In this document: piece by piece, positions 1-64,000 of the stretch
Layout: every line of letters starts with the position of its first letter
How positions within the stretch are numbered: position 1 is the stretch's first letter
Origin: a virus
Length of the DNA stretch: 64,000 bases
IMG/VR virus record: IMGVR_UViG_3300027708_000022
Span: 1-64,000 of that record
Direction: 5' to 3' (one strand)
Made by a program: the position numbers and the translations under genes
The notes under the pieces: model-generated
Seen by the model: the letters and a program-made list of their open reading frames with translations, nothing else
The model's database searches: none
Told to the model about the DNA's origin: nothing

Positions 1-985
1 ATAGTTTTTCTTCTAATACTTTCAATCCAGATTCTATTTCGGTAACTCTATCATTATTCTCTTTGATTTGTTGTTCTTTAAACCCCAAGGCAATTTCTTG
101 CTTACAGGTTGGACAATTATCATTCTGTTCAAAGAAACTGATATCAGTCTTATATTTGGATAAGTTGTTCTCAATCTGCGATTCAATTTTAGTAAATTTC
201 TTGAGTCTAGTCTCGACTTCAATTTTGTTTTCCACGTCGGTTTGTAATATGTTGATTGAGTTGGATGTTTGTTGTATTTTTTCTTGTAACTCAAGTATGT
301 CAGTATTATACAATTTGATTTGATTATCATATTCTTCTACCTTCTCATCATTAGTTTTTTGTATACTCTTAATATGAGTATTCTGGATTTCAATCTTTGC
401 TTCTACAATTTGTAACTTAGAATTGTTTTCAACAACATGATCTTTGTTACCAGACATCTTCTCTTTCAATACAGTATTCATTGTAGAAAAGATTTGTATG
501 TCTAGTAAATCTTCAATGATAGACCTACGATCAGATGCAGATAACTGCATGAATGGCACGAATGATGCAGAACCTAATATAACAATCTGTGTAAATGATT
601 TATAATTTAATTTTAGAATAAACTTCTCTAAGTATTCTTGATAATCTCTACTTGCGGCATCCTGATTCAGTAAATCGCCATCTTGATATATTTCAAAGAT
701 GTTAGGTTTTATGCCACGAATAATTTTATATTTTTTATTACCAATATCAAATTCACATTCAGTAACACAATCTTTTTGATTGATGGCATTAATCAGTTGT
801 GGTTTGTTAATACTTCTAAATGCTTTACCAAATAGAGTAAAACACAATGCATCAAGCATCGTGGATTTACCCGCACCATTAGAACCAATAATTAATGTAT
901 TAGACGATCTTTGAAAATCAATCTCGGTATAATAATTACCAGTGCTAATAAAGTTCTTATATCTAACTTTTTTAAATACAATCAT
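1..985 (-). CDS. 46: gp46 recombination endonuclease subunit (SbcC/Rad50-like), 3' part missing
   Basis: ATPase subunit of the gp46/gp47 (Rad50/Mre11-like) complex that resects DNA ends for recombination-dependent replication. About 328 codons are visible and the rest lies beyond base 1. Seen: the N-terminus MIVFKKVRYKNF, a Walker A motif GSNGAGKST at residues 34-42, then long charged, coiled-coil-like sequence with a CPTC zinc-hook motif at residues 291-294, as in Rad50/SbcC proteins. The start codon overlaps the stop of gp47 by one base (TAATG), so the two subunits are probably translationally coupled. The second half of the coiled coil and the Walker B/signature motifs are outside the window. 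Confidence 0.93.
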   Translation of the reverse strand, partial: MIVFKKVRYKNFISTGNYYTEIDFQRSSNTLIIGSNGAGKSTMLDALCFTLFGKAFRSINKPQLINAINQKDCVTECEFDIGNKKYKIIRGIKPNIFEIYQDGDLLNQDAASRDYQEYLEKFILKLNYKSFTQIVILGSASFVPFMQLSASDRRSIIEDLLDIQIFSTMNTVLKEKMSGNKDHVVENNSKLQIVEAKIEIQNTHIKSIQKTNDEKVEEYDNQIKLYNTDILELQEKIQQTSNSINILQTDVENKIEVETRLKKFTKIESQIENNLSKYKTDISFFEQNDNCPTCKQEIALGFKEQQIKENNDRVTEIESGLKVLEEKL

Positions 986-2055
986 TAATCAACTCTCTCT
1001 ACATTTACCGCTTCAACGTATAGTTCTTTCATTAGACCTTTAAGTATATCAGGTTTTACATTCAATGTCAACCCATCAATATACTTATTTAAGATAGTCA
1101 TAGTATCTTCCGCTTGATTTACCAATTCTTCATCATCGGTAACTGAATTATCGGTAAAATCTTCAACTATACCTATATCAGCAACACCAGTTTTATATAA
1201 GTTATCCATCACACTATCAAACAGATATGGATTTTGTTTGTTGACTACCACAATCTTAACGTAAGTATCTTTCAAATTATCATAATCAAATGCTTTCCAG
1301 TATGTAAAGTCTTGGACAGTATCATCATAACTTAATCTATGAAACATTTTATATGGATTAGGTATAAATTCTAGTTCTCTTGTGTCTGTATCAAATACAT
1401 GAAATCCTCTTTGGTCATCATAGTCTGCCCATGTAATTTCGTATTGATTGCCTAGATATGTTATATTACCATTAGTTGATTTATGATGAAAGTGACCAGA
1501 TAATACAGTATCAAATCGTTTGAATAGAGAAGAATCTAAACCACCTTGACAAACATTACCACGATCCATTTCAAATCCAGATATTTCAAAATGACCAAAT
1601 ACAATTTGACTCTGTGTATTATTTAAAAATTCTAAACTACTTTGATAGTTACTTGAATTTATCCATGGTACCAATGCAACATTAATACCATCATATACTC
1701 TTTCAACGGGATCAATATACACATTTACATTATTGTAATGCTCAAATAATTCATTCATGGCATTGATTTCATTTGTATTCTTGTAAGTAACATCATGATT
1801 ACCTACAATAACATCCATTTGAATATTGTTCTTTAATAATCTATCAAAGAATCTTTTACGCCAAGAATTCAATGTAACATAATTAATAAATTTTCTACGA
1901 TCAACAACATCACCTAAATGACAAATCTGTGTGATGTTATTTTCTTCTAAGTATGGAAAGAATACATTTTCCCAAAACTTAAAAAAGAATTCATTGAATA
2001 TTGCACTGTCACCTCTTGCACCGGCATGGGTGTCATTTATTAGGGCTAACTTCAT
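985..2055 (-). CDS. 47: gp47 recombination endonuclease subunit (Mre11/SbcD-like metallophosphoesterase)
   Basis: Nuclease subunit partner of gp46. The calcineurin-type metal-binding motifs are visible in order: DTH (residues 8-10), HLGD (46-49), GNHD (85-88), FGHFE (153-157) and SGHFHH (186-191), which together make the two-metal site. At 356 aa it is about the T4 length. A GTG nine bases upstream (2064) is also open, but it lies inside the AAGGTGAG ribosome-binding site that serves ATG 2055, so 2055 is chosen. The 5' end overlaps the nucleotidyltransferase gene by about 23 bases and the 3' end overlaps gp46 by one, so this looks like a compact operon. Confidence 0.93.
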   Translation of the reverse strand: MKLALINDTHAGARGDSAIFNEFFFKFWENVFFPYLEENNITQICHLGDVVDRRKFINYVTLNSWRKRFFDRLLKNNIQMDVIVGNHDVTYKNTNEINAMNELFEHYNNVNVYIDPVERVYDGINVALVPWINSSNYQSSLEFLNNTQSQIVFGHFEISGFEMDRGNVCQGGLDSSLFKRFDTVLSGHFHHKSTNGNITYLGNQYEITWADYDDQRGFHVFDTDTRELEFIPNPYKMFHRLSYDDTVQDFTYWKAFDYDNLKDTYVKIVVVNKQNPYLFDSVMDNLYKTGVADIGIVEDFTDNSVTDDEELVNQAEDTMTILNKYIDGLTLNVKPDILKGLMKELYVEAVNVERVD

Positions 2056-2485
2056 CAAACTCACCTTTTTTCTGATATTCTATTCTATAAGTTCTGTTAC
2101 GTAATTCACTACTGCTAAAGTGATGATCTCTCCGATTAAAATAGATTTCAATACCTCTACCAGCACAGATATCTTTTGCAGTGAATTGTTTTTCTTTATA
2201 TTCATCACCAATAATTCTAACTGAAATTGGGAATGAACGGAATATTTCCTCTAAGTCACTTTCATATGTGTATGGTATAATCTGATCAACATATGTAACT
2301 GCCTTGAGTTGAATATATCTTTCAACTACACTTTGGATAGGTTTATTTTTTTCTTTCCGATCAATTGTTGGATCAGTTTGTAATCCAACAATTAAAAAGT
2401 CACATTGAGTCTTTGCTTCTTCTAACATCAATATGTGACCAGCATGAAGTAAATCAAATGCACTACATGTAAATCCAACTCTCAT
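2033..2485 (-). CDS. Nucleotidyltransferase, cytidylyltransferase-like (TagD/HIGH family)
   Basis: A 150-residue member of the HxGH nucleotidyltransferase superfamily. Seen: N-terminal VGFTCSAFDLLHAGH with the HAGH nucleotide-binding motif near residues 14-17, and a C-terminal SSSELRNR matching the family's S-S-x-x-[IL]-[KR] motif. Family members transfer a nucleotidyl group, for example CTP to glycerol-3-phosphate or ATP to a phosphopantetheine or NMN-like acceptor; the acceptor cannot be told here. Similar genes occur in other T4-like phages of aquatic bacteria, possibly for cofactor or surface-polymer metabolism (inference). A strong AAGGAGA ribosome-binding site lies 7 bases before the ATG. 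It sits between gp55 and gp47. Confidence 0.8.
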   Translation of the reverse strand: MRVGFTCSAFDLLHAGHILMLEEAKTQCDFLIVGLQTDPTIDRKEKNKPIQSVVERYIQLKAVTYVDQIIPYTYESDLEEIFRSFPISVRIIGDEYKEKQFTAKDICAGRGIEIYFNRRDHHFSSSELRNRTYRIEYQKKGEFDEVSPNK

Positions 2486-2495
2486 AATAATCTCC

Positions 2496-3053
2496 TTAAA
2501 TTTCTGGTAGTTCTTTCACATCCAATTCAATAAAGTTTTCAATACCTTTAATCTTTACTTTCTTTTTATTCTTTTTAGTTTCTTCAAATGTATGAATGAA
2601 TTCTGATATGTTATCATACATTTTAAATTGTTGCATATGCCCATTCTCATCTTCAAACATTTCACCTTCATCTAATAAACCAAACTGTTCTGTTGCTTTG
2701 TATTTTACATATAGTTGTTTCTTCTCTTTGGCAATTCTTCGTAGAAATGCAAAGTAAATAATCTGTGTAAAATAGGCAAATGGATTAGATGATTTGGCAG
2801 GATCAAAGTTTCTGAAATACATTATACAATTTTCAATACCATCTGCAATCATTTCATCTCTAAATGAATATGATACGAAGTTTGGTTTTCTAGATAGATG
2901 TTCTGCAATTTTAATAAAACATTCACCGATATAGTTTGGTACTATAGGTTCTGGTTTATCATTTTTTTTGGCTTCAACACACTTTTCGGTATAATCGGTT
3001 AGTGCTTTTAAGAAGTCGGCATTGTTAATGTAATGTGCTTTTTTCTTACTCAT
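2496..3053 (-). CDS. 55: gp55 late-transcription sigma factor
   Basis: Phage sigma factor that directs host RNA polymerase to TATAAATA-type late promoters, usually working with the sliding clamp gp45 and coactivator gp33. Its 185 residues match the T4 gp55 length. Recognised by conserved blocks: an N-terminal HYINNADFLKAL stretch, then RDEMIADGIENCI, a NFD motif and a NPFAYFTQIIYFAFLRRI block, which correspond in order to T4 gp55 segments resembling sigma region 2. The C-terminus is lysine-rich and ends in an acidic hydrophobic tail (FIELDVKELPEI), as expected for the clamp-binding end. Several perfect late promoter motifs occur elsewhere in the window, consistent with this role. Confidence 0.9.
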   Translation of the reverse strand: MSKKKAHYINNADFLKALTDYTEKCVEAKKNDKPEPIVPNYIGECFIKIAEHLSRKPNFVSYSFRDEMIADGIENCIMYFRNFDPAKSSNPFAYFTQIIYFAFLRRIAKEKKQLYVKYKATEQFGLLDEGEMFEDENGHMQQFKMYDNISEFIHTFEETKKNKKKVKIKGIENFIELDVKELPEI

Positions 3054-3074
3054 AATATTTACCTTATATTTCGC

Positions 3075-3103
3075 TTGACAGGTTAGTGATACATTGTTAT
3101 AAT
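3075..3103 (+). promoter_or_regulatory. Perfect consensus sigma-70 promoter, plus strand (antisense)
   Basis: TTGACA at 3075-3080, a 17-base spacer, then TATAAT at 3098-3103: the ideal host housekeeping promoter. It sits between the minus-strand genes for gp55 and the Sm-like protein and points away from gp55, so RNA starting near 3110 would run antisense through 3118-3549 and on towards the homing endonuclease at 3646. Confidence 0.75.
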
Positions 3104-3117
3104 GGTTTTGTCGTTCT

Positions 3118-3549
3118 TTAATGTAATATTCTTTTCTTATTACTTAATACTTCTTTAATGGTTTCAATACTATCTACATACTCTGAGAACTCTTCTTCTG
3201 AAACATCTTCTTCATCACCATCTTCGTTTAATGATTGTTCAATGTGGTCTGACTCTTCAATGATACATTCATTCAAATCAATCACTGCCTTATTATAATA
3301 ATTAACAAGAGATTCTTTAGGTTGAAATACAGTTAATACGTCTTGTGAATAAACTGTAGCCATATTATATTGAATAATCTCTACAGGTAACCAAGGTACC
3401 ATCATCATAACTGATTTACCAGTAATCTGTCTTTTAAATAATACTGTCATAGGATTGTTAAGTGTAACGATACCTTCTTCTTTATCTTCTATCATAGAAG
3501 CAATGATATCTTCACCCGATTGCATCCTTATTATTTTTATGTTATCCAT
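3118..3549 (-). CDS. Conserved phage protein with Sm-like N-terminus and acidic C-terminus
   Basis: A 143-residue protein with no assigned function. The N-terminal 80 residues (IKIIRMQSGEDIIASM..., then a TLNNPMTVLFK strand and a MMMVPWLPV strand) have the spacing of a small Sm/LSm-like beta barrel; similar proteins are common in T4-like phages of aquatic bacteria. Residues about 98-130 are strongly acidic (EESDHIEQSLNEDGDEEDV), followed by a short basic end. It sits just upstream of gp55 in the same direction, so a role in late transcription or RNA binding is possible but only inferred. A consensus promoter at its 3' end points antisense through it. Confidence 0.6.
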   Translation of the reverse strand: MDNIKIIRMQSGEDIIASMIEDKEEGIVTLNNPMTVLFKRQITGKSVMMMVPWLPVEIIQYNMATVYSQDVLTVFQPKESLVNYYNKAVIDLNECIIEESDHIEQSLNEDGDEEDVSEEEFSEYVDSIETIKEVLSNKKRILH

Positions 3550-3579
3550 GTCAAAAATACCCTTTTAGGTAAAAAAAAT

Positions 3580-3587
3580 TATAAATA
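3580..3587 (+). promoter_or_regulatory. T4-type late promoter TATAAATA for the GIY-YIG gene
   Basis: Exact TATAAATA on the plus strand. By T4 rules transcription would start about 6 bases downstream (near 3593), giving a leader of about 50 bases before ATG 3646. It lies in the short gap upstream of the Sm-like gene and serves only the plus-strand endonuclease. Confidence 0.7.
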
Positions 3588-3621
3588 AGTGTAGATCGCC
3601 GAGTTGCAGCTCGCACCTACT

Positions 3622-3644
3622 CTAATACGAAAGGACCGTATCAG
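3622..3644 (+). promoter_or_regulatory. RNA hairpin presenting the ribosome-binding site in its loop
   Basis: Stem CT.ATACG (3622-3629) pairs with CGTAT.AG (3637-3644) with one A-C mismatch. The 7-base loop AAAGGAC contains the Shine-Dalgarno sequence, and the start codon follows immediately at 3646. T4 late homing endonuclease genes are known to use hairpins around their ribosome-binding sites, so translational control is plausible. Confidence 0.45.
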
Positions 3645-3645
3645 T

Positions 3646-4146
3646 ATGACTATTTATTCTTCTAAAAACAGACCTAATCATTTTTATGTATATGCTTATC
3701 TAAGAGATAATAATTTACCTTATTATATAGGTAAAGGTTGCAGAGATAGAGCATGGAACAAAAATCATTCAATAAACATACCTAATGATAACACAAAAAT
3801 AATAATAATGCAAGCTAATTTAACGGAAATTGGAGCATTTGCCATAGAAAGAAGAATGATTCAATGGTATGGAAGAATTGATAATGGTACAGGTATACTT
3901 AGAAATTTAACTGATGGTGGTGATGGAACATCCGGTTATAAACAATCAGAAATACACATACAAAAACGAAAAAAAGCTAGACTTTTAAGTGGATATAATC
4001 ATACACCAGAATCTAAAAATAAATTATCAATTAATAAAACAGGTAAACTTAGACCAGATCATAGTCAAAAAATGAAACAGTATTGGGATAAAAAAACAAA
4101 AGAAGAAAAATTACAACATTCCAAAAAAACTTTTAATAAAAATTAA
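3646..4146 (+). CDS. GIY-YIG homing endonuclease (Seg-like) with NUMOD3-type tail
   Basis: A 166-residue free-standing homing endonuclease, the only plus-strand gene in the first 56 kb. Seen: FYVYAYLR and YYIGKG form the GIY-YIG core near residues 12-30, with downstream basic residues and the catalytic-type glutamate in FAIERRMI. The C-terminus carries repeated NUMOD3-like DNA-binding segments (KQSEIHIQKRKKAR, TPESKNKLSINKTGK). ATG 3646 is preferred over an upstream TTG at 3604 because it follows the AAAGGA site and the protein begins just before the catalytic fold. Its stop overlaps the stop of the convergent uvsW 3' part by two bases, so it abuts that gene exactly. Mobile, probably non-essential. 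Confidence 0.88.
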   Translation: MTIYSSKNRPNHFYVYAYLRDNNLPYYIGKGCRDRAWNKNHSINIPNDNTKIIIMQANLTEIGAFAIERRMIQWYGRIDNGTGILRNLTDGGDGTSGYKQSEIHIQKRKKARLLSGYNHTPESKNKLSINKTGKLRPDHSQKMKQYWDKKTKEEKLQHSKKTFNKN

Positions 4147-4838
4147 ATTTTTAATTCTATATTATAAAACTTATAATTAAATTTTTCATCGTCATACATC
4201 TTTACTCTGCCAACGAAGTGTGTCAAGGTATAATTAACATGTTTGCCTATTCTAAAATCATCAGAGATATCATAAAGAACCGCTTCTTCTTTATTATCAC
4301 CTAATCTAAGTCCACGACCAATTGATTGTAGATTACGAATTTTTGATTTAGATGGTGATGCAAATATTACATTATGTAAATTACGTATATTAATACCAGT
4401 TGAGAATGTACCGTATGAAGCAACAATAATGGCATCTGTTTCACGTTCAGTTATATCTCTAATAGATTCTCTAACTTCGGTATCAGTACCACCATATACA
4501 AAAAATACTTTACGTTTACCTGCTTCTTCTTTTATAATATTATGTAGAACTTTACCATGTTTATCTACAAATTGAAATAGTATTAATGAATTACCTTTCA
4601 ACGACAAGGCAAGATTCTTTATAAATGCATTTCTTGCTGTGTTCAATACTATATATTCAATCTCTTCTTTGTAGTCCCACTTCTTAGATAACTTACAAAC
4701 TTCTTCTGGATATTTAAGTATTAAACATTTAATCTTAAATTTAGATAACTGTTTGTTATCCATTAATTCTTTTGTTGTTGTTGCTTTATATACTGGTCCA
4801 AATAAACCTTCTAATACTAATCTATGAACATTACTCAT
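4143..4838 (-). CDS. uvsW: UvsW helicase, C-terminal part (RecA domain 2) of a split gene
   Basis: Second half of the T4 UvsW superfamily-2 helicase, which remodels recombination and replication intermediates. After the initiating Met the protein reads SNVHRLVLEGLFGPVYK, which is the UvsW sequence that should directly follow the TGTLAN end of the N-terminal part at 5529-6302. Motifs of the second RecA-like domain are present: a strand with SLILFQFVD (motif IV region), ASYGTFSTGINI (motif V) and QSIGRGLR (motif VI arginine finger). The start ATG overlaps the 3' end of the HNH gene by 8 bases, suggesting coupled translation. The two parts total about 487 residues, close to intact T4 UvsW, so they may assemble in trans. 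Confidence 0.9.
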   Translation of the reverse strand: MSNVHRLVLEGLFGPVYKATTTKELMDNKQLSKFKIKCLILKYPEEVCKLSKKWDYKEEIEYIVLNTARNAFIKNLALSLKGNSLILFQFVDKHGKVLHNIIKEEAGKRKVFFVYGGTDTEVRESIRDITERETDAIIVASYGTFSTGINIRNLHNVIFASPSKSKIRNLQSIGRGLRLGDNKEEAVLYDISDDFRIGKHVNYTLTHFVGRVKMYDDEKFNYKFYNIELKI

Positions 4839-5493
4839 TTTTTTCCATAATATTTTTTAACATTTGTTGTCGTCTTTTTTCTATCAATAATAAAGATTTT
4901 TCTTTACCTAAAAGTTCTTCGTATGTTTTGCCTCTTGACCAATCACCAATTTTTTTCTTAGATTCTTCTGTGTGTGGATATCTGCCACTATATGTTAATT
5001 GTTCAAAGGATATTTTTCCATCAATAAAAGAATACAACCTTCTTTTTGTTGTTTGTAATTTTTCCCAAGCTTCTTTTCTACTTTTATACTTTATTCCATT
5101 TATTTCTATTTCTTTAGCATTTGGATTATTTTCTGACATTCTTTTCATTTCTTTATCAGAAAGAGTTTTACCTTTATGGTGTAAACTTGCTGATAAAGAG
5201 TGTGCTTTTCTAGCTATTTCATAACCAATTGAAGTGTAGTACCTATTAGTAGAATCATGGTATCTCATCATGCCAAAAGCATGACCCATTTTAATTTTAT
5301 CTTTTCCTTTTGAGAATTTCCATAATAACCAATGACACACAAAGTGTTCTCTTGCTGTCAATTTTACTTTATTTTTTTTACCATTGTCACCACCTAAAGA
5401 TTTAGGTATTATATGGTGCTCCTCAAAATACTCGGACATTGTCCGAGTATTAGCTTTTTCTATTATAGAGTAATATATTTTTTGATAGTCCAT
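4831..5493 (-). CDS. HNH homing endonuclease inserted in uvsW
   Basis: A 220-residue free-standing HNH endonuclease. Seen: EEHHIIPKSLGGDN (first histidines of the HNH fold, residues about 24-37), KLTAREHFVCHWLL (asparagine/histidine side), and a C-terminal DNA-binding region with KSRKEAWEKLQ (NUMOD1-like) and HTEESKKKIGDWSRG (NUMOD3-like). It occupies nearly all of the 696 bases separating the two uvsW parts. Only about 35 bases precede it and it overlaps the downstream part, so there is no room for a group I intron. No Shine-Dalgarno sequence lies close to ATG 5493, but a late-promoter-like CATAAATA ends 5 bases before it. Expected function: cut intact uvsW alleles to spread itself. Confidence 0.88.
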   Translation of the reverse strand: MDYQKIYYSIIEKANTRTMSEYFEEHHIIPKSLGGDNGKKNKVKLTAREHFVCHWLLWKFSKGKDKIKMGHAFGMMRYHDSTNRYYTSIGYEIARKAHSLSASLHHKGKTLSDKEMKRMSENNPNAKEIEINGIKYKSRKEAWEKLQTTKRRLYSFIDGKISFEQLTYSGRYPHTEESKKKIGDWSRGKTYEELLGKEKSLLLIEKRRQQMLKNIMEKNE

Positions 5494-5531
5494 ATTTCTA
5501 TTTATGCGTTTTAGTTCCTTCTAATAGGTTA
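4836..5531 (-). mobile_element. Intron-less homing insertion in uvsW
   Basis: The block from the TAA that ends the N-terminal uvsW part to the ATG that begins the C-terminal part is 696 bases. Removing it joins ...TGTLAN to SNVHRLVL..., restoring a continuous UvsW reading with no lost residues when compared with the T4 pattern TLDGSKVNELTV. It supplies a stop for the first half, the HNH gene, and a start for the second half. Confidence 0.8.
5499..5506 (-). promoter_or_regulatory. Late-promoter-like CATAAATA directly before the HNH gene
   Basis: CATAAATA on the minus strand ends 5 bases before ATG 5493. With T4 spacing the transcript would begin at the A of the start codon, giving a leaderless message; see the finding on leaderless starts. 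Confidence 0.4.
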
Positions 5532-6302
5532 ATTAGCTAATGTTCCGGTGCAACCTATTCTATATTTTGCATTAACCAATTGTGTCATAATTGTTGCTAG
5601 TGATTTGGCTTTGAATTGATGTGCCTCATCACCTATAACAAAATCAAATTGTTCAAAATATTCTGGTGGTTGTTTGTATATACTCTGCCAAGTCGATATT
5701 GATAGGAATTTATCTGAGTGTTTATCTCGACCAGCATATATTATATGACAGTTTGTTTTTGAGTCATAACCATAAGATTCAAAATCTGTGAACATCTGAT
5801 TACAAAGTGAAGTGGTTGGGACAATAAGTAACCCTTTTTTATAACCAGCATCTTGTATTCGTCTAAGTATCAAATAAATGATTAAAGATTTACCTGATGC
5901 AGTAGGTGAAAGAAGTAGAATTCTTTTATTACGGATTGCATGAACAAAAGAACTAACTTGATAATCACGAGGTTCAAATGGCAAACCAAGTGTCTGTATA
6001 AAGTCGTTGGCTTCTTTTAAGGAGTAATTGTCCGTGACTGTTATCTCAGAATCAATCTCAATTTTGTAATCTCTTTCTTTACAAAACTTTTCAATATAAG
6101 GTACCAAGCCATGGTATATTTCCATGGTTCTTAAATCAAGCAACCTTATCTTACCATCCCAATATCTTGCCTTAAATGCAGGAGTATATTGGTAGCCAGG
6201 AACATAGAAACAAAAATAATCGGAAAGTTCTTGTGCTACATTTCTTTCTGATACTACTCTGATAAAGGCTTCGTTAACCTTTTCTAATCTTAAATCATAC
6301 AC
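5529..6302 (-). CDS. uvsW: UvsW helicase, N-terminal part (RecA domain 1) of a split gene
   Basis: First half of the UvsW recombination helicase, 257 residues. Seen: an N-terminal substrate-recognition domain (about residues 1-105, YTPAFKARYWDGKIRLLD), a Q-motif-like RDYQ, Walker A SPTASGKS (near 131-138), a Walker B DEAH box GDEAHQ (near 225-230) and motif III GCTGT at the end. It terminates two residues after TGTLAN with TAA, exactly at the linker between the two RecA-like domains. Both the ATPase site and the motif V/VI half survive, but on separate polypeptides. The 5' end overlaps uvsY by 8 bases. Confidence 0.9.
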   Translation of the reverse strand: MYDLRLEKVNEAFIRVVSERNVAQELSDYFCFYVPGYQYTPAFKARYWDGKIRLLDLRTMEIYHGLVPYIEKFCKERDYKIEIDSEITVTDNYSLKEANDFIQTLGLPFEPRDYQVSSFVHAIRNKRILLLSPTASGKSLIIYLILRRIQDAGYKKGLLIVPTTSLCNQMFTDFESYGYDSKTNCHIIYAGRDKHSDKFLSISTWQSIYKQPPEYFEQFDFVIGDEAHQFKAKSLATIMTQLVNAKYRIGCTGTLAN

Positions 6303-6729
6303 CCTGTATAAACCTTTCCCATGTTATAAATTCTTTCAATTGAAATGTTCGTGAATGCAATTCTTTAAGAATACTTTGGCATACATCAACAATTTCTTCA
6401 TGTAAAATTTTGTTAGCCAAGTATTTGTTTAAATCTTCATCACTCTCAAAGTATGTAGTGATCTCGGATTTGAGTACAAAAGGAAATGGTTCCCAACCAT
6501 AGTGTTTAAGTTGGTCATCATCTAATTTACCTGTATAGTATTCCCACTTCAGTCGTTTCATTTTGTTATACTTAAACTCAGACTCTCTCACCAATAGTCG
6601 GTGACGAGAAAGTATATTCAAATACTTACTATGTAGTTGTGGTATGTTTGTTAGTTCTTTGCCTGGCTCAGTTCTATCAATAACAGAATCTTTTGCCCAC
6701 ATAGCTAATAGTTCATCAAGTTTGTTCAT
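6295..6729 (-). CDS. uvsY: UvsY recombination mediator
   Basis: Loads the UvsX recombinase onto gp32-coated single-stranded DNA. Its 144 residues match T4 UvsY (137). Recognisable pattern: an N-terminal LDELLAMWAKDSVIDRTEPGKEL typical of aquatic T4-like UvsY, a helical core KYLNILSRHRLLVRESEFKYNKMKRLKWEYYTG corresponding to the T4 KWLNKHS...ARLDYYSG region, and a C-terminal LHSRTFQLKEFITWERF like the T4 IKSRSFALKHIQDMRAF end. A strong AGGAGG ribosome-binding site sits 7 bases before the ATG. It overlaps the downstream uvsW by 8 bases. Confidence 0.88.
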   Translation of the reverse strand: MNKLDELLAMWAKDSVIDRTEPGKELTNIPQLHSKYLNILSRHRLLVRESEFKYNKMKRLKWEYYTGKLDDDQLKHYGWEPFPFVLKSEITTYFESDEDLNKYLANKILHEEIVDVCQSILKELHSRTFQLKEFITWERFIQGV

Positions 6730-6760
6730 TATAAATCCTCCTGTTAGGAGTATACACTAA

Positions 6761-7300
6761 TTATGTAGCTCTGTCAACATCAAAATAGGAATATCTGAAT
6801 GTGGCATCGGCAGTAATGATGGAATCTGGTGTGTCTGAGGCAGAAACCACAAATGTAGATACCGATGTTGGAAACATATCGTAGAAAGTGAATGTGTGTA
6901 ATGGATTGTTTGCTGATGATAAAAGTGTAATCTTAGCATCAGAAAATTGTGGCATTAAATCACCACGAGCATTTGCATTTGAATTCAATAAACTAAGTTT
7001 TTTATATTCGTCAAAACTGGTTACTTTAGTCATAGCACGAATCCAATCGTGAATTTCTAACCAAGACTTTAACTCTTCATCTACCAAAAAGGTAATATTC
7101 AAAATATCATATATGGCCTTTTCACCGGGTGAATATAAATCAACCAATGGTGTATTACGAACAATTTCACCTAATGAAATGCCAGGAATAGTTATAGACT
7201 GACAAAAATATTGTAGATTAGGTACACGACTAAAGTTTAACTGAAACTTATTAGGGTGTAAGTAATTTGGATTGGATGGATTTCTTGTGAATGCACTCAT
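6761..7300 (-). CDS. Tail-tube-fold structural protein, likely gp3-like tail completion protein
   Basis: A 179-residue protein of the T4 tail-tube-like fold. The N-terminus FQLNFSRVPNLQYFCQSITIPGISLGE and the following alternating strands resemble the gp19 tube family. In aquatic T4-like phages the gene between gp23 and uvsY is usually annotated as gp3, the tail completion/sheath-stabilising protein, which fits this position; the gp3 call rests mainly on synteny. The frame stays open to 7348, but ATG 7300 (MSAFTRNPSN) is chosen because a late promoter at 7324-7331 and the gp23 terminator lie inside the longer version. The ribosome-binding site is weak (GTGAGA). Confidence 0.6.
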   Translation of the reverse strand: MSAFTRNPSNPNYLHPNKFQLNFSRVPNLQYFCQSITIPGISLGEIVRNTPLVDLYSPGEKAIYDILNITFLVDEELKSWLEIHDWIRAMTKVTSFDEYKKLSLLNSNANARGDLMPQFSDAKITLLSSANNPLHTFTFYDMFPTSVSTFVVSASDTPDSIITADATFRYSYFDVDRAT

Positions 7301-7323
7301 TATTGTCTCACTAGTTATACTGG

Positions 7324-7331
7324 TATTTATA
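7324..7331 (-). promoter_or_regulatory. T4-type late promoter TATAAATA for the gp3-like gene
   Basis: Exact TATAAATA followed by CC on the minus strand, 23 bases before ATG 7300. It lies just past the gp23 terminator, so transcription is re-started here for the gp3-like, uvsY and uvsW genes. Confidence 0.75.
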
Positions 7332-7334
7332 TGC

Positions 7335-7359
7335 AAAAAAAGAGGCACCGAAGTGCCTC
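7335..7359 (-). terminator. Rho-independent terminator after gp23
   Basis: On the minus strand GAGGCAC-TTCG-GTGCCTC is followed by seven T residues. The 7-bp stem with a UUCG loop lies about 30 bases beyond the gp23 stop codon. Confidence 0.9.
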
Positions 7360-7387
7360 TCTAAAGAACTCTCTACGGAGTTTTTAT

Positions 7388-8746
7388 TTACATGATGTTT
7401 TTAATTGCAAAACCACGGTAGTAGTTGTTTGACTGAGCAGTTAAAGCACCTAGACCAGCATTAGTACCTTCTGCAAATGGATTAGCAACTAGACCGTAAC
7501 GAGTCTTGAAACCAATCTTTGGTTGGAATGTACCGGTATCAACGGCACGAACCATTTGGAGAGGAACGTAAGGGCAATAGAAAAGACCGGCGTCAAATGC
7601 ATTCGAACCTTTGAAACCAACAACTGCAAATTCGTTGGTTGAAGATGTTTGTGCATATGGGTCGATGTAAACTTTAATACGACCGAACATTGTACCAGCA
7701 AATGTATTACCAGTATCATCAACCACTAGGTTAACTTGTGATTGTAAAGCTGAACTATAGTCTAAAAGACCAGCCATCGCAAATGCAGATGCAACATCTG
7801 AAGATACGATAACGATATTACCTTTGCCACGACGAGTTGTCTTAGCAATGGTATTAGCTTCACGTTCTAATTGGAATGCCAAACCTTTGATTTTCTCAAC
7901 CATCCAACGACCGTTTGAGTCGGTGTCTAAGTCGAAAGTACCACGAGTTGTTGTACCAACTTGTGCGCCCAACTTTGCAGTACCGTAAATTGTACGAACA
8001 ACTTCACGGTTGATTTCAGCAAGAATTTCTGTTGACAAGATGTTTGCCAATTCTGTTTCTGCGTCTAGACCATGAACTGCTTTCAAGTCTTGAGCTAATT
8101 CAAGTGAATATTCTGCCTTCAAAGCACGAGTACGAGCAGTAACAGTAACTTTCTCAATTGAGAATGCCATTTCTTGGAATGTGTTACCAGCAGCACCGTC
8201 ACCAAGAGCTTCAGCAGAACCTGTAGTCATTGCAAGACCGGCTTGAGCGTTTGATGTGAATGTTTCTGTTGTGTTAGCAGCAACTGCCAATGCAGTTAAT
8301 TGGTTTGTAATAGCTGCAGCAAGTGCAGTATTAGCGCCAGAAAACTGTGTGTTAGCTTCATTGAAGAATGCTTCTGTACCGCCCTGTGATGCATACTTAG
8401 TACGCATTGCGAAAATCAAACCTGTTGGGCCTGTCATTGGCTGAACGCCGCAAATGTCATAGGCAATTAGATTTGGTAATGAACGACGAACCAAACTGAT
8501 TAAGATTGGGTCAAAACCAGCAACTGGACCTGCTGCAGCTGCACCACCACCGAAACCACCTGTACCAGCAAAGTTTGTTGGTGAACCAGCTTCTGTCAAC
8601 ATACCTGATGACTTAGCCATTTCAATAGCTTGGTTTTCTAAAATAACTGCTGTAACTGCTTTACGATATGGGTCTTTAATGGCCGGCATATCTTTATGGT
8701 CTAGTACCGCAGCCCATTTTGTTTGTAGTTCTTCTGACAAATACAT
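7388..8746 (-). CDS. 23: gp23 major capsid protein
   Basis: The hexameric shell subunit, HK97 fold, 452 residues. Diagnostic T4-like blocks: SLVRRSLPNLIAYDICGVQPMTGPTGLIFAMR (residues about 84-116) and the C-terminal KIGFKTRYGLVANPF. The N-terminal propeptide carries a gp21 protease consensus site, LTE52/A53, matching the (L/I)xE cleavage rule, so mature gp23 should begin at AGSPTNFAG. It has a near-ideal ribosome-binding site AAGGAGAT 8 bases before the ATG, and a strong terminator follows the gene, both fitting very high expression. It lies directly downstream of scaffold gp22. Confidence 0.97.
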   Translation of the reverse strand: MYLSEELQTKWAAVLDHKDMPAIKDPYRKAVTAVILENQAIEMAKSSGMLTEAGSPTNFAGTGGFGGGAAAAGPVAGFDPILISLVRRSLPNLIAYDICGVQPMTGPTGLIFAMRTKYASQGGTEAFFNEANTQFSGANTALAAAITNQLTALAVAANTTETFTSNAQAGLAMTTGSAEALGDGAAGNTFQEMAFSIEKVTVTARTRALKAEYSLELAQDLKAVHGLDAETELANILSTEILAEINREVVRTIYGTAKLGAQVGTTTRGTFDLDTDSNGRWMVEKIKGLAFQLEREANTIAKTTRRGKGNIVIVSSDVASAFAMAGLLDYSSALQSQVNLVVDDTGNTFAGTMFGRIKVYIDPYAQTSSTNEFAVVGFKGSNAFDAGLFYCPYVPLQMVRAVDTGTFQPKIGFKTRYGLVANPFAEGTNAGLGALTAQSNNYYRGFAIKNIM

Positions 8747-8766
8747 ATTAGATATCTCCTTGGATA

Positions 8767-9753
8767 TTATATTTTAGTTTTGGAAATTGCGTTTGCAACT
8801 GCTGATACGAATGGGTCGTTAGAAACGAAACCCTTCTCTGAACCATCAGTTACTTCTTCTTGAAGATGGCTTTCTCTAGCTTTCTTTATACCAGATGGAA
8901 AGTAGTTCTCACGAATTGTTTCAAGTTTGCTTTCATATTCTTCTTCTGTGGAAAAATATACACTCTCTGCGAGTGATCTAATTTTTTCAACTTGAGTTGA
9001 TGTAAGACCTTCACATACTTCACGAGTTATTTCTGACTTGCGTGATTCAACTAATGCTTTTGCATAATCAACATTACGTTCGATTTCTTCATCAAGTTTG
9101 CTTTCAAGTTCTTCAACTTTAGAAGCAAGTTCTTCAACGAGGTCAACTTTTTCGGCAGGAACATCAATATAGTTTTCTACGAATAGGTTGCGTAAACCGG
9201 CAATAAAATCTTCTGTCATTTCTGAGCGTAGACCAGATTCAATAGCAATTTGATTTTCTTCCATCCATTGTTCAACAATGTATGATAGGTAATCATCAAC
9301 TTTTTCTGTTAGGTCTTGCTTAATTGATTCAACAGCTTCTTCTAGCATACCAGCATAGTATGATTCTACTTCTTCTTCAATTCTAGAAACACGATCATGT
9401 ATACGAGCTTCAAAAATTGTAGAAACTTTATCTTTAAATTCTTCTGAGATGGTATCATCATCTGCAAACAAATCTGCAATATCTTCTTTCATTGTTTTTT
9501 GGCCACCACCAAGCATTTCTTGGGTATCAGGTGAAGCATCTGATGGCTTTGTTGTTGGTGCTCGAGCATTACCTGGTGCACCATCTGATGGGTTGATTTT
9601 AGCTGAGTCATCAGTTGATTTGTAATTCTGAGGTGTTGGACCACCAGCATCAACTACTTGACCTGGAAGTTTTTCTGAAGGCATACCTATTGCTGAACTC
9701 TTGCTTCCTGCAAGAATATCTGCTGCTGCCTCGAAAAGTTTGTTTGATGCCAT
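8767..9753 (-). CDS. 22: gp22 prohead core scaffolding protein
   Basis: The major internal scaffold around which gp23 assembles; it is degraded by gp21 before packaging. Its 328 residues are mostly acidic, helical, coiled-coil sequence (DKVSTIFEARIHDRVSRIEEEVE through LVEELASKVEELESKLDEEIE), as in T4 gp22, preceded by a flexible proline/glycine-rich segment (residues about 20-85). The C-terminus NDPFVSAVANAISKT is the conserved tail seen in aquatic T4-like gp22. Position between protease gp21 and capsid gp23 is the standard order. Ribosome-binding site AAGGAGA is 8 bases before the ATG. Confidence 0.9.
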   Translation of the reverse strand: MASNKLFEAAADILAGSKSSAIGMPSEKLPGQVVDAGGPTPQNYKSTDDSAKINPSDGAPGNARAPTTKPSDASPDTQEMLGGGQKTMKEDIADLFADDDTISEEFKDKVSTIFEARIHDRVSRIEEEVESYYAGMLEEAVESIKQDLTEKVDDYLSYIVEQWMEENQIAIESGLRSEMTEDFIAGLRNLFVENYIDVPAEKVDLVEELASKVEELESKLDEEIERNVDYAKALVESRKSEITREVCEGLTSTQVEKIRSLAESVYFSTEEEYESKLETIRENYFPSGIKKARESHLQEEVTDGSEKGFVSNDPFVSAVANAISKTKI

Positions 9754-9775
9754 TAGGAATCTCCTTAGTATTTTC

Positions 9776-9783
9776 TATTTATA
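9776..9783 (-). promoter_or_regulatory. T4-type late promoter TATAAATA upstream of gp22-gp23
   Basis: Exact TATAAATA on the minus strand, 22 bases before the gp22 ATG at 9753 and just beyond the gp21 stop. Well placed to drive the scaffold and capsid genes late in infection. Confidence 0.8.
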
Positions 9784-9786
9784 AAA

Positions 9787-10437
9787 TTAAAGTTTTCGAA
9801 TAAAATTTTCAAACAAATTGATAGCAACATATTCAATTTCTTTGCGTGAAGCCTTTCTAATTTGTTTTTTTGCTGAATCAATGTCCATCTCTACAAATCG
9901 ACCTTCAACAAATAACCATTCTCTATTCTCCATGATACCATTAACAAAAGCACCTGGAGCAGAAGGATCTGCCACAATATCAGCTGCTGTTGCTAATCGG
10001 AAATCATCTTGCACCATGTTATAACCTTCTTTAGTCTGCACAAGAGAACCCATGCCGCGAGAAGATACTCCAAGGTTAACACCTGAGTCAATAAAACTTT
10101 TAACGATTTGCCCGTATGGTGTTTCAAGGATCATTGCTTTGCCAATAAAACATTCACCATTATCTTCTAAAGAAACAATCTTATGTGACACCCTTTCTAA
10201 GTTAAGAGATGGTGTGTCAGGATGACCCAATTCACCTAAAGCACGATTAGTTTTAATAACTTCTTCGTTGTATCGGCCAACTTCCTTTGATAAGGTATTT
10301 TTGGCGTACATACGATTATTTTTATTTGGTTTATCATAAACAAGAAATGGACCAGTAACGTATAAACTTTTTTTTCCATTTTCGGAGGCTTCAGTAATAT
10401 ACTTTACCTCTTCTATATTTTCTCTAATTAATTTCAT
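9787..10437 (-). CDS. 21: gp21 prohead core protease
   Basis: Serine protease that matures the prohead by cutting scaffold, capsid and internal proteins at (L/I)xE sites. Its 216 residues match T4 gp21. Catalytic triad motifs of the herpes-like/T4 protease fold are visible: GELGHP (His, near residue 72), GVSSRG (nucleophile Ser, near 125) and the downstream ATAADIVADPSAPGAFV segment with conserved Asp. The conserved N-terminal LYVTGPFLVYDKPNKNNRMY resembles other T4-like gp21. Candidate substrates with matching sites are encoded around it (gp23 and the core proteins at 10791-12530). Confidence 0.93.
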   Translation of the reverse strand: MKLIRENIEEVKYITEASENGKKSLYVTGPFLVYDKPNKNNRMYAKNTLSKEVGRYNEEVIKTNRALGELGHPDTPSLNLERVSHKIVSLEDNGECFIGKAMILETPYGQIVKSFIDSGVNLGVSSRGMGSLVQTKEGYNMVQDDFRLATAADIVADPSAPGAFVNGIMENREWLFVEGRFVEMDIDSAKKQIRKASRKEIEYVAINLFENFIRKL

Positions 10438-10438
10438 A

Positions 10439-10789
10439 TTACATTCCTGTTAATGGTGTTGTGTAAGTAGCAGACTTCGTTACTTCTAGAAGTAATGTTC
10501 CACCAGTTACAACCGTAATAACAACATTAGATGTATTATTATTTGCAAGTGTATGTCCCCACTCATCTAGTTTAGTTTCACCAGCATTGTGTAGAGATAC
10601 AATATTATTACCGTTTCTAACGATTTGAATACTACCGTTTGTCGACCAATTGATTCTTCTAATATTTGCAGAACTAATGACTTCATTAGTATTGACAGCT
10701 AAAGAATCAAGGTTAGCATAATATGTACCAATACCTTCAACACGAATGAGTGAAGAACTTCTTAATGAATTTGTAATTTCTATTGGCAT
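10439..10789 (-). CDS. Small conserved structural protein of the prohead region
   Basis: A 116-residue protein of unknown function, predicted all-beta: short strands separated by NG and NN turns (SLIRVEGIGTYYANL, INWSTNGSIQIVRNGNNIV, NVVITVVTGGTLLLEVTK). No catalytic motif is visible. It is translated by stop-start coupling from the upstream gene (TAA then ATG one base on) and lies one base from gp21, so it is probably a late virion or capsid-associated protein, perhaps a decoration or vertex component (inference from location). Confidence 0.55.
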   Translation of the reverse strand: MPIEITNSLRSSSLIRVEGIGTYYANLDSLAVNTNEVISSANIRRINWSTNGSIQIVRNGNNIVSLHNAGETKLDEWGHTLANNNTSNVVITVVTGGTLLLEVTKSATYTTPLTGM

Positions 10790-10790
10790 T

Positions 10791-11237
10791 TTATTTTATT
10801 CCCATGGAAGTGCGGCGTCTTAAAGACATTTTTCTTTTGAGTAATGTTCTACGCAATTTAGATTTACCTTTTGTCTTCCAGTACCTTTTTAATTTTCTGG
10901 ACTTTTGTATTCTTTGGATTGCTGGTATTCGAACCACACTATTACCAGAAATTCTAAATCCTTTTACTGTTGATCTTCTTTTATTTCTTTGAACAACAAT
11001 TTGGTTGTTGGTATTTCTACGAATACGGCGGCGAATCTTTTTAATTCTACCCATCTTAACGATGTTTGGTGAAGCTTCATCTAATTGCTCATCCACTTCT
11101 ACCTCAACATATGTAGTTGATGCCACATATGCCTTTTCTTCTTCCAAATATTCAGCAGCAATTTCATCAAGGCGATTAAAAATAATTTCTTTAGCCTCGG
11201 ACAATCTATTCTGAGATATTAAATCTATCAAAGTCAT
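10791..11237 (-). CDS. Prohead core protein with cleavable acidic leader and very basic C-terminus (gp68-like position)
   Basis: A 148-residue two-part protein. Residues 1-54 are helical and acidic (LSEAKEIIFNRLDEIAAEYLEEEKAY), like the N-termini of T4-type prohead core proteins. Residues 61-148 are extremely rich in Arg/Lys (GRIKKIRRRIRRN, KRYWKTKGKSKLRRTLLKRK). The junction reads EQLDE54/A55SP, a perfect gp21 (L/I)xE cleavage motif. Cleavage would release a basic peptide of about 94 residues into the head, comparable to T4 internal proteins that bind packaged DNA. Position between portal and protease matches gp67/gp68. Start overlaps the upstream stop (ATGA). Confidence 0.6.
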   Translation of the reverse strand: MTLIDLISQNRLSEAKEIIFNRLDEIAAEYLEEEKAYVASTTYVEVEVDEQLDEASPNIVKMGRIKKIRRRIRRNTNNQIVVQRNKRRSTVKGFRISGNSVVRIPAIQRIQKSRKLKRYWKTKGKSKLRRTLLKRKMSLRRRTSMGIK

Positions 11238-12037
11238 GTTGTTTGTTTAGAAACAAAATCTAAAACTTTAATTAAACCTTTTGGTGATTCTTTTAATAAT
11301 CTTGAAAACTTAACTTGATTATCTTCACTCAATTGTTTAAAAACGGAATCAATATCATCAGCCGTTTGTTCATCAATTGTGCTAACTGTACCATCAATAT
11401 GTTTAATCTTTACATTCTCCGCTTGAATTGGATTATTCATTGGAGTTTCCGATGAATATGGAACAGAAAAGTAACGATTCAATCTTTCATTGTAATACAT
11501 AACATTTGTAATGCCTTCTGGATAATAACGAATGGCTTTACGTTTTAATACTAAAACAAAAGGCGGGTTAACTCCTTCTTCCAAATAAGAAACTTCTTCT
11601 TTCTTTAATTTGGTAGAATATTCATCAGCTTCTGGATCATCACCAATTTGTGGTGCTGTAACAGCACCAACACCTGGTGCAGTATCTCCAACTTTAACTC
11701 TATGCGACCTAACTTTTTGTCCATTTACACCAAGTTTGTAATCTGAAGTATCAACAATACCTTCTTCTAATTCTTCTCTCACCGCACGGCGAGTTTGGGT
11801 ATAAATTTGTTTATTATTGGTAATCAAATCTACCATCTTAGTAAACAAATTCTGAATAATCATCCTATCGGCATTAGTGAATTGTGGGCGTTCTTCACCC
11901 ATCTTATCCAATATACTATGCATACGCTGAATCTGTGCCTTATTGGCAAGACCAGCACGGACAAGAGCATCAAACTTTGTATAGTCTGATTTCTCTTCTT
12001 CTATTAGAAGGGTTTTAAAGTCTAGTAACGATTTCAT
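11234..12037 (-). CDS. Prohead core-associated protein of unknown function
   Basis: 267 residues starting MKSLLDFKTLLIEEEK. The frame stays open upstream to 12088 inside the previous gene, but ATG 12037 follows that gene's stop by 7 bases and gives the usual helical N-terminus. The first 100 residues are helical and charged (FDALVRAGLANKAQIQRMHSILDKM), and the rest is mixed. It contains ELEE/G and YLEE/G sequences that fit the gp21 cleavage rule, so it may be processed in the prohead. No enzyme motif seen. Conserved at this place in aquatic T4-like phages, but the role is not known to me. Confidence 0.55.
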   Translation of the reverse strand: MKSLLDFKTLLIEEEKSDYTKFDALVRAGLANKAQIQRMHSILDKMGEERPQFTNADRMIIQNLFTKMVDLITNNKQIYTQTRRAVREELEEGIVDTSDYKLGVNGQKVRSHRVKVGDTAPGVGAVTAPQIGDDPEADEYSTKLKKEEVSYLEEGVNPPFVLVLKRKAIRYYPEGITNVMYYNERLNRYFSVPYSSETPMNNPIQAENVKIKHIDGTVSTIDEQTADDIDSVFKQLSEDNQVKFSRLLKESPKGLIKVLDFVSKQTT

Positions 12038-12044
12038 TATCAGA

Positions 12045-12530
12045 TTATGATTCTTTAATAGATTGTTTTTTAACACTTTTAGCATCAACTACATGAATAG
12101 CATCACCCACTTTAATATGGGCAGATTTACCCTGCGCCGATGTTCCTACTAATCGACCAGTTATTTTACCATTAGTTACTGTTTTACCATGTAAAGGATG
12201 TTTAGGATCAGGTGCGTTTGATTGTGCGCTAGGCTCACTAGAACCACCCTGATTTTTACCAGGACGATATACTGATTGCGATGTTCCATCAGAAGCTGTA
12301 TAATATACATTGTGGCCACCAGCATTATCTGAACCACCACCATAAGACTTAGCTTCTTCCAATCCTTCCACTTCTTCTTCTACTTGACCACCAAATAGTG
12401 TTGCACCAAGTTCTTGCTTACGAGCATCAAGTGCTTCAAATGCACGAGCAGATAACAAGTCTGATAATGTTTCTTTAGCATCAGCAGCTTGTCCTGCTAC
12501 TAGTTGCTCGATAAATGTTGTTGTAGACAT
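12045..12530 (-). CDS. Prohead core protein (gp67-like position)
   Basis: 161 residues. The N-terminus TTFIEQLVAGQAADAKETLSDLLSARAFEALDARKQELG is the helical leader typical of small prohead core proteins in T4-like phages and is similar in design to the leader of the protein at 10791-11237. A gp21-type site follows at LEE59/A60K, and the remainder is a glycine/serine-rich linker followed by a small beta domain (HPLHGKTVTNGKITGRLVGTSAQGKSAHIKVGDAIHVVDAKSV). Located directly after the portal gene, the place of T4 gp67. Ribosome-binding site AGGAGA lies before the ATG. Confidence 0.6.
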   Translation of the reverse strand: MSTTTFIEQLVAGQAADAKETLSDLLSARAFEALDARKQELGATLFGGQVEEEVEGLEEAKSYGGGSDNAGGHNVYYTASDGTSQSVYRPGKNQGGSSEPSAQSNAPDPKHPLHGKTVTNGKITGRLVGTSAQGKSAHIKVGDAIHVVDAKSVKKQSIKES

Positions 12531-12549
12531 AAAAATCTCCTATTATACC

Positions 12550-14208
12550 TTATTTAGTTTTATTGAAAGCATACTTATTTACCGCATCATCTAATTGCGG
12601 AGTAGGCGATTCAGTATCACCATTTTCAACAGTATTGTCAATTGGTTCTGATGGCGGACCACCTTGTTCTTGACCTTGTTGTTCTTGAGCAGTAGCTGCA
12701 AGTTCACCTTCTTCTTCAATTTCTTTCTGCATCTCGTCAATTTCTTCTTGAGTCATATGCAGAACATTCTTTTTAACCCATGTTGATGAGTAATAACGAC
12801 CAACATACGGATCAATTTGTGTCGCTGTTGAAATACGCTCACGCAAGATTTCTGCATCACGCATTTCTGTAAAGTTATTATCTTTCTTAAAGTCATAAAA
12901 AATGGCTTCTTTAAATTCTTCCCACTCTTCAACGGTACAAACACCTTTCAATGATAATTGAATACGAAGAGCATCGTCAAAAATACGAGAGAATTTATTA
13001 CGCAATCTAGCAATAAACTTACTAAACTTAACTTCATCACGAGTAACTTCATTTGTTCTACCAATACCCATGATACCACCACCTTGTGGGTCAAGGCGTG
13101 AGATTGGCACATTCAATGAATTTAATAATTTCTTATGAAAGTAAAGAACATCTTCCATCTGGCCTAAGTTTTGTCCAGCAGGTAATGTAGTAATCTCTGT
13201 TCCTTTACCACCTTCACGGCGAGGTAACCAAAAATCTTCTAGCATCGAAAGGTGTTTACGTTCATCACGAATCTCACCAGTATTAGCATCATATACCAAC
13301 TTGTTACGATACTGTGTCATAATAGACTTCATATATTGTTCAGCCTTACCTTTTGGTAAGTTACCTACGTCAATATAAAAAATACGTCTTTCTGGTGCTC
13401 TTGATAAACGGTAAATAACAACAGCATCTTCAATCATTCTTAATTGATTGAGTGCCTTAATTGCTTTATGTAAGTAAGAAATTACAAATGTATTCTTTGC
13501 ATCCATCAAACCAGAGTTAACATTAACTACTGATTCAGGTGCAATTCTTAAACCTTGATTAACTGATGATGTATATGACTGTGATGTTGTACCACGGTCA
13601 TTATACACATAATATTCAGCTATAGATTTAATAACTTGAGCACCAGTTTTTGGATCTCTTTCTTTTTGAATCTCACGCACTTTACGAATCTTGCGTGGAT
13701 CAATATATCTTAATTCTTGTATGCCGTCTTTTGGATTCTTATCGTTAACAACAACATGGTAATATATTCTACCATCAATGTACCAACGCTTGAATAAATC
13801 ATCAGCAAGATTTGAAAAGTTTAACATCTTTTGGATGTTTTTAAACTCTTCAAGTATTTTCTTTTTAATTGTTTCTGGTTGTTTTAGATTATCCATATTG
13901 ATATCTACAACAGTACCATCTTCTGCATGAGTAATTGCTTCATTAACAATCTCATCAATTGCCATATCACATTCAGGGTGATTTGACATTTCACGGTAAC
14001 GAGTAATCAGTTCCAGTTCATTACGAACAGAACCTTCTAAATCTACATATGTGCCGTAATGGGCATTCTGTGTGATTGTAACTGCACCATCATCATTTGC
14101 TTCTGTAGGGAGCGCAAAAGAAGCTTGCTCAGGTTTCTCAACCTGAACAATGTCCTTTTTACCTAAGGTGAACCCGAAAAGTTTTACGGCAATTTTGGGT
14201 TCCTCCAC
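12550..14208 (-). CDS. 20: gp20 portal protein
   Basis: Dodecameric portal at the unique capsid vertex, through which DNA is packaged and the neck attaches. About 552 residues, close to T4 gp20 (524). Clear portal blocks: RYREMSNHPECDMAIDEIVNEAI, RWYIDGRIYYHVVV, LRYIDPRKIRKVREI, RRIFYIDVGNLPKGKAEQYM, EDFWLPRREGGKGTEI and NVPISRLDPQ. The start is unusual. The first in-frame codon is GTG 14208 with no ribosome-binding site before it, whereas a good GGAGGA lies just after it and is correctly spaced for an ATT codon at 14193 (reading IAVKLFGFTLG). No ATG occurs in frame for some 70 codons. A TATAAT-like box lies about 20 bases upstream. Confidence 0.95.
   Translation of the reverse strand: MEEPKIAVKLFGFTLGKKDIVQVEKPEQASFALPTEANDDGAVTITQNAHYGTYVDLEGSVRNELELITRYREMSNHPECDMAIDEIVNEAITHAEDGTVVDINMDNLKQPETIKKKILEEFKNIQKMLNFSNLADDLFKRWYIDGRIYYHVVVNDKNPKDGIQELRYIDPRKIRKVREIQKERDPKTGAQVIKSIAEYYVYNDRGTTSQSYTSSVNQGLRIAPESVVNVNSGLMDAKNTFVISYLHKAIKALNQLRMIEDAVVIYRLSRAPERRIFYIDVGNLPKGKAEQYMKSIMTQYRNKLVYDANTGEIRDERKHLSMLEDFWLPRREGGKGTEITTLPAGQNLGQMEDVLYFHKKLLNSLNVPISRLDPQGGGIMGIGRTNEVTRDEVKFSKFIARLRNKFSRIFDDALRIQLSLKGVCTVEEWEEFKEAIFYDFKKDNNFTEMRDAEILRERISTATQIDPYVGRYYSSTWVKKNVLHMTQEEIDEMQKEIEEEGELAATAQEQQGQEQGGPPSEPIDNTVENGDTESPTPQLDDAVNKYAFNKTK
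12551..12556 (-). promoter_or_regulatory. Late-promoter-like CTAAATA
   Basis: ACTAAATA on the minus strand at the end of the portal gene, 21 bases before ATG 12530. One step off TATAAATA, but the same core recurs before gp18 and the gene at 23930. Confidence 0.4.
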
Positions 14209-14268
14209 TCGGTAACATTATATAATACGAAAAGTTTTACCGCCATTAATATTTCATCCTATATCAGT

Positions 14269-14292
14269 AAAAAGTAAGGGCGAAGCCCTCAC
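14269..14292 (-). terminator. Rho-independent terminator after gp19
   Basis: On the minus strand GTGAGGGC-TTC-GCCCTTAC is followed by five T residues, immediately beyond the gp19 stop. It separates the abundant tail tube message from the portal gene. Confidence 0.85.
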
Positions 14293-14295
14293 TAT

Positions 14296-14841
14296 TTAAA
14301 CCACACCAGTATCAATTGATTCCCACCATTGGTAGGAAAGAGTCACGGTAAATTCTTCAATACTATCGTTTGAGCCCCAATCAACGTCAATTGGTGACAC
14401 ATCTGTTGGGAATACACCCAAGAATTTATACTTCTTCAGAATGTCACCAGCTTTGCCAAATTGTGTAACTTCAGAATCAACTGTGTATGATGCTGGAGTT
14501 TGAGCTAACGGATTACGCACGTTTAAACCATGACTATTAATACCATTCAACCAACGCTCGAAAGCGTTACGAATAGCAAAATCTTCATCGTTAATGATCG
14601 TGATTGTCCAGTCTGTAAATGATCTGTTGCCTGCAAACTTCAACTCACGGCCAAAGTATTGAACAGGCACAGTACCGATGGTTGAACCAGGTAACTGTGC
14701 TGTTTTACACATGAAAGTGACTTTTTGTTGTGCATTAGCAGCATCAGAAAATCCAGGGAACGGTAAACTCACCTCAAATAGATTTGGGCGAGCACCGTCT
14801 CCTGTCATTTGAGAGCGGAATTGATTTATATTGAATGCCAT
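14296..14841 (-). CDS. 19: gp19 tail tube protein
   Basis: Subunit that stacks into the inner tail tube. 181 residues (T4 gp19 is 163). The N-terminal motif NLFEVSLPFPGF, the segment FMCKTAQLPGSTIGTVPVQYFGRELKFAGNRSFTDWTITIINDEDF and the terminal VTLSYQWWESI strand are characteristic of the family. It follows the sheath gene as in T4, has a strong AGGAG ribosome-binding site, its own late-promoter-like motif, and a terminator directly after it, all in keeping with a highly expressed structural gene. Confidence 0.93.
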   Translation of the reverse strand: MAFNINQFRSQMTGDGARPNLFEVSLPFPGFSDAANAQQKVTFMCKTAQLPGSTIGTVPVQYFGRELKFAGNRSFTDWTITIINDEDFAIRNAFERWLNGINSHGLNVRNPLAQTPASYTVDSEVTQFGKAGDILKKYKFLGVFPTDVSPIDVDWGSNDSIEEFTVTLSYQWWESIDTGVV

Positions 14842-14860
14842 TTTTTTTCTCCTGTCTCTC

Positions 14861-14868
14861 TATTTATT
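14861..14868 (-). promoter_or_regulatory. Late-promoter-like AATAAATA upstream of gp19
   Basis: AATAAATAG on the minus strand overlapping the gp18 stop; predicted start about 14855, giving a short leader containing the AGGAG site before ATG 14841. Confidence 0.5.
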
Positions 14869-16765
14869 AGAATTTGCCAACGATTTCATCGAAACTGACA
14901 CCAGTTCTAACTGCAACAAAGTTCAATTGAATGAAGTTAACTGAGCGTGCGGGTTTAATGTAGATATCACCAACAAATTCGTTACGGTCAATAATAGCTG
15001 CTGTGTTGTTAGTTGTATCGCAAACAACACGATAGTCAGTAATACCACGGCGACCTTGAACATCACGAAGGAATGGTTCAACTAAGTTAACAAACTGAGC
15101 ACGAGTAAATTGGTCGTTAAATTCAAACATTGTTGAGCGAGCTGCACGAGCAATGGTCTTTTCTAGAACAATAAACAAACGGCGAACATTGATACGGTCA
15201 AATACTGATGGACGGCTCAAGAGAGTTTTGTCGCCAAACAGAATCGTACCTTCACCTTGGAATGTAACAACTGGATTAATACCTTGAACATACAGGTTAT
15301 CACGTTCTGTCTTGGTAGGATTAAATGAAAGTTTGATAACATTCTTAATCACACCACGATTCAAACCACCTGGCGAGTACCATGGGTCACGCTCTAAATC
15401 TGTACGAGCACAAGTACCAGCAACATCAGCATTCAATGGAACCCAACGGTACACATCGTTATACTTGTCGTATTGGTATTTGTAACCAGAATCAAGAACA
15501 GCGTATGAAGAACTTGTTAATCCTGAACGGAAAGAAAGGATTGATGTTGCTTCAGCACCGGCATTGTTTACAACGGAAGCCTTAGTTGGTGACAAGAACA
15601 CCAAGCAATCTTTGCGTGATTCAGCAAGTGAAATCAAACTAGTTGCAATTGTTGAATTGCCTGGACCTGAAATTAACAATGAAACATCAACTGTATCAGC
15701 ATTTGAAAAGAAACCATATGCAGTGGTAATTTCTGTATTACCAATAGTGCCATCAGCACCAGAACTCATTGAAGCAGTAAATGCGGTATTGATTTGTGTG
15801 TATGTTGTACCTGATGCAGCAGTTCCCCAATTCACAGCACCTGGTTGATGGCCTAACCACCACAGATATTTTGATTTTGAGTTGATAACTGTCTTGTAGT
15901 AATTTGATGCACCGTCATTTGTAATTGCATCTGAAGCTTTTGATACGAAAGCATATTTCTCAAGTACTGTATTAGCAGTACCAGTAAATTTGCCATCTTC
16001 ATCAATAACAATAACGTGCATTTCATCTTTGCTACCAGCTTTATCAGTAACATAATCTGATGTTCCTGGAGCAACTCCAAAACTATCAGCATATTGCCAT
16101 TTGCGAAGAATTGGTGTGCCAACTGTAACGGCTGATGATAATGCTGTTGCAACAATAATTGCTGTTGCGTTAACATTGGCTGTACGCAAGTATGTAGAAC
16201 CACCGTCAACAGAAATCAAATCACCAACATATAAGTTGGCAACAGGAGAACCCGTAACATTAATTGTGGTATCGTTTGCTGATGCTGCATTAGCTGTAAC
16301 AGCACTAGTTGAAGTCAAGTTTGATGAGTATGCTGTTGCTGAAGAGCAAATAGAAACTCTTAATGTGTTACCTGTTGCACCAGCATAACGAGCTGCAAAT
16401 GGACCGTATGCTGTGTTTGTTGCTGTTTCACGATTGGCAACATAATCGCTTTCATTCTTAATTAAAACGCCTGTACCGTTTGCGGTAGCATTTAATGTAT
16501 TGGTAGTATTTGCGGCACGAACAATTTTTAAGTTATTTGTGTATGCAAGGAAATTTGCTGCTGAGAACCAGTATTCATAATTTGTAGAGTCAGGCTTACC
16601 AAAACGGTCGACAAGGCGAACCTCATCAGAAATGGTAATGACTTCATTTACTGGACCCCAATTAAAATTTCCAGCAAGGCCACCGATTGAAGTGGCAACT
16701 GAAGGGACAACTGTAGTCAGGTCGATTTCTGATACATTTACCCCAGGTGATAGCTGAAATGCCAT
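14867..16765 (-). CDS. 18: gp18 tail sheath protein
   Basis: Contractile sheath subunit, 632 residues (T4 gp18 is 659). Family signature at the N-terminus, FQLSPGVNVSEIDLTTVVPSV, followed by GLAGNFNWGPVNEV. The conserved C-terminal core is present: WYSPGGLNRG, LYVQGINPVVTFQGEGTILFGDKT and SVFDRINVRRLFIVLEKTI, then ARSVNFIQLNFVAV. The middle third (residues about 110-330) is low-conservation, Thr/Ala/Ser-rich beta sequence as expected for exposed domains. AAGGAGA ribosome-binding site precedes the ATG. It lies between terminase gp17 and tube gp19. Confidence 0.96.
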   Translation of the reverse strand: MAFQLSPGVNVSEIDLTTVVPSVATSIGGLAGNFNWGPVNEVITISDEVRLVDRFGKPDSTNYEYWFSAANFLAYTNNLKIVRAANTTNTLNATANGTGVLIKNESDYVANRETATNTAYGPFAARYAGATGNTLRVSICSSATAYSSNLTSTSAVTANAASANDTTINVTGSPVANLYVGDLISVDGGSTYLRTANVNATAIIVATALSSAVTVGTPILRKWQYADSFGVAPGTSDYVTDKAGSKDEMHVIVIDEDGKFTGTANTVLEKYAFVSKASDAITNDGASNYYKTVINSKSKYLWWLGHQPGAVNWGTAASGTTYTQINTAFTASMSSGADGTIGNTEITTAYGFFSNADTVDVSLLISGPGNSTIATSLISLAESRKDCLVFLSPTKASVVNNAGAEATSILSFRSGLTSSSYAVLDSGYKYQYDKYNDVYRWVPLNADVAGTCARTDLERDPWYSPGGLNRGVIKNVIKLSFNPTKTERDNLYVQGINPVVTFQGEGTILFGDKTLLSRPSVFDRINVRRLFIVLEKTIARAARSTMFEFNDQFTRAQFVNLVEPFLRDVQGRRGITDYRVVCDTTNNTAAIIDRNEFVGDIYIKPARSVNFIQLNFVAVRTGVSFDEIVGKF

Positions 16766-16806
16766 GGATTTCTCCTTAGTTTACGGGACAATTATTCTTT
16801 ATATTG

Positions 16807-16812
16807 TATTTA
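16807..16812 (-). promoter_or_regulatory. Late-promoter-like CTAAATAC upstream of gp18
   Basis: AACTAAATAC on the minus strand, 42 bases before the gp18 ATG, in the short gap after gp17. Confidence 0.4.
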
Positions 16813-16825
16813 GTTTTTTTAGTTT

Positions 16826-18502
16826 TTACAAATTTGAAGTTAGGTAACCAGATGGGACTTCTGGTTTCCACATATCACCATCTTCTACTGAGTAATCTTC
16901 TTCTGTTCCATTAAATGCGAACCCAAAGGGAACAATATCTTCTTCAATTTGTTTAATTCTGGCTTGATACATTGCTTCACGAATATTAACATCATTTAAT
17001 TCTTTGAAGTATGGGTTAGTCGTTAACCAACTAAACAATACTAATGGCATAACCAAATCATCATGGTAACCATCATCTGCGGCATAACTGTCTTTTACCT
17101 GAATGAAAGTTGAAATTTCTGATATAGTATCTGCATCTGTTATTAATAACTTCTTTTCTTCTACTAGTGACTTGAATGTAAAACATCCAATACGCTTAAC
17201 TCTCTTGTCTGTTTGCACACCAAGTTGAGTTTTACCACCACCAAAACCACCTGTAACTGTTTGTCCGGTTTTGGTATCTCTATTTACAAAAATAAGGTTT
17301 TCATACTCTAATTCATTGTGCATGATATGTGCAACCTGCTCACTTGAGTTAACCTCAATCAGCACATATGCCATGTTATAATCTCTTGCCACTTTGTATA
17401 TAACACTTGGATATAACATTGGTGCTATCTTGTTATCTCTAAACTTACCTACTAATTTATATGGCACCGATGACACATCCATAATTATAAATGCAGAATA
17501 GTCACCACCAACACCTTTGGCTGTATCGGCAACAATAACATATGCGTGTGACTTACCTATCAACTCTTCGGTATCTTCATCAAGTTGAGCTTTGACTGGG
17601 AATTCATATAAATCTAAACCGTCTTTAGAATAGACTGTAGGACACGTTGACATATATTCTATAGTATCTGAGTTAATCAACGTCAGCGATGATCCTAAGA
17701 ACTTACAGAGTACTTCCTGATTGTACTTCAGATCACCTAGTTGTCTCTTCTGTTCAAGTGCCCATGCTTCATCTCTGCCAGGTATCTCTGAATAAGGAAT
17801 GAACAATGGCACAAAGTCATTGTTCTTATTAACGGCATCATTCCAGAATTTCCAAAAATGATTATAACCCAACGGTGTTGAGGTAATAAGAATCTTTGTT
17901 GTTTGACCGGCAGAAATAACTGGATATACCGCGGTAAAGAATGCATCAGCCACAGTATTTGGAATAATTGCAGCTTCGTCAATATATAATAAGTTAACTG
18001 ACTTACCACGAATACCAGCTGATGTTGTTGCCGCAGTAAATACAATTGAACCATTTTCTAATTCAATGTCACCTTTGTTCCATGTTTTAATACCCTGTTG
18101 CATCCAATCAGGCAAATGCTCAAACATCAATTGATATCTAGCCATAACTTCACGAGCCGTTGATGCTTTATTTGCAAGAATAGCCGCAGTTTTACTGTCT
18201 TGAAACAATGTATACCAAAGAATATATGCTGCAGCAGATGAAGTTTTACCTTGTTGTCTACCTTCCATGAGAATAACTTTACGGTTGTCATGGATTAATT
18301 TAATCTTTTTCTTTTGACAATCGTAAAGTTTAAACGGTTGAATACCGTAGTCGAGTGTTACGATATAGCAATAGTTGTCAATGAAATATATTGGATCTTC
18401 TGCACACTTAGCTAACTCTAAAACCTGTTCTTCAGAATAAGAAAAATCAATTCCTATTCTTTTTAATGATGAGTTGCCATTATAACCATTATTAATTGTC
18501 AT
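16826..18502 (-). CDS. 17: gp17 terminase large subunit
   Basis: DNA-packaging motor ATPase and headful nuclease, 558 residues (T4 gp17 is 610). ATPase domain: Walker A-type MEGRQQGKTSSAA near residues 79-91 and Walker B LLYIDEAAI near 169-177, with the coupling motif ITSTPLGYNHFWKFW. Nuclease domain: the first catalytic aspartate in AYVIVADTAKGVGGDYSAFI near 323-342, then VLIEVNSSEQVAHIM and the C-terminal DDGYHDDLVMPLVLFSW with paired aspartates. It starts 3 bases after the stop of the Dps-like gene, so it is co-translated with it. Confidence 0.96.
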   Translation of the reverse strand: MTINNGYNGNSSLKRIGIDFSYSEEQVLELAKCAEDPIYFIDNYCYIVTLDYGIQPFKLYDCQKKKIKLIHDNRKVILMEGRQQGKTSSAAAYILWYTLFQDSKTAAILANKASTAREVMARYQLMFEHLPDWMQQGIKTWNKGDIELENGSIVFTAATTSAGIRGKSVNLLYIDEAAIIPNTVADAFFTAVYPVISAGQTTKILITSTPLGYNHFWKFWNDAVNKNNDFVPLFIPYSEIPGRDEAWALEQKRQLGDLKYNQEVLCKFLGSSLTLINSDTIEYMSTCPTVYSKDGLDLYEFPVKAQLDEDTEELIGKSHAYVIVADTAKGVGGDYSAFIIMDVSSVPYKLVGKFRDNKIAPMLYPSVIYKVARDYNMAYVLIEVNSSEQVAHIMHNELEYENLIFVNRDTKTGQTVTGGFGGGKTQLGVQTDKRVKRIGCFTFKSLVEEKKLLITDADTISEISTFIQVKDSYAADDGYHDDLVMPLVLFSWLTTNPYFKELNDVNIREAMYQARIKQIEEDIVPFGFAFNGTEEDYSVEDGDMWKPEVPSGYLTSNL

Positions 18503-18505
18503 TGT

Positions 18506-18943
18506 TTACTTTATAATGCTACGCAGCATCCATGCTTTCTTTTGATGGGCACCTAAAAGTTCTTGCAGAAAATTAGATACAGCTGGTTCACCCGCTTGGT
18601 CTGCAGCAACAATACCTGCACGGAGATGAACGATGAACCTATCGTTGTCAGATTTGATTTGTGCCATCATTGCCAATGCTGATGGAATCACATCAACAGC
18701 TTCTTGAATATCGGATAGTTCTAAAAATCTTTCCATAGAACCTGGAACATACGAATCTAAGTATCGAATATGCTCAGCAATCAAATCTGTTTGTGCAAAC
18801 ACTTCATTATAAAAATTGTTTAAAAAATCATGATATTGTGGAAAGTTTTGACCTTCAATGTTCCAATGAAAGTTGTGACTCTTTAGGTATAATGCAAAGT
18901 TGGTACCCAAAATAACTTTTAATTGTTGAATTAGTTGTTCCAT
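18506..18943 (-). CDS. Dps-like ferritin (DNA-protecting iron-binding protein)
   Basis: 145-residue four-helix-bundle protein of the Dps/mini-ferritin family, which oxidises Fe(II) with peroxide and stores iron, often binding DNA. Seen: LKSHNFHWNIEGQNFPQYHDF then TDLIAEHIRYLDSY. Candidate ferroxidase residues H26, H38, D53 and E57 have the same spacings (12, 15, 4) as H51, H63, D78 and E82 of E. coli Dps, so the centre looks complete. The lysine-rich N-terminal tail that binds DNA in E. coli Dps is absent. It is wedged between small terminase gp16 and large terminase gp17 with 2-3 base gaps, so it is made together with the packaging machine. Confidence 0.85.
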   Translation of the reverse strand: MEQLIQQLKVILGTNFALYLKSHNFHWNIEGQNFPQYHDFLNNFYNEVFAQTDLIAEHIRYLDSYVPGSMERFLELSDIQEAVDVIPSALAMMAQIKSDNDRFIVHLRAGIVAADQAGEPAVSNFLQELLGAHQKKAWMLRSIIK

Positions 18944-18945
18944 TA

Positions 18946-19359
18946 TTATTTGTTCTCTCTAATTTGTTTTAATAATTCTGCGGTTGAACCAACGAATACA
19001 GCATTCTTAACATTGATAGGTGAATTGCTTTGATTGTTTTGCGGCTTCAACTCTTGTTTTCTTTTTTGAATCTCTAAAAGGTCTTTGTTTAATTCAGCCA
19101 AAGTTTTAATAAAATTGGCTGCAACTTCATATGCTCTTGGATGTTCAGACTCTTTAGCTACTCTTAATAGGTCATCAATTGAATCTGTACCCTTATCTAT
19201 AAGATTTTTAATATTGCTTCTGGCTATTGAAGAATCAGCATCAACTTCATCACCTACTTCTTCAACAGGTTTTTGTATTACGGTTGCTGGTAAATACTTT
19301 GGTTCTTCCAAAGGTTCAATATCAAAAATCTCAGATAAATTGTCGTTTACTTTGCTCAT
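18946..19359 (-). CDS. 16: gp16 terminase small subunit
   Basis: Regulatory, DNA-recognising terminase subunit, 137 residues. Matches the T4 gp16 layout: an acidic, disordered N-terminus, a central helical pair with SEHPRAYEVAANFIKTLAELNKDLLEIQKRKQ (T4 has SPRHMEVFATLM...NREILKL), and the diagnostic C-terminal block INVKNAVFVGSTAELLKQI (T4 NIQNATVFMGSPTELMDEI). The start overlaps the gp15 3' end by 4 bases. Confidence 0.9.
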   Translation of the reverse strand: MSKVNDNLSEIFDIEPLEEPKYLPATVIQKPVEEVGDEVDADSSIARSNIKNLIDKGTDSIDDLLRVAKESEHPRAYEVAANFIKTLAELNKDLLEIQKRKQELKPQNNQSNSPINVKNAVFVGSTAELLKQIRENK

Positions 19360-20357
19360 AATGTATTAGGCCAGTCGGTAAATATTTCTTCAAAACCATA
19401 TGCTGTGTCAACATTGGCACCAGCTGGTTTTGGTGTAATAACAATTGCAACAGCTTTTGTTGGTGAAGTATCAACAGTTTTGATTACATAATGTGAATTG
19501 GAGTATAATCCAACAACAGTATCACCAACATTAAGTCTTTGGTTTAAATCACTAACAATTAATTGCCCCGTGGATGTATTACTAAAGTATACAACTTTAC
19601 CTGTTGTTTTCTTATTGATGACACCAATATCTTCTCCGGTCGTAAAGAAACCAGATTTACCGTTTGCATAATCAACAAATACCTTCTGTGCATCCAGATT
19701 AGTGGAGTCGGTATATATGTTGGCGTTTGCTTGTAGAATTAATCCACCGTTATCTTGAATAACTGGTGGCCAAATATATGCCTTTGCTGTAAAATTTAAA
19801 TTCCAAATAATTAACCTAGTGGACATTAAGTCACCTTCATAATCAATTTCAGGTGATACTGAATTCAACATAACAGGCATATCATACACCTGATCCATAT
19901 CTTCAATAAAATCAATTGTAATTGTAAAATCTGGTGTAAAGAATGGTAAAATTTGTTCTAAAATTTGTGTACCATCTTCTGTATTTCTTACATAGATGGA
20001 TAAACTAAAATCAAAGTTATAAGGAATAGGTGCGTATTGCGTTTTCATTTTTGATGAAGCAAACGCAAAGTTTTGTAATGTTGTTTGTTGTTTTCTGCTA
20101 GAATCGTATTGCACGCCAACCAAATCAAAACTCATTCTTGGTACAGTTGTAGCAATTGATTTTGTCAAAGTTGGATCAGTATTGATTCTAACAATATATT
20201 TTTCTTTGGCACCATAATTTAATGGTACCTTTGTAATGTCATGCGCCGTTAAACCATCTTTGGAATACCTTACCAATTGAATATTATTAAACATTGATCC
20301 AAATCCAACCACAATCTTACGAATTGTGCGATTATAGAAATGAGGGTTGTTTAACAT
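19356..20357 (-). CDS. 15: gp15 tail terminator / proximal sheath stabiliser
   Basis: Hexameric protein capping the tail tube and joining tail to head. 333 residues (T4 gp15 is 272). The first 200 residues follow T4 gp15 closely in pattern: HFYNRTIRKIVVGFGSMFNNIQLVR, KVPLNYGAKEKYIVRI, TVPRMSFDLVGVQYDSSRK, FDFSLSIYVRNTEDGTQILEQILPFF and NLNFTAKAYIWPPV. The extra C-terminal 80 residues form a small beta-rich domain not present in T4. Start overlaps the gp14 stop (TAATG). Confidence 0.92.
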   Translation of the reverse strand: MLNNPHFYNRTIRKIVVGFGSMFNNIQLVRYSKDGLTAHDITKVPLNYGAKEKYIVRINTDPTLTKSIATTVPRMSFDLVGVQYDSSRKQQTTLQNFAFASSKMKTQYAPIPYNFDFSLSIYVRNTEDGTQILEQILPFFTPDFTITIDFIEDMDQVYDMPVMLNSVSPEIDYEGDLMSTRLIIWNLNFTAKAYIWPPVIQDNGGLILQANANIYTDSTNLDAQKVFVDYANGKSGFFTTGEDIGVINKKTTGKVVYFSNTSTGQLIVSDLNQRLNVGDTVVGLYSNSHYVIKTVDTSPTKAVAIVITPKPAGANVDTAYGFEEIFTDWPNTL

Positions 20358-21253
20358 TATGGTTCTCCAAATGGATTTTTCTCGGTAAAGTTGATTATAT
20401 TATCAGCTTCACCTTGAATGCGATTATTATCAATGATATCTTCAAATGCATCATCCATTAATACTGTATCAGATTCAGTATTAATTCTCCAAGCGGCACC
20501 AGATGTAACACCATATACGAATGAGTTGGCAGCAAAATCTCCATTTACTCTATAAACATCCAATGATGAACCTGTAACATAATTGTGTACTGTTGCTCTT
20601 GCGCTAGAATTTGCATATGTTGTGTCTGCTGATTGATAAACAATTTCATCAGCAACATACACACCAGAACCACCTGCTTTCAATGTTAACCTTGTTCTTG
20701 GGTAAGCATCTTTAATTTGTCCATCAATTTCTGAATTACCAGTAAGAAATAATTCATTAGAGAATACGAACTGTTTCATTTTTAGTGCATAAACATAAAC
20801 ATTGCCACCACGACCACGACCCAGTGTATAAAACATGGCTTGATTATTTTCGTGTTCTACGAAAGTAATTTCAAAGAAGTTTTGTATCAATGGAATGTAA
20901 ATCAAATCACCTTCAAATGGTCGTTTTTGATTTGTTGTTGATGTGAATCTACGGCGAGAAACAAGAAGTGTTACCTCATCTCTAATTTCAAGACCAAATT
21001 TGGACATGAAATCACCTTCGCCATCCATACCAGTCACATTTTCTAAATACATTTCAATTGGATAAGATGATATATATTGTTTTAATGTATCTTCACCATA
21101 TAATAAATCTACAATATCACCACTTGAACGTGGCATATAGTAAACATCCATACCGTTTATACCAAGAGATTCTATTACCAAATCCTCAACGAGCAGCTGC
21201 TCACTGGTGATTTGATTTGTAGGAAAATTATTAAAATATGCGTTTGTGGCCAC
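20357..21253 (-). CDS. 14: gp14 neck protein
   Basis: Head-completion/neck protein that with gp13 prepares the filled head for tail joining. 298 residues. N-terminus ATNAYFNNFPTNQITSEQLLVEDLVIESLGINGMDVYYMPR and the block KFGLEIRDEVTLLVSRRRF are typical of T4-like gp14, as is FVFSNELFLTGNSEIDGQIKDAYPRTRL. Start codon is GTG 21253 with AGGA about 10 bases upstream. Order 13-14-15-16-17 is as in T4. Confidence 0.9.
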   Translation of the reverse strand: MATNAYFNNFPTNQITSEQLLVEDLVIESLGINGMDVYYMPRSSGDIVDLLYGEDTLKQYISSYPIEMYLENVTGMDGEGDFMSKFGLEIRDEVTLLVSRRRFTSTTNQKRPFEGDLIYIPLIQNFFEITFVEHENNQAMFYTLGRGRGGNVYVYALKMKQFVFSNELFLTGNSEIDGQIKDAYPRTRLTLKAGGSGVYVADEIVYQSADTTYANSSARATVHNYVTGSSLDVYRVNGDFAANSFVYGVTSGAAWRINTESDTVLMDDAFEDIIDNNRIQGEADNIINFTEKNPFGEP

Positions 21254-21258
21254 AGAAT

Positions 21259-22215
21259 TTATCCTACTAATATTTCATTTGGCAAAACATTAATGATCTG
21301 CATCTCTTCTTCTAGATGGCTAATTTCTTCCATCGCCTCATCATAAATTTCTTTACCATTTAAAGTTACACCACCCGGTAATTGAACACCAGAGAACTTT
21401 TTAAGATTATTACCCCATTGCATTTTTATTAATGCTGTCGCATATTTCTTTAAGAACCTATCACCCCAAACATCTGGATTACCAGAGATTGTTGCAGAGA
21501 CATTGGCTGCGGTGTTGACCATTGGTCCACGAATTCTTAATGATGTTGGCGAATCAATTTTATCCACTTGAAAACTGTCAACACCATTGAAGGTAATAAA
21601 GTCATTTTCTAGGAACTGTTGATCGTATGTTGTACCGTATCCAGTTACGACATTGCTTCCAGCTGTATATGATACAGTACCGTTTAATGTAACTGTTGAT
21701 GGATTCAATGCCCTGTAACATTCAATGATAACATAATCACCTGGACGAACATCTCTTGTCCAATCTAAGTCAATGAATACTTTGTTTTGTATACGATTAA
21801 ATCTAAACTGTGGTGTTCCTGAGAACAACATTTCAAGTGTTCTTAGGTGCTGCATGGTTATTTCATATGACACATAAGAAACTGATGTGAAGTCATATAA
21901 GTCATGCAAGCGTAATTGATAACGCAGGTCAAACATATTGATTGATGCGTTAGAGTTATCAAATGGAAATACACCTGTTACAAATGTCACCGCATCTGGA
22001 CAATAAATCCAGCGGCGATTAATATCTGCGACTGTCAATTGGTGCTTCATATACATCTTTTCTGTACCATCAAAATGGTAATCAGAAAAATAAGATAGAG
22101 CATCATCTATACGGTCGGAAACTTGGTCATCATCCACGTTAATTTCTATCACCGGAAAACCAAGTTTTCTTAGACAGTAAGTTTTAAATTCGGTACGAGT
22201 TGAAGGAGTAGCCAT
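21259..22215 (-). CDS. 13: gp13 neck protein
   Basis: Neck protein partner of gp14. 318 residues (T4 gp13 is 309). Family signature: TRTEFKTYCLRKLGFPVIEINVDDDQVSDRIDDALSYFSDYH at the N-terminus, and DRFLKKYATALIKMQWGNNLKKFSGVQLPGGVTLNG near the C-terminus. First of the neck/terminase run. The motif GATAAATA overlaps the short gap before its start. Confidence 0.92.
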   Translation of the reverse strand: MATPSTRTEFKTYCLRKLGFPVIEINVDDDQVSDRIDDALSYFSDYHFDGTEKMYMKHQLTVADINRRWIYCPDAVTFVTGVFPFDNSNASINMFDLRYQLRLHDLYDFTSVSYVSYEITMQHLRTLEMLFSGTPQFRFNRIQNKVFIDLDWTRDVRPGDYVIIECYRALNPSTVTLNGTVSYTAGSNVVTGYGTTYDQQFLENDFITFNGVDSFQVDKIDSPTSLRIRGPMVNTAANVSATISGNPDVWGDRFLKKYATALIKMQWGNNLKKFSGVQLPGGVTLNGKEIYDEAMEEISHLEEEMQIINVLPNEILVG

Positions 22216-22225
22216 AGTCTTTTAT

Positions 22226-23854
22226 TTATCCTAATGCGATTGCGAGTGCCAAAATGTCCGGAATGGTTGCTGCTGTATTAGCTTTAATAAGCGCTGCATT
22301 AGCTGTATCAAATGCAGCTATAATCGAATTATTTTGTGTAACAATTGTATTGCTAACCACATTTGCTGCATCAAAAGCTGAGTTGGCATATGAACCAGCT
22401 GAATTAGCTCCAGCAAATGCTGCTATTATGCTGTTGTTTTGTGTTGTATCGGTTGCTGTAGCAGCATTAGCAGCTGTAAAAGCACCATTAGCATATACAC
22501 CAGCTGAGGTTGCTTTGTTATCTGCGGTATTAGCAGCAATAAATGCACCGTTAGCATAAATTGCTGAGGAATTGGCCACATGACTTGGTGTGTTAGCAGA
22601 TGTAAATGCTGCGGTAATGCTGTTGTTCTGAGTTGCATTTATAGCATTCGAAATGTTAGCAGCTTCAAATGCTGCATCTGTTCTTATATTTATCGTGTTT
22701 GCAAAATCATAAGATGATTCAACTTTAATATTAACACTATTTGCAAAATCATAAGAACTTTGTGCTAGTATACTTGCCGAATTAGCCTTATTGTAAGATG
22801 AATTTGCAGTTGCTCTAGCAAATTCATCAGCACCACCTGCACCACCAGATGGAGTGGATGCAATCCATTTCTTTAAGGTTTCATTGTATGTTAAAACTTG
22901 GCCGTTAGTTGCACCAACAAGACTTATATGATCTGTATCACCTAAATCATTTAGCCAATATGAACCAGAACCACCTCCACCGGCAAAATTCATGGAAGTT
23001 AAATACTTGTCTATCTTGTCGTGTATTTTTCTTATATCTGGTGTGACACCATCTTTTCCATTCAGACCATCTTTACCATTTACACCATCTTTTCCATTTA
23101 GACCGTCTTTGCCATCTACACCATCTTTACCATTAAGTCCGATTTTACCTGCATCGCCTTTATCACCCTTAGGTCCGATTTGACCTTGAGGGCCAATATC
23201 TCCTTTGTCACCTTTAGGGCCTTGTAATCCATTCTGACCAGAATCACCTTTATCGCCTTGATTACCTTTGTTTCCTTTATCACCTTGAATACCTTGTATT
23301 CCCTGAGGACCTATTTCTCCTTGGTCACCCTTTTCACCTTTAGGACCAACTGCACCAACACTACCCGTTTCACCTTTAGGTCCACGATCACCTTTTAAAC
23401 CAGTAAGTCCTTGTTCACCTTTTGGTCCAGAGAAGCCTTGAATGCCAATGTCACCCTTGTCACCTTTACTGCCTTTAGGTCCTTCAGCACCTTGAGGTCC
23501 TTGAAGTCCTTGTTCACCAGTATCACCCTTTTCACCTTGTGGTCCTGGTGGTCCTTCGACCAACATACTACTAGTTTCTTCTACTATGTCATCAATTTCA
23601 TCTTCTTCATTTATTATTTCTTCAGTAGAAGGTTCAACAATCCTTTCTTCAACAATAGTATTGAAGTCTTTAATTTTAAAGACGATAGATTTTCTTTCTT
23701 TTTCTTCTTTTTCTAATTGTTCTTGTAGTTTTATTCTTTGTTGTAATTTGATTCCTACATCAGCTTTTTCTTTAGCCGATAACCAAGCCTTCTCTGTGAT
23801 TGAGAGTTTCTTTGCTTTTTCTTCTGGAGTTAAATATTGGCTAAATTTTTTCAC
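22226..23854 (-). CDS. Collagen-like tail or neck fibre with ANSA-repeat C-terminus
   Basis: 542-residue fibrous protein. Residues about 1-95 are charged and helical. Residues about 100-275 are an almost uninterrupted Gly-X-Y collagen-like tract (GPPGPQGEKGDTGEQG at its start, ending in NGKDGVNGKDG units), expected to form a trimeric triple helix. A small domain with YWLNDLGDTDHISLVGATNGQVLTYN follows, and then residues about 340-540 carry repeats of the SSYDFANS / YANGAFIAANTA type, probably a coiled or beta fibre. Start is GTG 23854 with no clear ribosome-binding site. Located beside gp13; whisker, neck or tail fibre is inferred. Confidence 0.8.
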   Translation of the reverse strand: MKKFSQYLTPEEKAKKLSITEKAWLSAKEKADVGIKLQQRIKLQEQLEKEEKERKSIVFKIKDFNTIVEERIVEPSTEEIINEEDEIDDIVEETSSMLVEGPPGPQGEKGDTGEQGLQGPQGAEGPKGSKGDKGDIGIQGFSGPKGEQGLTGLKGDRGPKGETGSVGAVGPKGEKGDQGEIGPQGIQGIQGDKGNKGNQGDKGDSGQNGLQGPKGDKGDIGPQGQIGPKGDKGDAGKIGLNGKDGVDGKDGLNGKDGVNGKDGLNGKDGVTPDIRKIHDKIDKYLTSMNFAGGGGSGSYWLNDLGDTDHISLVGATNGQVLTYNETLKKWIASTPSGGAGGADEFARATANSSYNKANSASILAQSSYDFANSVNIKVESSYDFANTINIRTDAAFEAANISNAINATQNNSITAAFTSANTPSHVANSSAIYANGAFIAANTADNKATSAGVYANGAFTAANAATATDTTQNNSIIAAFAGANSAGSYANSAFDAANVVSNTIVTQNNSIIAAFDTANAALIKANTAATIPDILALAIALG

Positions 23855-23929
23855 TATGATTCACAATATATCATTTTGTTTTTTAATGCCCTTCGCTCTG
23901 TTACACCAACGATACTTGTGGCGTTGACA

Positions 23930-24265
23930 CTAGCTTGTAACTCCAGGAGATATAATAATAATACCCTCTACGACTCTTGTTTTAATTCCTGTTGAGGTAT
24001 TAGTAATCAAGAGATCAAAAACTTGGCGACCAGGAGTTAAGTTAGCGGTGTTAGCCGCTGTCATAGAGAGAGTAATTTCTCCGTTCGCATTACCTGTTAT
24101 CGTAGATGTAATAATCGTATTAGATGTTGAATAATACGATTTGCTCATTCGTGAACTTGCAGTATAACTATATAAATTTACAGCCGAGCCATTGGTATCT
24201 TTTACATTAACTTTTGTAGAAAATGTAGCTCCTTGCTCGATTAATAGTTCCGTAAATGCGGCCAC
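23930..24265 (-). CDS. Small conserved tail protein, beta-rich
   Basis: 111-residue protein, FTELLIEQGATFSTKVNVKDTNGSAVNLYSYTASSRM..., an all-beta domain found in T4-like phages of aquatic bacteria near fibre genes; it resembles the N-terminal attachment domain of baseplate/fibre proteins, but function is not established. Start is GTG 24265 with AGGAG five bases before it, and a CTAAATAG late-promoter-like motif lies 24 bases upstream. Confidence 0.6.
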   Translation of the reverse strand: MAAFTELLIEQGATFSTKVNVKDTNGSAVNLYSYTASSRMSKSYYSTSNTIITSTITGNANGEITLSMTAANTANLTPGRQVFDLLITNTSTGIKTRVVEGIIIISPGVTS

Positions 24266-24288
24266 AATAACTCCTAGTTTTTATACCC

Positions 24289-24294
24289 TATTTA
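24289..24294 (-). promoter_or_regulatory. Late-promoter-like CTAAATAG
   Basis: AACTAAATAG on the minus strand between the terminator at 24319-24340 and GTG 24265, so it would restart transcription towards gp13. Confidence 0.45.
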
Positions 24295-24318
24295 GTTCAT
24301 TATGGAATTCGATGCAAT

Positions 24319-24340
24319 AAAAAACCCGCCGAAGCGGGTT
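24319..24340 (-). terminator. Rho-independent terminator, AACCCGC-TTCG-GCGGGTT
   Basis: 7-bp G+C-rich stem with a TTCG loop followed by six T residues on the minus strand, just after the gene at 24360. The same hairpin recurs at 63688-63709. Confidence 0.9.
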
Positions 24341-24359
24341 CGTTTATTTTACTTTTTAG

Positions 24360-24914
24360 TTATTGTTGTGGCCAGTTTTGCGATGTTACTACCATAATAA
24401 ATTTCTTAATTGAACCCGCTGATTTAATAGCAGATACAAGACGATCGGTTTCTGCTAGTACTGCTGCACGATAAGTTACTGTTTCAGCTGGTATTGCAAC
24501 ATCTCTCTCAGCTTTACGAATAACCATCCAGTCTGTTGATGCTAATAATTTATTTGCTGTATCTTTGATTTGAGCAATCCATTGTGACTTCAAACCTTTT
24601 GTAACCAATCTTTCTGTAGAATCTATCATTGATTCTGTAGCTACATCATATACTTTAACATACAACGGATCACCGTTTACATCTACTTCTTCACGGTCAT
24701 TTAATAATTTAGGACTTGAAGTAAATGTACCATCATTATTATCTTGTACCCAATAGAATCTATCATCAGGTCTTGCCTTCTGAGCAACCTCAGTAATACC
24801 AATGGCTTCTTTTTCTTCAAATGTCGTTAGGTTTAACCAGTTCGCAGGGTATTGAATACCATTCTGTGTAAATGGAACACCGGGTTGTAGAACTTTATTA
24901 TTAAGTAAAAACAT
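24360..24914 (-). CDS. Phage protein with tail-fibre-assembly-like C-terminus
   Basis: 184 residues. The N-terminal half (LQPGVPFTQNGIQYPANWLNLTTFEEKEAIGI) and the helical region with NKLLASTDWMVIRKAERDVAIPAETVTYRAAVLAETDRL resemble proteins in which a LLAxTDW segment precedes a helical hairpin, a pattern of tail-fibre assembly/chaperone proteins. It ends the host-recognition cluster transcript before a strong terminator and is preceded by AGGAA at the right distance. Chaperone function is inferred. Confidence 0.5.
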   Translation of the reverse strand: MFLLNNKVLQPGVPFTQNGIQYPANWLNLTTFEEKEAIGITEVAQKARPDDRFYWVQDNNDGTFTSSPKLLNDREEVDVNGDPLYVKVYDVATESMIDSTERLVTKGLKSQWIAQIKDTANKLLASTDWMVIRKAERDVAIPAETVTYRAAVLAETDRLVSAIKSAGSIKKFIMVVTSQNWPQQ

Positions 24915-24934
24915 TTTATATTCCTGTAATGTTC

Positions 24935-24942
24935 TATTTATT
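24935..24942 (-). promoter_or_regulatory. Late-promoter-like AATAAATA
   Basis: AATAAATAG on the minus strand, 20 bases before ATG 24914; it overlaps the stop codon of the tiny gene upstream. Confidence 0.45.
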
Positions 24943-25006
24943 AATTATTGGCTGTGCCAGCGGGTACTAGGAGGGCGATTACGCCGTTGGAGATGATTGC
25001 AAACAT
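24941..25006 (-). CDS. Microprotein, 21 residues, hydrophobic
   Basis: Reads MFAIISNGVIALLVPAGTANN. Support for a real gene: a good AAAGGA ribosome-binding site 6 bases before the ATG, the stop of the preceding tiny gene directly adjacent (TAAATG), and no other use for the 200-base gap. Hydrophobic centre. Function unknown. Confidence 0.45.
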   Translation of the reverse strand: MFAIISNGVIALLVPAGTANN

Positions 25007-25111
25007 TTATTTTCCTTTGTAATACCAATACTGTGCGCTAGTTAAAATACCTTTCTCATACGTCCGTACCCACGCTAATAAAAACCCTTTGCGACGTTGG
25101 CGCATTTTCAT
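25007..25111 (-). CDS. Microprotein, 34 residues, basic and aromatic
   Basis: Reads MKMRQRRKGFLLAWVRTYE, then KGILTSAQYWYYKGK. It begins 2 bases after the stop of the LamG-type fibre gene, with GAGGT 6 bases before ATG 25111, and its stop touches the start of the next tiny gene. Basic N-terminus and YWYY-rich end. G+C-richer, like the large gene upstream, so it probably belongs to the same transferred block. Function unknown. Confidence 0.5.
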   Translation of the reverse strand: MKMRQRRKGFLLAWVRTYEKGILTSAQYWYYKGK

Positions 25112-25113
25112 GA

Positions 25114-27567
25114 CTACCTCGCTAAAGCGTTCTTGAATGGGTTTTCGGCAAATGCCATGTAGATGTATGTGCCGCCTGATGCGTTTGCGTATGTTGCACT
25201 ATTGCGTAACTTAAAACCGTTAGAAAGAATATCAAACGGATACCCCCCGCCAACAGTTTCTGCATCAGAATAATTTGGAAATAAGACCGCATCAGAAGCG
25301 TTATATGCTGAACGAGCCGTATCTTGAAGAATCCAATCGCCCACGCCGCTTGTCCTTTTCCACAAAACCCAACGTGGTCTAAAGCCTGTGTACACAAACG
25401 TTCCATCAGAGCTACCATTACCCGTGTAGCTACCAAACGCACTGAATCCGGCTATGGGTGTCCATGCGTACATCACATAATTATTACCCGCCGCACAAGT
25501 GTTCGTATCGCTGCCGCCAAGAGTAACAACCGATGATGTTGGCGATGTTGACCAAGGGCTTCCTTGAGCAACACCCGCTTGTGTAGAATTTAAAAATAAA
25601 TAAGTGACAGCACCGCTATAAATAAAGTTGTATACCCAATTGCCTGAACCGCTAGTTCTATTTTTAATTAACCATATTGCAGGGGTTACGCCTAAACCGT
25701 GACCGACAGTATTTGTTGCGGTATTTGTACCGCTATACGTCACCACACTAAACCCAGCAGCAGCATTAACGCTCACTTGCGATGTGATTGTGCCGTTGGT
25801 GTTTGACCCTGACGAACCTTGCCCTGCTTGCCATTGCCAGCCGACATATGTTTGACCACTTCCTGCGTTGTTTACCGTTGAGTCTGAACTTGTGCCAAGC
25901 GTAAAACCGTTTGAGTTAAACGACATTAAACCTTGGGTTTGCGTAACTTCAGCCGCTGTTGAATTAGATGCAAGCTGTTTATTAACGCCACGAACACTAT
26001 CAAATAAGGCGTGTTCATAAGCGTTTGTTCTTGATTTAGCCCAAACAAAATCAGGTTTAAATCCTGCTGCGTTTGTAATAACGTTAGTTGCACCAGTACC
26101 CGACCACAAATTTACATCCATCACCGTGTTGCCCTTGACGATGGTGCTTGTCGGCAAGTTGTATGTGTTCAGGGCTACAAAGCCTGTGGGGGGTGTGTAG
26201 GTGAAAGGGCGTTGACCGAAGTTGGCGGCAAAACTATTTGAATATGTACCAAAATTATTTATTAAAACACCGATACTTCCCGACAAATTTGTATAAGCCG
26301 CATTTGTCCCCGCCGCAGGATCACCACTAGCTTGCCATGTATTATTTTTAGCAAACCAAACTTTTCCTGCATCTACATCGAAAGCAATACCAATTAAATC
26401 GTTTGCAGTCCATGTATTGCCGTATGAAGCAGACGAACCATTATTTATTTTTAATGCATCATTCCTATATTCCCATATTCCAGCAGGAACAGAAGCAACT
26501 GATGTTGGAACGGTGTTAAGCGTTTGCGTACTTTGGATTACTCCGACTGCCGCATAACCTAATGTTGCTCCACCTCCGTATGCAGTGCAAAACATTTCAC
26601 AATACCATTTACCTGTTGATGGGAATAATGTATTGGCTGTTAACGCGGTAGTACCCGTATGGTTTATATTTCCATCTAAAACTGTGCCACCATTATTTCC
26701 CAACGGATTCAACACAGCAAAATTAGCCGCCGTAGCACTTGTCAACGTAGGCACATCAGTCATACTGTCATACGTCACACCAGCAGTGATGCTGATGTTG
26801 TTGGTCGTCCAGTAATTGCCGTTGCCGCTAAAGTCTTTACCCAAACCTACGTTGCTGCTTGTGGTCAGCGCAGAGTTGTCTGTGAAAGGGAGATAGAAAC
26901 CGTTTGTACCGTATGTGCCTGTGTACCGTGCGGGTTGCCATACGCCTGTGGTGGCGTTGGTTGAACCAAATGACGATGGGGTTAGGGCTTGACCGTCGAT
27001 GAAATTAACTTCGGTAATCTGACCATCGTAATTTGAACTACCCCACGAGCCGTTATAAACAGAGTTACCTAAACCTTTTACATAGCCGTTTTGGTTGTAT
27101 ATCAAATTTGAATTTTGTGCGGGGTAGTTTGCGGTGGTAAACGAAGTAACTTGGCTACCGTTAACATACAGTTTTAACCTATTTGCCGCAGTTGCTTGCG
27201 TTGTGTCCGCCGCTAAAACGATGTGATACCAAGCAGACGGGTCACGAAATACTTGTGTTGAATACAATTGAAAATTTACAGGCGATGGGTTGCCTTCATA
27301 AATATTAATGGTATCGCCAACAGGAAAATCAATAACAAAATAATTTGTGCCTGAAGTCATCCCTGCACCAAGCAAATGCATATCAGCCGACAACGTGCCT
27401 CGCTTAATCCATGCGCTAATTGTCCATATTTGATTGCTTGTAGGCGATGCACCGTTTGTACGGCTCAAATACGCCGTAGCAGACCGCCTAAACCGTAGCG
27501 AGCGTGTGAGGTTGTAGCCAGTGTTTGTTGCTAATAAATGAGGATTAATTTCACTAGGTAATGACAT
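25114..27567 (-). CDS. Large tail protein with LamG-like lectin and SPRY-like domains, likely receptor-binding
   Basis: 817 residues. Residues about 20-230 have a concanavalin/LamG pattern (WTISAWIKRGTL, WYHIVLAADTTQ, RLKLYVNGSQVTSF, DGQITEVNFIDGQALTPSSFG). Residues about 300-450 look SPRY-like (GKWYCEMFCTAYGGG, DLIGIAFDVDAGKVWFAKNNTW). The rest holds repeated modules with KPDFVWAKSR / TPAIWLIKNR / RPRWVLWKRT followed by FDSVRG-like or WILQDTARS-like strings and YVGWQWQAG. Such modules bind carbohydrate in other proteins, so host-surface recognition is inferred. The gene is visibly richer in G+C than its neighbours (60 of 120 bases in 26761-26880), suggesting recent transfer. Confidence 0.7.
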   Translation of the reverse strand: MSLPSEINPHLLATNTGYNLTRSLRFRRSATAYLSRTNGASPTSNQIWTISAWIKRGTLSADMHLLGAGMTSGTNYFVIDFPVGDTINIYEGNPSPVNFQLYSTQVFRDPSAWYHIVLAADTTQATAANRLKLYVNGSQVTSFTTANYPAQNSNLIYNQNGYVKGLGNSVYNGSWGSSNYDGQITEVNFIDGQALTPSSFGSTNATTGVWQPARYTGTYGTNGFYLPFTDNSALTTSSNVGLGKDFSGNGNYWTTNNISITAGVTYDSMTDVPTLTSATAANFAVLNPLGNNGGTVLDGNINHTGTTALTANTLFPSTGKWYCEMFCTAYGGGATLGYAAVGVIQSTQTLNTVPTSVASVPAGIWEYRNDALKINNGSSASYGNTWTANDLIGIAFDVDAGKVWFAKNNTWQASGDPAAGTNAAYTNLSGSIGVLINNFGTYSNSFAANFGQRPFTYTPPTGFVALNTYNLPTSTIVKGNTVMDVNLWSGTGATNVITNAAGFKPDFVWAKSRTNAYEHALFDSVRGVNKQLASNSTAAEVTQTQGLMSFNSNGFTLGTSSDSTVNNAGSGQTYVGWQWQAGQGSSGSNTNGTITSQVSVNAAAGFSVVTYSGTNTATNTVGHGLGVTPAIWLIKNRTSGSGNWVYNFIYSGAVTYLFLNSTQAGVAQGSPWSTSPTSSVVTLGGSDTNTCAAGNNYVMYAWTPIAGFSAFGSYTGNGSSDGTFVYTGFRPRWVLWKRTSGVGDWILQDTARSAYNASDAVLFPNYSDAETVGGGYPFDILSNGFKLRNSATYANASGGTYIYMAFAENPFKNALAR

Positions 27568-27570
27568 AGA

Positions 27571-28545
27571 TTAAGCGACACTTAAAATGGCTTGTGCTAT
27601 CACGTTACTTGTTGTCGTTGCTGTGTAAACAATCAAGTCAACAGCATTTGCGGTTGTTGTTAATGTTGGTGCAGTATTACTTGGAAATCTCCAGCCTGAA
27701 CCAAATGATAATGTTCTAGAACCTGTTCCGTCTTGGCGAACAACTAAAAACCCTGATTGTCCTGCTGAACTGTTGGCTACGTTTGCCAATATTCTATTAC
27801 CACCAAGAGTTACAGAGAAGTTATTTGTCTGTGCCAAATTCATTGTGATTGTTGATGCATCAGTCAGAGTAATAATATTTTGAAATGCTTGTCCATATAC
27901 TGCTAATTGGTTTGTTACATTGGCAACAGTAAAGGTTTGATTTGCAGTCCACGTATTGATAGAAGTATTTGCTGTTTTAGTATTAGCAGCAGTAAATGCA
28001 CCGTTCGCATAAATTGCTGCTGAGTTAGCTGTAGAATCTGGTGTGTTAGCCTGTACAAATGCTGCATTTGCGGTGATGAATGCTGAATTAGCATATGAAC
28101 CAGCAGAATTGGCAACAGCAAATCCTGAGTTGGCATATACACCAGCAGAATTTGCTGCAACAAAAGCACTATTAGCATAAGATGCAGCAGAGTTTGCGGT
28201 AGCAGTTGGCAATACACCAGATGCTATTTTTAATAATGTTACTGCACCATCAGCAATTCTTGCAGTTGTTACAGAACCATCTGATGGCACTTGTGTTGCA
28301 GAACCATTACCAATATGTAGAATGACTACGTTGTTTGTACCGTTGGCTGGTGCTGAAACAAATGATATAACATCAGCAATCAGAGTGTATGTTGTTGGTG
28401 GTTGATACAGACCAGAAATGAATACGGCAATAGATGCAGTACTAGCAGGCGCTCTGGTTAGCGTGAAATTAGTCGTACTCGCATTACCAGAAAAAGTATC
28501 TGTAATGAACGGTACTGACTGAACTGAATTTCCAATATAACTCAT
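27571..28545 (-). CDS. Tail fibre protein with ANSA repeats
   Basis: 324 residues. N-terminal domain MSYIGNSVQSVPFITDTFSG...NFTLTRAPASTASIAVFISGLYQPPTTYTL is shared with the protein at 35550-36491 and other aquatic T4-like fibres (a virion-attachment-like domain). Residues about 90-185 contain repeats of SAASYANSAFVAANSAGVYANS type. The C-terminal third (SINTWTANQTFTVANVTNQLAVYG...SFGSGWRFPSN) is a beta domain seen at fibre tips. CATAAATA lies 26 bases upstream as a possible late promoter. Confidence 0.72.
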   Translation of the reverse strand: MSYIGNSVQSVPFITDTFSGNASTTNFTLTRAPASTASIAVFISGLYQPPTTYTLIADVISFVSAPANGTNNVVILHIGNGSATQVPSDGSVTTARIADGAVTLLKIASGVLPTATANSAASYANSAFVAANSAGVYANSGFAVANSAGSYANSAFITANAAFVQANTPDSTANSAAIYANGAFTAANTKTANTSINTWTANQTFTVANVTNQLAVYGQAFQNIITLTDASTITMNLAQTNNFSVTLGGNRILANVANSSAGQSGFLVVRQDGTGSRTLSFGSGWRFPSNTAPTLTTTANAVDLIVYTATTTSNVIAQAILSVA

Positions 28546-28570
28546 TTATGTTCTCTTATTGATGTTACAA

Positions 28571-28578
28571 TATTTATG
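28571..28578 (-). promoter_or_regulatory. Late-promoter-like CATAAATA
   Basis: CATAAATATT on the minus strand overlapping the end of the glycine-rich gene, 25 bases before ATG 28545. Confidence 0.45.
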
Positions 28579-29461
28579 CAGTATAGGAACCGGAAGAATT
28601 AAACTGTAGGATTGTGTTGAATCCAAATACGGTAACTGTTGGTGAACCTGTAGTTATACCTGTGTAACTTGATGTAGCGATTGAAATTATAACTACACCT
28701 GAACCGCCTGTACCGCCGCCAGCATTTGGTTGTCCAGCCGAACCACCGCCACCGCCACCTCCGCCTGTATTTGCAGTTCCATTACCGGTTGCAACGGCGG
28801 GTGAGTTACTGCCACCAACACCACCACCGCCGGCACCAGCTGCGCCACCGGGATACGGTATCGCCGAACCTCCGGCGCCGCCGCCGCCGGCATATGTTAC
28901 ACTTGTTCCTGTAATTGAAGATGATTTTCCAGCTCCACCATTTCCACCACGACTATTAAATACTGCGTTTCCACCAACAGCACCGGCACCGCCGCCGCCT
29001 CCTCCGAGGCCATAAGTCGCATTGTCACCTGTACCTGTTCCTCCAGTATTACCTTGTCCGGTTATTCCTGAACCGCCGGGTTGACTAGTGTTGGTTCCAC
29101 CACCACCTGATGCACCAGAAGAACCTTGGCCAGAATATCCCATGCCGCCGCCGCCACCTAATGCATATAAAGCTGGAGTTAAATAAGTTAACGATCCGTT
29201 AACTCCCGGTACAGAATTGCCTGGTCCACCTGTACCGCCTCCACCTATTGTGGCAGTGTAAGTTGTGCCGGATACCAAATACATTGTCATAGCTAAAAAA
29301 CCACCGCCACCACCACCGCCGCCACAATTATATCCACCACCACCACCACCGCCTACAACTAGTACATCGGCTAAAATAGCAGGTGCAACAGCATTTTTAA
29401 TTGTAGAAATTGATGACCTTATGGAACTTATGGATACACCAGTTGCACTCTTAATACTCAT
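28574..29461 (-). CDS. Glycine-rich adhesin 1 (polyglycine-sandwich type)
   Basis: 295 residues, dominated by runs of six to eight glycines alternating with variable loops (VLVVGGGGGGG start, AGGGGAGG, NTGGGGGGGG) and ending GVVIISIATSSYTGI...NTILQFNSSGSYTA. Glycine-rich segments of this kind build polyglycine-II bundles in T-even-type gp38 adhesins, where variable loops bind the receptor; that assignment here is by analogy. It lacks the TAQRP N-terminal domain of its four relatives. Starts by TAATG overlap with the upstream gene. Confidence 0.68.
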   Translation of the reverse strand: MSIKSATGVSISSIRSSISTIKNAVAPAILADVLVVGGGGGGGYNCGGGGGGGGFLAMTMYLVSGTTYTATIGGGGTGGPGNSVPGVNGSLTYLTPALYALGGGGGMGYSGQGSSGASGGGGTNTSQPGGSGITGQGNTGGTGTGDNATYGLGGGGGGAGAVGGNAVFNSRGGNGGAGKSSSITGTSVTYAGGGGAGGSAIPYPGGAAGAGGGGVGGSNSPAVATGNGTANTGGGGGGGGSAGQPNAGGGTGGSGVVIISIATSSYTGITTGSPTVTVFGFNTILQFNSSGSYTA

Positions 29462-29799
29462 TAGGTAATCTCCGAACCAAATGCTGAGAATGATATGTTG
29501 GAATTTGGTGTGTTAGCGGCTAATACCATACCAGCATTTCCTGTTAGACCAACAGTCAAGAAAATTGTATCTGATCCTGCTAAATTAGCATTTCTAACTA
29601 AAAAAGTTGCGGCTGGAGCTGCAGCATTAAACTGTGAAGAATCCATCAATGCAAGGCTATATGTCGTTGAGTTTGCACCTTGATTACAAATAGCAACAGT
29701 AGAGATTACCGATTGTGTTGCAGCTGGTATGACATACACATTCGTTTGTGTGTTTGCACTTGGGTAGATAGCGCCTAATCGTTTATAGGTATTTGCCAT
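29461..29799 (-). CDS. Small structural protein, paralogue of 37096-37422
   Basis: 112 residues, MANTYKRLGAIYPSANTQTNVYVIPAATQSVISTVAICNQ..., an all-beta domain. The protein at 37096-37422 has the same layout (short start, NAYVTPAATQATIIGMTIGN, then several strands), so the two are paralogues flanking the adhesin array. Similar small proteins sit by fibre genes in other aquatic T4-like phages. Role unknown; virion accessory or fibre connector is a guess. AGGAA ribosome-binding site before the ATG. Confidence 0.6.
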   Translation of the reverse strand: MANTYKRLGAIYPSANTQTNVYVIPAATQSVISTVAICNQGANSTTYSLALMDSSQFNAAAPAATFLVRNANLAGSDTIFLTVGLTGNAGMVLAANTPNSNISFSAFGSEIT

Positions 29800-29800
29800 T

Positions 29801-30169
29801 TTACATTCCTGATAACATTAAAATATTTGGTAGTGGATCGGTAACTAATGCGGCTGTTGTGACTGCACTAACACGACCATTAGCTTCTAGTGTGAGTGAT
29901 GGAATGGCAGTAGCATTACCATATACTCCTGATACTATTGTGATTCCAGTTGCATCGGTATTTGCTTTAGCGAATGCTGAGTTGGCATATACACCAGCAG
30001 AATTAGCTGTGGTGAATGCTGAGTTGGCATACGATGCTGCTGAGTTGGCAATTGCAGGTGGTAACAGACCACTAACTAGTTTTGTTGCTGTGATTGTATT
30101 ATCCGCAATATCAGCGGCGATAACTGTGCCGTCTGTGATTGAATCTGCTGTTATTCTATTGAGTGCCAT
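29801..30169 (-). CDS. Short fibre-segment protein with ANSA repeats
   Basis: 122 residues, resembling the centre of the fibre at 35550-36491: ITADSITDGTVIAADIADNTITATKLVSGLLPP, then ANSAASYANSAFTTANSAGVYANSAF, then DATGITIVSGVYGNATAIPSLTLEANGRVSAVTTA. The last block corresponds to DVTGITISAGVYGNATVYPTLTLAANGRVTAVGTA in the larger protein. It therefore looks like a separately encoded piece of a fibre, or a product of partial duplication. No ribosome-binding site is evident. Confidence 0.6.
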   Translation of the reverse strand: MALNRITADSITDGTVIAADIADNTITATKLVSGLLPPAIANSAASYANSAFTTANSAGVYANSAFAKANTDATGITIVSGVYGNATAIPSLTLEANGRVSAVTTAALVTDPLPNILMLSGM

Positions 30170-30183
30170 TTATTTGTTCTCTG

Positions 30184-30354
30184 TTAAGCTAATTGCTCGT
30201 CTGTTGGTCTAGCTAACGTAGGATGATTCCACTCACGGATGTAATCCCCACGACCATCTGAATCGTTCTGTAGCACGATAGTGCCAGAAAACGGATTGAA
30301 ATCCTCTGGAGTGAGTGTGGGGTATAACTTGATAATTTTGTCGTATAAAGACAT
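30184..30354 (-). CDS. XkdW-like small phage protein (56 aa)
   Basis: Reads MSLYDKIIKLYPTLTPEDFN, then PFSGTIVLQNDSDGRGDYIR, then EWNHPTLARPTDEQLA. The LYPxLxxxDF ... GTIxLQND ... GDYI.EW.HP..xxPTxxQL pattern is that of the XkdW family of small proteins encoded with tail fibres in many phages. Its ATG overlaps the stop of the C1q-like gene (TAATG), indicating coupled translation. Exact function unknown. Confidence 0.75.
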   Translation of the reverse strand: MSLYDKIIKLYPTLTPEDFNPFSGTIVLQNDSDGRGDYIREWNHPTLARPTDEQLA

Positions 30355-30950
30355 TATGCGCTCCTAATCATTGCGCCAGAAAAAACTCTAAAACCAGAAT
30401 TTGAACCGATTGATAACGATCCAGCAGAAGATTGATAGCCATAAACTTCAATATAATCAGTAGACCCATTGCAATAAATAATTGCACTTCCGCAGGAAGA
30501 TACTTCTACTGACGCACTTAAAGCTACGTTTGTAGTATCTGTATTTCTAACACCATTTTTCCAAAAACTAGCTAACAAAACACCTGATGACGCCCCTGTG
30601 CCGTGTACATATACGTTAAATTGATAATACCCAGCAACGGTAGGTGTAAAACGGTAATTAGTAGTGCTGAAATTTGTATTCGTGTCAAACACTTTTGTAT
30701 CAAAAATTATTTTTGTAAACGTAGCAGAGGCGGCTGCTGTGTAAGCAGAACCATACGCCGCAAACGCTGGCGCACCGGATGAAGTTGGATTATTAAAAGC
30801 AATCCAACTAGATGATACTGTGTCATACCACTCAGGCAATCCTGTTGTGGAATTCTGACGAGTCATACCAGTAGCTGGTGCTGCAGGTCGCTGTGCCGTA
30901 GTACCAACGGGGAGTTTTAGGTAATCGGTGCCTTGAACATCAAGTGCCAT
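30354..30950 (-). CDS. Fibre-tip protein with C1q/TNF-like beta domain
   Basis: 198 residues. Residues 1-55 form the short attachment domain shared with other fibres here (LKLPVGTTAQRPAAPATGMTRQNSTTGLPEWYD). Residues about 60-198 read as a jelly roll of the C1q class: TKIIFDTKVFDTNTNFSTTNYRF, FTPTVAGYYQFNVYVHGTG, LLASFWKNGVRN, and a closing SIGSNSGFRVFSGAMI. C1q-like trimers are often ligand-binding tips, so receptor binding is inferred. Slightly G+C-richer than baseplate genes. Confidence 0.7.
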   Translation of the reverse strand: MALDVQGTDYLKLPVGTTAQRPAAPATGMTRQNSTTGLPEWYDTVSSSWIAFNNPTSSGAPAFAAYGSAYTAAASATFTKIIFDTKVFDTNTNFSTTNYRFTPTVAGYYQFNVYVHGTGASSGVLLASFWKNGVRNTDTTNVALSASVEVSSCGSAIIYCNGSTDYIEVYGYQSSAGSLSIGSNSGFRVFSGAMIRSA

Positions 30951-30966
30951 TTCTAATCCTTTATTA

Positions 30967-31323
30967 TTATTCTGGTAATACTACTTCAACCCAATTTAAT
31001 GTTTCTTCGTTCCAAGTATATACTTTACCATCTGTAGGCATTGCAACTGGTGCATCCCACAAGCAAGTTGTGTCATTGAGTGTCCATGAAGCATATGGTT
31101 TGGGCGGGATGAAAGCATCACGACCAGCATCATATGAGTAACCGATACCAGCATAGTTTTTTCTTAATGGTGTGCCACCATTTGCATGAACACCACCGTG
31201 AGTGTTATAACTGGTTTGAATCCATGCACCGGGACTTGAGTCCACGAATGTATTGAAAAACTCTGGTTCAGCCACGATGACTTGAACCACTTTAGAATCT
31301 ACAACTTTAGCAAAATGTGCCAT
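30967..31323 (-). CDS. Conserved aquatic-phage tail protein (IPPKPYxSW family)
   Basis: 118 residues with a strongly conserved core seen in many T4-like phages of aquatic bacteria: MAHFAKVVDSKVVQVIVAE, then RKNYAGIGYSYDAGRDAFIPPKPYASWTLND and WNEETLNWVEV. Function is not established; it is always near fibre genes, so a fibre accessory or a virion structural role is likely. GGAG ribosome-binding site and a CATAAATAC late-promoter-like motif lie upstream. Confidence 0.65.
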   Translation of the reverse strand: MAHFAKVVDSKVVQVIVAEPEFFNTFVDSSPGAWIQTSYNTHGGVHANGGTPLRKNYAGIGYSYDAGRDAFIPPKPYASWTLNDTTCLWDAPVAMPTDGKVYTWNEETLNWVEVVLPE

Positions 31324-31354
31324 GTTTAATTTCTCCGTAATTAATTATATAAAG

Positions 31355-31362
31355 TATTTATG
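31355..31362 (-). promoter_or_regulatory. Late-promoter-like CATAAATA
   Basis: CATAAATACT on the minus strand, matching the T4 late consensus TATAAATACT at all but the first base, 31 bases before ATG 31323. Confidence 0.55.
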
Positions 31363-31375
31363 TTCGTTTGGTTTG

Positions 31376-32377
31376 TTAAGCGGTAAATGTACCGGATGAT
31401 GTGAAGGTATGTATAGTATTTCCAGCAGAACTGGTTACGGTACCGCCTGTACCACGCTGGCCGCCTGCATAAGAGATGATGACCACGCCGCTTCCACCTG
31501 CACCACCTGCAAATGTCGATGTGCTTCCAGCGCCGCCACCACCACCACCAGTGTTTGCTGTGCCTGCCGTTCCAACTGATGTTACACTTCCCGCGCCACC
31601 GCCGCCATTGCCCCCTGCTCCAGCCAATCTAGTATCAACAACACCACCCCCTCCACCTGCGTAGAAAGTAGAAGCTCCGGATATTGAGCTAGATACACCT
31701 ACACCACCAACCGCAGCGGCTGCATAAGTTCCTGCAACACCAACTGCTCCTGCTCCACCGCCAGAACCCGTAGCACTAAAGGTTGTTGCGTCTGAATAAC
31801 CAGAACCGCCAGCAAAACCTTGCCCAGAAGTACCCGCACCACCAGCAAAGTTACCCGCACCTACAGACGAGCCGCCGCCGCCAGAACCACCTGCTAACCC
31901 TACCGTTGCAACAGACCCGTTATAACAACCACCGCCGCCACCACCTACTGTTGTTACTAGCGAGCCAAGTAACGAGCTGGAACCGTTTGCCCCCAAGTTT
32001 CCACCAGCAGCGCCACCTGCGCCACCTGCGCCAACAGTAATTGCAAATGAAGCACCAGAATATAGCGTAGTAGTGCCGGTTAATAATCCGCCAGCACCGC
32101 CGCCGCCGCCGTAACGAGCGCCACCGCCACCACCGCCAGCTACAACCAAATAAGTACTTGTATAAGCATTGATCGCACCCCATGCACCTGCCGCATATAC
32201 TTCAATCACATTATTTGCTGTATTGAATCTAATAGCCCCGTTTGCTCCCGATGGCCTCTGTGCTGTATTGCCAGATGGGAGTGTGAATGCTCCAGTTAGT
32301 GTTATGTTACCACCGGTGTTGGCTGTTGAACCATCTGGATATGTTATACCACCTGAGCCACTAATTGAAATTGCCAT
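31376..32377 (-). CDS. Glycine-rich adhesin 2
   Basis: 333 residues. Residues about 1-75 carry a shared attachment domain (LPSGNTAQRPSGANGAIRFNTANNVIEVYAAGAWGAINAYTSTYLVV), residues about 80-300 are glycine runs with variable loops (AGGGGGGARYGGGGGAGG; GGGGSSVGAGNF), and the end is GSGVVIISYAGGQRG...NTIHTFTSSGTFTA. Closest in its termini to adhesin 5 at 34467-35534. AGGA ribosome-binding site. Host receptor binding inferred from the polyglycine design. Confidence 0.68.
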   Translation of the reverse strand: MAISISGSGGITYPDGSTANTGGNITLTGAFTLPSGNTAQRPSGANGAIRFNTANNVIEVYAAGAWGAINAYTSTYLVVAGGGGGGARYGGGGGAGGLLTGTTTLYSGASFAITVGAGGAGGAAGGNLGANGSSSLLGSLVTTVGGGGGGCYNGSVATVGLAGGSGGGGSSVGAGNFAGGAGTSGQGFAGGSGYSDATTFSATGSGGGAGAVGVAGTYAAAAVGGVGVSSSISGASTFYAGGGGGVVDTRLAGAGGNGGGGAGSVTSVGTAGTANTGGGGGGAGSTSTFAGGAGGSGVVIISYAGGQRGTGGTVTSSAGNTIHTFTSSGTFTA

Positions 32378-32394
32378 TTGTTATTCCTAAATCT

Positions 32395-33417
32395 TTAAGC
32401 TGTGTATGTACCTGATGAGGTAAACTTCAATATTGTATTCGCACCACTAACTGTTACATTAGGTGATCCTGTGTAATTGTTGGAACAGATTGCTGTTGGG
32501 ATGGATAGAATGATTACACCAGAGCCACCTGCGGCTCCAGCTGCAGGAGAACCTCCACCGCCGCCGCCACCGCCGCCTCCAGTATTCACGGTTGCAGCAG
32601 ATCCATTTCCGTTACCACCTCCTGCACCGCCGCCACCGGATCCGCCGGCTCCACCAGAAGGACCTGAATATCCTCCGCCACCACCGCCGGCGTAAGTAAC
32701 AGCAGAACCTGTAATAGAACTATTAGCACCAGCACCACCAGCACCACTTGAAGATGTACCGCCTGCGCCACCAACGGATCCTGCACCTCCGCCGCCACCT
32801 GTGCCATAAGCCGATGTTGCACCATTAACTCCGCCATTATTACCTTGTCCTGGAGTTCCAAGACCAGCTGGTTGATTTCCTGCAAATCCACCAGATGCAC
32901 CACCACCAGAACCTCCTGATTGCCCAGATGTGATGTTATTTAATCCGCCAGTTTGAGTACCTCCACCACCGCCACCAATAGAAGTTACGGAACCAAATAC
33001 TGAATTTGTACCATTTGCGCCGTTTAAAGCCGCACCACCGCCAGCACCACCTGAACCAACAGTAATTGTGTATGCTGTTCCAACGGTTATCGTAGTGGAG
33101 TTTGCTAATAAACCGCCAGCGCCACCACCACCGCCATAATTGTTACCACCACCGCCACCACCTGCAACCACCAAGTAGCTGATATTAATTGTTGGGTTAT
33201 TCCCTACAGCAAACCAATTGTCAACAGCAGGAACATAATACTCTGCATAACCAAGAGTTGTATTGTACCGAATAGCAGGTGATGCTAACCCTGTTGGCCT
33301 CTGTGCAGTCGTTCCTGCCGGTAACTGAAATGCACCAGTCGGAGTCGCACTGCCAGTTGCAGCTGAACTGTTATCTGGAAATGTAATACCTGCGGTTGGA
33401 TCTAAAACTATTGGCAT
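32395..33417 (-). CDS. Glycine-rich adhesin 3
   Basis: 340 residues. Same plan as its neighbours: AGTTAQRPTGLASPAIRYNTTLGYAEYYVPAVDNWFAVGNNPTINISYLVVAG, a long polyglycine region with stretches of eight or more Gly, and the C-terminus GSGVIILSIPTAICSNNYTGSPNVTVSGANTILKFTSSGTYTA, nearly the same as in adhesin 4. The shared ends and divergent middles suggest duplication followed by loop divergence or exchange. Confidence 0.68.
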   Translation of the reverse strand: MPIVLDPTAGITFPDNSSAATGSATPTGAFQLPAGTTAQRPTGLASPAIRYNTTLGYAEYYVPAVDNWFAVGNNPTINISYLVVAGGGGGGNNYGGGGGAGGLLANSTTITVGTAYTITVGSGGAGGGAALNGANGTNSVFGSVTSIGGGGGGTQTGGLNNITSGQSGGSGGGASGGFAGNQPAGLGTPGQGNNGGVNGATSAYGTGGGGGAGSVGGAGGTSSSGAGGAGANSSITGSAVTYAGGGGGGYSGPSGGAGGSGGGGAGGGNGNGSAATVNTGGGGGGGGGGSPAAGAAGGSGVIILSIPTAICSNNYTGSPNVTVSGANTILKFTSSGTYTA

Positions 33418-34463
33418 TATGCTGTGTATGTACCAGAAGAAGTAAATTTCAGAATTGTATTTGCACCACTCACCGTTACAGTAGGTGATCCTGTGTATGT
33501 ATTAGAGCATTGGGATGTTGGTATGGATAGAATGATTACACCTGCACCACCAGCGCCACCACCACCGCCACCACCGCCGCCTCCGCCACCCAAGTTTGCA
33601 GTTCCTGTAGTACCTGTACCACCGGTAGATCCTGCGCCACCACCGCCTGAACCAGCAGTTCCTCCAGTATTTCCATCACCACTATTTCCACTACCGCCAC
33701 CGCCGCCAGCATAAAGTATAGATGACCCTGTTATAGAATTTGATAATCCAGGACCACCAGCACCAGAAACCGTTGAACTAGGTGGATTTGATCCAGCGCC
33801 ACCGGCGCCACCACCACCGCCTGATGGGTAAGCTGCTGTTGATATTCCATTACTACCGCCGTTGCTACCTTGGCCACTAGTGCCTGAACCTCCTGGATAT
33901 ACACCAGTACTAGCTCTACCAGCACCACCACCTGATCCGCCGGCACCAGCATTATTGGTATTAATATCACCGCCTCGACCGCCACCAATTGTTGTTGTAA
34001 AAGAACCAAATACTGAATTTGAACCGGATGTTGATGCTGAACCTCCTGCACCAACAGTTATAACATATGTTGTGCTAGCAGTTAATGTCGTAGAGTTTGC
34101 TAATAAACCACCAGCACCACCTCCACCACCATTATTTACTCCACCGCCACCACCTGCAACCACCAAGTAACTAATATTTACAGTTGGACTATTTCCAACA
34201 TTGAACCATCCTGCATATACTGAACTGTAATATTCCATCACACCTAAGTCAGTATTGAATCTGATAGCCTCAGTTGTTAATCCTGTCGGTCTCTGTGCAG
34301 TATTACCAGATGCAATTAGAGTCTGGCCATTAGCACTATCAGATATTGTTATCTCACTAGTGACTGCTGGTAGTGTGAATGTGATTGTGCTGACTGCATC
34401 ATTAGCAGTTATAACAGAATATCCACGAGCAGAAGGGTTGCGAAATCTGAAACTGTTTGCCAT
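33417..34463 (-). CDS. Glycine-rich adhesin 4
   Basis: 348 residues. N-terminus MANSFRFRNPSARGYSVITANDAVSTITFTLPAVTSEITISDS is an added domain, then the GNTAQRPTGLTTEAIRFNTDLGVMEYYSSVYAGWFNVGNSPTVNISYLVVAG block, glycine runs (GGGGGAGGAGSN; a stretch of some twelve Gly) and the C-terminus IILSIPTSQCSNTYTGSPTVTVSGANTILKFTSSGTYTA shared with adhesin 3. Stop overlaps the start of adhesin 3. Confidence 0.68.
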   Translation of the reverse strand: MANSFRFRNPSARGYSVITANDAVSTITFTLPAVTSEITISDSANGQTLIASGNTAQRPTGLTTEAIRFNTDLGVMEYYSSVYAGWFNVGNSPTVNISYLVVAGGGGGVNNGGGGGAGGLLANSTTLTASTTYVITVGAGGSASTSGSNSVFGSFTTTIGGGRGGDINTNNAGAGGSGGGAGRASTGVYPGGSGTSGQGSNGGSNGISTAAYPSGGGGGAGGAGSNPPSSTVSGAGGPGLSNSITGSSILYAGGGGGSGNSGDGNTGGTAGSGGGGAGSTGGTGTTGTANLGGGGGGGGGGGGAGGAGVIILSIPTSQCSNTYTGSPTVTVSGANTILKFTSSGTYTA

Positions 34464-34466
34464 AAT

Positions 34467-35534
34467 TTATGCTGTGTATGTACCGGATGAGGTGAATGTA
34501 TGTATAGTATTTCCGGCCGATGTGGTGACATTACCACCTGTACCCCGCTGTGATCCTGCGTAAGAGATAATTACAATCCCTGAACCGCCTGTACCTGTAC
34601 CAGAATTCTGCCAACTTGGATTATTAAAACCTCCACCACCGCCGCCACCGCCTGTATTAACAGTACCAGCAATTGGACCAGAAGCATATGCACCTGCTCC
34701 ACCGCCACCTGTTCCGCCGGAACCATTAGTCACACCTCGATTATCACCACCACCACCGCCACCACCTGCGTAAGTTACAGCAGTACCAGAAATTGAACTG
34801 TTTGCACCAGGTCCTCCATTACCAGCAGCAGGTGTCGTTGCAGCAACACCAACACCTCCAGCACCGCCTCCACCGCCAGCACTTGTGGCTGTTCCAACAC
34901 CAATTGTACCAGCTCCTCCAGCAAAACCTTGTCCTGATGTGCCTGAACCACCTGCCGAACCTGGACTTGGAGTATAACCACCACCACCACCAGAACCACC
35001 ATTAGAACCAACACCGGTGGCGTTACCGCCACCACCACCACCAATAGCAGTAACGCTACTAATTACTGAGTTTGCACCAGAAGTTCCGTTAGTTGTTGTA
35101 ACAGCTGTACTTCCAGCACCTCCAGCTCCAACGGTAACAGTATAAGGTACTCCAACATATAAAGATGTTGTAGAAGAAAGTAAACCTCCAGCACCGCCAC
35201 CAGCTTGACCACCACCACCGCCGCCGGCTACAACAAGATAGTTAACTGTGTAAGAATTGATTGCACTCCATGCCGTTCCATTATAAGATTCAACTACATT
35301 TGTTGTCGTGTTGAATCTAATAGAACCATTTGCTGCTGATGATGGTCTCTGTGCTGTATTACCAGATGCGATGATTGTTGCACCTGTGTTAGCTGCATAC
35401 CCTGTGTTTGCTACTGAGTATGTTGCAACACCATTTGCAGCAGGGATTGTTAGATAGGTTGTATTTGCACTATCGACAGCAGTAATAACAACTGTGCCGC
35501 CTAATGTAGAGTTTAAACTTATTGAACCAGCCAT
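34467..35534 (-). CDS. Glycine-rich adhesin 5
   Basis: 355 residues. N-terminus MAGSISLNSTLGGTVVITAVDSANTTYLTIPAANGVATYSV resembles in design that of adhesin 4. It is followed by GNTAQRPSSAANGSIRFNTTTNVVESYNGTAWSAINSYTVNYLVVAG, glycine-rich modules, and the C-terminus GSGIVIISYAGSQRGTGGNVTTSAGNTIHTFTSSGTYTA shared with adhesin 2. First gene of the tandem array in transcription order; AAGG before the ATG. Confidence 0.68.
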   Translation of the reverse strand: MAGSISLNSTLGGTVVITAVDSANTTYLTIPAANGVATYSVANTGYAANTGATIIASGNTAQRPSSAANGSIRFNTTTNVVESYNGTAWSAINSYTVNYLVVAGGGGGGQAGGGAGGLLSSTTSLYVGVPYTVTVGAGGAGSTAVTTTNGTSGANSVISSVTAIGGGGGGNATGVGSNGGSGGGGGYTPSPGSAGGSGTSGQGFAGGAGTIGVGTATSAGGGGGAGGVGVAATTPAAGNGGPGANSSISGTAVTYAGGGGGGGDNRGVTNGSGGTGGGGAGAYASGPIAGTVNTGGGGGGGGFNNPSWQNSGTGTGGSGIVIISYAGSQRGTGGNVTTSAGNTIHTFTSSGTYTA

Positions 35535-35549
35535 GTTATACCTTTTCCA

Positions 35550-36491
35550 TTAAACCACAATCCAATTGGCACCATTGCTTATATTGACTGTTATGCCACT
35601 ATTGATGGTAATTGGTCCAGCCGATAATGCGTTATATCCAGTTGAGATTGTGTAGTTTGCAGTAACAGTATTAGCATTCAAAAAGAATACTGTGTCATTA
35701 CCACCACCAGTTGCACCACCACCAATTGAACCCCATGCGGATGTTGTGTATCCTTCAAACTGTCCAGTTGTTGAGTTATAGCGAATTGAACCAGATGTAC
35801 CTGATGGTCTCTGTGCTGTTGTGCCTGCTGGTAAAACAACCGCACCAACACCGTTTGCACTCTTAAAGTCTAGTTGTGCAGCAGTGATACTTCCGTTTGC
35901 AATCGTGGCACTAGCAGTTCCTACAGCAGTCACACGACCGTTTGCGGCCAATGTAAGTGTTGGGTATACTGTTGCGTTACCGTATACACCAGCACTAATC
36001 GTAATACCAGTAACATCTGTATTAGCAACAGCAAATGCAGAATTGGCATATGATGCTGCTGAGTTTGATGTAGCACTTGATGTGTTAGCTGTGGTAAATG
36101 CTGCATTTGCTTGAAAAAAGGATGCATTAGCAGTATTCCATGCAGTTGCATTATTGTTAGCTAAACCTCCTGATAATTTTGACGGAGTTACTTGACCATC
36201 ACCAATCTGTGCCGTTGTAATATTTGTGTATGAAATTGTTGCTGTTGAACGGTAAATAACAACAATATTATTAGAACCAGACGATGGTGCTTCTGTGAAT
36301 GTTAGTAAACCAGCTGCAACAGAATAGGAATTAATCGGATCTTGTTGAATACTATTAACAAGAACTTCTAATGTGTTTGCATCGTCAGTTGTTCTTGTTA
36401 ATGTAAATTGTGTGCAAGCACCAGTACCATTGAAACGGTCAAGGCCAAACACATAATTAGTTAAACCTGGTTGATTGCCCAAATATGACAC
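35550..36491 (-). CDS. Tail fibre protein with ANSA repeats
   Basis: 313 residues. N-terminal domain MSYLGNQPGLTNYVFGLDRFNGTGACTQFTLTRTTDDANTLEVLVNSIQQDPINSY is the paralogue of that at 27571-28545. Middle: ITTAQIGDGQVTPSKLSGGL, ANSAASYANSAFAVANTDVTG repeats and the LEANGRV-type block. C-terminal part contains TTAQRPSGTSGSIRYNSTTGQFEGYTTSAWGSIGG, the same domain that begins the glycine-rich adhesins, then a beta strand end. It probably trimerises and displays adhesins (inference). Confidence 0.7.
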   Translation of the reverse strand: MSYLGNQPGLTNYVFGLDRFNGTGACTQFTLTRTTDDANTLEVLVNSIQQDPINSYSVAAGLLTFTEAPSSGSNNIVVIYRSTATISYTNITTAQIGDGQVTPSKLSGGLANNNATAWNTANASFFQANAAFTTANTSSATSNSAASYANSAFAVANTDVTGITISAGVYGNATVYPTLTLAANGRVTAVGTASATIANGSITAAQLDFKSANGVGAVVLPAGTTAQRPSGTSGSIRYNSTTGQFEGYTTSAWGSIGGGATGGGNDTVFFLNANTVTANYTISTGYNALSAGPITINSGITVNISNGANWIVV

Positions 36492-36494
36492 GAT

Positions 36495-37085
36495 TTATAC
36501 CTTTTTTAATTTACTAAGATGGCCAGTTTCTTTTACTTTATGCCATTGATTAGTGGTTTTCATTTTTATTTTTTCTCTATACTCATCATTTATATAATTT
36601 TTTAATCTTCCAAAAACATAACCATTATCCAAATACATTTGGAAATTTTCTGGTTTAATCCTACAACCAATTTCACCATTATTCATCCATTTCATACCAG
36701 TAATAATTTTGGATATTTTTTCGTACATACCGGCCGGCATAACTTGTTTTGATCTGGCTATTCTTAACTTCTCTCTAGATTCTTTTGTATGATACCCAAC
36801 ACCTTCACCACCAATAGTTAAATTTAAACATTTAATATCATTTTCAACTAAATCAACTGTTACATATTTTCTTTCTAATTCAAAAATATACTCTGTTGTG
36901 CCATAACATAATATTTCATATTTGAAATTTTCTTTACCGTATTTCTTATATGTATTATTAAGTTTTATTCCGGAACCCCAATAAAAACCATTCTTATAAC
37001 CTCTTTGTGTCCAACCGTTATGTTTGCCAATATAGTATTCACCAGTTATATTGTTGGTTATCTTATATAGGTGGCATACGGACAT
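36495..37085 (-). CDS. GIY-YIG homing endonuclease (Seg-like) in the fibre locus
   Basis: 196 residues. GIY-YIG core CHLYKITNNITGEYYIGKHNGW at residues 4-25, catalytic-type Arg in QRGYKNGFYWGSG, and the conserved glutamate in FELERKYV. C-terminal DNA-binding segment TKESREKLRIARSK (NUMOD3-like), then GMKWMNNGEIGCRI. Free-standing, same strand as the fibre genes, with 3-10 base gaps on both sides. It was probably inserted between two fibre genes and may drive exchange of this host-range region during co-infection. Confidence 0.88.
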   Translation of the reverse strand: MSVCHLYKITNNITGEYYIGKHNGWTQRGYKNGFYWGSGIKLNNTYKKYGKENFKYEILCYGTTEYIFELERKYVTVDLVENDIKCLNLTIGGEGVGYHTKESREKLRIARSKQVMPAGMYEKISKIITGMKWMNNGEIGCRIKPENFQMYLDNGYVFGRLKNYINDEYREKIKMKTTNQWHKVKETGHLSKLKKV

Positions 37086-37095
37086 TATTTTATCC

Positions 37096-37422
37096 CTATG
37101 CGATTTCTAGTACTGATACGATTACATCAGCTGAGTTCGCAACAGATGTTTGTACTTGCATATAGTCACCTGCTTCCATAACTAATTTTTGGTCTCCACC
37201 AACAGGTACTAATGCACCACCATTTGAAATTACAGCACCCTGTAGCATGAAATATGTTGTTCCGCCAGATACAATGGTCACATTAGCACTAATTGGAGAC
37301 AATGAAGTATTACCAATCGTCATACCGATGATTGTTGCTTGGGTTGCTGCTGGTGTAACATATGCATTTGCAGCTGTAGTCGATGCATTTTTCAAAAAAT
37401 AATTCTTGAAGGAATTTGCCAT
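37096..37422 (-). CDS. Small structural protein, paralogue of 29461-29799
   Basis: 108 residues, MANSFKNYFLKNASTTAANAYVTPAATQATIIGMTIGNTSLSPISANVTIV..., all-beta, with a layout matching the 112-residue protein at 29461. Contains a SNGGALVPVGGDQKLVMEAGDYMQVQT segment typical of small virion proteins in this group. AAGGA ribosome-binding site and an exact TATAAATA late promoter upstream support real late expression. Function unknown. Confidence 0.62.
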   Translation of the reverse strand: MANSFKNYFLKNASTTAANAYVTPAATQATIIGMTIGNTSLSPISANVTIVSGGTTYFMLQGAVISNGGALVPVGGDQKLVMEAGDYMQVQTSVANSADVIVSVLEIA

Positions 37423-37446
37423 CTTTTTAGTCCTTTATTATATCTT

Positions 37447-37454
37447 TATTTATA
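37447..37454 (-). promoter_or_regulatory. T4-type late promoter TATAAATA
   Basis: Exact TATAAATA on the minus strand, 24 bases before ATG 37422, directly following the stop of the gene at 37459. Confidence 0.7.
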
Positions 37455-37458
37455 CTGA

Positions 37459-37833
37459 TTAACCTAAGGCAATTGAAAAAGCAACAGCCTGGTCTATAAT
37501 TTGTTGAGCACCACCGCCTGTGATTACTCCAATATTTGCTGCATTTGTTACATTAGCATTAAACACCGTAATAGTATTTCCTGATGCTGTTGAAAAAGAT
37601 AATGTAACAACATTACCTGTTGTGATATTTGCTGTATTTGCATACAGAGTATTGATAGAAGCTGATGTTCTTACATTTAAACTCGAACCTGTTCCTGCGA
37701 CTTCAAGAATAGTGTTCGCAGTAAATGTTGCACCGTTACCATTCGTCAAAGTGTTTGCGGTTGCAATTAAATCTTGCGTAGCAATCAACCATTGTTGAAA
37801 GGTATTAGAGGTCGTTAGTTGGGTAATCGCCAT
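37459..37833 (-). CDS. Conserved short tail-fibre-associated protein
   Basis: 124 residues beginning MAITQLTTSNTFQQWLIATQDLIATANTLTNG, a start block that recurs in aquatic T4-like phages. The C-terminus GGAQQIIDQAVAFSIALG resembles the end of the collagen-like fibre (IPDILALAIALG), suggesting a common terminal oligomerisation or attachment motif. Central beta strands with ANITTGN-type repeats. Function unknown; its stop and the upstream start nearly touch the neighbouring genes, so it belongs to the fibre operon. Confidence 0.6.
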   Translation of the reverse strand: MAITQLTTSNTFQQWLIATQDLIATANTLTNGNGATFTANTILEVAGTGSSLNVRTSASINTLYANTANITTGNVVTLSFSTASGNTITVFNANVTNAANIGVITGGGAQQIIDQAVAFSIALG

Positions 37834-38063
37834 TATTTGATGCCTCTGATTTGAGCAATTTCACGCAACAGGTCTTTGATTTCAGACATTTCTTCTTCTA
37901 TCTTGGCTAATCGTTGTTTGGTTTCAATCTTTTCAGACTGTTCTTTTTTTGCAATATCTCGCTTCTGATAGTACTCTTGAAGCCCATTCATATCTGTATT
38001 TAGAACCGCTTTGGAAGTCATATCACGGATCAAATTATCATGGTCGGTTACTTTTGCGTACAT
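37833..38063 (-). CDS. Short coiled-coil protein, conserved in aquatic T4-like phages
   Basis: 76 residues, MYAKVTDHDNLIRDMTSKAVLNTDMNGLQEYYQKRDIAKKEQ..., predicted almost entirely helical with heptad-like spacing at the end (RLAKIEEEMSEIKDLLREIAQI). The N-terminal block is a recognisable conserved family in cyanophage-type myoviruses. Located between the giant fibre-like protein and the small fibre genes; it may be a structural linker (inference). Overlaps the next start by one base. Confidence 0.62.
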   Translation of the reverse strand: MYAKVTDHDNLIRDMTSKAVLNTDMNGLQEYYQKRDIAKKEQSEKIETKQRLAKIEEEMSEIKDLLREIAQIRGIK

Positions 38064-38065
38064 AG

Positions 38066-41000
38066 TTAATTACCTGCTGGAAGAGCGATTGCACGGAAGT
38101 CACGAACCTTAGGTACATCAGTTGTTGATGTGCCGGTCATAACAATTTTAATGGCAAATGTTCTAAATGAGTTAAATGTCGTTGTACCAGAAACATAATT
38201 TACGGAATTGTTTGCAGTAGTATTGTAACCTGGAGCATATGCAATTTCACGATAATCATTATAATTAGTTGACACAAAATTAGAATTAGATAATTGTGCC
38301 ATCAATTGATATCCTTTATTATCAAAATCATCAGTATCAGATGTTGATAATAATTTATAATAAACAAGAATATTTGATCCAGATGGTTTATATGCTGTCA
38401 AGTAAATACGAAGATCGCCAGAATCAAAACCATCAGCTAATGTTACTTTGCGAGTAATATAACGAACACTTCCGTTACCGCCAGATTTCTTATCTTCACC
38501 ATTATATGTTACTGTTACACCAGTACCTGGAGTGGTGTTTGCATCAACAACAGTGATTGTTGGTGATGTTGTGTAACCAGAACCATTACTTGTCAAATAA
38601 ATTGAGGTGATAACATTACTTGAAACAACCGCAGCTGCGGTTGCACCAGAACCACCGCCACCGGTGATTGTGACAACAGCATTTGCATTTGTTGAGTATG
38701 CAGTACCACCACTTGATAATACAATATCAGAATTACTTAATGGCAAATTGTTAATAATGTTTTCAACAGCAATAACACCATAACGAGATGAATCAAGAAA
38801 TGGTGAAATAACAGAACTGTTAGTATACATTGTAGCTGTAACAGTTAGTGTAGAATTGCCTGTTGTAGGATTTAGCACCCTACGATCTGAAATATCATTC
38901 ATTGGATAATCAGTAAATGGAGTAATTGAATATTCTCCGGCCATACCGCCAGTTGCTTTCTCAGAATTGAATGTGTATCTAACGCTAGTGTTGCCAAGAA
39001 CAACTTCTGAGGACATTAAATGCAACAAGTCATATGGGGTATTTGCACTTGGAGTTGCAACTTTAAATTTGGCAGATACAACACCAGTATTGAATGAATG
39101 GCGGTACATTCTAAACATCATATCAGTATTTTGTTCTGCGACCCATGTAGATCCATTTTGTGATAAGAAGAATGATCCACCATAAGGTTGTGCTGAAATT
39201 TGTCGTTTACTTACAGTGTCGAATGCACCAACCTCAGCTGCATATGTTTCATATCCATTTGAGTTAGTCATCAAAACAAATGCATATTCACCTGGTTGAA
39301 CATAGATTGGCGCATCAAACACGAATTCTGTGTATGTGTCTGCATTATCCAAATCAGGTGAACTGGATGTTTTAATTTGATCCGGTGTTAATGTCACAGT
39401 TGAAAATGGGAAAACAACGGATGATGATGGATATCCGTTTACCGTAGAACGTAGTTGCAATGTAATTGGTTGTGAAGCATCTTTTGATTTGAAACAGAAA
39501 CGAGCCTTGCTTAAAAACAATCCATCTGGATAATCATTTTGTGATACCAAGAATGTCTGTGCAAGTGGGTCATAATAACCAACAACAACGGATCTTGATG
39601 TAGTTGATGTTACAACACGATTATCATTTACTGCAACACGTTGAATTGTTGGAACAGTAGTTGATATAATAGTATTTTCTGTTCTTTCTAATAGACCTTG
39701 TGCAAAAAATGTAGCATCACCATTAGTTGATGATGAAGCTACATCTCCACTTGGAGTATCAATTAATCTAAAGTGTTTTTCACCAACTCTGAATTGGCCA
39801 GTTGGAATATAAAACAGTCCAGCCACATCACCAGATAAAGATGTAGTTAAGTTACCAATAGAATATATTGAAGTTGAATCTGGAACAGTTGTCCAGTTTG
39901 TATTAACAGTTGCAACTCTTGTTGTTGAATTATATGCAGATATTGTTCTCTTTTGGTTTGAACCTGTACCTGAAACGATATAGATTGGAGAACCAACATA
40001 TGTTGTAATATTATTTGCACCAGTTGCATCAACTCTCAAGGTAATTGTATTTGCTGCGGCCGATGCTGCATTACCATTATAATGGTCATAACCATTAATA
40101 CGAATACTTGAACCTGATACCGTACCAACTAAGTTTGCGCTGGCAATATTAAATGCTGTGTATGGGTTAACACTTACGATGAAAGCTTCTGTATTAGAAG
40201 TCAATGCAATAAGTGCTGTACCGTTTGATGTACTTGTTGTATTATTGTAAACAGTAACAGATTCCAAATTACCAACTTGTGTTTGGTATTGTAGATTGTT
40301 AGCGTTTAAAGTAAACTTATTGAGTCTGACGATGTTGTTATTAACATCAACATTATCAAAGAATCCGTATAATGTTGATGTTGGTTTGAAACTTGAACCA
40401 GTAAACAACACGTTACGATTTCTCATGTAAGGAATAATAGAAACATCCAAAACACGGTCGCCAAGTGACTGAGTAATTGTTGAAGCTACAACCGTTGTTT
40501 TTGTGCCGGAACGAGTTTGTGCAGATGTTGTGGTAGTGGTTTGTGTACCATATACAGCAATACCGGCGCCACCACCAACTTGGCCTCGACCCACCCACTC
40601 ACCACCAGAAACACTTTGACCGGTCCAATATGTTGACCAATCACCCCATTCATAATTGTATGTTGATGCTAAAATTAGATTCCACGCATCTTTGTCACCT
40701 TGTAGGTTAACAAGAACATCTGGGCGTTTAGAAGTATCAACCCAAATGTCTGAAGGTGGATCTAAATTAATTTTACCCAAGTAATTGATAACATTAAATG
40801 GGTTAATGTTAAATGATCTTGATGCTTTATTTTGGTCAACAAATACAACTTGTGATGAATTAGCAGTAATGATTGGACCAGTTTGCAAATAATTTGTAGA
40901 ATTTGCAGCATCAAACGTCAACAATGATGAAGAAATATTGAACGATGGGCGTAATTCTTTTATGTTTGGATCAATTGAAGCTTTATAATCTCTATTAGAA

Positions 41001-44000
41001 ACATCAGCAACAGAATGGCCGTTAAATGAGTCGACCAAAATACCATTCTTGAATCTAGGTAAATTTGTTGAATCTAATATTGTTAAGTCTTGTTTGTTGA
41101 CAGCAGATTGTTCAAGCAATGATAGTGAAGTGTAATACTCCAAGTTATCAACACGCTTAGAAATTGTGCCAATATCTTTCATTGTGAAACGGCGGTTGTC
41201 AATATATTGTACTGAAATATTAGAAGTATTGGCAACATATGCTGGCTCATGTAGAATATACATGGTCATTGAACCGTCTTTGTCTTTTGGTTCAACTGGT
41301 GTCAGGGAAGGAACACCTTGGATTACCTCAAAGGTACGATTCTTGTTTAAGGCAACTTTGTCGATTCTTGGTAAGTAGTATTGATAGTCCAGAAGTATAT
41401 CAGAACCGTTCTCTGGAATCTTTGGACCAGTCGTGGTTGAGTCAACATCGTATGTGACTGTGTTTGCTGTCGCTGTGCTCGTTGGTGTCGCACGGACAGG
41501 CCTGAAGTCTAGGCAATCACGCAGGTTGTATAGTTGCCCAGTTGCCTTGGCAGTGTATTGAGGTATAGAACCGTAATCGTACCCGTTGTATGAATCAACA
41601 TCAAAATAACCAGCACCAGACGATGAGAAACGATTATACAGAACAGCTAACGGTCCTGTAGGTGGTGTATTTCCTGGAATTAATTTGATTGCAGCATGGC
41701 CATAGTATGAATCTCTTTGGCCATTGTCTAATGCATATTTTGTTTTGATTTCTGTTGCATATGCAGTATTAGCTGTAGTAATTGAGTAACCATTAAAATC
41801 TAAAACAGAAACAATACCAATAACATCAGAAACGAACAATGATTGTGGTGTATCTACTGTCTTAATTAATGTGTTGGCCATGATGTGAGTCTGGCCTTGT
41901 GATGCATAAAGAATCACACCGTTGTTTGCAAAAATACTTGTGCCGCTTGATGACTGAATTGTTGTATTTGCAGCAACATAAGTTTTACTTTTTGCACTTG
42001 GATTTGAAGTATCAATAGTTCCTGTAATGTTAGCAACCATATTGTTTGCATTTGTAACTGTAATTTTACGAGTACCAGTATCAACAGTAAACAAATCAGC
42101 AGAAATTAATTGACCAACTTTATATGGTGATGTACCAGCAGAAGTTACAGCAATTTGATATTTTTCATTTCTTGATGAAGTACTTGATGCTGCTGAAACT
42201 GATTCTCCTGTACCAACAGAAAGTGTTGGTGAAACTGATGATGAGAATGACTGTGATTCATACAACCTTCTGTATGAGAATGACAAATCACCAATTGTAT
42301 TGTTGGCAATGAAATCTTCACCAAGTGGGAAAATCAATGGCTCTAAAGTTGTATCTGAAATAATCGAGTCAAGATAAGTTGTAGCTTGATCTTTAGAAGA
42401 AATATCAATATCAGCAGCTGCAAGACGAGTTGTGCTACTTGTAATTGCTAACGATTGTACTTGTGGGAATCCAAAGTCAATTGCCCATGTTGATGCACTA
42501 TTGACATTAGCAATAAATGGTTGTGAAATTTGAATGGTCTGAGTTGAACCCTTGTAGTTCGTAATAGTCTTTGGTGTTTCACCAACACCAGGACCAGCTG
42601 TAATTCTAAGTTTAGCACCAGTATAGGCATTATCTACTGTTGAGTACAATAATGAACCAGATAGTGTGTTTGCTAATTGTAGGTAAGTTGTGTTTGTTGA
42701 AGCAATACCGTTATTACAGTTACCGCCGTTGATTGTACCTACAGAAACATCAAACAGATATGTACGGTAAATATAAGTTGCTGAGTTTGATGTGTTTGCA
42801 GCTGTTTCAAATTCAATAGTCTTAACTCTCGCTGTACCAATCTTTGTATTACTAATTGCGCCTGTTGTTGTTACATTAATGTTTGCATTAGCAACGCAAT
42901 GTAAATCTATAGTCTGTAAACTGTTGATTGGAAATGATCCATATTGTGTATTTGAATACACATAGTAACCATAATCAGCAGACAATCTTTTATTATTTAC
43001 TGAAGAAGTTGTTCTTGGTTTGTCAACAGTAATAGTTGTAGGTGCAATTGTTTCAAACTCATAGCCATAAACATAAGCCTTACCTGGAGATAATGTGACA
43101 TTGGCTTTAGCGGTGTTTGCTGCACTTGTTTCTAATGATAGCTTGAATGGACGAACGGTATAATTACCAGATTCATCGTATGTTCTACGAGCAAGAGTAT
43201 CTTCTAAAATAGCATATAATGGATATTTGTTTGCATAAACTAATATACCACTTTCTACACGAGCCAATTCAATAAATTGTGTATCATCTACTGAAGTTAA
43301 ACTTCTTGACGCTAGAACCAAATTAATTTTATAACGATCAGAACCTGGTGCTTGAAAATTCGAAGCATCTTGAGCAGGATCTAACAATGATGTGTCTTGT
43401 GTATAAACAACAGTCGATTCTTGAATTTCAAAACCAATTCTTACATTAGCTGATGTGTTGTCATACTTTGATAATGCAATTGTTTGTGCATCGTTTTTAA
43501 TGAAAAAACCATCGTAATAGAATACACCTTCATTAACTGAGAAAACTTGTCCTGTACCTACACCTGATGTTGCGATATTGGCATATACTGGTGCAGCTTC
43601 ATCTGTTCTAATTGTTTCCAATGCTGTAAATGTATTGCCGTAGACCTGTTTCACCATAAGTGTTTTTGGGTCACCTGTGCCGGCATCAGCATCATATACT
43701 ACAACAACTTCACCACGCTTTGTACCTGTTGAATCTAATATAGACATACCCGTGAAATTATTAGCAACAACAGCTGAACCAGCATAGTCTGTGGATAATT
43801 TAAGATATGTAGCGTCTTGAATGAATGTTTGACCACCGGTTACTAAAGAACCGTTTTTGAAAATATTGTTACCAAATCTTTTGACTTGATTTTGTAGAAT
43901 TGTTTGGAGTTGTGTTAACTCACGAGCTTGAACAGCATAGCCAGGCTTAAACAACATACGAAGAAATTTCTTATCTTCATCGAAATCGTCATAGTATGGG

Positions 44001-44029
44001 TTGACATTAAAGTTGGTATTTAACGACAT
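38066..44029 (-). CDS. Giant virion protein, DUF4815-like (baseplate/fibre)
   Basis: 1987 residues, the largest gene here. N-terminus NTNFNVNPYYDDFDEDKKFLRMLFKPGYAVQARELTQLQTILQNQVKRFGNNIFKNGSLVTGG is the conserved DUF4815-type start found in aquatic T4-like phages. The rest is beta-rich; residues about 1340-1640 include FLVSQNDYPDGLFLSKARFCFKSKD and VQPGEYAFVLMTNSNGYETY, and the end includes FRTFAIKIVMTGTSTTDVPKVRDFRAIALP. A GSGY...PTITV module lies near residues 1795-1840. It sits where T4 has genes 9-12, so it probably replaces the baseplate pins/short fibres (inference). AAGGA before the ATG. Confidence 0.75.
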   Translation of the reverse strand: MSLNTNFNVNPYYDDFDEDKKFLRMLFKPGYAVQARELTQLQTILQNQVKRFGNNIFKNGSLVTGGQTFIQDATYLKLSTDYAGSAVVANNFTGMSILDSTGTKRGEVVVVYDADAGTGDPKTLMVKQVYGNTFTALETIRTDEAAPVYANIATSGVGTGQVFSVNEGVFYYDGFFIKNDAQTIALSKYDNTSANVRIGFEIQESTVVYTQDTSLLDPAQDASNFQAPGSDRYKINLVLASRSLTSVDDTQFIELARVESGILVYANKYPLYAILEDTLARRTYDESGNYTVRPFKLSLETSAANTAKANVTLSPGKAYVYGYEFETIAPTTITVDKPRTTSSVNNKRLSADYGYYVYSNTQYGSFPINSLQTIDLHCVANANINVTTTGAISNTKIGTARVKTIEFETAANTSNSATYIYRTYLFDVSVGTINGGNCNNGIASTNTTYLQLANTLSGSLLYSTVDNAYTGAKLRITAGPGVGETPKTITNYKGSTQTIQISQPFIANVNSASTWAIDFGFPQVQSLAITSSTTRLAAADIDISSKDQATTYLDSIISDTTLEPLIFPLGEDFIANNTIGDLSFSYRRLYESQSFSSSVSPTLSVGTGESVSAASSTSSRNEKYQIAVTSAGTSPYKVGQLISADLFTVDTGTRKITVTNANNMVANITGTIDTSNPSAKSKTYVAANTTIQSSSGTSIFANNGVILYASQGQTHIMANTLIKTVDTPQSLFVSDVIGIVSVLDFNGYSITTANTAYATEIKTKYALDNGQRDSYYGHAAIKLIPGNTPPTGPLAVLYNRFSSSGAGYFDVDSYNGYDYGSIPQYTAKATGQLYNLRDCLDFRPVRATPTSTATANTVTYDVDSTTTGPKIPENGSDILLDYQYYLPRIDKVALNKNRTFEVIQGVPSLTPVEPKDKDGSMTMYILHEPAYVANTSNISVQYIDNRRFTMKDIGTISKRVDNLEYYTSLSLLEQSAVNKQDLTILDSTNLPRFKNGILVDSFNGHSVADVSNRDYKASIDPNIKELRPSFNISSSLLTFDAANSTNYLQTGPIITANSSQVVFVDQNKASRSFNINPFNVINYLGKINLDPPSDIWVDTSKRPDVLVNLQGDKDAWNLILASTYNYEWGDWSTYWTGQSVSGGEWVGRGQVGGGAGIAVYGTQTTTTTSAQTRSGTKTTVVASTITQSLGDRVLDVSIIPYMRNRNVLFTGSSFKPTSTLYGFFDNVDVNNNIVRLNKFTLNANNLQYQTQVGNLESVTVYNNTTSTSNGTALIALTSNTEAFIVSVNPYTAFNIASANLVGTVSGSSIRINGYDHYNGNAASAAANTITLRVDATGANNITTYVGSPIYIVSGTGSNQKRTISAYNSTTRVATVNTNWTTVPDSTSIYSIGNLTTSLSGDVAGLFYIPTGQFRVGEKHFRLIDTPSGDVASSSTNGDATFFAQGLLERTENTIISTTVPTIQRVAVNDNRVVTSTTSRSVVVGYYDPLAQTFLVSQNDYPDGLFLSKARFCFKSKDASQPITLQLRSTVNGYPSSSVVFPFSTVTLTPDQIKTSSSPDLDNADTYTEFVFDAPIYVQPGEYAFVLMTNSNGYETYAAEVGAFDTVSKRQISAQPYGGSFFLSQNGSTWVAEQNTDMMFRMYRHSFNTGVVSAKFKVATPSANTPYDLLHLMSSEVVLGNTSVRYTFNSEKATGGMAGEYSITPFTDYPMNDISDRRVLNPTTGNSTLTVTATMYTNSSVISPFLDSSRYGVIAVENIINNLPLSNSDIVLSSGGTAYSTNANAVVTITGGGGSGATAAAVVSSNVITSIYLTSNGSGYTTSPTITVVDANTTPGTGVTVTYNGEDKKSGGNGSVRYITRKVTLADGFDSGDLRIYLTAYKPSGSNILVYYKLLSTSDTDDFDNKGYQLMAQLSNSNFVSTNYNDYREIAYAPGYNTTANNSVNYVSGTTTFNSFRTFAIKIVMTGTSTTDVPKVRDFRAIALPAGN

Positions 44030-44041
44030 TAAACATTTTCC

Positions 44042-45592
44042 TTAGAATCTAATAACAAACTTAACATTTTCGGCTTGGCCATCAGCTCTTGTAATTTTTT
44101 GAACATTCTCAGCATACATTATATCACCGGTATATGGTTGAAATTCCGGAGTTGCAGCCTTTACTACGGTTCTTGTTACAGCTGAATTAGCACCAATTAA
44201 CGTACCACCAACAGTAACAGAACCTCTAACTTTAGTCAATCTAACTTCATTTGAAGATTGAGCATTAACAAATCCGTAAAAATAAGCATTGTTAGCAGAA
44301 GTGCCTTGATAAACAAACTCATTCAATGTAAAATTTGTACCAGCTACCAATGTTAAATTGGTTGTCTGAGAAATTACAGTATTAGCGTTAGAACTTATTA
44401 CTGCTGAAATATTACCATATTTATACGGATCTCTTAGAAGTCCATATTGTCTAAATGAAGTATCTATTGAAATTAAACCTGACTCAGTAGCATCAACAGC
44501 ACCAATTCTTTCTGCAACCATAACATTTGTTGCATCCAATTCTTTAGCTGGATTGAATCCGTGTCCAAACTTTGGTCCCATAATACATCTTGTTGTTGCA
44601 CCAGAACCTGGACCATAAATTGTTGCGTTGGCGTAAGAGTATCCTATACCTGTAACATCAATTGTTATTTTTGATATTTGACTATTAGCAATATTGGCTG
44701 AAGCTTCAGCACCAGTTCCATCGCCTTGAATGTAAACTCTGGTTGTGAAACTTACATTATTTCCTGTACCACCGCCACTTCCAGTTGTGACTGTTGATAG
44801 TGTAACTATACTTGTGACAGCATTAACAGACGAAACTAATGTTCCTGTTGCAATACCAGTTCCAGTAATGTACATATTTGCAGCAACATTTGTAGTATTT
44901 GCTAAAGTTATGAAACCTACTCCAGATGCAAAAGCTGATGCTGAAATTGTTGGATTGGCATATCCTGTGCCACCAGAAGTTACAATAATTGTTGTCAATT
45001 CACCATCAACAGGTCCAGTTGAACTAACATTATAGTCCAATTTATTAGTTGATACAGGTGCAGGAACCCAATTTGTAGTTAAGAATTTGTTTGATGGTTT
45101 AACATTGTACATATACTTCCAAATAAAACCATCAGCGGTTACAATTGTACCATTTGCGCTCGTATAGTCACCAGTAGGTTGTACTGAAGAATTTGATGAT
45201 GCATTATTTGATAAACATTTGTAAACATTTCTATCGGTTGTAATAACATACATCGGATTAACATTCAATGTTGTGTTGGCTGTCAACAACTCATCCAATG
45301 CAATTTTGTCATCATATTGTTTGTACTTACCGTTTGTTGTCCAGTTTACACGAGGGATGACCATTTCCACATCATTACCTGTGATTCTCTTGGCTGCAAA
45401 CATATTATCCCATGCTGATTTTTCATCAGATGTGGAATCTACAATTGAGTTTGGAGAAGATTCGTTCGCATATGGAACATTATTCCCAATGAAAACATAA
45501 CCAACAGTTGCTGGTTCTGGTTCAGAGAATGACTCTTTAAATTGTTCTGCGTTATTAAACGACAGTTTTTTGGATGTATAATAAGTTGCCAT
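44042..45592 (-). CDS. 8: gp8 baseplate wedge protein
   Basis: 516 residues (T4 gp8 is 334). Matches to T4 gp8 pattern: GYVFIGNNVPYANES (T4 TIFITFGRSEPW), VEMVIPRVNWTTNGKYKQYDD (T4 LDAVIPRRDWG), PMYVITTDRNVYKCL, TADGFIWKYMYNVKP and the C-terminus FQPYTGDIMYAENVQKITRADGQAENVKFVIRF (T4 HSGEMIYMENRPPI...INILFTF). The extra length is an inserted beta module at residues about 195-340 with two GTGY/GIGY repeats, the same kind as in gp6 and others here. No ribosome-binding site; CATAAATA ends 5 bases before the ATG. Confidence 0.85.
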   Translation of the reverse strand: MATYYTSKKLSFNNAEQFKESFSEPEPATVGYVFIGNNVPYANESSPNSIVDSTSDEKSAWDNMFAAKRITGNDVEMVIPRVNWTTNGKYKQYDDKIALDELLTANTTLNVNPMYVITTDRNVYKCLSNNASSNSSVQPTGDYTSANGTIVTADGFIWKYMYNVKPSNKFLTTNWVPAPVSTNKLDYNVSSTGPVDGELTTIIVTSGGTGYANPTISASAFASGVGFITLANTTNVAANMYITGTGIATGTLVSSVNAVTSIVTLSTVTTGSGGGTGNNVSFTTRVYIQGDGTGAEASANIANSQISKITIDVTGIGYSYANATIYGPGSGATTRCIMGPKFGHGFNPAKELDATNVMVAERIGAVDATESGLISIDTSFRQYGLLRDPYKYGNISAVISSNANTVISQTTNLTLVAGTNFTLNEFVYQGTSANNAYFYGFVNAQSSNEVRLTKVRGSVTVGGTLIGANSAVTRTVVKAATPEFQPYTGDIMYAENVQKITRADGQAENVKFVIRF

Positions 45593-45597
45593 AGTTT

Positions 45598-45605
45598 TAT
45601 TTATG
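45598..45605 (-). promoter_or_regulatory. Late-promoter-like CATAAATA directly before gp8
   Basis: CATAAATAAAACT then ATG 45592: with T4 spacing, transcription would begin at the start codon itself. No Shine-Dalgarno sequence is present. Confidence 0.45.
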
Positions 45606-48117
45606 TGACAATTACGAGGGTTTGGTCATTTGCAGTTTGCGTAAATGCAGAAGAAACGGTTACTACTCCGTTACTATAGATACTATTAACTGTTCTAATT
45701 TGTGAGTTAACTGCAATCTGTGAACCGATTGTTAGAATATTATTAGTATTAGCAATATTGAATCGTGTATTGGTACCTGTAACAACAATACTTCCTGAGT
45801 ACACATTAACAGTACCAGAAATTGTTGAACCGGTTGTTATAGCATTTGAAGTAATACCATTTGATAGAATAGTTTCATCAATCTTATACTCAGCGTATTG
45901 CACAAATCCAGCTGGATGAATTAGATTTTTGAATATCTCTTTAAACTTACTAAACTCAACAGATGAAGATAGAACATATGCATAGTCAACATAATATTCA
46001 CGACCCTGTACAACACGCTCTGATGCTGATAAAATACTATCTGAAGTTGGCCAACGACCTGGGAATGTTATATAACTTGATTCAACTTTAGCATTTGCAG
46101 TAGCTTTACCATCACCATAACCAGTCAAATCAATCTGTGGTGGGTATTTGTATCCTGCACCAGAATTAACTATACGAATCTTTAGAATTGCACCTAATGC
46201 CTGGTCAGCAGATCCATAAAGATTTTCACCATCACCCATAAGAGCTATGACTGACAAGTTGGCGTTTGCACCAGTTTTTGATGAAACAGTTAATGTTGGT
46301 AATTTATCACTATAAAAGTTTTGACCACCAATCAAATGTTTACCATGAACACCAATTTTTTTATCTGTTGTGGCATAAGTAAAGTTAACATTAACATTGA
46401 ATGAAGTATTTGAAGAAATAGAATTGATGTACCTTGATTGATTATTAATCATAATCAAATCACCAACACGCAAATCTTCCTGAAACTTTGTATTTGTTCC
46501 AGTAACTATAACATTTGCATTACCATATGTGTTAGCTGTACCAACAATTCTAGATGGTTGCAACTCAACTTTTGTAATTGCGCCATTTGATGATATACCA
46601 GTTACAGCGGCCGCAGCACCAATACCAAAAGTCATTGGTTGATTATAGAATAATATCTCATCACCAACTTTATAATTATTACCACCGTTATTGATTTGAA
46701 TTCTACCTAAAGACCTAGAACTTAAAACAAAATGGGTTGTGGTGTTTGCAAGGTATTGTGCAGAGTCAGCATCAAGTGTTGGCACAGTTGCGAATGCTGT
46801 ATTAGAAAAAAGAATTGCTACATTAGTAATAGCACCAATACTGGATATTGTACTGAAACTAAATGCATCAACCAATTTTGTATTTGCATTTTCACCACTT
46901 GGTATAACAGTTGAACTGAAACCGTAATTCGAATTCGAAATATTGACACTTGCAAAGTCTGAAATTCTATCTGTATTAACAGTGAATACATTTGCAGTAT
47001 TTTGGCCAGATACATCAACACCATCAATAGCCAATACGATTGCAGAATTAGCTGCCAAACCAACTACATTAACATTAGAACCTACTTTGAAACCTGCACC
47101 ACCTTGTAGTACAGAAATTTTGTTAATAAATCCAGAGAATACCTCAGTTATAATTGCTTCAGCTGATGTTGTTGATGATCCACCTGATATAAGAACTGGA
47201 TCACCAACATTATAACTTGCGCCACCGTTAATAATGTATATAACACTCAAATTAGACAGACCTAAAACTTTGATGTTTATTAAAGAACCATCGTCAGGGT
47301 CAATAATATCTAATAAAGCATTTTCACCATTACCAAAAGTACCAACTAATGTTTTACTATTGATGTATAATTCAAATGTTGGTACAGCATTATTTGTTTT
47401 TTGTGATGCTCTCTCAACAATGGCTGTTGCACCAGATGTTGTTCCGGTTATCTTTCTATTTTTTAATAAGTCAAAATCAAATGAGTCATACAAAACTTCA
47501 ATGCCAGCGCCAGAAGCTGGTGCTGTATTAAAAATTAATTTTCTCGATTCTTTACGAACATTGTAACCAGATGTTTGTACTACACCATTAACATAAACGG
47601 TAATCTCATCATATGCTACTACTTGAGCTAATTTAAATATTTTGGTTGTTGCATCACCTGTATGTTTACTATAAACTGTTTGTGATATTTTAAATGCATT
47701 TTCAACCAACCATTTACCATCTGATGCTCTAAGAATGTTTGTTTTTGGTTGTAGAATTTCCAGTTCTTCATTATAAAGAAGTCTGAACAACAACTTAAAC
47801 GATTTCTCATTACCTTTAGCCAAGTAAAGTGGCAAAACGTGTTTAAGTAAAACAGCTCTATCAACTTGTACATCCTGTGGGAATAAAGATGCATATGTGG
47901 CAAAAAAGTTGTCTTGAAAATCGTCAATAGAAGAATCAACATCGGTAGCATAACGAAGGTCTTTTGATTTTGTTACCAAGTCATTTAATTCTGTACCTTG
48001 TTTGTTCTCCAAATATTCATAATATGCTTCCATAAAAGCAATAAAATTTGGATGTTCTTCACGAACAAACTCCGGTAACTGACTACTAACCAGTAGAGAA
48101 GTTTTTTGGTCAGTCAT
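45601..48117 (-). CDS. Baseplate structural protein in the gp7 position
   Basis: 838 residues. N-terminus SLLVSSQLPEFVREEHPNFIAFMEAYYEYLE...PLYLAKGNEKSFKLLFRLLYNEELEI is a conserved domain of aquatic T4-like phages. The middle holds repeated GGASYNVGDPVLISGG / GGAGFKVGSNVNV modules, and the end is beta-rich (GSIVVTGTNTRFNIANTNN) with WPTSDSILSASERVVQGREYYVDYAYVL. It lies between gp6 and gp8, where T4 encodes wedge protein gp7 (1032 aa); I infer the same structural role, but sequence similarity to T4 gp7 is not evident to me. Confidence 0.65.
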   Translation of the reverse strand: MTDQKTSLLVSSQLPEFVREEHPNFIAFMEAYYEYLENKQGTELNDLVTKSKDLRYATDVDSSIDDFQDNFFATYASLFPQDVQVDRAVLLKHVLPLYLAKGNEKSFKLLFRLLYNEELEILQPKTNILRASDGKWLVENAFKISQTVYSKHTGDATTKIFKLAQVVAYDEITVYVNGVVQTSGYNVRKESRKLIFNTAPASGAGIEVLYDSFDFDLLKNRKITGTTSGATAIVERASQKTNNAVPTFELYINSKTLVGTFGNGENALLDIIDPDDGSLINIKVLGLSNLSVIYIINGGASYNVGDPVLISGGSSTTSAEAIITEVFSGFINKISVLQGGAGFKVGSNVNVVGLAANSAIVLAIDGVDVSGQNTANVFTVNTDRISDFASVNISNSNYGFSSTVIPSGENANTKLVDAFSFSTISSIGAITNVAILFSNTAFATVPTLDADSAQYLANTTTHFVLSSRSLGRIQINNGGNNYKVGDEILFYNQPMTFGIGAAAAVTGISSNGAITKVELQPSRIVGTANTYGNANVIVTGTNTKFQEDLRVGDLIMINNQSRYINSISSNTSFNVNVNFTYATTDKKIGVHGKHLIGGQNFYSDKLPTLTVSSKTGANANLSVIALMGDGENLYGSADQALGAILKIRIVNSGAGYKYPPQIDLTGYGDGKATANAKVESSYITFPGRWPTSDSILSASERVVQGREYYVDYAYVLSSSVEFSKFKEIFKNLIHPAGFVQYAEYKIDETILSNGITSNAITTGSTISGTVNVYSGSIVVTGTNTRFNIANTNNILTIGSQIAVNSQIRTVNSIYSNGVVTVSSAFTQTANDQTLVIVT

Positions 48118-50168
48118 TAAGTATTAGTCTTTTTTTCTAGTATTGTTAAGATAGAAGTTGGATCATCAACATCTATGGTAATAATAGTATCTCTTGTTGA
48201 CTGAATGATACCCTTTTCTGCTTCAATATTTAACCTAATCAAACCATCAGTCGAGTCAACAGAAGTTAATCTAATATCATTAATAGTTATGATACCATTA
48301 TTATAGTCGATTGTACCAGCATTTGAATTGATAATCTGTCTCTGTGCTAATGAGTCGTAGTAAATTGTTCGTAGTGTACCTGTTCTTCCATCAATAACAG
48401 CAACGGCTTCTGCACCGTAACCACTACCGCCGGTGATAGTAACAATAGCTCTAGTGTAGTCTGTACCACGATTTGTGATAGTGATACTTTGTATTTTTGA
48501 ATTAACAATCACGGCTTCTGCTGTTGCACCAGTACCATCACCACTTATGGTAACTGTTGGTGTTGTTACATAACCAGAACCTGGATTTGTAATCTGAATA
48601 TCTGAAACACCGGTGTATGACTGTGGTGCTTCTTCAAATAAAGCATACCTTGAAACCCCTGTGGTATCATTTACAGTAAATGCGGTTGAAGTTAACCTGT
48701 TCGTAAGTGTTCCACGATGTAGAGGTACATTATACTTAATGGTATAACTTGCTGACTCATTTAATTTTGGAGTAAACCTTCTTTGTAAACGAACAATAGT
48801 TTCAGAACCAACAATTGCATTAGCGTCAACACTATCAATGTTATCTTGCATCTTTGATTGAATAAATGTTGAATTGAATTTATCCAAATTTGTTGTTTTG
48901 TAATTTATAACAGCTTGTTTAATATTGTTTTTTAATGTTTGTTCATCTAAAGAAGTTTTCTTTGTATCATATTGCACAGTATTTTCTATAATCAAATACA
49001 AATATTGTGTGTCTCTAATTTCAGCCTGAACAGAAACAATAGATTTTGGGTTAATAATTTCGTCAATGATTCTTTGCTTTTCTGTTTCGGAAATGTAGTA
49101 ACCGCTCTTAGGTTTCAAAGCAATGTAAACTTTACCAAACACTTTTGGTATTTCATCTTCACCACCCCAAACGGATAAACTGTCTACGCTAGGATAGTTA
49201 CTTTTAATATATGCTTCATAATCTTTAACAGTTACCAATCTATTCTGAGTAGCATACTGTGCGGCAGCTGAATACTTGATTGAATCTACATTTTCATTTG
49301 TAGAACCGCCGGCTGCTGATGAAACTGTATCTATTGTAAATGTTGAATAACCACCAATGTTTTGTGTACCAATAAAAGCATTGGCTTTATTTGCCAAATC
49401 ACCTTTTGTTTTCAAGTATGTTATAGAAACAATAGCACCATCTGGTAATTTTTTACCAACAACATCATCACCAAAATAAATTTGATAGTTACCATTTCGG
49501 CCTTCTTGTAAAAAGAACACCTCACTGGTTGATGTGATATCTAAAATATCTGTTACTTTACTATACAGAGTTGATTGTGTATTACTTGCATTAGGTTTAA
49601 CGATAACAGTTATTGTGGTAGTATCTACCGAAGTATCATTAATTGTGAATATAGATTTAGGATTATCAATTTTGGTATAAGAATAATTATATGTTACCAA
49701 CTGTCCTTCATAAATTTCAACATTCTCAAAATAGAAAGATGTATTTGATTTTGTAACAGTATAATTATCAAGTGTTACAAAACTGTAAGAAGTGCCATCA
49801 ATTAAGTTTGATAGAAAAGTATAACCTTTTGGAATAGAAAGTTCAGCCGGAACTGTTGTTCCAGAATTTATTGTTACATTAATTTTTGCCACAGGTGATG
49901 TGTATGAATAAGGAACATAATTCAACATCTTAGCATGAGATACCACAGAATCTCTCAGAATAGCTGTATCCAAGAATGATTCATTGGCAACCATATTGAG
50001 GTAATATGCGTTGTAATGTGTGTTGTATGCCAAAACCTCAAGAAGAATATTTAATCCAGAACCTTCAAAATCATAATCTTGAAATTGAGATTGTTGTTTT
50101 AAATATGTTTTAAGGTTTGTTTTGATTTGGTCAAAATCAAGTTCGGTAACTCGTAAACGGTTTGCCAT
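48117..50168 (-). CDS. 6: gp6 baseplate wedge protein
   Basis: 683 residues (T4 gp6 is 660), baseplate-J family core of the wedge. Signature N-terminus DFDQIKTNLKTYLKQQSQFQDYDFEGSGLNILLEVLAYNTHYNAYYLNMVANESFLDTAILRDSVVSHAKMLNYVPYS, plus the central QNRLVTVKDYEAYIKSNYPSV block. Residues about 515-600 contain a GSGYVTTPTVTISGDG module and a second GTDYTRAIVTITGG unit, an insertion shared in type with gp8 and other baseplate genes here. Start follows the gp25 stop after one base. Confidence 0.94.
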   Translation of the reverse strand: MANRLRVTELDFDQIKTNLKTYLKQQSQFQDYDFEGSGLNILLEVLAYNTHYNAYYLNMVANESFLDTAILRDSVVSHAKMLNYVPYSYTSPVAKINVTINSGTTVPAELSIPKGYTFLSNLIDGTSYSFVTLDNYTVTKSNTSFYFENVEIYEGQLVTYNYSYTKIDNPKSIFTINDTSVDTTTITVIVKPNASNTQSTLYSKVTDILDITSTSEVFFLQEGRNGNYQIYFGDDVVGKKLPDGAIVSITYLKTKGDLANKANAFIGTQNIGGYSTFTIDTVSSAAGGSTNENVDSIKYSAAAQYATQNRLVTVKDYEAYIKSNYPSVDSLSVWGGEDEIPKVFGKVYIALKPKSGYYISETEKQRIIDEIINPKSIVSVQAEIRDTQYLYLIIENTVQYDTKKTSLDEQTLKNNIKQAVINYKTTNLDKFNSTFIQSKMQDNIDSVDANAIVGSETIVRLQRRFTPKLNESASYTIKYNVPLHRGTLTNRLTSTAFTVNDTTGVSRYALFEEAPQSYTGVSDIQITNPGSGYVTTPTVTISGDGTGATAEAVIVNSKIQSITITNRGTDYTRAIVTITGGSGYGAEAVAVIDGRTGTLRTIYYDSLAQRQIINSNAGTIDYNNGIITINDIRLTSVDSTDGLIRLNIEAEKGIIQSTRDTIITIDVDDPTSILTILEKKTNT

Positions 50169-50169
50169 T

Positions 50170-50568
50170 TTATCTTATCCGTTGCAGCAAAAATCTTATT
50201 GTTATTGGTTCGCTTCTATTAACAATTTCAAATTCCATGTATATTCCAAATGAATTTTTATCATAAAGTGGTGCAACTTGTAGAGTTGTGATTCTAACTC
50301 TAGGTTCAAAATTGGCAATAGTTTGTCGTATTTCTCTATCTAAATTTGATGCAGTAATATTATCAAGTGGTTCAAACAACATTCTACGAATGTTGGAACC
50401 CAAATCTGGTTGAAACGGCCTCTCATAATGATTGGTAACCAACAGGTTACGAACAGAATGAATGACAGCTTGCTCATCTGTCCATCTGTTGATATCTTTT
50501 TTGACCGGATGAACATTAAAGTTCAAATCCAAGTCACTATACTGCCTATTGATTATTGAGGATGCCAT
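50170..50568 (-). CDS. 25: gp25 baseplate wedge protein
   Basis: 132 residues (T4 gp25 is 132), gp25/W family, the wedge component that nucleates sheath assembly. Seen: YSDLDLNFNVHPVKKDINRWTDEQAVIHSVRNLLVTNHYERPFQPDLGSNIRRMLFEPLD and the EPRV motif in ANFEPRVRITTLQV. No ribosome-binding site is visible; AATAAATAG ends 4 bases before the ATG, as at gp8. Order 25-6-7-8 is consistent with a wedge operon. Confidence 0.95.
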   Translation of the reverse strand: MASSIINRQYSDLDLNFNVHPVKKDINRWTDEQAVIHSVRNLLVTNHYERPFQPDLGSNIRRMLFEPLDNITASNLDREIRQTIANFEPRVRITTLQVAPLYDKNSFGIYMEFEIVNRSEPITIRFLLQRIR

Positions 50569-50572
50569 GTTC

Positions 50573-50580
50573 TATTTATT
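50573..50580 (-). promoter_or_regulatory. Late-promoter-like AATAAATA directly before gp25
   Basis: AATAAATAGAAC then ATG 50568; same close spacing as at gp8 and no Shine-Dalgarno sequence. Confidence 0.4.
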
Positions 50581-51411
50581 CTATGTGTTGGCAATATTTG
50601 TCTTTAGAAGGTCAGTTCCAATTAAATTGTTCACCATGTATGTAGTCGTGTTGCCCATACTGGTAAAATTCTTAACAAAGTAATAATCATCTAAAATCTG
50701 TCTAGATTTTGCATAAAAATTCCAATCGTGAGCTCGTCTAACCGCAATCAAACTATTTGCAGTCTGTACATGAGTTATGATTGTATTAATTTGGTTAGCT
50801 GTTAAACTTGAAATTCCACCTGAATTGGCAGCATCCATAGCAAGTCTGTCGGTATAAATTACTAAATTATTGGCCGTCAACTCACTACTGATAAACAGGC
50901 TTGTAAAATTACCCAACATTGGTGTTGTATTGGAAATAGAATCTGTAGTATTGGTCAAAACCAGAAGTTGTTGGCCCATACTAATCACAGAATCATAATG
51001 TGGAATCGTTGTACTATCTGAAGTCGCTACTGTTAATCCAGATATATTATCGGTGTGCGATTTGAATGCATTAATTTCTGTGATGAATAATAGAGTAGTA
51101 TTAGCTAAATCCATTGCAGCATTACTTGCACCAATTTGTGTAAATGTATTTACTGGGTTACTATTAGCTGATGTGTAAATTGATGTGGCATTTGCCAATA
51201 ATGTTGTGCATACATTAGCTGTTGGATTTTTATAGTACCTACTTCTAGAAACAACACCATCCGCAATATCATTTTGTTGCCAAGTTGTAACTTCTGGTGG
51301 TGTAAGGGACAAATACTTCTTTGTTTGATCCGTTAAGTAAATACTATCACCATACTTTGTATCATCAAAGCTATAATTTAAACGAGCGAATACACTATTT
51401 GCAGTTGTCAT
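50581..51411 (-). CDS. Conserved baseplate-region virion protein
   Basis: 276 residues of mainly helical, Thr/Asn-rich sequence. N-terminus NSVFARLNYSFDDTKYGDSIYLTDQTKKYLSLTPPEVTTWQQNDIADG is conserved in aquatic T4-like phages, as is RRAHDWNFYAKSRQILDDYYFVKNFTSMGNTTTYMVNNLIGTDLLK at the end. No known domain. It lies between gp25 and the spike genes; a tail/baseplate structural role is inferred from position. Confidence 0.6.
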   Translation of the reverse strand: MTTANSVFARLNYSFDDTKYGDSIYLTDQTKKYLSLTPPEVTTWQQNDIADGVVSRSRYYKNPTANVCTTLLANATSIYTSANSNPVNTFTQIGASNAAMDLANTTLLFITEINAFKSHTDNISGLTVATSDSTTIPHYDSVISMGQQLLVLTNTTDSISNTTPMLGNFTSLFISSELTANNLVIYTDRLAMDAANSGGISSLTANQINTIITHVQTANSLIAVRRAHDWNFYAKSRQILDDYYFVKNFTSMGNTTTYMVNNLIGTDLLKTNIANT

Positions 51412-51421
51412 AATAATCTCA

Positions 51422-52267
51422 TTACATTAAAGGTATAGGTGGACCACTAGGTCCTTTTGGAGTAGGATGAATATGAGCATCGTACATATCTCTTATAATT
51501 TCCATCGAACCCCTCACATCAAAAACTTGAATACCTGTTACAAGTGGCGCTTGAACACTTGTTGTTCCCACAATAACACCAGGTGTTTCTCCTGCGTTTG
51601 GAAATCCAGAATAAATTCCACCTAAAGTAGAAATTCCAGCAATAGGATTTAAAGATGTTGGTACACCAGCGTGAATACCTGTACCCGCCGTAATTTGTCC
51701 TCGTGAAGTAATGGATTCAGATGTAATTGCACCATCAATATCAAGGTCACCCTGTAAAGATAATCTGCTTCCAGCTGCCATTCTTATAACACCGGATGTT
51801 GTTCCAACAGACAGGTCCATATCATTAGCAGTTTGAACTAATCGTTTATTTACAACTTGTTTGAAATTTCCTTGAACTTCCAAATAGTAGTCACCAGTAA
51901 TTTTTTCAGTCTTGTCACCATTAACCGTAATAGAAGTGTTGCCGTGTATAGTAACTTCACAGGCGCCCGTAATTGAAACTTTGTTACCTTTTTGGTAAAT
52001 TTCATAATTTGTTCCAATGATTTTAGTAACCATTGAACCATCAGGATGAACAGCTGTATATGTTCCCGTTCTATGAATCTCAGCTGTTGTTTCTGAACCA
52101 GGAGTATCATCTTTTACTGTTGTGTGACCTGAAGCTGTAGTAACAGCGGTCACATATGGATATGTTCCAATGTTTAATGGTCGTTCTGTCCAACCACCAA
52201 CGGTAGATTCACCCTCTAATAATTTATCTTGTTCTTCAGTTGTATATTTACTATTTGTTCCAGCCAT
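51422..52267 (-). CDS. Baseplate spike: gp5 C-terminal beta-helix as a separate protein
   Basis: 281 residues corresponding to the needle part of T4 gp5. Residues about 60-170 show the repeating VHPDGSMVTKIIGTNYEIYQKGNKVSITGACEVTIHGNTSITVNGDKTEKITGDYYLEVQGN pattern of the triple-stranded beta-helix. The C-terminus has DAHIHPTPKGPSGPP, the HxH plus TPxGPSGPP arrangement that forms metal-binding spike tips. No lysozyme domain and no OB-fold are present; the OB-fold is encoded separately at 53143-53469. Trimeric membrane-piercing function is inferred from family. Confidence 0.82.
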   Translation of the reverse strand: MAGTNSKYTTEEQDKLLEGESTVGGWTERPLNIGTYPYVTAVTTASGHTTVKDDTPGSETTAEIHRTGTYTAVHPDGSMVTKIIGTNYEIYQKGNKVSITGACEVTIHGNTSITVNGDKTEKITGDYYLEVQGNFKQVVNKRLVQTANDMDLSVGTTSGVIRMAAGSRLSLQGDLDIDGAITSESITSRGQITAGTGIHAGVPTSLNPIAGISTLGGIYSGFPNAGETPGVIVGTTSVQAPLVTGIQVFDVRGSMEIIRDMYDAHIHPTPKGPSGPPIPLM

Positions 52268-52269
52268 AA

Positions 52270-53130
52270 TTATATTCTTCCATTTCCATATGAGGTACTA
52301 TCATATTGTGAGTATCCTGGGAAAAGTCCACTTAATACAGAATTCTTTTCAGTTTGCGATAATGTGCTAGGCGAAGTAACAGATCCAATAATTTTTGATG
52401 GAGCCTGCAATAATTCAGATGTTGCAGAAGTTAATTGCTTTGTACTATTTAATAATGTAGTAACATCGGAAGTAATACCACCATCATCTATGTCACCTAG
52501 TTCATCTATAGCTTGAAATATGTTTCTTTTTATTTCAGCATAGGCTTGTGCTAAACAGTCTTTAAAAAGTTTTAACAGTTGAGCGGGTAATGATAAAATG
52601 AAAGCAATCAAAGCACGAATTTTAGCAATCACCAAAACAACATTGTTTACGAAACCATTAATTAAATTTATATAGTATGTTATATTCTCAACAAGATTTT
52701 TTATAGACTTGATTATATCAGAGAATCCCCCAAAACCTGGAGTAATACCTAAGGCCTTCAATGCAGCATTTATGCCCTTTCTGATGCCCAAAATAATAGT
52801 TCTAGCTACGTCTGATGCAAGTTCAACAGCTTTACGGACATAATTATTTTGGCCACACTCATGTACTAAATTATTATTAATTTTTTCAATCACCGTACCT
52901 GTTGTCGTTGATGCAGAATTTGGTATAGTTGTATTTGAAGAATATTTTTGTACGGGTGGAAGTATACCGTTGACATTGTAAGAATATAATGCATCGGCCG
53001 CAGCTTTACTTGCAGCATCATTCAATCTATTCTCATAAGCAATATCGGTTTCCCCTGTTAGTTTTGGGGTAGTTATTGGATCCCTTGCAGCATCTTGGTA
53101 TGGTACAAGGTCGATTGTAATTAAAGCCAT
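52270..53130 (-). CDS. Baseplate-hub-region protein with hydrophobic helices
   Basis: 286 residues. N-terminal half is polar (YQDAARDPITTPKLTGETDIAYENRLNDAASKAAADALYSYNVNGI). Residues about 100-225 are rich in hydrophobic and amphipathic helices (ARTIILGIRKGINAALKALG, NLVENITYYINLINGFVNNVVLVIAKIRALIAFILSLPAQLLKLF), unusual for a baseplate component and able to contact membrane. It lies exactly between the two halves of the split gp5. Whether it is a hub subunit, a chaperone or an ejected membrane protein cannot be told. Unrecognised family. Confidence 0.55.
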   Translation of the reverse strand: MALITIDLVPYQDAARDPITTPKLTGETDIAYENRLNDAASKAAADALYSYNVNGILPPVQKYSSNTTIPNSASTTTGTVIEKINNNLVHECGQNNYVRKAVELASDVARTIILGIRKGINAALKALGITPGFGGFSDIIKSIKNLVENITYYINLINGFVNNVVLVIAKIRALIAFILSLPAQLLKLFKDCLAQAYAEIKRNIFQAIDELGDIDDGGITSDVTTLLNSTKQLTSATSELLQAPSKIIGSVTSPSTLSQTEKNSVLSGLFPGYSQYDSTSYGNGRI

Positions 53131-53142
53131 TTCATAATCCTA

Positions 53143-53469
53143 TCAAGGCACACCAGTTACAACTGCGGGAGTATATGTTGTTGTGGTGTTTTTAACATAT
53201 CCCATTAAAACTCCAAGAACAAGTATTTCTTGTGCGTTCTGTCCATCTAATGCAGTAACATAAACCCAATCACCAATAGATATTGTTTCAAAATAACTTT
53301 TATGATTAGCTGAGTGTAGAACATGAGCCCATGGTAATTTATTTGTGGGAATTTTTATTTTATCATTACCATGAACATCATATATGCGTACACGGACTCT
53401 ACCCAATTTTAATGGGTCAGCATTATCTTCTACTATTCCAATTCCGTTGTATGTTTGTGATAATAACAT
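53143..53469 (-). CDS. Baseplate hub gp5 N-terminal OB-fold domain as a separate protein
   Basis: 108 residues. YNGIGIVEDNADPLKLGRVRVRIYDVHG, then LPWAHVLHSAN and SIGDWVYVTALDGQNAQEILVLGVLMG give the gp5/VgrG-type OB-fold that seats the spike on gp27. In T4 this is residues 1-130 of gp5, followed by lysozyme and beta-helix domains. Here the protein ends after a short threonine-rich tail, and the beta-helix is a different gene. Start overlaps the gp27 stop by one base, consistent with gp27-gp5 assembly. Confidence 0.8.
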   Translation of the reverse strand: MLLSQTYNGIGIVEDNADPLKLGRVRVRIYDVHGNDKIKIPTNKLPWAHVLHSANHKSYFETISIGDWVYVTALDGQNAQEILVLGVLMGYVKNTTTTYTPAVVTGVP

Positions 53470-54737
53470 TATTCTTTGATATCAAGTGTTGAATCTGTTA
53501 CCAAATCCATTGTAGTTATATGTTGTTGTGAATCGTTACTTTGAGATTTAATTGTATGTTTTGTTGCTATAATTAAATATGTTCCAGTTAAAGTCAAATC
53601 TATACCATCAGTACCATCATTATCTGGTCTAACTGAGAATTTTGGAACAATAACTCTAGATGTTTTTCCTGAAGTTAATGCAAAATTACCAGCCATAACA
53701 ACTCTAACTTTTTTAGCAAACAAATTTTGCATGATGGCTTCACGTTGTAAAAGCCATTTGTCGGGTGTCTCTTCATTACCTGTTGGGTTACTATTGTAAA
53801 AATAAGATTCTATTTTACTATAGTAGGCTTGATCCGGATTTATACTGAATCTACTTGTTTTTGGTATAACACCATTTTTTTTAGGATTTGCAGAATCTAC
53901 ACCAGTTTGGTCTTGGTTGTATGTTGTTCGTATTTCTTTAAATGTTCTATTAATAATATCATAAAAACGACCAGTTTTAGCATATACCCCAGATTTTGTG
54001 TTTTCAATAAAATCGTATTGGTCTAACACTTCAAATGCTCTAACTCCAAAAAATTCTTGATTCATATCATTTACTATATTTTTTGGAGAAAAATTGATAT
54101 TAATTAATGGAGTCTGTTTGAAAATATTAGATGTTGTTGTAAAATTAAACCCATCAGCATTTTCAAAAAACAAAAATGTTGGTTTACCCTGTTGGTCAAG
54201 AGCTCTTTTAGAACACCATGTAATAGCATCAAGTGGTTTCATAGTGGGTATAATCACACTCCTTATACCTTGAGAATTATCAATTACACCTTTCAATTTA
54301 ATAGGAAGAACTTTTAAATAATTTTTCAATATAAGTCTAGCTATATTGGAATATGTATCTTCAAAATGTTGTGCAACCCTTGTTTGTTCGGATACGGTAT
54401 ACTCATCAGAGATAAAATCTAATTGATATGATTCACTACCATATGTTAAAATGTCTCTATTACTTCGTTTGTATATATGAAATACTTTTTCATAAGAAAA
54501 TAAATCACCACCTTTAGACATTTTAACAATCAGGTATTCTGATCCATCAAATTGAAATCCACGCAAGGATCCTAATGAATCGACAATAATAATATTACCT
54601 GAAATTGTATTGGTAAAAATACTATCAAAGATATTCATTTCTACAAAAATGGAACGAATATCCACTTCAACATTATTTTTGTAAATAACTAAAGATTTTA
54701 TTTCATATTGAGCTGTCTGATTAATTTGTGTGGCCAT
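53469..54737 (-). CDS. 27: gp27 baseplate hub protein
   Basis: 422 residues (T4 gp27 is 391). Forms the trimeric hub ring that binds the gp5 OB domain. Seen: EVDIRSIFVEMNIFDSIFTNTISGNIIIVDSLG, YLIVKMSKGG and YQLDFISDEYTVSEQTRVAQHF in the first tube-like domain, and PTMKPLDAITWCSKRALDQQGKPTFLFFENADGFNF, which is typical of gp27/hub proteins. C-terminal tube-like domain with LTLTGTYLIIATKHTIK. Gene order gp53-gp27-gp5(OB) supports it. Confidence 0.85.
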   Translation of the reverse strand: MATQINQTAQYEIKSLVIYKNNVEVDIRSIFVEMNIFDSIFTNTISGNIIIVDSLGSLRGFQFDGSEYLIVKMSKGGDLFSYEKVFHIYKRSNRDILTYGSESYQLDFISDEYTVSEQTRVAQHFEDTYSNIARLILKNYLKVLPIKLKGVIDNSQGIRSVIIPTMKPLDAITWCSKRALDQQGKPTFLFFENADGFNFTTTSNIFKQTPLININFSPKNIVNDMNQEFFGVRAFEVLDQYDFIENTKSGVYAKTGRFYDIINRTFKEIRTTYNQDQTGVDSANPKKNGVIPKTSRFSINPDQAYYSKIESYFYNSNPTGNEETPDKWLLQREAIMQNLFAKKVRVVMAGNFALTSGKTSRVIVPKFSVRPDNDGTDGIDLTLTGTYLIIATKHTIKSQSNDSQQHITTMDLVTDSTLDIKE

Positions 54738-54740
54738 CTA

Positions 54741-55382
54741 TTAAACACTCATATTGAATATAGTTTTCAATTCACCCATAACTGTAGGAACAAATTCTTT
54801 TCTTAGTACGATTATATGTCGTTTTTCTTCATTCAATTCTGTTTCATAATCAAAATATGTTTTTGTTTCTTTTGTTATAGCAATATTTACTTGTTTACCA
54901 TCTTTCAATGTATATGTTGTATCGGTTACTGAAGTGTTAGCATATGTACCACTATCAATCTCAATTTTATCTTGTGTATATTGTCCAGTACCAACAGTTT
55001 TAGTTTCAACTTTATAATATGATTGGTTATTATTCTTAGCCCAATCAGTACCCGTTTGGCCTACCGAAGCATTGGCTGAATATTTACTTTCGATAAATTT
55101 ATTCAAATCTCTTTCTTTCATTGGCCAATCATATTGCGGATCAACTATATCATTCATCATCAAAATAATCCAATGTTTTTCAACATCACCGTAATACTTA
55201 TATGCTATAATTTCAGGTGTATCTTCATCAGTAACAATGAATTTAATGTATGCAGCTGAATTTTTTTTGAATTCTTGTTCAAAAGCAAATCGTTTTGTAA
55301 TATCAGTGACAACATCCAAATCAGTATTTCCATCTGTATTAGTATAGTATGTCGTTGGGAAGTTATAGAAATAGTTAGCCAT
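54741..55382 (-). CDS. 53: gp53 baseplate wedge protein
   Basis: 213 residues (T4 gp53 is 196). Wedge-to-hub connector. Seen: NYFYNFPTTYYTNTDGNTDLDVVTDITKRFAFEQEFKKNSAAYIKFIVTDEDTPEIIAYKYYGDVEKHWIILMMNDIVDPQYDWPM; the YKYYGD..KHWIILMMNDIVDPQYDW block corresponds to T4 gp53 AIYGNPQLYWVLLMCNDNYDPYYGW and to LysM-like folds. C-terminus beta-rich. In frame order with gp48 and gp27. Confidence 0.87.
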   Translation of the reverse strand: MANYFYNFPTTYYTNTDGNTDLDVVTDITKRFAFEQEFKKNSAAYIKFIVTDEDTPEIIAYKYYGDVEKHWIILMMNDIVDPQYDWPMKERDLNKFIESKYSANASVGQTGTDWAKNNNQSYYKVETKTVGTGQYTQDKIEIDSGTYANTSVTDTTYTLKDGKQVNIAITKETKTYFDYETELNEEKRHIIVLRKEFVPTVMGELKTIFNMSV

Positions 55383-55391
55383 ATTTTATCT

Positions 55392-56699
55392 TTAACTCTT
55401 CAATCCGTTAATAATTGCAGAAACATCATCTGAAAGTGGATTTGATGCCGGTACGGGACCCAATGGGTCATCCATTCCATAGGATTTTTCATACATAGCA
55501 CCTCTATAATATTCTTTAGTAATAATTTGTGTTTCCATAAATGATAATGATAAACCAATACCAACTGGCATACCAGTTCTACCAAGTTGTGGATCATTTT
55601 CACCAGCAACTTCGTATGCATGAAATCCCTTTGGTGCATAATTAATAGAAACATTTTTCAAAACGCAAGTTGAAATTTTATCAATGTTTGGATTTTGTTT
55701 ACCATTGTACATAAAAGAAATATCAAATTCGGATGGTGGAATCAGAAAAAAACCACCTGTATTTTTCATAATTTCTGGAGATTGATGAAATCTAAATCTT
55801 TCCAATATTCGTTGTACAGTGAAAGCTTCTTTTTCTGACCTAGGATAAAACATAAATGAAAAATTAAATTCACGAAAACTTGGTTGGGAATAAATTACTT
55901 CTAACATAGGGTTATTAACAACGCCTGTTGCAGCTGTTGCTAATGCTTTAAAAAGTTGACTATTACTTTTTTGAGCAAGGCCTTGTGCAGCAAAAGTAGT
56001 GTAAGGAACAGCATTAGTATCGGAATTTTGGACACTATTCATTATTGCTGTTCCTATTGATACTGCTCCTTGAGCACTCAAAATATTACCGCCAAGTTGA
56101 GTTTGTTTATATGTTTGTGAATTGCTAAAACTCAATGTGTCAGGCATATACAACGCAATAGTATCAGTTGTCCTCTGTATTGTCCTTAGAAAATTTTGAG
56201 GAGTTACATTGTTTTTCATATTACCTAATGATGTTCCAACACTTTTGGCAAATTCCACTCCTGTCGGAAACATTTTATGGGTTTCGTCTGAAATATTTTG
56301 AGATGCATTCACGACACTATTAATAGCACCTGATAGAAATTTACTAGTATTTTCATCACCAGATAAAGATCCTATTTTTGTAGCAGCGTCACTAATGTAT
56401 TTACCTATTGTATCTGCGGCCGGACCAAGAACACCACCATTTGTATAACCTCTCCTACTTTGCAAGTCCCTCATATTTTGAACTATAGTAGGTTCATCAC
56501 TAGCTAGAGTTCCGGAAAATTGAGTATTCTTTTGTTCATTGATGTTAAATAGAATGTAATGTCCTTTATCATAATTTCCAACATCTTCAGGATAACGATA
56601 AGTATTGCTTTGATATTGTGACCCACCAAGATTTGCTGGACCGCCCAATCTATTTCCATTGGAATTCATCACAACATCTAAGATTTGAAAGAATGACAT
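55392..56699 (-). CDS. 48: gp48 baseplate tail-tube cap protein
   Basis: 435 residues. Joins the hub to the tail tube. C-terminal half has a tube-like fold: FREFNFSFMFYPRSEKEAFTVQRILERFRFHQSPE, GGFFLIPPSEFDISFMYNGKQNPNIDKISTCVLKNVSINYAPKGFHAY and GMPVGIGLSLSFMETQIITKEYY, matching the T4 gp48 TWDLTPRSTEDLMAIINIYQYF ... IRFDKTPNGNFNGLAIAPNLPSTFTLEITMREIITLNR pattern. The frame is open to 56744, but ATG 56699 is chosen because an exact TATAAATA promoter lies at 56731-56738 within the longer version. Confidence 0.82.
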   Translation of the reverse strand: MSFFQILDVVMNSNGNRLGGPANLGGSQYQSNTYRYPEDVGNYDKGHYILFNINEQKNTQFSGTLASDEPTIVQNMRDLQSRRGYTNGGVLGPAADTIGKYISDAATKIGSLSGDENTSKFLSGAINSVVNASQNISDETHKMFPTGVEFAKSVGTSLGNMKNNVTPQNFLRTIQRTTDTIALYMPDTLSFSNSQTYKQTQLGGNILSAQGAVSIGTAIMNSVQNSDTNAVPYTTFAAQGLAQKSNSQLFKALATAATGVVNNPMLEVIYSQPSFREFNFSFMFYPRSEKEAFTVQRILERFRFHQSPEIMKNTGGFFLIPPSEFDISFMYNGKQNPNIDKISTCVLKNVSINYAPKGFHAYEVAGENDPQLGRTGMPVGIGLSLSFMETQIITKEYYRGAMYEKSYGMDDPLGPVPASNPLSDDVSAIINGLKS

Positions 56700-56730
56700 T
56701 TTTAGCCTATTGATTAAAATGATATCTATA

Positions 56731-56738
56731 TATTTATA
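56731..56738 (-). promoter_or_regulatory. T4-type late promoter TATAAATA for the gp48 operon
   Basis: Exact TATAAATA on the minus strand, 31 bases before ATG 56699, in the only divergent intergenic region of the window. Its last base pair coincides with the first base of the plus-strand gp4 start codon. Confidence 0.7.
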
Positions 56739-57181
56739 TGACATTCGGCAAAACTTTTAAAGGATTCTTCAAACCAAAGAATCCAAAGAAATATAATGGT
56801 GATTCCACCAATATCGTCTATCGTTCCTCATGGGAATTGAAAGTGATGAAGTGGTTAGACGAGCACCCAAAAGTGATATGGTGGAACTCGGAGGAACTTA
56901 TAATTCCCTATAGAAGTCCTGTGGACAATAAAATGCACAGATACTTTCCTGACTTTATTGCCAAGATGAGGCAAAAAGATGGTTTGGTAATGACTTATGT
57001 AATTGAGATTAAGCCAGATTCACAGACTAAGATGCCGACTCAGAAAAGGAAAACAAAGAGATATCTACAAGAAGCGGCTACATATGCTGTTAATCAGGAG
57101 AAGTGGAGAGCAGCTGATATCTTCTGCCAGGAACATGGTTGGAAGTTTTTAGTACTAACGGAGAAGCATCTTGGTATCTAA
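56738..57181 (+). CDS. 4: gp4 head completion protein (nuclease-like)
   Basis: 147 residues (T4 gp4 is 150). Acts in head completion before tail joining. Clear family match: PKNPKKYNGDSTNIVYRSSWELKVMKWLDEHPKVIWWNSEELIIPYRSPVDNKMHRYFPDF, then TYVIEIKPDSQTKMP and YAVNQEKWRAADIFCQEHGWKFLVLTEK. The YFPDF...EIKP...K arrangement is a PD-(D/E)XK-like nuclease core. First plus-strand gene of the distal module. No ribosome-binding site is visible and its ATG overlaps the opposing late promoter. Confidence 0.92.
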   Translation: MTFGKTFKGFFKPKNPKKYNGDSTNIVYRSSWELKVMKWLDEHPKVIWWNSEELIIPYRSPVDNKMHRYFPDFIAKMRQKDGLVMTYVIEIKPDSQTKMPTQKRKTKRYLQEAATYAVNQEKWRAADIFCQEHGWKFLVLTEKHLGI

Positions 57182-57264
57182 ACTTCAAAAAGGTACACCT
57201 CTACTTATGCTACATAAACAGTATTTCCTAAGGCAATGTTAGCAATAAACCAATGATTACCACA

Positions 57265-57272
57265 CATAAATA
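57265..57272 (+). promoter_or_regulatory. Late-promoter-like CATAAATA before 57277
   Basis: CATAAATAGAAT then ATG 57277 on the plus strand; the same close spacing to the start codon as at gp8 and gp25, and no Shine-Dalgarno sequence. The rest of the gap 57182-57264 shows nothing else I can support. Confidence 0.4.
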
Positions 57273-57276
57273 GAAT

Positions 57277-57855
57277 ATGGCATATCTATTACGAAGAATT
57301 AATGAGCAACTTGCCAAGGCAGGGTTGCAACCTAGAACAAACCAGGCAAGAGCCTGGTTGAGGGCTAAGATCAATGATTTAAAACCATCTCGCCAATCAA
57401 TCCTAAGAGACAAGGCACGATCAAGAGATTCAACCATCATAGGTCGTATGTACTTTTTTTATTACGATCCAAAGATGAAGGAGACGTTGCCATATTACGA
57501 TAGGTTCCCATTGGTAATCCCAATAGAACAATACCGAGACGGTTTTTTAGGGTTGAATCTGCACTATATTCACCCAAAGCAACGCATACTTCTTTTAGAT
57601 ACATTAAGTGAATTTGCAAATAATTCCAAATATGATGCTAGTACCAAATTACGGTTAAGTTATGATTTGTTAAAAAGAGCAGGTACAGCATATCAAGCCA
57701 CACCATGCATTAAGAGATACCTATTCGCTCATGTACAAAGTCGTTTTGTGGAAATAACAGCCGATGAATGGGATATCGCAGCACTATTGCCATTGGAGAA
57801 TTTCCAAAAGGCTCCAGCAAGTAAAGTTTATTCAGATTCTATGGAACAATTCTAA
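57277..57855 (+). CDS. Conserved T4-like virion assembly protein beside gp4 (possibly gp2, DNA end protector)
   Basis: 192 residues. Conserved blocks: ARAWLRAKINDLKP, then GRMYFFYYDPKMKETLPYYDRFPLVIPIEQYRDGFLGLNLHYIHPKQRILLLDTLSEFANN, and CIKRYLFAHVQSRFVEITADEWDIAALLPLENFQKA. This family occurs throughout T4-like phages. In T4, gene 2 (DNA end protector) is next to gene 4, which supports a gp2-like identity, but I cannot confirm it from sequence alone. Ends by TAATG overlap with the next gene. Confidence 0.65.
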   Translation: MAYLLRRINEQLAKAGLQPRTNQARAWLRAKINDLKPSRQSILRDKARSRDSTIIGRMYFFYYDPKMKETLPYYDRFPLVIPIEQYRDGFLGLNLHYIHPKQRILLLDTLSEFANNSKYDASTKLRLSYDLLKRAGTAYQATPCIKRYLFAHVQSRFVEITADEWDIAALLPLENFQKAPASKVYSDSMEQF

Positions 57856-58610
57856 TGGCATTTTCACCAGACAAGTTTTTATCGGAAATTAACAGAAGTG
57901 GTGGTTTAGTTAAAGCTAACCGTTATGATGTTATTATTCCTTTACCGCCATATATTAATAATTTTGTGACAAATAGTATTATTGATAGATTGATAGCTTC
58001 AAAGGATAGTTTACTTCAAGATATCACATCAATTTTACCAAATCTTGTTGGTACATTTCTTGGCCAAGATCCAATTAGTCCACAAGCGTTGACTGCTAAC
58101 CCGGAAACTACTAGACATTTATCAATGGTGTGTGAAGGTGCGGAGATGCCAGGTAAATCTCTGTTGACCGAAAAAGTTAAAATATATGGTCCTGGATTTC
58201 AAGTGCCATATTTAACAGATTACAAAGATATGAATTTAACATTTCTTTGCACGAACAAATACTCAGAACGAAAGATATTTGATAGATGGATTGAAGCTAT
58301 TATTCCATCGGATACTAATAATGCTAGATTTGCAAAAGGTGAAAGTAGTCGTTATTTAACCAATATAACTATAACTCAGTATGATGAAGTTGTAAATAGA
58401 ATTTATGCTGTACAATTGGTTGATGCTTTTCCAACCAGTATAGCTCCACAACCTTTATCTTGGAATGATGATAACTTTCAAAGGTTGACTGTAAACTTTT
58501 CTTACCAGAGATACAAAGTAGTTTATGATGAACAATTTGGAAGTGCCGGTGATGTTACCGCAAAATTGAATGAACTGTTTGGCTCAAGGTCAAAATTTTT
58601 AATTAATTAA
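57855..58610 (+). CDS. 54: Tail-tube initiator-like baseplate protein (gp54-like)
   Basis: 251 residues with the tail tube fold: NRYDVIIPLPPYI, then LSMVCEGAEMPGKSLLTEKVKIYGPGFQVPYLTDYKDMNLTFLCTNKYSERKIFDRWIEAIIP, and YAVQLVDAFPTSIAPQPLSWNDDNFQRLTVNFSYQRYKVV. The GAEMPGKSL...YGPGFQVPYL...DMNLTFLC pattern is the gp19-family core with an N-terminal extension, as in T4 gp54, which starts tube polymerisation on the baseplate. Its place before gp26 and the tail-lumen genes fits. Distinguished from gp19 at 14296 by length and N-terminus. Confidence 0.75.
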   Translation: MAFSPDKFLSEINRSGGLVKANRYDVIIPLPPYINNFVTNSIIDRLIASKDSLLQDITSILPNLVGTFLGQDPISPQALTANPETTRHLSMVCEGAEMPGKSLLTEKVKIYGPGFQVPYLTDYKDMNLTFLCTNKYSERKIFDRWIEAIIPSDTNNARFAKGESSRYLTNITITQYDEVVNRIYAVQLVDAFPTSIAPQPLSWNDDNFQRLTVNFSYQRYKVVYDEQFGSAGDVTAKLNELFGSRSKFLIN

Positions 58611-58625
58611 TAATATGGAGTAATT

Positions 58626-59360
58626 ATGGCTTTACCAAAAATTGATGTACCTATTTTTGATGTGAAATTATTTTCTACAAACAAAAAAGTAAAATTTAGA
58701 CCATTCACCGTTAAAGAAGAAAAACTATTTCTCATAGCTTCAGAAACGGATGACCCACAATCAACTATAACAACAATCAAGCAGGTTTTGAATAATTGTA
58801 TACTTGATGATACTGATATTGAATCTCTTCCTTTGTTTGATATTGAGATGTTGTTTTTAAATTTAAGAGCTCGCTCAATCAGTGAGATTGTTAGTTTAAA
58901 ATACAAGTGTAATAACAATATTGTCGAAGAAGATGGTAAAGAACACAAATGTAACAATCAAGTAGAGATTGATGTTAATGTTTTGGATATTGTACCTGAA
59001 GTTGGTGAAAACCATTCTAATAAAATTGAAATTAATAGTAAACTTGGCCTTGTTATGAAATATCCAAAAATGGATGTTATGGCAAATATGGACAAGCAAG
59101 AAAATATTGATTCAGTTTTAAATTTGATTGTTGGTTGTATTGATTACATTTATGATGATGAAAAACTTTACTATGCTAAAGATAGTACAACAGAAGAATT
59201 GGTTGACTTTTTAGAAACATTACAATCAAAGGATTTGGAAAATATCAAACAATTTTTTGATACTATGCCAAAGATGAAAAAGACTTTAGATTTTAGTTGC
59301 AGAAAATGTGGTTATCAAGAAAAGATTGATGTAGAAGGCATACAAAATTTTTTCGGTTAA
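58626..59360 (+). CDS. 26: gp26 baseplate hub / tail assembly chaperone-like protein
   Basis: 244 residues of the T4 gp26 (T4_baseplate) family, needed for hub assembly. Seen: LPKIDVPIFDVKLFSTNKKVKFRPFTVKEEKLFLIASE at the start, FNLRARSIS-type core (FLNLRARSISEIVSLKYKC) and four cysteines (C95, C109, C225, C228) forming a likely zinc ribbon. GGAG lies 6 bases before the ATG. The last codons CAA AAT TTT TTC GGT TAA contain overlapping slippery heptamers (59345-59354), and the -1 frame is open for 64 more codons with a gp51-like sequence, so a longer 307-residue frameshift product is predicted. Confidence 0.85.
   Translation: MALPKIDVPIFDVKLFSTNKKVKFRPFTVKEEKLFLIASETDDPQSTITTIKQVLNNCILDDTDIESLPLFDIEMLFLNLRARSISEIVSLKYKCNNNIVEEDGKEHKCNNQVEIDVNVLDIVPEVGENHSNKIEINSKLGLVMKYPKMDVMANMDKQENIDSVLNLIVGCIDYIYDDEKLYYAKDSTTEELVDFLETLQSKDLENIKQFFDTMPKMKKTLDFSCRKCGYQEKIDVEGIQNFFG
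59345..59354 (+). promoter_or_regulatory. Slippery site for -1 ribosomal frameshifting
   Basis: AAATTTTTTC contains A-AAT-TTT (59345-59351) and T-TTT-TTC (59348-59354) in the gp26 frame, both fitting X-XXY-YYZ, two codons before the gp26 stop. An internal AGAAGG lies about 6 bases upstream, placed like the stimulatory Shine-Dalgarno of dnaX. Only a weak 5-bp hairpin is visible downstream. Confidence 0.75.
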
Positions 59361-59548
59361 TATTTCGTTATGATAATCTTGAGAATCATTATAAAACAAA
59401 TTTTGCTCTGATGCAACATCACAAGTACAGTTTGACAGAGTTGGAGAATATGATTCCTTGGGAAAAAGATATCTATGTGAATATGCTAATACGATATCTT
59501 GAAGAAGAAAATGAGAAGATTAAAGCTGCTAACCAACAAAGAAGATAA
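59354..59548 (+). CDS. 51: gp51-like domain, read by -1 frameshift from gp26
   Basis: Open frame of 64 codons with no usable start: RLIFRYDNLENHYKTNFALM, QHHKYSLTELENMIPWEKDI, YVNMLIRYLEEENEKIKAAN, QQRR. The YDNLENHYKTNF...HHKYSLTELENMIPWEKDIYVNML pattern is the small protein annotated as gp51 next to gp26 in aquatic T4-like phages. The only in-frame ATG codons are internal and lack a ribosome-binding site. Expected product: gp26 residues 1-243 plus these 64, analogous to lambda gpGT. The next gene (tail-lumen protein) begins 3 bases after the stop, the usual place of a chaperone pair before a tape measure. Confidence 0.78.
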   Translation, partial: RLIFRYDNLENHYKTNFALMQHHKYSLTELENMIPWEKDIYVNMLIRYLEEENEKIKAANQQRR

Positions 59549-59551
59549 TAA

Positions 59552-61717
59552 ATGGCAATAGACCGTACACCAGAAGAACAGGAAGAATATAATAAGCTTA
59601 AAAAAGATATTATAAAAGATATCAAAAAAGAAGCTAGAAAAAAAGATTATAATTCTTCAAATAAAAACACAACAAGCAATTCACTTACTGATATTGTAAA
59701 ATCTCGTCGTGAAGCTGGTGAAGGTGTCTTTGGTTCTTTAGGTGGAGCAGCTAAAGAGCGATTGAAGGAGAAGCTGGATATCAGAAGAGCTCTGCCTCAA
59801 GGTGGATTATTAACGGCTTTATTTCCAATATTAAAGGCATATAAAGCACAACTTCTCAATCCAATATCAAATGAAGGTTCCGCTTATTCCACTAGTACAA
59901 TGAGTCCTGCTCCTTCTAGTGGCGATTCTTTAGCCACATCAAAACCACTATTTGATTCTATAAGTGTTAATACAAAAATTATAGCAAAAAATAGTATGGC
60001 CTTGCCTTTGATTCAAAAAGATACTAATCTTATGCGTCAGACTTTAAAGAAGATTGTTAAGGCGATGCAAGCTAGAAAAAAAGTTGTTCCAACTAATACT
60101 ATTCCAACTTTAACAAAAAGAGTAAATAAAGTTGATGAATATAAAGGATTGGAAACAGAAAAAGAACAACCAAAAAAAGAAAAAGGTCCACTTGACATAT
60201 TAAAAGATTTGGCTGAATCAATTTATTCGATGATTAAAGTTGTTACTAAAACCATAGAAGAAGCTTTAAACGGTTTAACTGATAAAATTATTAAAGGTGT
60301 TGTTTCAGGAATAAAGGGTCTTTTCACTGTAGGTAAATTAGCAACATCAATGCTTGGTAGATTTATGATGCCTATCTTAGGTTTCATGGCTAGTCCAGCT
60401 GGTTTAGCACTGATGCTTGGCGCTGCCTTTTTTGCAGTCCTCTATAGGGGTTTTACTTCTGAAGAACGTGATGCTGAAAAAAGAAAAGAATTTGAGGAAT
60501 TGAAATCCAAAATTGCTTCAGGAACAGCATCTCAGGCAGATAAAAGAAGATATAAAGAATTGGAAGGATATGGTTATGGAAAAGAAGATATTGAAATACC
60601 CGACAAAGTTCTAAATCCATTTTATGGAAATAAACAATCTGGTCGTGTATCCTATGGAACATTTGGAACATTACAACAAATATTAGCACAGAAAAAAGGA
60701 ACTATAGAATACCTTTCTGATGAAGAATTGAAAAAGGGTGAATTTGGAAATTCTAGAGAAGTATTACAGAAATGGATGGACCATTATTTGGAATGGGAAA
60801 AAACTGATAAAAAAGGCAAGATTAAAAGTTTAAGTGAAATAGATGCAGATTTAATTCGTCCACAAACAGATAAAAACATAGAAGCTTCTGGAGTTTCTCC
60901 TGAAAAAATAGCTAATGAATTTGGAACAACATCGACAGCCCCCAATATAATTCATAAGAATCCTTTGGATCAAAAGGCACAAACATTGGCTGTTGGTGAT
61001 AGTTTAGCTGTTGGACTAAACAGGAGTGGATTGTCTGGAGATGGAGTTGATGCTGTTGGTGGTATGGATCCAACAAGAGTTTTAAATAAAATAAAAGAGA
61101 ATCTACAATCTGACCCATATCGCTATAAAGGTAAACACGTTATATTGAGTTCTGGTATTTCAAATGCTTACGGAACACTAGATCCAACAAGTGGACCAAA
61201 GAATACATCGTCCAAAAAACCAGCTGTAATGGAGAAAGAAAGATCCACAATAGCTGAACAAATAAAATTGTTGGAGGCTAATGGTGCAACAGTTTCATTA
61301 CTAGGTGTTGGTCCTCATCCTGTTTACAGAAATAATAATGTCAACGAAGAATTAAAATCATTAGCCAATTCAAACAATATTAAATTTTTAAATTTTCGTG
61401 AAGATGATTTTAATTCTAGGAAAGATTTAATACATCCTTCAACATATGGAAAACTAGTTGAAGTATCAAAAACATCAACAGAATCTATGTTGAATCCTAA
61501 AATTGATCCAAAATCTATAACTAGTATTAGTTCTTATGATTATGAAGGCACGGCTATTGCAGAAGATCGGTTACTAGGTCAATCTCTAAATTCAACATTA
61601 GATACTCCAAATTCTAATAAACAATCAACACCTAGAGCAGCAATAGAATCGCCATTTAATTATAAAAATCCGCAATTCGCTTCTTTGGGTCCTATAACTT
61701 TAATATCATTTACATAA
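59552..61717 (+). CDS. Tail-lumen / tape-measure-like protein with SGNH hydrolase domain
   Basis: 721 residues. Residues 43-99 are a block duplicated in the next gene (NSLTDIVKSRREAGEGVFGS...LPQGGLLTALFP). Residues about 265-305 are hydrophobic (RFMMPILGFMASPAGLALMLGAAFFAVLY), a possible membrane-insertion segment. Residues about 478-640 form an SGNH/GDSL hydrolase: VGDSLAVG (Ser484), a GG block-II glycine, SSGISN (Asn538) and DLIHPS (Asp625/His628). Such domains act as peptidoglycan O-acetyl esterases or other esterases; the substrate here is inferred. Position after gp26/gp51 is that of a tape measure (T4 gp29), so it is probably held in the tail and released on infection. Confidence 0.75.
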   Translation: MAIDRTPEEQEEYNKLKKDIIKDIKKEARKKDYNSSNKNTTSNSLTDIVKSRREAGEGVFGSLGGAAKERLKEKLDIRRALPQGGLLTALFPILKAYKAQLLNPISNEGSAYSTSTMSPAPSSGDSLATSKPLFDSISVNTKIIAKNSMALPLIQKDTNLMRQTLKKIVKAMQARKKVVPTNTIPTLTKRVNKVDEYKGLETEKEQPKKEKGPLDILKDLAESIYSMIKVVTKTIEEALNGLTDKIIKGVVSGIKGLFTVGKLATSMLGRFMMPILGFMASPAGLALMLGAAFFAVLYRGFTSEERDAEKRKEFEELKSKIASGTASQADKRRYKELEGYGYGKEDIEIPDKVLNPFYGNKQSGRVSYGTFGTLQQILAQKKGTIEYLSDEELKKGEFGNSREVLQKWMDHYLEWEKTDKKGKIKSLSEIDADLIRPQTDKNIEASGVSPEKIANEFGTTSTAPNIIHKNPLDQKAQTLAVGDSLAVGLNRSGLSGDGVDAVGGMDPTRVLNKIKENLQSDPYRYKGKHVILSSGISNAYGTLDPTSGPKNTSSKKPAVMEKERSTIAEQIKLLEANGATVSLLGVGPHPVYRNNNVNEELKSLANSNNIKFLNFREDDFNSRKDLIHPSTYGKLVEVSKTSTESMLNPKIDPKSITSISSYDYEGTAIAEDRLLGQSLNSTLDTPNSNKQSTPRAAIESPFNYKNPQFASLGPITLISFT
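59678..59850 (+). repeat. Duplicated 173-bp segment, copy 1
   Basis: Aligns without gaps to 61728-61900 in the next gene; about 4 mismatches in the first 80 bases, more after. Encodes residues 43-99. Confidence 0.8.
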
Positions 61718-61718
61718 T

Positions 61719-63686
61719 ATGGAAAATAATTCACTTACTGATATTGTTAAATCTCGCCGTGAAGCTGGTGAAGGTGTCTTTGGTTCTTTAGCTGGAGCAG
61801 CTAAAGAACGCCTGAAAGAAAGAATGGATTGGAAAAGACTTTTACCTCAAGGTGGTTTGTTAACTGCTTTATTTCCAAAACTCAAGGCATACAAAGCTCA
61901 GAAAGCTGCATCTCCAACAGAAAAAGTTTTAAAGAATATTGATACCGATTTTGCTTTATTTGCAAAGAACAGTAAAAAATTGGAATCCATTGCAAATAAT
62001 TTTTTGTTAATGAAAAGAGAAGTTAATAAACTTGCTAAATTGGAAAAAGTATCTCCTGCGACTAATGTGGACAGATCATTGGATGCGGAAACAGGAACAA
62101 CAGATACTACACAACCATCTAAAATTGAAACTGAAAAAGGTGGATTTAATATTTTATTGTTAATTGCTGCTGTTGCCGCTGTTGCAACAGCTGTAACGGT
62201 GGGATATGAAAATTTAAAAGAGTCATTTGATTCCACTATATCAGAATCTTTGAAACCACTTTTACATTTTGGTTCAGATTTATTTGAAGAATTTGAAAAT
62301 ATATTTGATTGGACAGAATTAAGAATGTCTGATTTATCCGACCTTGCAGAAGATACAATGGATTTTTTCAAAGAAAATCTTTCTAAATTATTTAATATGG
62401 ATGTTTTAGGTAAAATTAAAGATATTGCCAACAATGTTATCTCTAAATTTTTAGGAACGGATAGTGGTGGTGATAATGTAAAAACTCAAATTTATGATCC
62501 TGAAGCTGAGAGAAATGCTGGAGAAGCAGAAGCTCAACATTATATGCGTGATAGGGAGTCAGCATTAGTAGCTGCTCAAAATGATCCAAATACCAAAACA
62601 CGAAAGAAAAGATCAAGTAAAATTTTGGATATGGAGGGATTATTATCTGGTGAAAATGCTCTAGGTAATGTTATAGCTTCAGGTGAAAGTCGTGGAGCTG
62701 GATACAATGCGTACAATAAAGGAACTATAGGAAATAAAATAATTGGTTCGGATAAAAAAATAGATTTTTCTAGTATGACACTTGATGAATATTTTAGAAG
62801 ATCCGAATTGCCATCTAATGATCCTGATAAGTTATTTGCTGTTGGAAAATATCAAATAATTCCAGATACGATGAAAGGTATTGTTAAAGCTTTAGGGGTT
62901 GATACAAAAACAACACAGTTAACACCTGATGTACAAGAATCTTTTTTTAAATATCTTGTTAGTAATAGAAGAAATTTGAACGCATATCTCAAAGGTAAAT
63001 CTGATGACTTAAATGGAGCTATTCTTGACCTTGCTAAAGAATGGGCAGCTGTCGGTGTTCCATATGATAATCCAGACGGGAAACAATTAAAAAGGGGACA
63101 ATCATATTATTCCGGAACAGGTGGTAATGCGGCTAGTCTTTCACCTGAAATCATTGGTCAAGCTTTAGTTAAACAGAGAAGTGATAATTTAACTTCACCG
63201 ACAACAGCATCAGCAAAAACACCATTACCAACTGCATCAGTAACACCAACAACAGTACCAACAACAACATTATCAAAAACACCATTACCAACTGCATCAG
63301 TAACACCAACAACAGTACCAACAACAACATCATCGAACATCACCAACAATACCAATACCAACAACATTACAGCACCAACAACAACGAACATCACCAACAA
63401 TACCAATACCAACAACATTACAGCACCAACAACAACGAACATCACCAACAATACCAATACCAACAACATTACAGCACAAGATATAACTTCGATAAAAACA
63501 GCATCTATATCTCCGAATGTTATTGGTAGTAAACCTAATAACCAAAAAACGGTGTATATTCCTGTTCCTATTTCCTCCGGATCTGGTGGAAACAATCAAG
63601 ATAATGTAACAAATTCAAGAAACAAATTAAAAGAGGATTATGTTGCACGATTAATGTGGAACAATCTTGTTAATAATCTCGGATAA
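61719..63686 (+). CDS. Tail-lumen protein with muramidase-like domain
   Basis: 655 residues, paralogue of the preceding gene at its N-terminus (residues 4-60). A hydrophobic segment ILLLIAAVAAVATAVTVGY lies near residues 145-165. Residues about 310-475 resemble a lysozyme-like (muramidase/transglycosylase) domain: NVIASGESRGAGYNAYNKG with candidate catalytic Glu323, MTLDEYFRRSELPSNDPDKLFAVGKYQIIPDTMKGIVKALGV and AKEWAAVGVPYDN. The C-terminus has Thr/Asn-rich tandem repeats (unit NITNNTNTNNITAPTTT) and ends in a short helix. With the gp5 spike lacking lysozyme, this is the best candidate for local wall digestion. It starts one base after the upstream stop. Confidence 0.75.
   Translation: MENNSLTDIVKSRREAGEGVFGSLAGAAKERLKERMDWKRLLPQGGLLTALFPKLKAYKAQKAASPTEKVLKNIDTDFALFAKNSKKLESIANNFLLMKREVNKLAKLEKVSPATNVDRSLDAETGTTDTTQPSKIETEKGGFNILLLIAAVAAVATAVTVGYENLKESFDSTISESLKPLLHFGSDLFEEFENIFDWTELRMSDLSDLAEDTMDFFKENLSKLFNMDVLGKIKDIANNVISKFLGTDSGGDNVKTQIYDPEAERNAGEAEAQHYMRDRESALVAAQNDPNTKTRKKRSSKILDMEGLLSGENALGNVIASGESRGAGYNAYNKGTIGNKIIGSDKKIDFSSMTLDEYFRRSELPSNDPDKLFAVGKYQIIPDTMKGIVKALGVDTKTTQLTPDVQESFFKYLVSNRRNLNAYLKGKSDDLNGAILDLAKEWAAVGVPYDNPDGKQLKRGQSYYSGTGGNAASLSPEIIGQALVKQRSDNLTSPTTASAKTPLPTASVTPTTVPTTTLSKTPLPTASVTPTTVPTTTSSNITNNTNTNNITAPTTTNITNNTNTNNITAPTTTNITNNTNTNNITAQDITSIKTASISPNVIGSKPNNQKTVYIPVPISSGSGGNNQDNVTNSRNKLKEDYVARLMWNNLVNNLG
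61728..61900 (+). repeat. Duplicated 173-bp segment, copy 2
   Basis: Partner of 59678-59850; encodes residues 4-60 of the muramidase-like protein. Confidence 0.8.
63214..63330 (+). repeat. 60-bp in-frame tandem repeat
   Basis: About two copies of a 60-base unit; 63241-63270 and 63301-63330 are identical, as are 63214-63240 and 63274-63300. It encodes KTPLPTASVTPTTVPTTT-type 20-residue units. Confidence 0.9.
63335..63477 (+). repeat. 51-bp in-frame tandem repeat
   Basis: About 2.8 copies with period 51 (unit starts at 63335, 63386 and 63437), encoding the 17-residue unit NITNNTNTNNITAPTTT. Copies are identical where they overlap, so the array is recent or kept uniform. Confidence 0.92.
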
Positions 63687-63687
63687 C

Positions 63688-63709
63688 AAAAAACCCGCCG
63701 AAGCGGGTT
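63688..63709 (-). terminator. Rho-independent terminator, AACCCGC-TTCG-GCGGGTT
   Basis: Same 7-bp TTCG hairpin plus six T residues on the minus strand as at 24319-24340. It ends the gp32-like transcript between convergent genes and may also block plus-strand readthrough, although no T-tract follows on that side. Confidence 0.88.
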
Positions 63710-63731
63710 AAACTCTATTGTGGAGATAAGT

Positions 63732-64000
63732 TTATTTTGTGTCTGCTAGTGAATTAAAGTAATCCATTTCTTCATCGGCTTCAGCAACAACTTTCTTATC
63801 AAGTGCAGCTAAGTCCTCTTCTTTAAATGAATCTAACACAGCAGTTTCCGCCTTAGTTCTAGGATTTTCAACACCTGCGAAACCAAGAACCTTATCGAGG
63901 CGAGCTTTGAGTACATCATAAGATTTAAACTGTCCCTTCTCTGTGAATTCTTTTAGTGAGAATTCTTTCTTCCAGAGAGCTTCAAGTTTTTCATCGTCAC
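63732..64000 (-). CDS. 32: gp32-like single-stranded DNA-binding protein, C-terminal part
   Basis: About 88 codons of the 3' end are visible; the 5' part is outside the window. It reads LEALWKKEFSLKEFTEKGQF, KSYDVLKARLDKVLGFAG..., then an acidic, helical end (DSFKEEDLAALDKKVVAEAD, EEMDYFNSLADTK). The SLKEF...QFKSYDVLKARLDKVLG block followed by an acidic tail is the pattern of the gp32 C-terminus in aquatic T4-like phages, where the acidic tail contacts replication and recombination proteins. The zinc-binding DNA-binding core is not seen, so the name stays tentative. Confidence 0.62.
   Translation of the reverse strand, partial: DDEKLEALWKKEFSLKEFTEKGQFKSYDVLKARLDKVLGFAGVENPRTKAETAVLDSFKEEDLAALDKKVVAEADEEMDYFNSLADTK

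Follow-up and report, generated by a model that had tools for sequence, protein, structure and literature searches.

A conserved early-type promoter predicted to read antisense from the upstream border of the late sigma factor gene gp55 in T4-like cyanophages and their environmental relatives

A predicted early, host-sigma-type promoter lies immediately upstream of gp55, the gene for the late sigma factor, and points away from it, against all of the surrounding genes. In the window, the whole stretch of DNA analysed here (bases 1-64000 of a 162,042-base virus record), the promoter is TTGACA-N17-TATAAT at 3075-3103 on the plus strand, with exact hexamers and an extended -10 (TGn), and as a sequence feature it is near certain. 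Judged by sequence comparison, its location is retained throughout a very broad set of T4-like cyanophages and environmental relatives; what is conserved comprises the promoter itself, its position and the first few bases of its transcript. There is about an even chance, in our estimate, that this early antisense promoter would interfere with late-mode read-through into gp55. Early transcription backwards into late genes is probably a part of life-cycle timing in these phages.

The site is surrounded by a block of T4-like genes encoded on the minus strand. The promoter occupies the 64-bp gap between gp55 (2496..3053; phrog_234, E 2.8e-60) and an Sm-like gene (3118..3549; DUF6561, the 'methylamine utilization' T4-GC 139 position, supported also by synteny), which the antisense transcript would cross first. 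On the other side of gp55 are a nucleotidyltransferase gene (2033-2485), gp47 (985-2064) and gp46 (<985). The last two were assigned by position and synteny, as were a uvsY-like gene (6295-6729) and, farther along the block, a gp3-like gene and gp23. An ORF for an HNH homing endonuclease (4831-5493) interrupts uvsW (4143-6302), which is left as two minus-strand ORFs (5529-6302 and 4143-4838); no intron family was detected at the split gene, and the arrangement is similar to that of mobE and the split nrdA in phage Aeh1. Two signals on the minus strand read in the direction of the block, namely a sense promoter-like site, TTGACA-N17-TATACT (6749..6777), upstream of the uvsY-like and uvsW genes, and a late promoter motif, TATAAATA (7324..7331), upstream of the gp3-like gene and reading toward uvsW, the Sm-like gene and gp55.

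The plus-strand promoter consists of a -35 element TTGACA (3075..3080), a 17-bp spacer ending in TGT (3081..3097), a -10 element TATAAT (3098..3103) and a start-site element GGTTT-TGT-CGT (3104..3114). The exact match with ideal spacing described in the initial annotation is confirmed, as is its statement that the fit is confined to the plus strand: on the minus strand no candidate there scores above 9/12. The predicted transcription start is G3110 (T at -1, G at +1), in agreement with the earlier placement near 3110. The predicted transcript runs over the Sm-like gene (3110..3549), with an undefined 3' end. It was also correctly noted that roughly 500 bases downstream are all coded on the opposite strand: 3118-3549 is a minus-strand ORF, and the plus-strand GIY-YIG ORF begins at 3646. 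The site is the only exact 17-spaced TTGACA/TATAAT match in the 64-kb window, and dinucleotide shuffles of the window gave a mean of 0.05 exact matches, with at least one in 4.7% of them. Taken alone, the exact match could thus still have arisen by chance and is suggestive, hardly decisive. Its significance comes from its conservation in 122 of 142 relative clusters and from its likeness to the other early promoters of the phage.

Relatives of the Sm-like gene and gp55 were taken from IMG/VR and from isolates. The 317 gp55 loci obtained, mostly on metagenomic contigs, were grouped by the 8-mer content of the 150 bp upstream into 142 clusters, which do not represent phylogenetically independent events. 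An antisense TTGACA-N17-TAnnnT was found upstream of gp55 in 122 of the 142 non-redundant clusters, with the -35 element at the 17-bp spacing in each, and the antisense hexamers occur at any other spacing from 8 to 29 in at most 5. Dinucleotide shuffles yielded a mean of 0.25 clusters with a site (maximum 2), and control 200-bp antisense windows from the same loci contained it in 7 of 3190 cases. It should be mentioned that the -35 and TA...T positions are set by the search pattern, so that the evidence lies in the spacing, the inner -10 bases and a TGT found outside the selection pattern, exactly 5 nt past the -10, in 104 of the 122 site-bearing clusters. The TGT fits initiation at T(-1)G(+1), which is G3110 in the window phage. 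The spacer is fixed in length and diverges in sequence, above all in the clade of the window phage, where it averages 0.22 bits of information per position.

Among the clusters with the Sm-like gene next to gp55, 114 of 123 contain the site. Most of the other loci still have TAnnnT-N5-TGT, preceded by a -35 element that has shifted or degenerated. At some loci that carry a gene inserted before gp55, the site adjoins the Sm-like gene, 460-490 bp from gp55, and the linkage of the promoter to gp55 is tight, not absolute. Isolates with the site include Syn9, S-PM2, Syn1, S-CAM7, S-CAM9, P-SSM3 and DSL-LC03; in P-HM2 it is present too, its start element differing at one base. The antisense start is predicted at G123698 in Syn9 (NC_008296), near 84439 in S-PM2 (NC_006820) and near 120709 in P-HM2 (NC_015284), on the minus strand in all three. 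A comparable antisense promoter is absent in T4-type phage ime09, Vibrio phage PG216, phiM9 and an Acinetobacter phage, in which the upstream gene differs. One sub-clade of eight members carries a second CTTGACA 12 bp past the first, a direct repeat within the spacer, and in four related members (L080, L036, L025 and L165) the second copy alone is left.

The site also resembles the other early promoters of its own genome. Scanning of the rest of the genome revealed an early-promoter family located at 67.7 to 97 kb and nearly entirely on the minus strand, with the pattern C-TTGAC[A/T]-N16-TATAATGG[A/T]NCCTGTTGA and with variants TATAATGGACGGTGTCGTTCC at 94285 and TATAATGGTAGGTGTCGAAGG at 97131 (+). 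The 3075 site, which continues TATAATGGTTTTGTCGTTC, has both hexamers and the start-site element in common with the family, and in its TATAATGG...TGTYG start element it is the same as the genome's other early promoters. Matches to TTGAC[AT]-N16/17-TATAAT in the whole genome number 16 on the minus strand versus 2 on the plus strand, the latter at 3075 and 97131. The early promoters at 67700-97131 (L168, L169) show 16-bp spacing, a spacer end GGTTCGTG/GGTTAGTG common to the family and a common start element GG[AT]NCCTGTTGA; they possibly share a regulator or an initiation signal.

Sigma-70-type early promoters of T4-like cyanophages are of the same kind, with consensus hexamers, 17-bp spacing and expected use by host RNA polymerase. 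The 3075-type site differs from typical ones in that it opposes all surrounding genes and is nearly alone of its early type on its strand. The same extended promoter stands in front of ordinary clusters of early genes in S-PM2 (162737) and Syn1 (16507), which confirms the early-promoter class of the antisense site; in Syn1 the gp55 site is the sole reverse-strand match in 191 kb. By its conservation and its likeness to the phage's other early promoters, the proposal of an early promoter antisense to the Sm-like gene is strongly supported at the level of sequence. Several sense early promoters, at S-PM2 162737, Syn1 16507, S-CAM9 141744 and 170633 and Syn9 52741, carry a long AACTCTG..AGGGTT inverted repeat at the start site, and these look like a small regulon with an operator-like dyad. 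A further antisense early-type promoter with the same start element is found in S-CAM7 (NC_031927, 64120-64077, minus strand) upstream of a tail fibre gene. Synechococcus phage MC09 (PP110486) has several TTGACACTACAAGTGTAACA-like repeats (73-113, 173067-173107, 41429 and 148441), including one identical 41-bp repeat pair near both ends of the record.

Many cyanophages have a sigma-70-type sense promoter for gp55 back-to-back with the antisense one, the -35 elements of the two overlapping or abutting. Such an architecture could leave the antisense promoter as a functionless by-product of a divergent or symmetric gp55 sense promoter. We regard this as improbable. The sense promoter at 17-bp spacing is present in 47 of 142 clusters and mostly missing in the window's clade, where the antisense site persists; across all clusters it is the antisense site that is retained more often (122/142 vs 47/142). 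The conservation of its start element as well speaks against a by-product.

The position of the site coincides with a border between gene modules. In S-PM2 the junction between the virion block, which ends in gp23-gp3-uvsY-uvsW-Sm-like, and the replication block, gp55-47-46-45-44-62-regA-43, coincides exactly with the promoter, which is directed into the virion (late) block. In the 2.95 kb preceding gp55, a late motif, NATAAATA, has sense-strand matches in 86 of 103 loci and an antisense match in 1. Most of the sense matches are located about 900 bp upstream of gp55, within uvsW, for example at 122848 in Syn9 and at 119916 in P-HM2. The uvsW-embedded motif is present in all 90 of the 90 cyanophage clusters (57/57 Syn1-like and 33/33 P-SSM3-like). 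It coincides with the codons for L/M-I-N-[N/S]; the GINI codons, considered as the seat of the motif, were rejected. The Ile-Asn pair is encoded by ATA AAT in 80 of 80 sequences, although ATA makes up 24% of the Ile codons in the gene, and ATA is the most codon-constrained of the 198 uvsW columns tested, with the adjacent AAT second. Because of this invariant codon pair at the most constrained column of the gene, there is good evidence, from sequence, for a putative gp55-dependent promoter hidden in uvsW that would read the Sm-like gene and gp55 in cyanophages. In the window's clade the embedded late motif is not conserved, being found in just 12 of 47, and in the window genome the nearest exact late motif is the one ending at 7331 (minus strand). 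The face-to-face pair of predicted early and late promoters is thus seen in the cyanophages only.

From the promoter, its start element, position and conservation, together with the opposing late motifs of the cyanophages, we infer an activity, a timing and an effect on gp55 as follows. The promoter at 3075-3103 (+) would be an early promoter at the border of the late (virion) and replication blocks, firing backwards into the late block over the Sm-like gene, uvsW and beyond. Early in infection, polymerases starting near 3110 would collide with or block polymerases coming toward gp55, and in cyanophages the antisense promoter would also compete with the adjacent sense gp55 promoter. Read-through of gp55 that itself depends on gp55, an autocatalytic loop, would in this way be held back as long as host-sigma transcription lasts. 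Once the late programme takes over, the opposition would fade and late read-through could amplify gp55. Base-pairing of the antisense RNA with the Sm-like/uvsW message may reinforce the effect. Collision and occlusion are generally established as ways in which transcription interferes (PMC6593788, PMC4731013), and the cyanophage site is like the known convergent-promoter switches in having opposing promoters of two temporal classes, here about 0.85 kb apart. Unlike in those switches, one of the two promoters would be activated by a sigma factor whose gene is itself among those opposed.

The initial annotation had suggested that an antisense RNA could delay the expression of its neighbour. Such a delay is plausible, although the conserved position suggests that gp55 and late read-through would be regulated rather than the Sm-like gene. 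A related possibility is that the product itself matters, a long cis-antisense RNA pairing with the Sm-like/uvsW mRNA and altering its translation or stability, either by repression or by shielding from RNase E. We consider this rather unlikely, though the likeliest of the alternatives. Complementarity to the Sm-like and uvsW messages would be perfect, and an antisense RNA acting in cis can do so without its own sequence being conserved. A T4-like cyanophage is known to produce antisense RNA (CfrI, PMC2984593), and shielding of phage mRNA by antisense transcription has been discussed for cyanophages (PMC10976474). CfrI of S-PM2, at psbA/F-CphI, is similar to the gp55 site in being antisense transcription near a homing endonuclease gene in a T4-like cyanophage (PMC2984593); it differs as an RNA of about 225 nt at psbA, whereas the gp55-Sm-like-uvsW site is conserved with or without an endonuclease and its transcript has no defined 3' end. 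The lack of a defined 3' end counts against a role of the RNA by pairing, as do the clusters with a gene inserted between the Sm-like gene and gp55, some of which keep the promoter next to gp55, where it would run into another gene (L028, L056, L088, L047, L062 and L067). It is noted that the conserved position alone cannot tell interference from antisense-RNA action. Other searches addressed the transcript itself. Terminator-like hairpins occur in the first 600 nt of the antisense transcript in 12 of 116 cases, compared with 8 in shuffles, and no Rfam match was found for it; with no consistent terminator and no Rfam match, a defined antisense sRNA was not supported. No antisense ORF is shared, since those of at least 30 aa starting near the transcription start site have no common start and just 9 of 72 have an RBS-like sequence, and an antisense peptide was rejected on these grounds. 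Excess synonymous constraint was not found in the Sm-like gene, and a conserved RNA sequence over that gene was likewise rejected. That no terminator, ORF or synonymous constraint points to a defined sRNA or peptide counts in favour of interference.

The GIY-YIG homing endonuclease gene (3646..4146, plus strand) lies between uvsW and the Sm-like gene and is missing from most relatives. In the window phage its insertion parts the uvsW stop from the Sm-like start; in relatives that lack it and have uvsW covered, the uvsW stop and the Sm-like start overlap by 8 nt. The plus transcript from 3110 would reach 3646 in the window phage without an intervening terminator, and it had been proposed that the promoter gives the endonuclease early expression. 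However, relatives lacking the gene (L013-L021, L022, L033-L040 and L043) have the promoter as well. This conservation in relatives without the endonuclease, which the initial annotation had named as a check, shows that the promoter is not primarily a leader for GIY-YIG. The endonuclease gene also has a T4-type late promoter motif of its own, TATAAATA (3580..3587, plus strand, 1 of only 4 on that strand in 162 kb), and its RBS lies in the loop of a predicted hairpin, ATACG-AAAGGAC-CGTAT (3625..3641, plus strand). The same combination of own late promoter and RBS in a hairpin is present in I-TevI, SegB and MobE, for which late-only control of endonuclease expression has been described (PMC2988022). 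The hairpin here is also inside the late transcript, so that the I-TevI logic may not hold exactly, and the comparison covers the downstream endonuclease only. A main function as an early endonuclease leader is largely refuted, and we give it hardly any weight.

The site is a predicted strong promoter of host type, next to uvsW, which encodes an R-loop helicase, and at the start of the replication module. By analogy with T4 ori(uvsY), a transcription-primed (R-loop) replication origin, it could also serve as an origin. We find a similar role of the present site improbable: the sign of the GC skew is unchanged at the site in both the window genome and S-PM2, although GC skew is a weak origin test for circularly permuted, recombination-replicating phages, and there is no downstream AT-rich dip above background.

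Neither an antisense promoter at gp55 nor a uvsW-embedded late promoter was found described in the literature consulted, though a prior mention in the Syn9 transcriptome study is possible. An earlier cyanophage promoter scan kept intergenic sites only (PMC3037559) and would therefore have missed a late promoter embedded in uvsW. How T4-like cyanophages time middle and late expression without motA/asiA is an open question (PMC2984593). We tentatively suggest, as a possible though less than even prospect, that Kyanoviridae and related T4-like phages may have a conserved timing switch at the late/replication boundary, in which an antisense early promoter would oppose gp55-dependent amplification of gp55 and allow a sharp early-to-late transition without a MotA/AsiA-type middle system. 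In cyanophages the opposed amplification would start at the late promoter hidden in the uvsW coding sequence. A promoter this conserved, directed against all surrounding genes at a late-sigma gene, provides a concrete and directly testable control point in phages that are among the most abundant viruses of the ocean.

Follow-up and report, generated by a model that had tools for sequence, protein, structure and literature searches.

Why should a T4-like phage carry a ferritin gene between the genes for the two subunits of its packaging terminase? The question is raised by dps, a single-copy gene of a 162,042-base virus record, whose first 64,000 bases (1-64000) form the window analyzed here. 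The gene lies on the minus strand at 18506..18943, opens with an ATG and encodes a tail-less Dps-type mini-ferritin of 145 residues.

The dps locus

The original prediction placed dps between gp16 and gp17 with gaps of two to three bases, and profile matches on both sides bear this arrangement out. Directly upstream, across a gap of two bases, lies the gene for TerS, the gp16-like terminase small subunit (18946..19359, minus strand; PF11053, 3.7e-9; phrog_445, 1e-36), and directly downstream, across a gap of three bases, lies that for TerL, the gp17-like large subunit (16826..18502, minus strand; PF03237, PF17289 and phrog_5989/phrog_2). The same strand carries a gp15-like tail sheath stabilizer, the first of the neighboring operon genes (19356..20357; PF16724, 2.8e-70; phrog_227), and a gp18-like tail sheath gene downstream of terL (14867..16765; PF04984/PF17482 and phrog_23). 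A putative ribosome-binding site for dps, GAGAGAA (18953..18959, minus strand), can be read from the sequence; it overlaps the 3' end of terS and ends nine bases 5' of the dps ATG. The late-promoter motif TATAAATA has seven occurrences in the window, where chance alone would give 8.2, and none of the seven is near the dps operon. RNA structure at the dps-terL junction gave no signal (z 0.72), no tRNA genes were found within the 64-kb window, and the GC content is 36-37%.

Several other features of the record deserve mention. Its two ends (window 475-4930 and L315:14119-18042, the latter corresponding to record ~158120-162042) hold diverged, same-orientation copies of one gene block encoding an SbcD-like nuclease, a gp55-like protein and a UvsW-like helicase, with 68-80% DNA identity and 73-77% protein identity; these copies may reflect a real duplication or an assembly join of two related phages. 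By eye, a UvsW-like helicase at window 4143-6302 is apparently split into reading frames at 5529-6302 and 4143-4838, with an HNH-looking reading frame between them (4831-5493), which appears to be the pattern that a homing endonuclease would leave. A collagen-like protein with G-X-Y repeats is encoded upstream of the neck genes (window 22226-23854), and the phage also encodes a DNA/RNA non-specific endonuclease (L313:1669-2505; PF01223, 3e-41).

A predicted Dps fold with an intact ferroxidase site

Profile and structure searches agree on the identity of the dps product. It matches Pfam Ferritin with an E-value of 9.2e-22 and PHROG 3636 over its full length (residues 2-144, 5.1e-33), and a sequence search of the PDB returned 48 distinct sequences at E <=0.001, headed by Pseudomonas aeruginosa PA0962 (2.1e-20). 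The AlphaFold2 monomer, built from 53 aligned rows, has a mean pLDDT of 94.8, and its predicted helices (2-28, 34-61, 70-76, 89-116 and 120-144) form a ferritin four-helix bundle in which 70-76 is the short BC-loop helix. The structural matches, obtained with Foldseek and VIA-align, are all Dps proteins, namely PA0962, Staphylococcus aureus Dps, Dlp-1/2, TpF1 and MrgA, with Z of 22-23 (about 23 for PA0962, TpF1 and MrgA) and rmsd of 1.1-1.4. Scores against the NCBIfam Dps equivalogs NF041388, NF052461 and PRK09448 are far under the curated cut-offs (48/170, 40.8/300 and 38.2/114 bits, respectively).

The claim of a complete ferroxidase spacing also held. The four ligands His26, His38, Asp53 and Glu57, encoded on the minus strand at 18866..18868, 18830..18832, 18785..18787 and 18773..18775, are spaced 12/15/4, identical to the spacing of the E. 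coli Dps site, H51/H63/D78/E82. Alignment to the solved PA0962 protein, where the residues are H37/H49/D64/E68, gives the same figures. These four residues, together with W27, are unchanged in 225/225 distinct viral relatives, a count that is partly built in, because the Dps scans gathered their loci with peptide patterns that in some cases include ferroxidase residues. Relatives recruited through TerL were therefore counted as well, and in this set, which is free of that bias, the ferroxidase residues are kept in all 86 distinct Dps sequences from 99 loci. The loss of the site in close relatives, named at the outset as an observation that would speak against a ferritin, was thus not seen in either set, and the ferroxidase residues are the most conserved positions of the Dps set. 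Judging from sequence and predicted fold, we are nearly certain that 18506-18943 encodes a functional Dps-fold ferroxidase, and we infer that twelve of its subunits would build a cage.

The protein has next to nothing outside this fold. The window Dps begins one residue ahead of helix A and ends with the last helix, and 157 of 164 distinct Dps sequences have seven residues before the position of window L8 and one after that of I144. The window protein has a pI of 5.4 and a net charge of -6; all 164 sequences are net negative (-10 to -2), with a median charge of -7 and a median pI of 5.2. The acidic character and the absence of the tails through which E. coli Dps binds DNA argue for a ferroxidase-type Dps and against one that binds DNA as the E. 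coli protein does.

Purifying selection on dps

dps is under strong and long-standing purifying selection, with a median dN/dS of 0.16 in 1038 random pairs (0.1<pS<0.6). The window Dps is 88% identical to that of locus L009, at a pS of 0.70 and a dN/dS of 0.035. For the same pair the identities are 44% for TerL, 51% for TerS, 60% for gp15 and 68% for gp18, which places Dps among the most conserved proteins of the region. Recent spread as the source of the high Dps identity was considered for this pair and rejected, since its synonymous sites are near saturation.

Gene order in uncultured T4-like phages

Searching IMG/VR with the window Dps yielded 228 relatives. Among the best 80 of these 228, dps directly precedes terL in 76, TerL is outside the available sequence in three, and in the remaining locus, L020, an insert separates dps from the start of the recognized TerL; TerS immediately precedes dps in 77 and is cut off in the other three. 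By eye, TerL of L020 is apparently interrupted by intein-like and endonuclease-like reading frames (6430-8000), and GIY-YIG homing-endonuclease-like reading frames lie between dps and TerL in four further loci (L194:3980-4600, L296:3000-3450, L300:3400-4020 and L238:4430-5040). A second Dps type, 44% identical to the first and searched with a query from L110, has 197 relatives. The best 80 of these include 74 in which dps is directly before TerL, three with TerL outside the available sequence and three with TerL further off; TerS is adjacent in 65, unrecognized despite at least 600 bases of sequence in eight, non-adjacent in five and cut off in two. Approached from the terminase side, dps is present at 33 of the 80 loci whose TerL is close to that of the window, absent from 39 with at least 600 bases available upstream, and indeterminate at eight; the corresponding figures for 80 loci near the other TerL type are 70, three and seven.

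The pooled scans comprise 404 of 420 loci, the 16 left out being phage records, genome stretches, L081 and L161, and dps is found in 346 of the 404. The loci include contigs from overlapping samples, and many of them repeat a single contig; counts were therefore made by distinct dps DNA, which gives 253 genes. The exact order TerS-dps-TerL is seen for 171 of these, so that the survey of related terminase operons suggested by the original prediction extends the arrangement far beyond the window. The remaining genes comprise six with an insert before TerL, 12 before TerL with TerS unrecognized or outside the sequence, four after TerS at a contig end, 24 near homologs of orf11453, orf13402 or orf15175, 19 in a replication operon, two between a tube-like gene and UvsW, 10 without a recognized neighbor and five fragments. 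As read from these contigs, a large group of uncultured T4-like phages carries dps between both packaging genes; that this is a freshwater group is our guess. A scan of genome contigs for cellular relatives yielded one, in a Saprospiraceae MAG (31% identity), such single-protein scans reaching close relatives only.

The gp16-gp17 junction as a cargo slot

The position of dps was taken by the original prediction as a sign of co-production with the packaging motor, and hence as a possible pointer to a packaging role. Other occupants of the same junction speak against the latter. In more distant relatives by TerL, the two terminase genes may follow one another directly, commonly with a 23-base gap, and in four relatives without a slot dps (L145, L149, L154 and L157) the space is filled by an SNase-family reading frame (L145:1185-1610; Pfam, 4.5e-10). 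In named phages the slot holds cargo other than Dps: phytanoyl-CoA dioxygenase and tryptophan halogenase in pelagiphage HTVC008M, an F5/8 type C protein in Melnitz, one small reading frame in Mosig and six hypothetical genes in Syn1.

The dps gene itself is also exchanged. Dps-A adjoins TerL types that are only ~44% identical to each other, and the alleles dpsA and dpsB, themselves ~44% identical, are intermixed on the TerL tree and swap between TerL lineages. This tree, a quick one of 76 of the 262 TerL rows for which the program issued a long-branch warning, needs 14 changes of slot content, its starred branches forcing at least four allele-B changes, and it includes a locus with an empty slot, L123, within a dps-bearing clade. 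Two long records without a slot dps carry the gene elsewhere (G003, 165 kb, at 129697-130119; G004, 143 kb, at 117061-117480), and no dps was found elsewhere in five shorter records (6.6-78 kb) without a slot dps. The order in G004 is gp44, gp62, regA, dps, an Hsp20-like reading frame and gp43, and in another T4-like lineage (L319:5559-5999 and L320-L331) dps likewise follows regA and precedes gp43 in the replication operon. The ferroxidase site is intact at these alternative addresses. The presence of dps either in the slot or elsewhere indicates a function wanted by many of these phages, for which the terminase slot is the commonest address and not the only one.

Tight coupling to the packaging motor was accordingly rejected as the main reading, in view of the varied TerL partners, the mixing of alleles and the location of dps elsewhere in sister phages. 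dps would lie between gp16 and gp17 because cargo genes are inserted at this junction and gain co-expression with the terminase there, and not because of any work on the motor, although so strict a TerS-dps-TerL order might point to something beyond a cargo slot. More generally, these comparisons reveal that T4-like phages exchange cargo genes at the gp16-gp17 junction.

Possible roles of the phage Dps

Protection from iron and peroxide, which the original prediction also proposed, remains the best reading: we think it probable, from the sequence and the model, that the main benefit of the phage Dps is as a cytoplasmic sink for Fe(II) and H2O2. Proteins of this family form cages that oxidize Fe(II) at an inter-subunit site and store Fe(III), and PA0962, a tail-less 12-mer, is described as oxidizing Fe(II) by H2O2 and not by O2, its loss leaving cells sensitive to H2O2 (PMC10002758). 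In the phage protein, the di-iron sites would oxidize Fe(II), with H2O2 as the preferred oxidant, and Fe(III) would be stored within the cage, so that the sequestered iron and peroxide would not give rise to hydroxyl radicals in the infected cell. Dps would be made along with the packaging genes, presumably late by the T4 convention, and up to lysis would shield the pool of unpackaged genomes, the iron enzymes and the host as it dies. That infection can bring oxidative stress is suggested by the reported early induction of host dps, catalase and a peroxiredoxin gene in Yersinia ruckeri infected with YerA41 (PMC7354516). The phage record itself carries RNR genes, as read from its sequence, along with 2OG-Fe(II) oxygenases (L312:17105-17722 and L313:17361-18140), an Asp/Asn hydroxylase-like protein (L314:14789-15295) and a peptide deformylase (L315:12546-13127); the RNR, the 2OG-Fe(II) oxygenases and the deformylase depend on controlled iron.

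These Fe-dependent enzymes would equally suit a cage that hoards host iron, either to supply the Fe(II) enzymes of the phage or for release at lysis, and the same protein chemistry fits. We nevertheless hold such a store to be unlikely, as Dps cages carry far less iron than 24-mer ferritins and no gene for iron uptake or release was recognized among the scanned proteins, which represent part of the genome.

It is more doubtful still that Dps cages or subunits are built into the prohead and travel with the DNA, protecting it or reaching the next host. The 171 of 253 genes located among the packaging genes would be consistent with this, as would the dps of another lineage that adjoins homologs of orf15175 and orf13402; orf15175 (L313:15175-17313) and three other reading frames of the phage have N-termini that resemble the T4 capsid-targeting peptide by a rough regular expression. 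In addition, going by names and lengths, BFVD contains Dps folds within long proteins of uncultured phages labeled "Prohead protease" (A0A6J7WPK9, A0A6J7XDU5, A0A6J7WIS1 and others, 333-763 aa), which, if real, would place Dps in the prohead. The packaging of Dps with the genome, raised in the original prediction, found no positive sequence evidence in the Dps proteins, which are tail-less and acidic. The L/I-X-E cut that follows a capsid-targeting peptide has been described (PMC9026906), and a rough expression for an N-terminus of the T4 internal-head-protein type matched none of the 164 distinct Dps sequences. As helix A starts at residue 2, there is no room for a cleavable leader; a 9-nm cage would also have to get in before head closure, and the dps of sister phages belongs to the replication operon. 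A broader proposal, to which we give very little weight, is that iron and peroxide control would be a standard, near-core late step in a very large T4-like group, kept at the packaging junction by two-allele cassette exchange, with the cage, in part of the group, taken into the head and carried into the next host, where it would serve at once as an iron and peroxide sink.

A DNA-cutting role is very unlikely as well. In this case the 12-mer would nick DNA with divalent metals, breaking host DNA or trimming replicating DNA, as PA0962, the best solved match by both sequence and Foldseek, is reported to cleave plasmid DNA in vitro. The missing tails are thus insufficient by themselves to dismiss a role on DNA, and the SNase-family nuclease in the same slot of four TerL relatives would fit. 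On the other hand, the PA0962 nuclease offers no assigned catalytic residues to match; the strongest conservation in Dps is at the ferroxidase ligands, and phage DNA still awaiting packaging would be at risk from a nuclease made beside the motor. Finally, an E. coli-type Dps that binds DNA and condenses the nucleoid, as the PHROG 3636 label "DNA binding protein" and the very name Dps would suggest, is extremely improbable for a protein with no tails, a negative charge throughout the set and scores so far below the three equivalog cut-offs.

Relation to known systems

A comparison of the phage Dps with PA0962 (PDB 8ff9) shows close agreement: TMq is 0.93, rmsd ~1.2 and identity 32%, and both proteins are tail-less with the same H/H/D/E and Trp residues. 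The Tyr network of the phage protein is thinner, as Y27 of PA0962 corresponds to F16 (F in 158/164) while Y30 corresponds to Y19. Unlike PA0962, the protein of 145 aa is phage-encoded and located in a terminase operon. Dlp-1/Dlp-2, MrgA, TpF1, HP-NAP and Listeria Dps are likewise similar in fold (Z 22-23) and length, but are cellular proteins only 20-31% identical to it. Among INPHARED records, 28 of 50,697 match the window Dps, all at <60% identity; the best is Synechococcus phage S-SRM01 (31%, full-length), and in the two contexts viewed, S-SRM01 and S-EIVl, the dps homolog is not in the terminase operon.

Ferritin-like genes have been reported in other phages. In the study of Kavagutti (2019), >10% of freshwater phage genomes carried oxidative-stress genes, ferritin included, and a phage-mediated defense against ROS was proposed (PMC6802176); Dps has been published in the gut "Gratiaviridae" (PMC8008677) and in Lactobacillus phages (PMC6669764). 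All three cases resemble the window phage, in that a lytic phage carries an antioxidant gene of the ferritin type for which the same purpose is proposed. Both gene and probable purpose are thus of a known kind. The portions of these three reports available to us mention no fixed terminase-operon address and do not name the T4-like group treated here, and in the open-access literature searched we found no description of the TerS-dps-TerL order, its allele exchange or the alternative addresses. Taken together, our analysis turns scattered sightings of phage ferritins into a defined, widely conserved gene that is under strong selection and has a fixed address, and its presence or absence in the same slot provides natural controls by which the idea of a phage ROS defense becomes testable.

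Follow-up and report, generated by a model that had tools for sequence, protein, structure and literature searches.

Comparative sequence evidence for a probable -1 frameshift at the gp26/gp51 boundary of an uncultivated T4-like virus

The window analysed here, a 64,000-nucleotide part of a 162,042-base IMG/VR virus record, contains a locus that very probably encodes a tail assembly chaperone (TAC) in two forms, a short TAC-N and a long TAC-NC of the lambda G/GT type, the latter made by a -1 slip on the heptamer T_TTT_TTC at the end of a gp26-like gene. Support comes from the anatomy of the locus, from a heptamer and a -1 frame that are both conserved, from the lack of a near start codon in the window's clade, and from T4 gp51, which is homologous to the fusion. 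The N-terminal part matches PF12322 and the tail matches phrog_634 (E-values in Table I), placing the locus in the T4 gp26/gp51 family.

In the gp26 frame, positions 59343-59360 read CAA AAT TTT TTC GGT TAA, exactly as an earlier note on this sequence had claimed. Both slippery heptamers to which that note drew attention, A_AAT_TTT and T_TTT_TTC, are present in the correct phase for a -1 slip. The -1 frame is open from 59330, immediately after a TGA, to the TAA at 59546-59548, and a slip must therefore fall between 59330 and the gp26 stop. Slipping on T_TTT_TTC is predicted to join 243 residues of gp26 to 64 residues of the -1 frame, and the sequence thus agrees with the proposed entry into a 64-codon frame to give a fusion of 307 residues. 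The statement that this frame has no start codon of its own is true of its beginning, but the first ATG, GTG or TTG encountered, an ATG at 59411, 53 bases past the beginning of the gp26 stop, lies within the conserved domain. The whole virus record contains a single gp26-like gene, which means that, as far as the record shows, the long form could come only from this locus.

Table I. Coordinates of features at the gp26/gp51 locus and evidence for their assignment
Feature	Position	Strand	Evidence
gp26-like gene (predicted TAC-N, short form), 244 aa	58626..59360	+	Pfam PF12322 T4_baseplate, E 6.5e-60; phrog_150 baseplate hub, 8.2e-67
SD-like AGAAGG, possible stimulator	59333..59338	+	ends 9 nt before heptamer T_TTT_TTC; SD-like core in 160/163 loci
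Second heptamer A_AAT_TTT, probably incidental	59345..59351	+	in 33/163 loci
Slippery heptamer T_TTT_TTC, the conserved one	59348..59354	+	T_TTT_TT[C/T] in 163/163 related loci, TTTTTTC in 160
-1 frame tail domain (predicted TAC-C; "gp51" in cyanophage annotation), 64 codons + TAA	59354..59548	+	phrog_634 baseplate hub assembly catalyst, E 1.2e-27
gp26 stop codon TAA	59358..59360	+	sequence
First ATG in -1 frame, inside conserved domain; would yield 45-aa fragment	59411..59413	+	sequence
Downstream gene (721 aa), possibly a tape-measure or tail protein	59552..61717	+	no PHROG match; weak GDSL-like match, residues 489-633

The AlphaFold model of gp26 (pLDDT 87) matches structures predicted for hub chaperones from other phages. 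A fold search of this model against the PDB returned no significant match (HK97 tail assembly chaperone 2ob9 at E 3.5), and a sequence search for relatives of gp26 with solved structures gave none that were meaningful. A Cys pair near the end of gp26 (CRKCG; gene 58626-59357) is zinc ribbon-like, with a weak Pfam zinc-ribbon match (E 0.17).

Conservation was assessed in a set of 163 loci, of either the window type or the P-SSM2 type, drawn from IMG/VR and phage records. These loci have a common ancestry, and their counts are therefore not independent. All 163 carry T_TTT_TT[C/T] no more than three codons from the gp26 stop, 160 of them as TTTTTTC exactly, and clustering at 80% gp26 identity yielded 45 representatives, every one with the heptamer. 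The second heptamer noted earlier, A_AAT_TTT, is found in only 33 loci and looks incidental. Every one of the 156 loci not cut by a contig end has a -1 frame of 45 or more open codons across the site, and both other frames contain stops in all 153 loci with a complete tail. The stop count for the -1 tail itself is zero by construction; only the open length (45 codons or more) tests the frame independently. Judged from these sequences, the arrangement of heptamer and open -1 frame is far beyond chance, and the comparison strongly supports the proposal of a programmed -1 frameshift generating a G/GT-like pair from gp26 and gp51.

The codon preceding the two Phe codons is AGT (112 loci), AAT (41), TCT (5), GCT (2), GGT (1), or GAT (1); the encoded residue changes and the third-position T is constant. 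The second Phe codon is TTC in 159/163 loci, and elsewhere in gp26 of the representatives TTC accounts for 100 of 516 Phe codons (19%). A variable residue with a constant T, together with this unusual use of TTC, suggests that selection acts on the nucleotides of the heptamer themselves. A naive calculation puts the probability of this codon pattern at approximately 10^-36; it ignores common descent and is not taken as evidence of scale.

The AGAAGG site suggested as a stimulator is present upstream of the heptamer, but it owes its sequence mostly to a conserved Glu-Gly in gp26, the codons of which contain the SD-like cores found across the loci (Table I). JS98 keeps this Glu-Gly without a frameshift. 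It is possible that the site acts as a stimulator, and this role is regarded as putative. No stable RNA structure was found in the 100 nt downstream (z +1.38), none stood out in the 161 nt around the site (z +0.24), and an Rfam search for a stimulatory RNA gave no match.

The junction heptamer T_TTT_TT[C/T] also occurs in Schizotequatrovirus R10Z, Ceceduovirus P19, Menderavirus YB07, Emdodecavirus phiN3, and Nitratidesulfovibrio phage SRB7757. A search for the heptamer at the gp26/gp51 boundary, the check recommended in the earlier note, is thus positive in all related loci and in distant groups, but negative in T4, JS98, AB2I3, and the Ackermannviridae. In T4, JS98, and AB2I3, gene 26 is followed by gene 25, with no -1 tail. 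Both T4 and JS98 keep the two Phe codons, as TTC TTT rather than TTT TTC.

Gene 51 of T4-type phages is separate and divergent from gene 26. JS98 gp51 matches PF12322 over residues 1-201 (7.5e-57), and a profile of the -1 tails hits residues 200-244 of T4 gp51 (4e-7) as well as JS98 gp51 (8e-8), the best of 500 shuffled control sequences scoring 0.16. Comparison of a full-length profile of the predicted fusions with the gp51 family aligned 231 columns with a probability of 97.7%. Since a gp26-like part is followed by the same tail from approximately residue 200, T4 gp51 is, on this homology, the in-frame equivalent of the predicted fusion, joined at the shift point.

A separate gp51 is annotated in the public records of P-SSM2, P-SSM4, phiN3, and R10Z, and an ATG overlaps the gp26 stop (TAATG/TGATG) in some groups (R10Z, YB07, phiN3, VAP7, K452), in keeping with gp51 being an independent small gene that is translated from its own start, either by reinitiation after the gp26 stop or through a non-standard start codon. 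We consider this improbable. Of 30 representatives of the window's clade, 26 lack any ATG, GTG, or TTG between -13 and +30 relative to the gp26 stop, making an independent gp51 gene unlikely there, and in the window itself the first ATG of the -1 frame already lies within the conserved domain; over all loci, a near start codon is lacking in 63 of 156. An independent gene is further opposed by the onset of the conserved tail residues at the shift point, by the retention of the heptamer with its unusual codon choice, and by the covalent fusion of the tail to a gp26-like part in T4 gp51. P-SSM2-like loci often have an ATG a few bases past the gp26 stop, which may explain why gp51 is listed separately in many records. 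In the S-RSM4 record, g51 is annotated from the ATG equivalent to position 59411 of the window. Public cyanophage records (L091, 1965-2099; L001, 3183-3356) begin gp51 at internal codons, and such starts leave the annotated proteins without the first conserved tail residues.

Slippage of RNA polymerase, rather than of the ribosome, could add an extra T within the correctly placed run of six and would make the same protein. Six Ts are, however, short for efficient polymerase slippage, and the run nearly always closes in TTC, in a codon phase that fits a ribosomal heptamer. A longer run was possible through the commoner Phe codon TTT, yet TTC is used, and we give polymerase slippage very little credence. 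A sequencing or assembly error, or decay by loss of one base from a single gp26-gp51 gene of the kind that T4-type gp51 represents, has next to no probability and is ruled out by the comparison, since finished isolate genomes, like all 156 untruncated loci, show the same -1 arrangement.

If the locus encodes a two-form chaperone by ribosomal frameshifting, most ribosomes would read gp26 through to its TAA and produce TAC-N (244 aa). On T_TTT_TTC a minority would move back by one base, with both tRNA-Phe pairing anew on TTT TTT, and would then bypass the gp26 stop and add 64 residues to produce TAC-NC (307 aa). We infer both the slip and its frequency from conservation, and the binding partners are likewise putative. 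The lambda gpG/gpGT pair suggests their roles by analogy: coating of the tape measure or hub protein would fall to the N part and recruitment of tail tube subunits to the C domain, and neither TAC-N nor TAC-NC would remain in the virion.

The Ackermannviridae and similar viruses (L005, L099, L100, L115; L094, L095) possess a -1 gp51-like tail and no X_XXY_YYZ heptamer. A TAATG overlap is found at the junction in phiDP23.1, VAP7, and K452. Kutterviruses have neither the heptamer nor a near start codon, their junction reading GA[A/G] ATT TTC ATT TAA. One may speculate, with considerable doubt, that the Ackermannviridae relatives would make the long form through a frameshift signal of a not-yet-described type. 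If so, one gene family would extend from canonical slipping, via non-canonical slipping or reinitiation, to the split genes of T4.

Upstream of gp26 are head closure, DNA end protector, and tail tube-like genes, in an order that matches phiN3 and R10Z; the gene directly upstream is the tail tube-like one (phrog_45, 1.3e-34). Downstream, the gene described earlier as tape-measure-like does start three bases past the fused stop, with its ATG at 59552, but this 721-aa gene has no tape-measure family match and shows just a weak GDSL-like domain. A search for a homolog of T4 gp29, the tape measure, gave no match in the virus record, which may be incomplete. The tandem genes at 59552-63686, of 721 and 655 aa, have an N-terminal module in common (44% identity over 179 columns, E 1e-29), beyond which they differ, the 721-aa protein being GDSL-like and the 655-aa protein endolysin-like.

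The earlier note knew of no such frameshift for the T4 gp26/gp51 pair. According to PMC10885494 and PMC12846349, however, the TAC genes of T4-like phages were identified by Vladimirov, Gautam and Davidson (Virology 2022, 566:9-15). Citing that work, PMC10885494 describes T4-like phages in which a short TAC gene is accompanied by a long, fused one, and PMC12846349 describes poly-T frameshift signals in the TAC-N genes of some T4-like phages. To the extent that these accounts convey the 2022 study, the finding in the note is a correct rediscovery, in a new virus, of a general idea already published. On the same accounts, the window's locus resembles the T4-like TAC-N/TAC-NC in its predicted short and long chaperone forms and in the poly-T signal present in some of them, and differs in belonging to an uncultivated virus of a clade that the 2022 study may not have covered.

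Three consequences would follow from the two-form reading. A large group of uncultivated T4-like viruses would join the phages with G/GT-type recoding, a mechanism that a 2016 review (PMC5009743) held to be widely conserved in long-tailed phages "except T4". In many cyanophage records, the short gp51 gene is probably a mis-annotated fragment of the fusion. Support is also given to the view of T4 gp51, which in 2010 was listed as essential to the hub but without a known function, as the in-frame long form of a tail chaperone.

T4 itself has a gp26 homologous to the window's short form and a gp51 whose homology to the fused long form covers almost the entire protein, but these are two separate, divergent genes with no heptamer and no need of a frameshift. 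At the TAC locus of Pakpunavirus Adele and the Andersonviridae (PMC12846349), all genomes examined have a conserved slippery site, there GTTTTT, and an open -1 frame. A conserved slippery site and an open -1 frame are also seen in the window's relatives, although Adele and the Andersonviridae belong to phage families other than that of the window virus. The lambda G/GT system (PMC5009743) likewise has two overlapping frames in the tail region, with a -1 frameshift close to the end of the first and a minor long form as the result; it differs in that the window virus is a contractile-tailed T4-like virus with another slippery heptamer and a putative tape measure partner.
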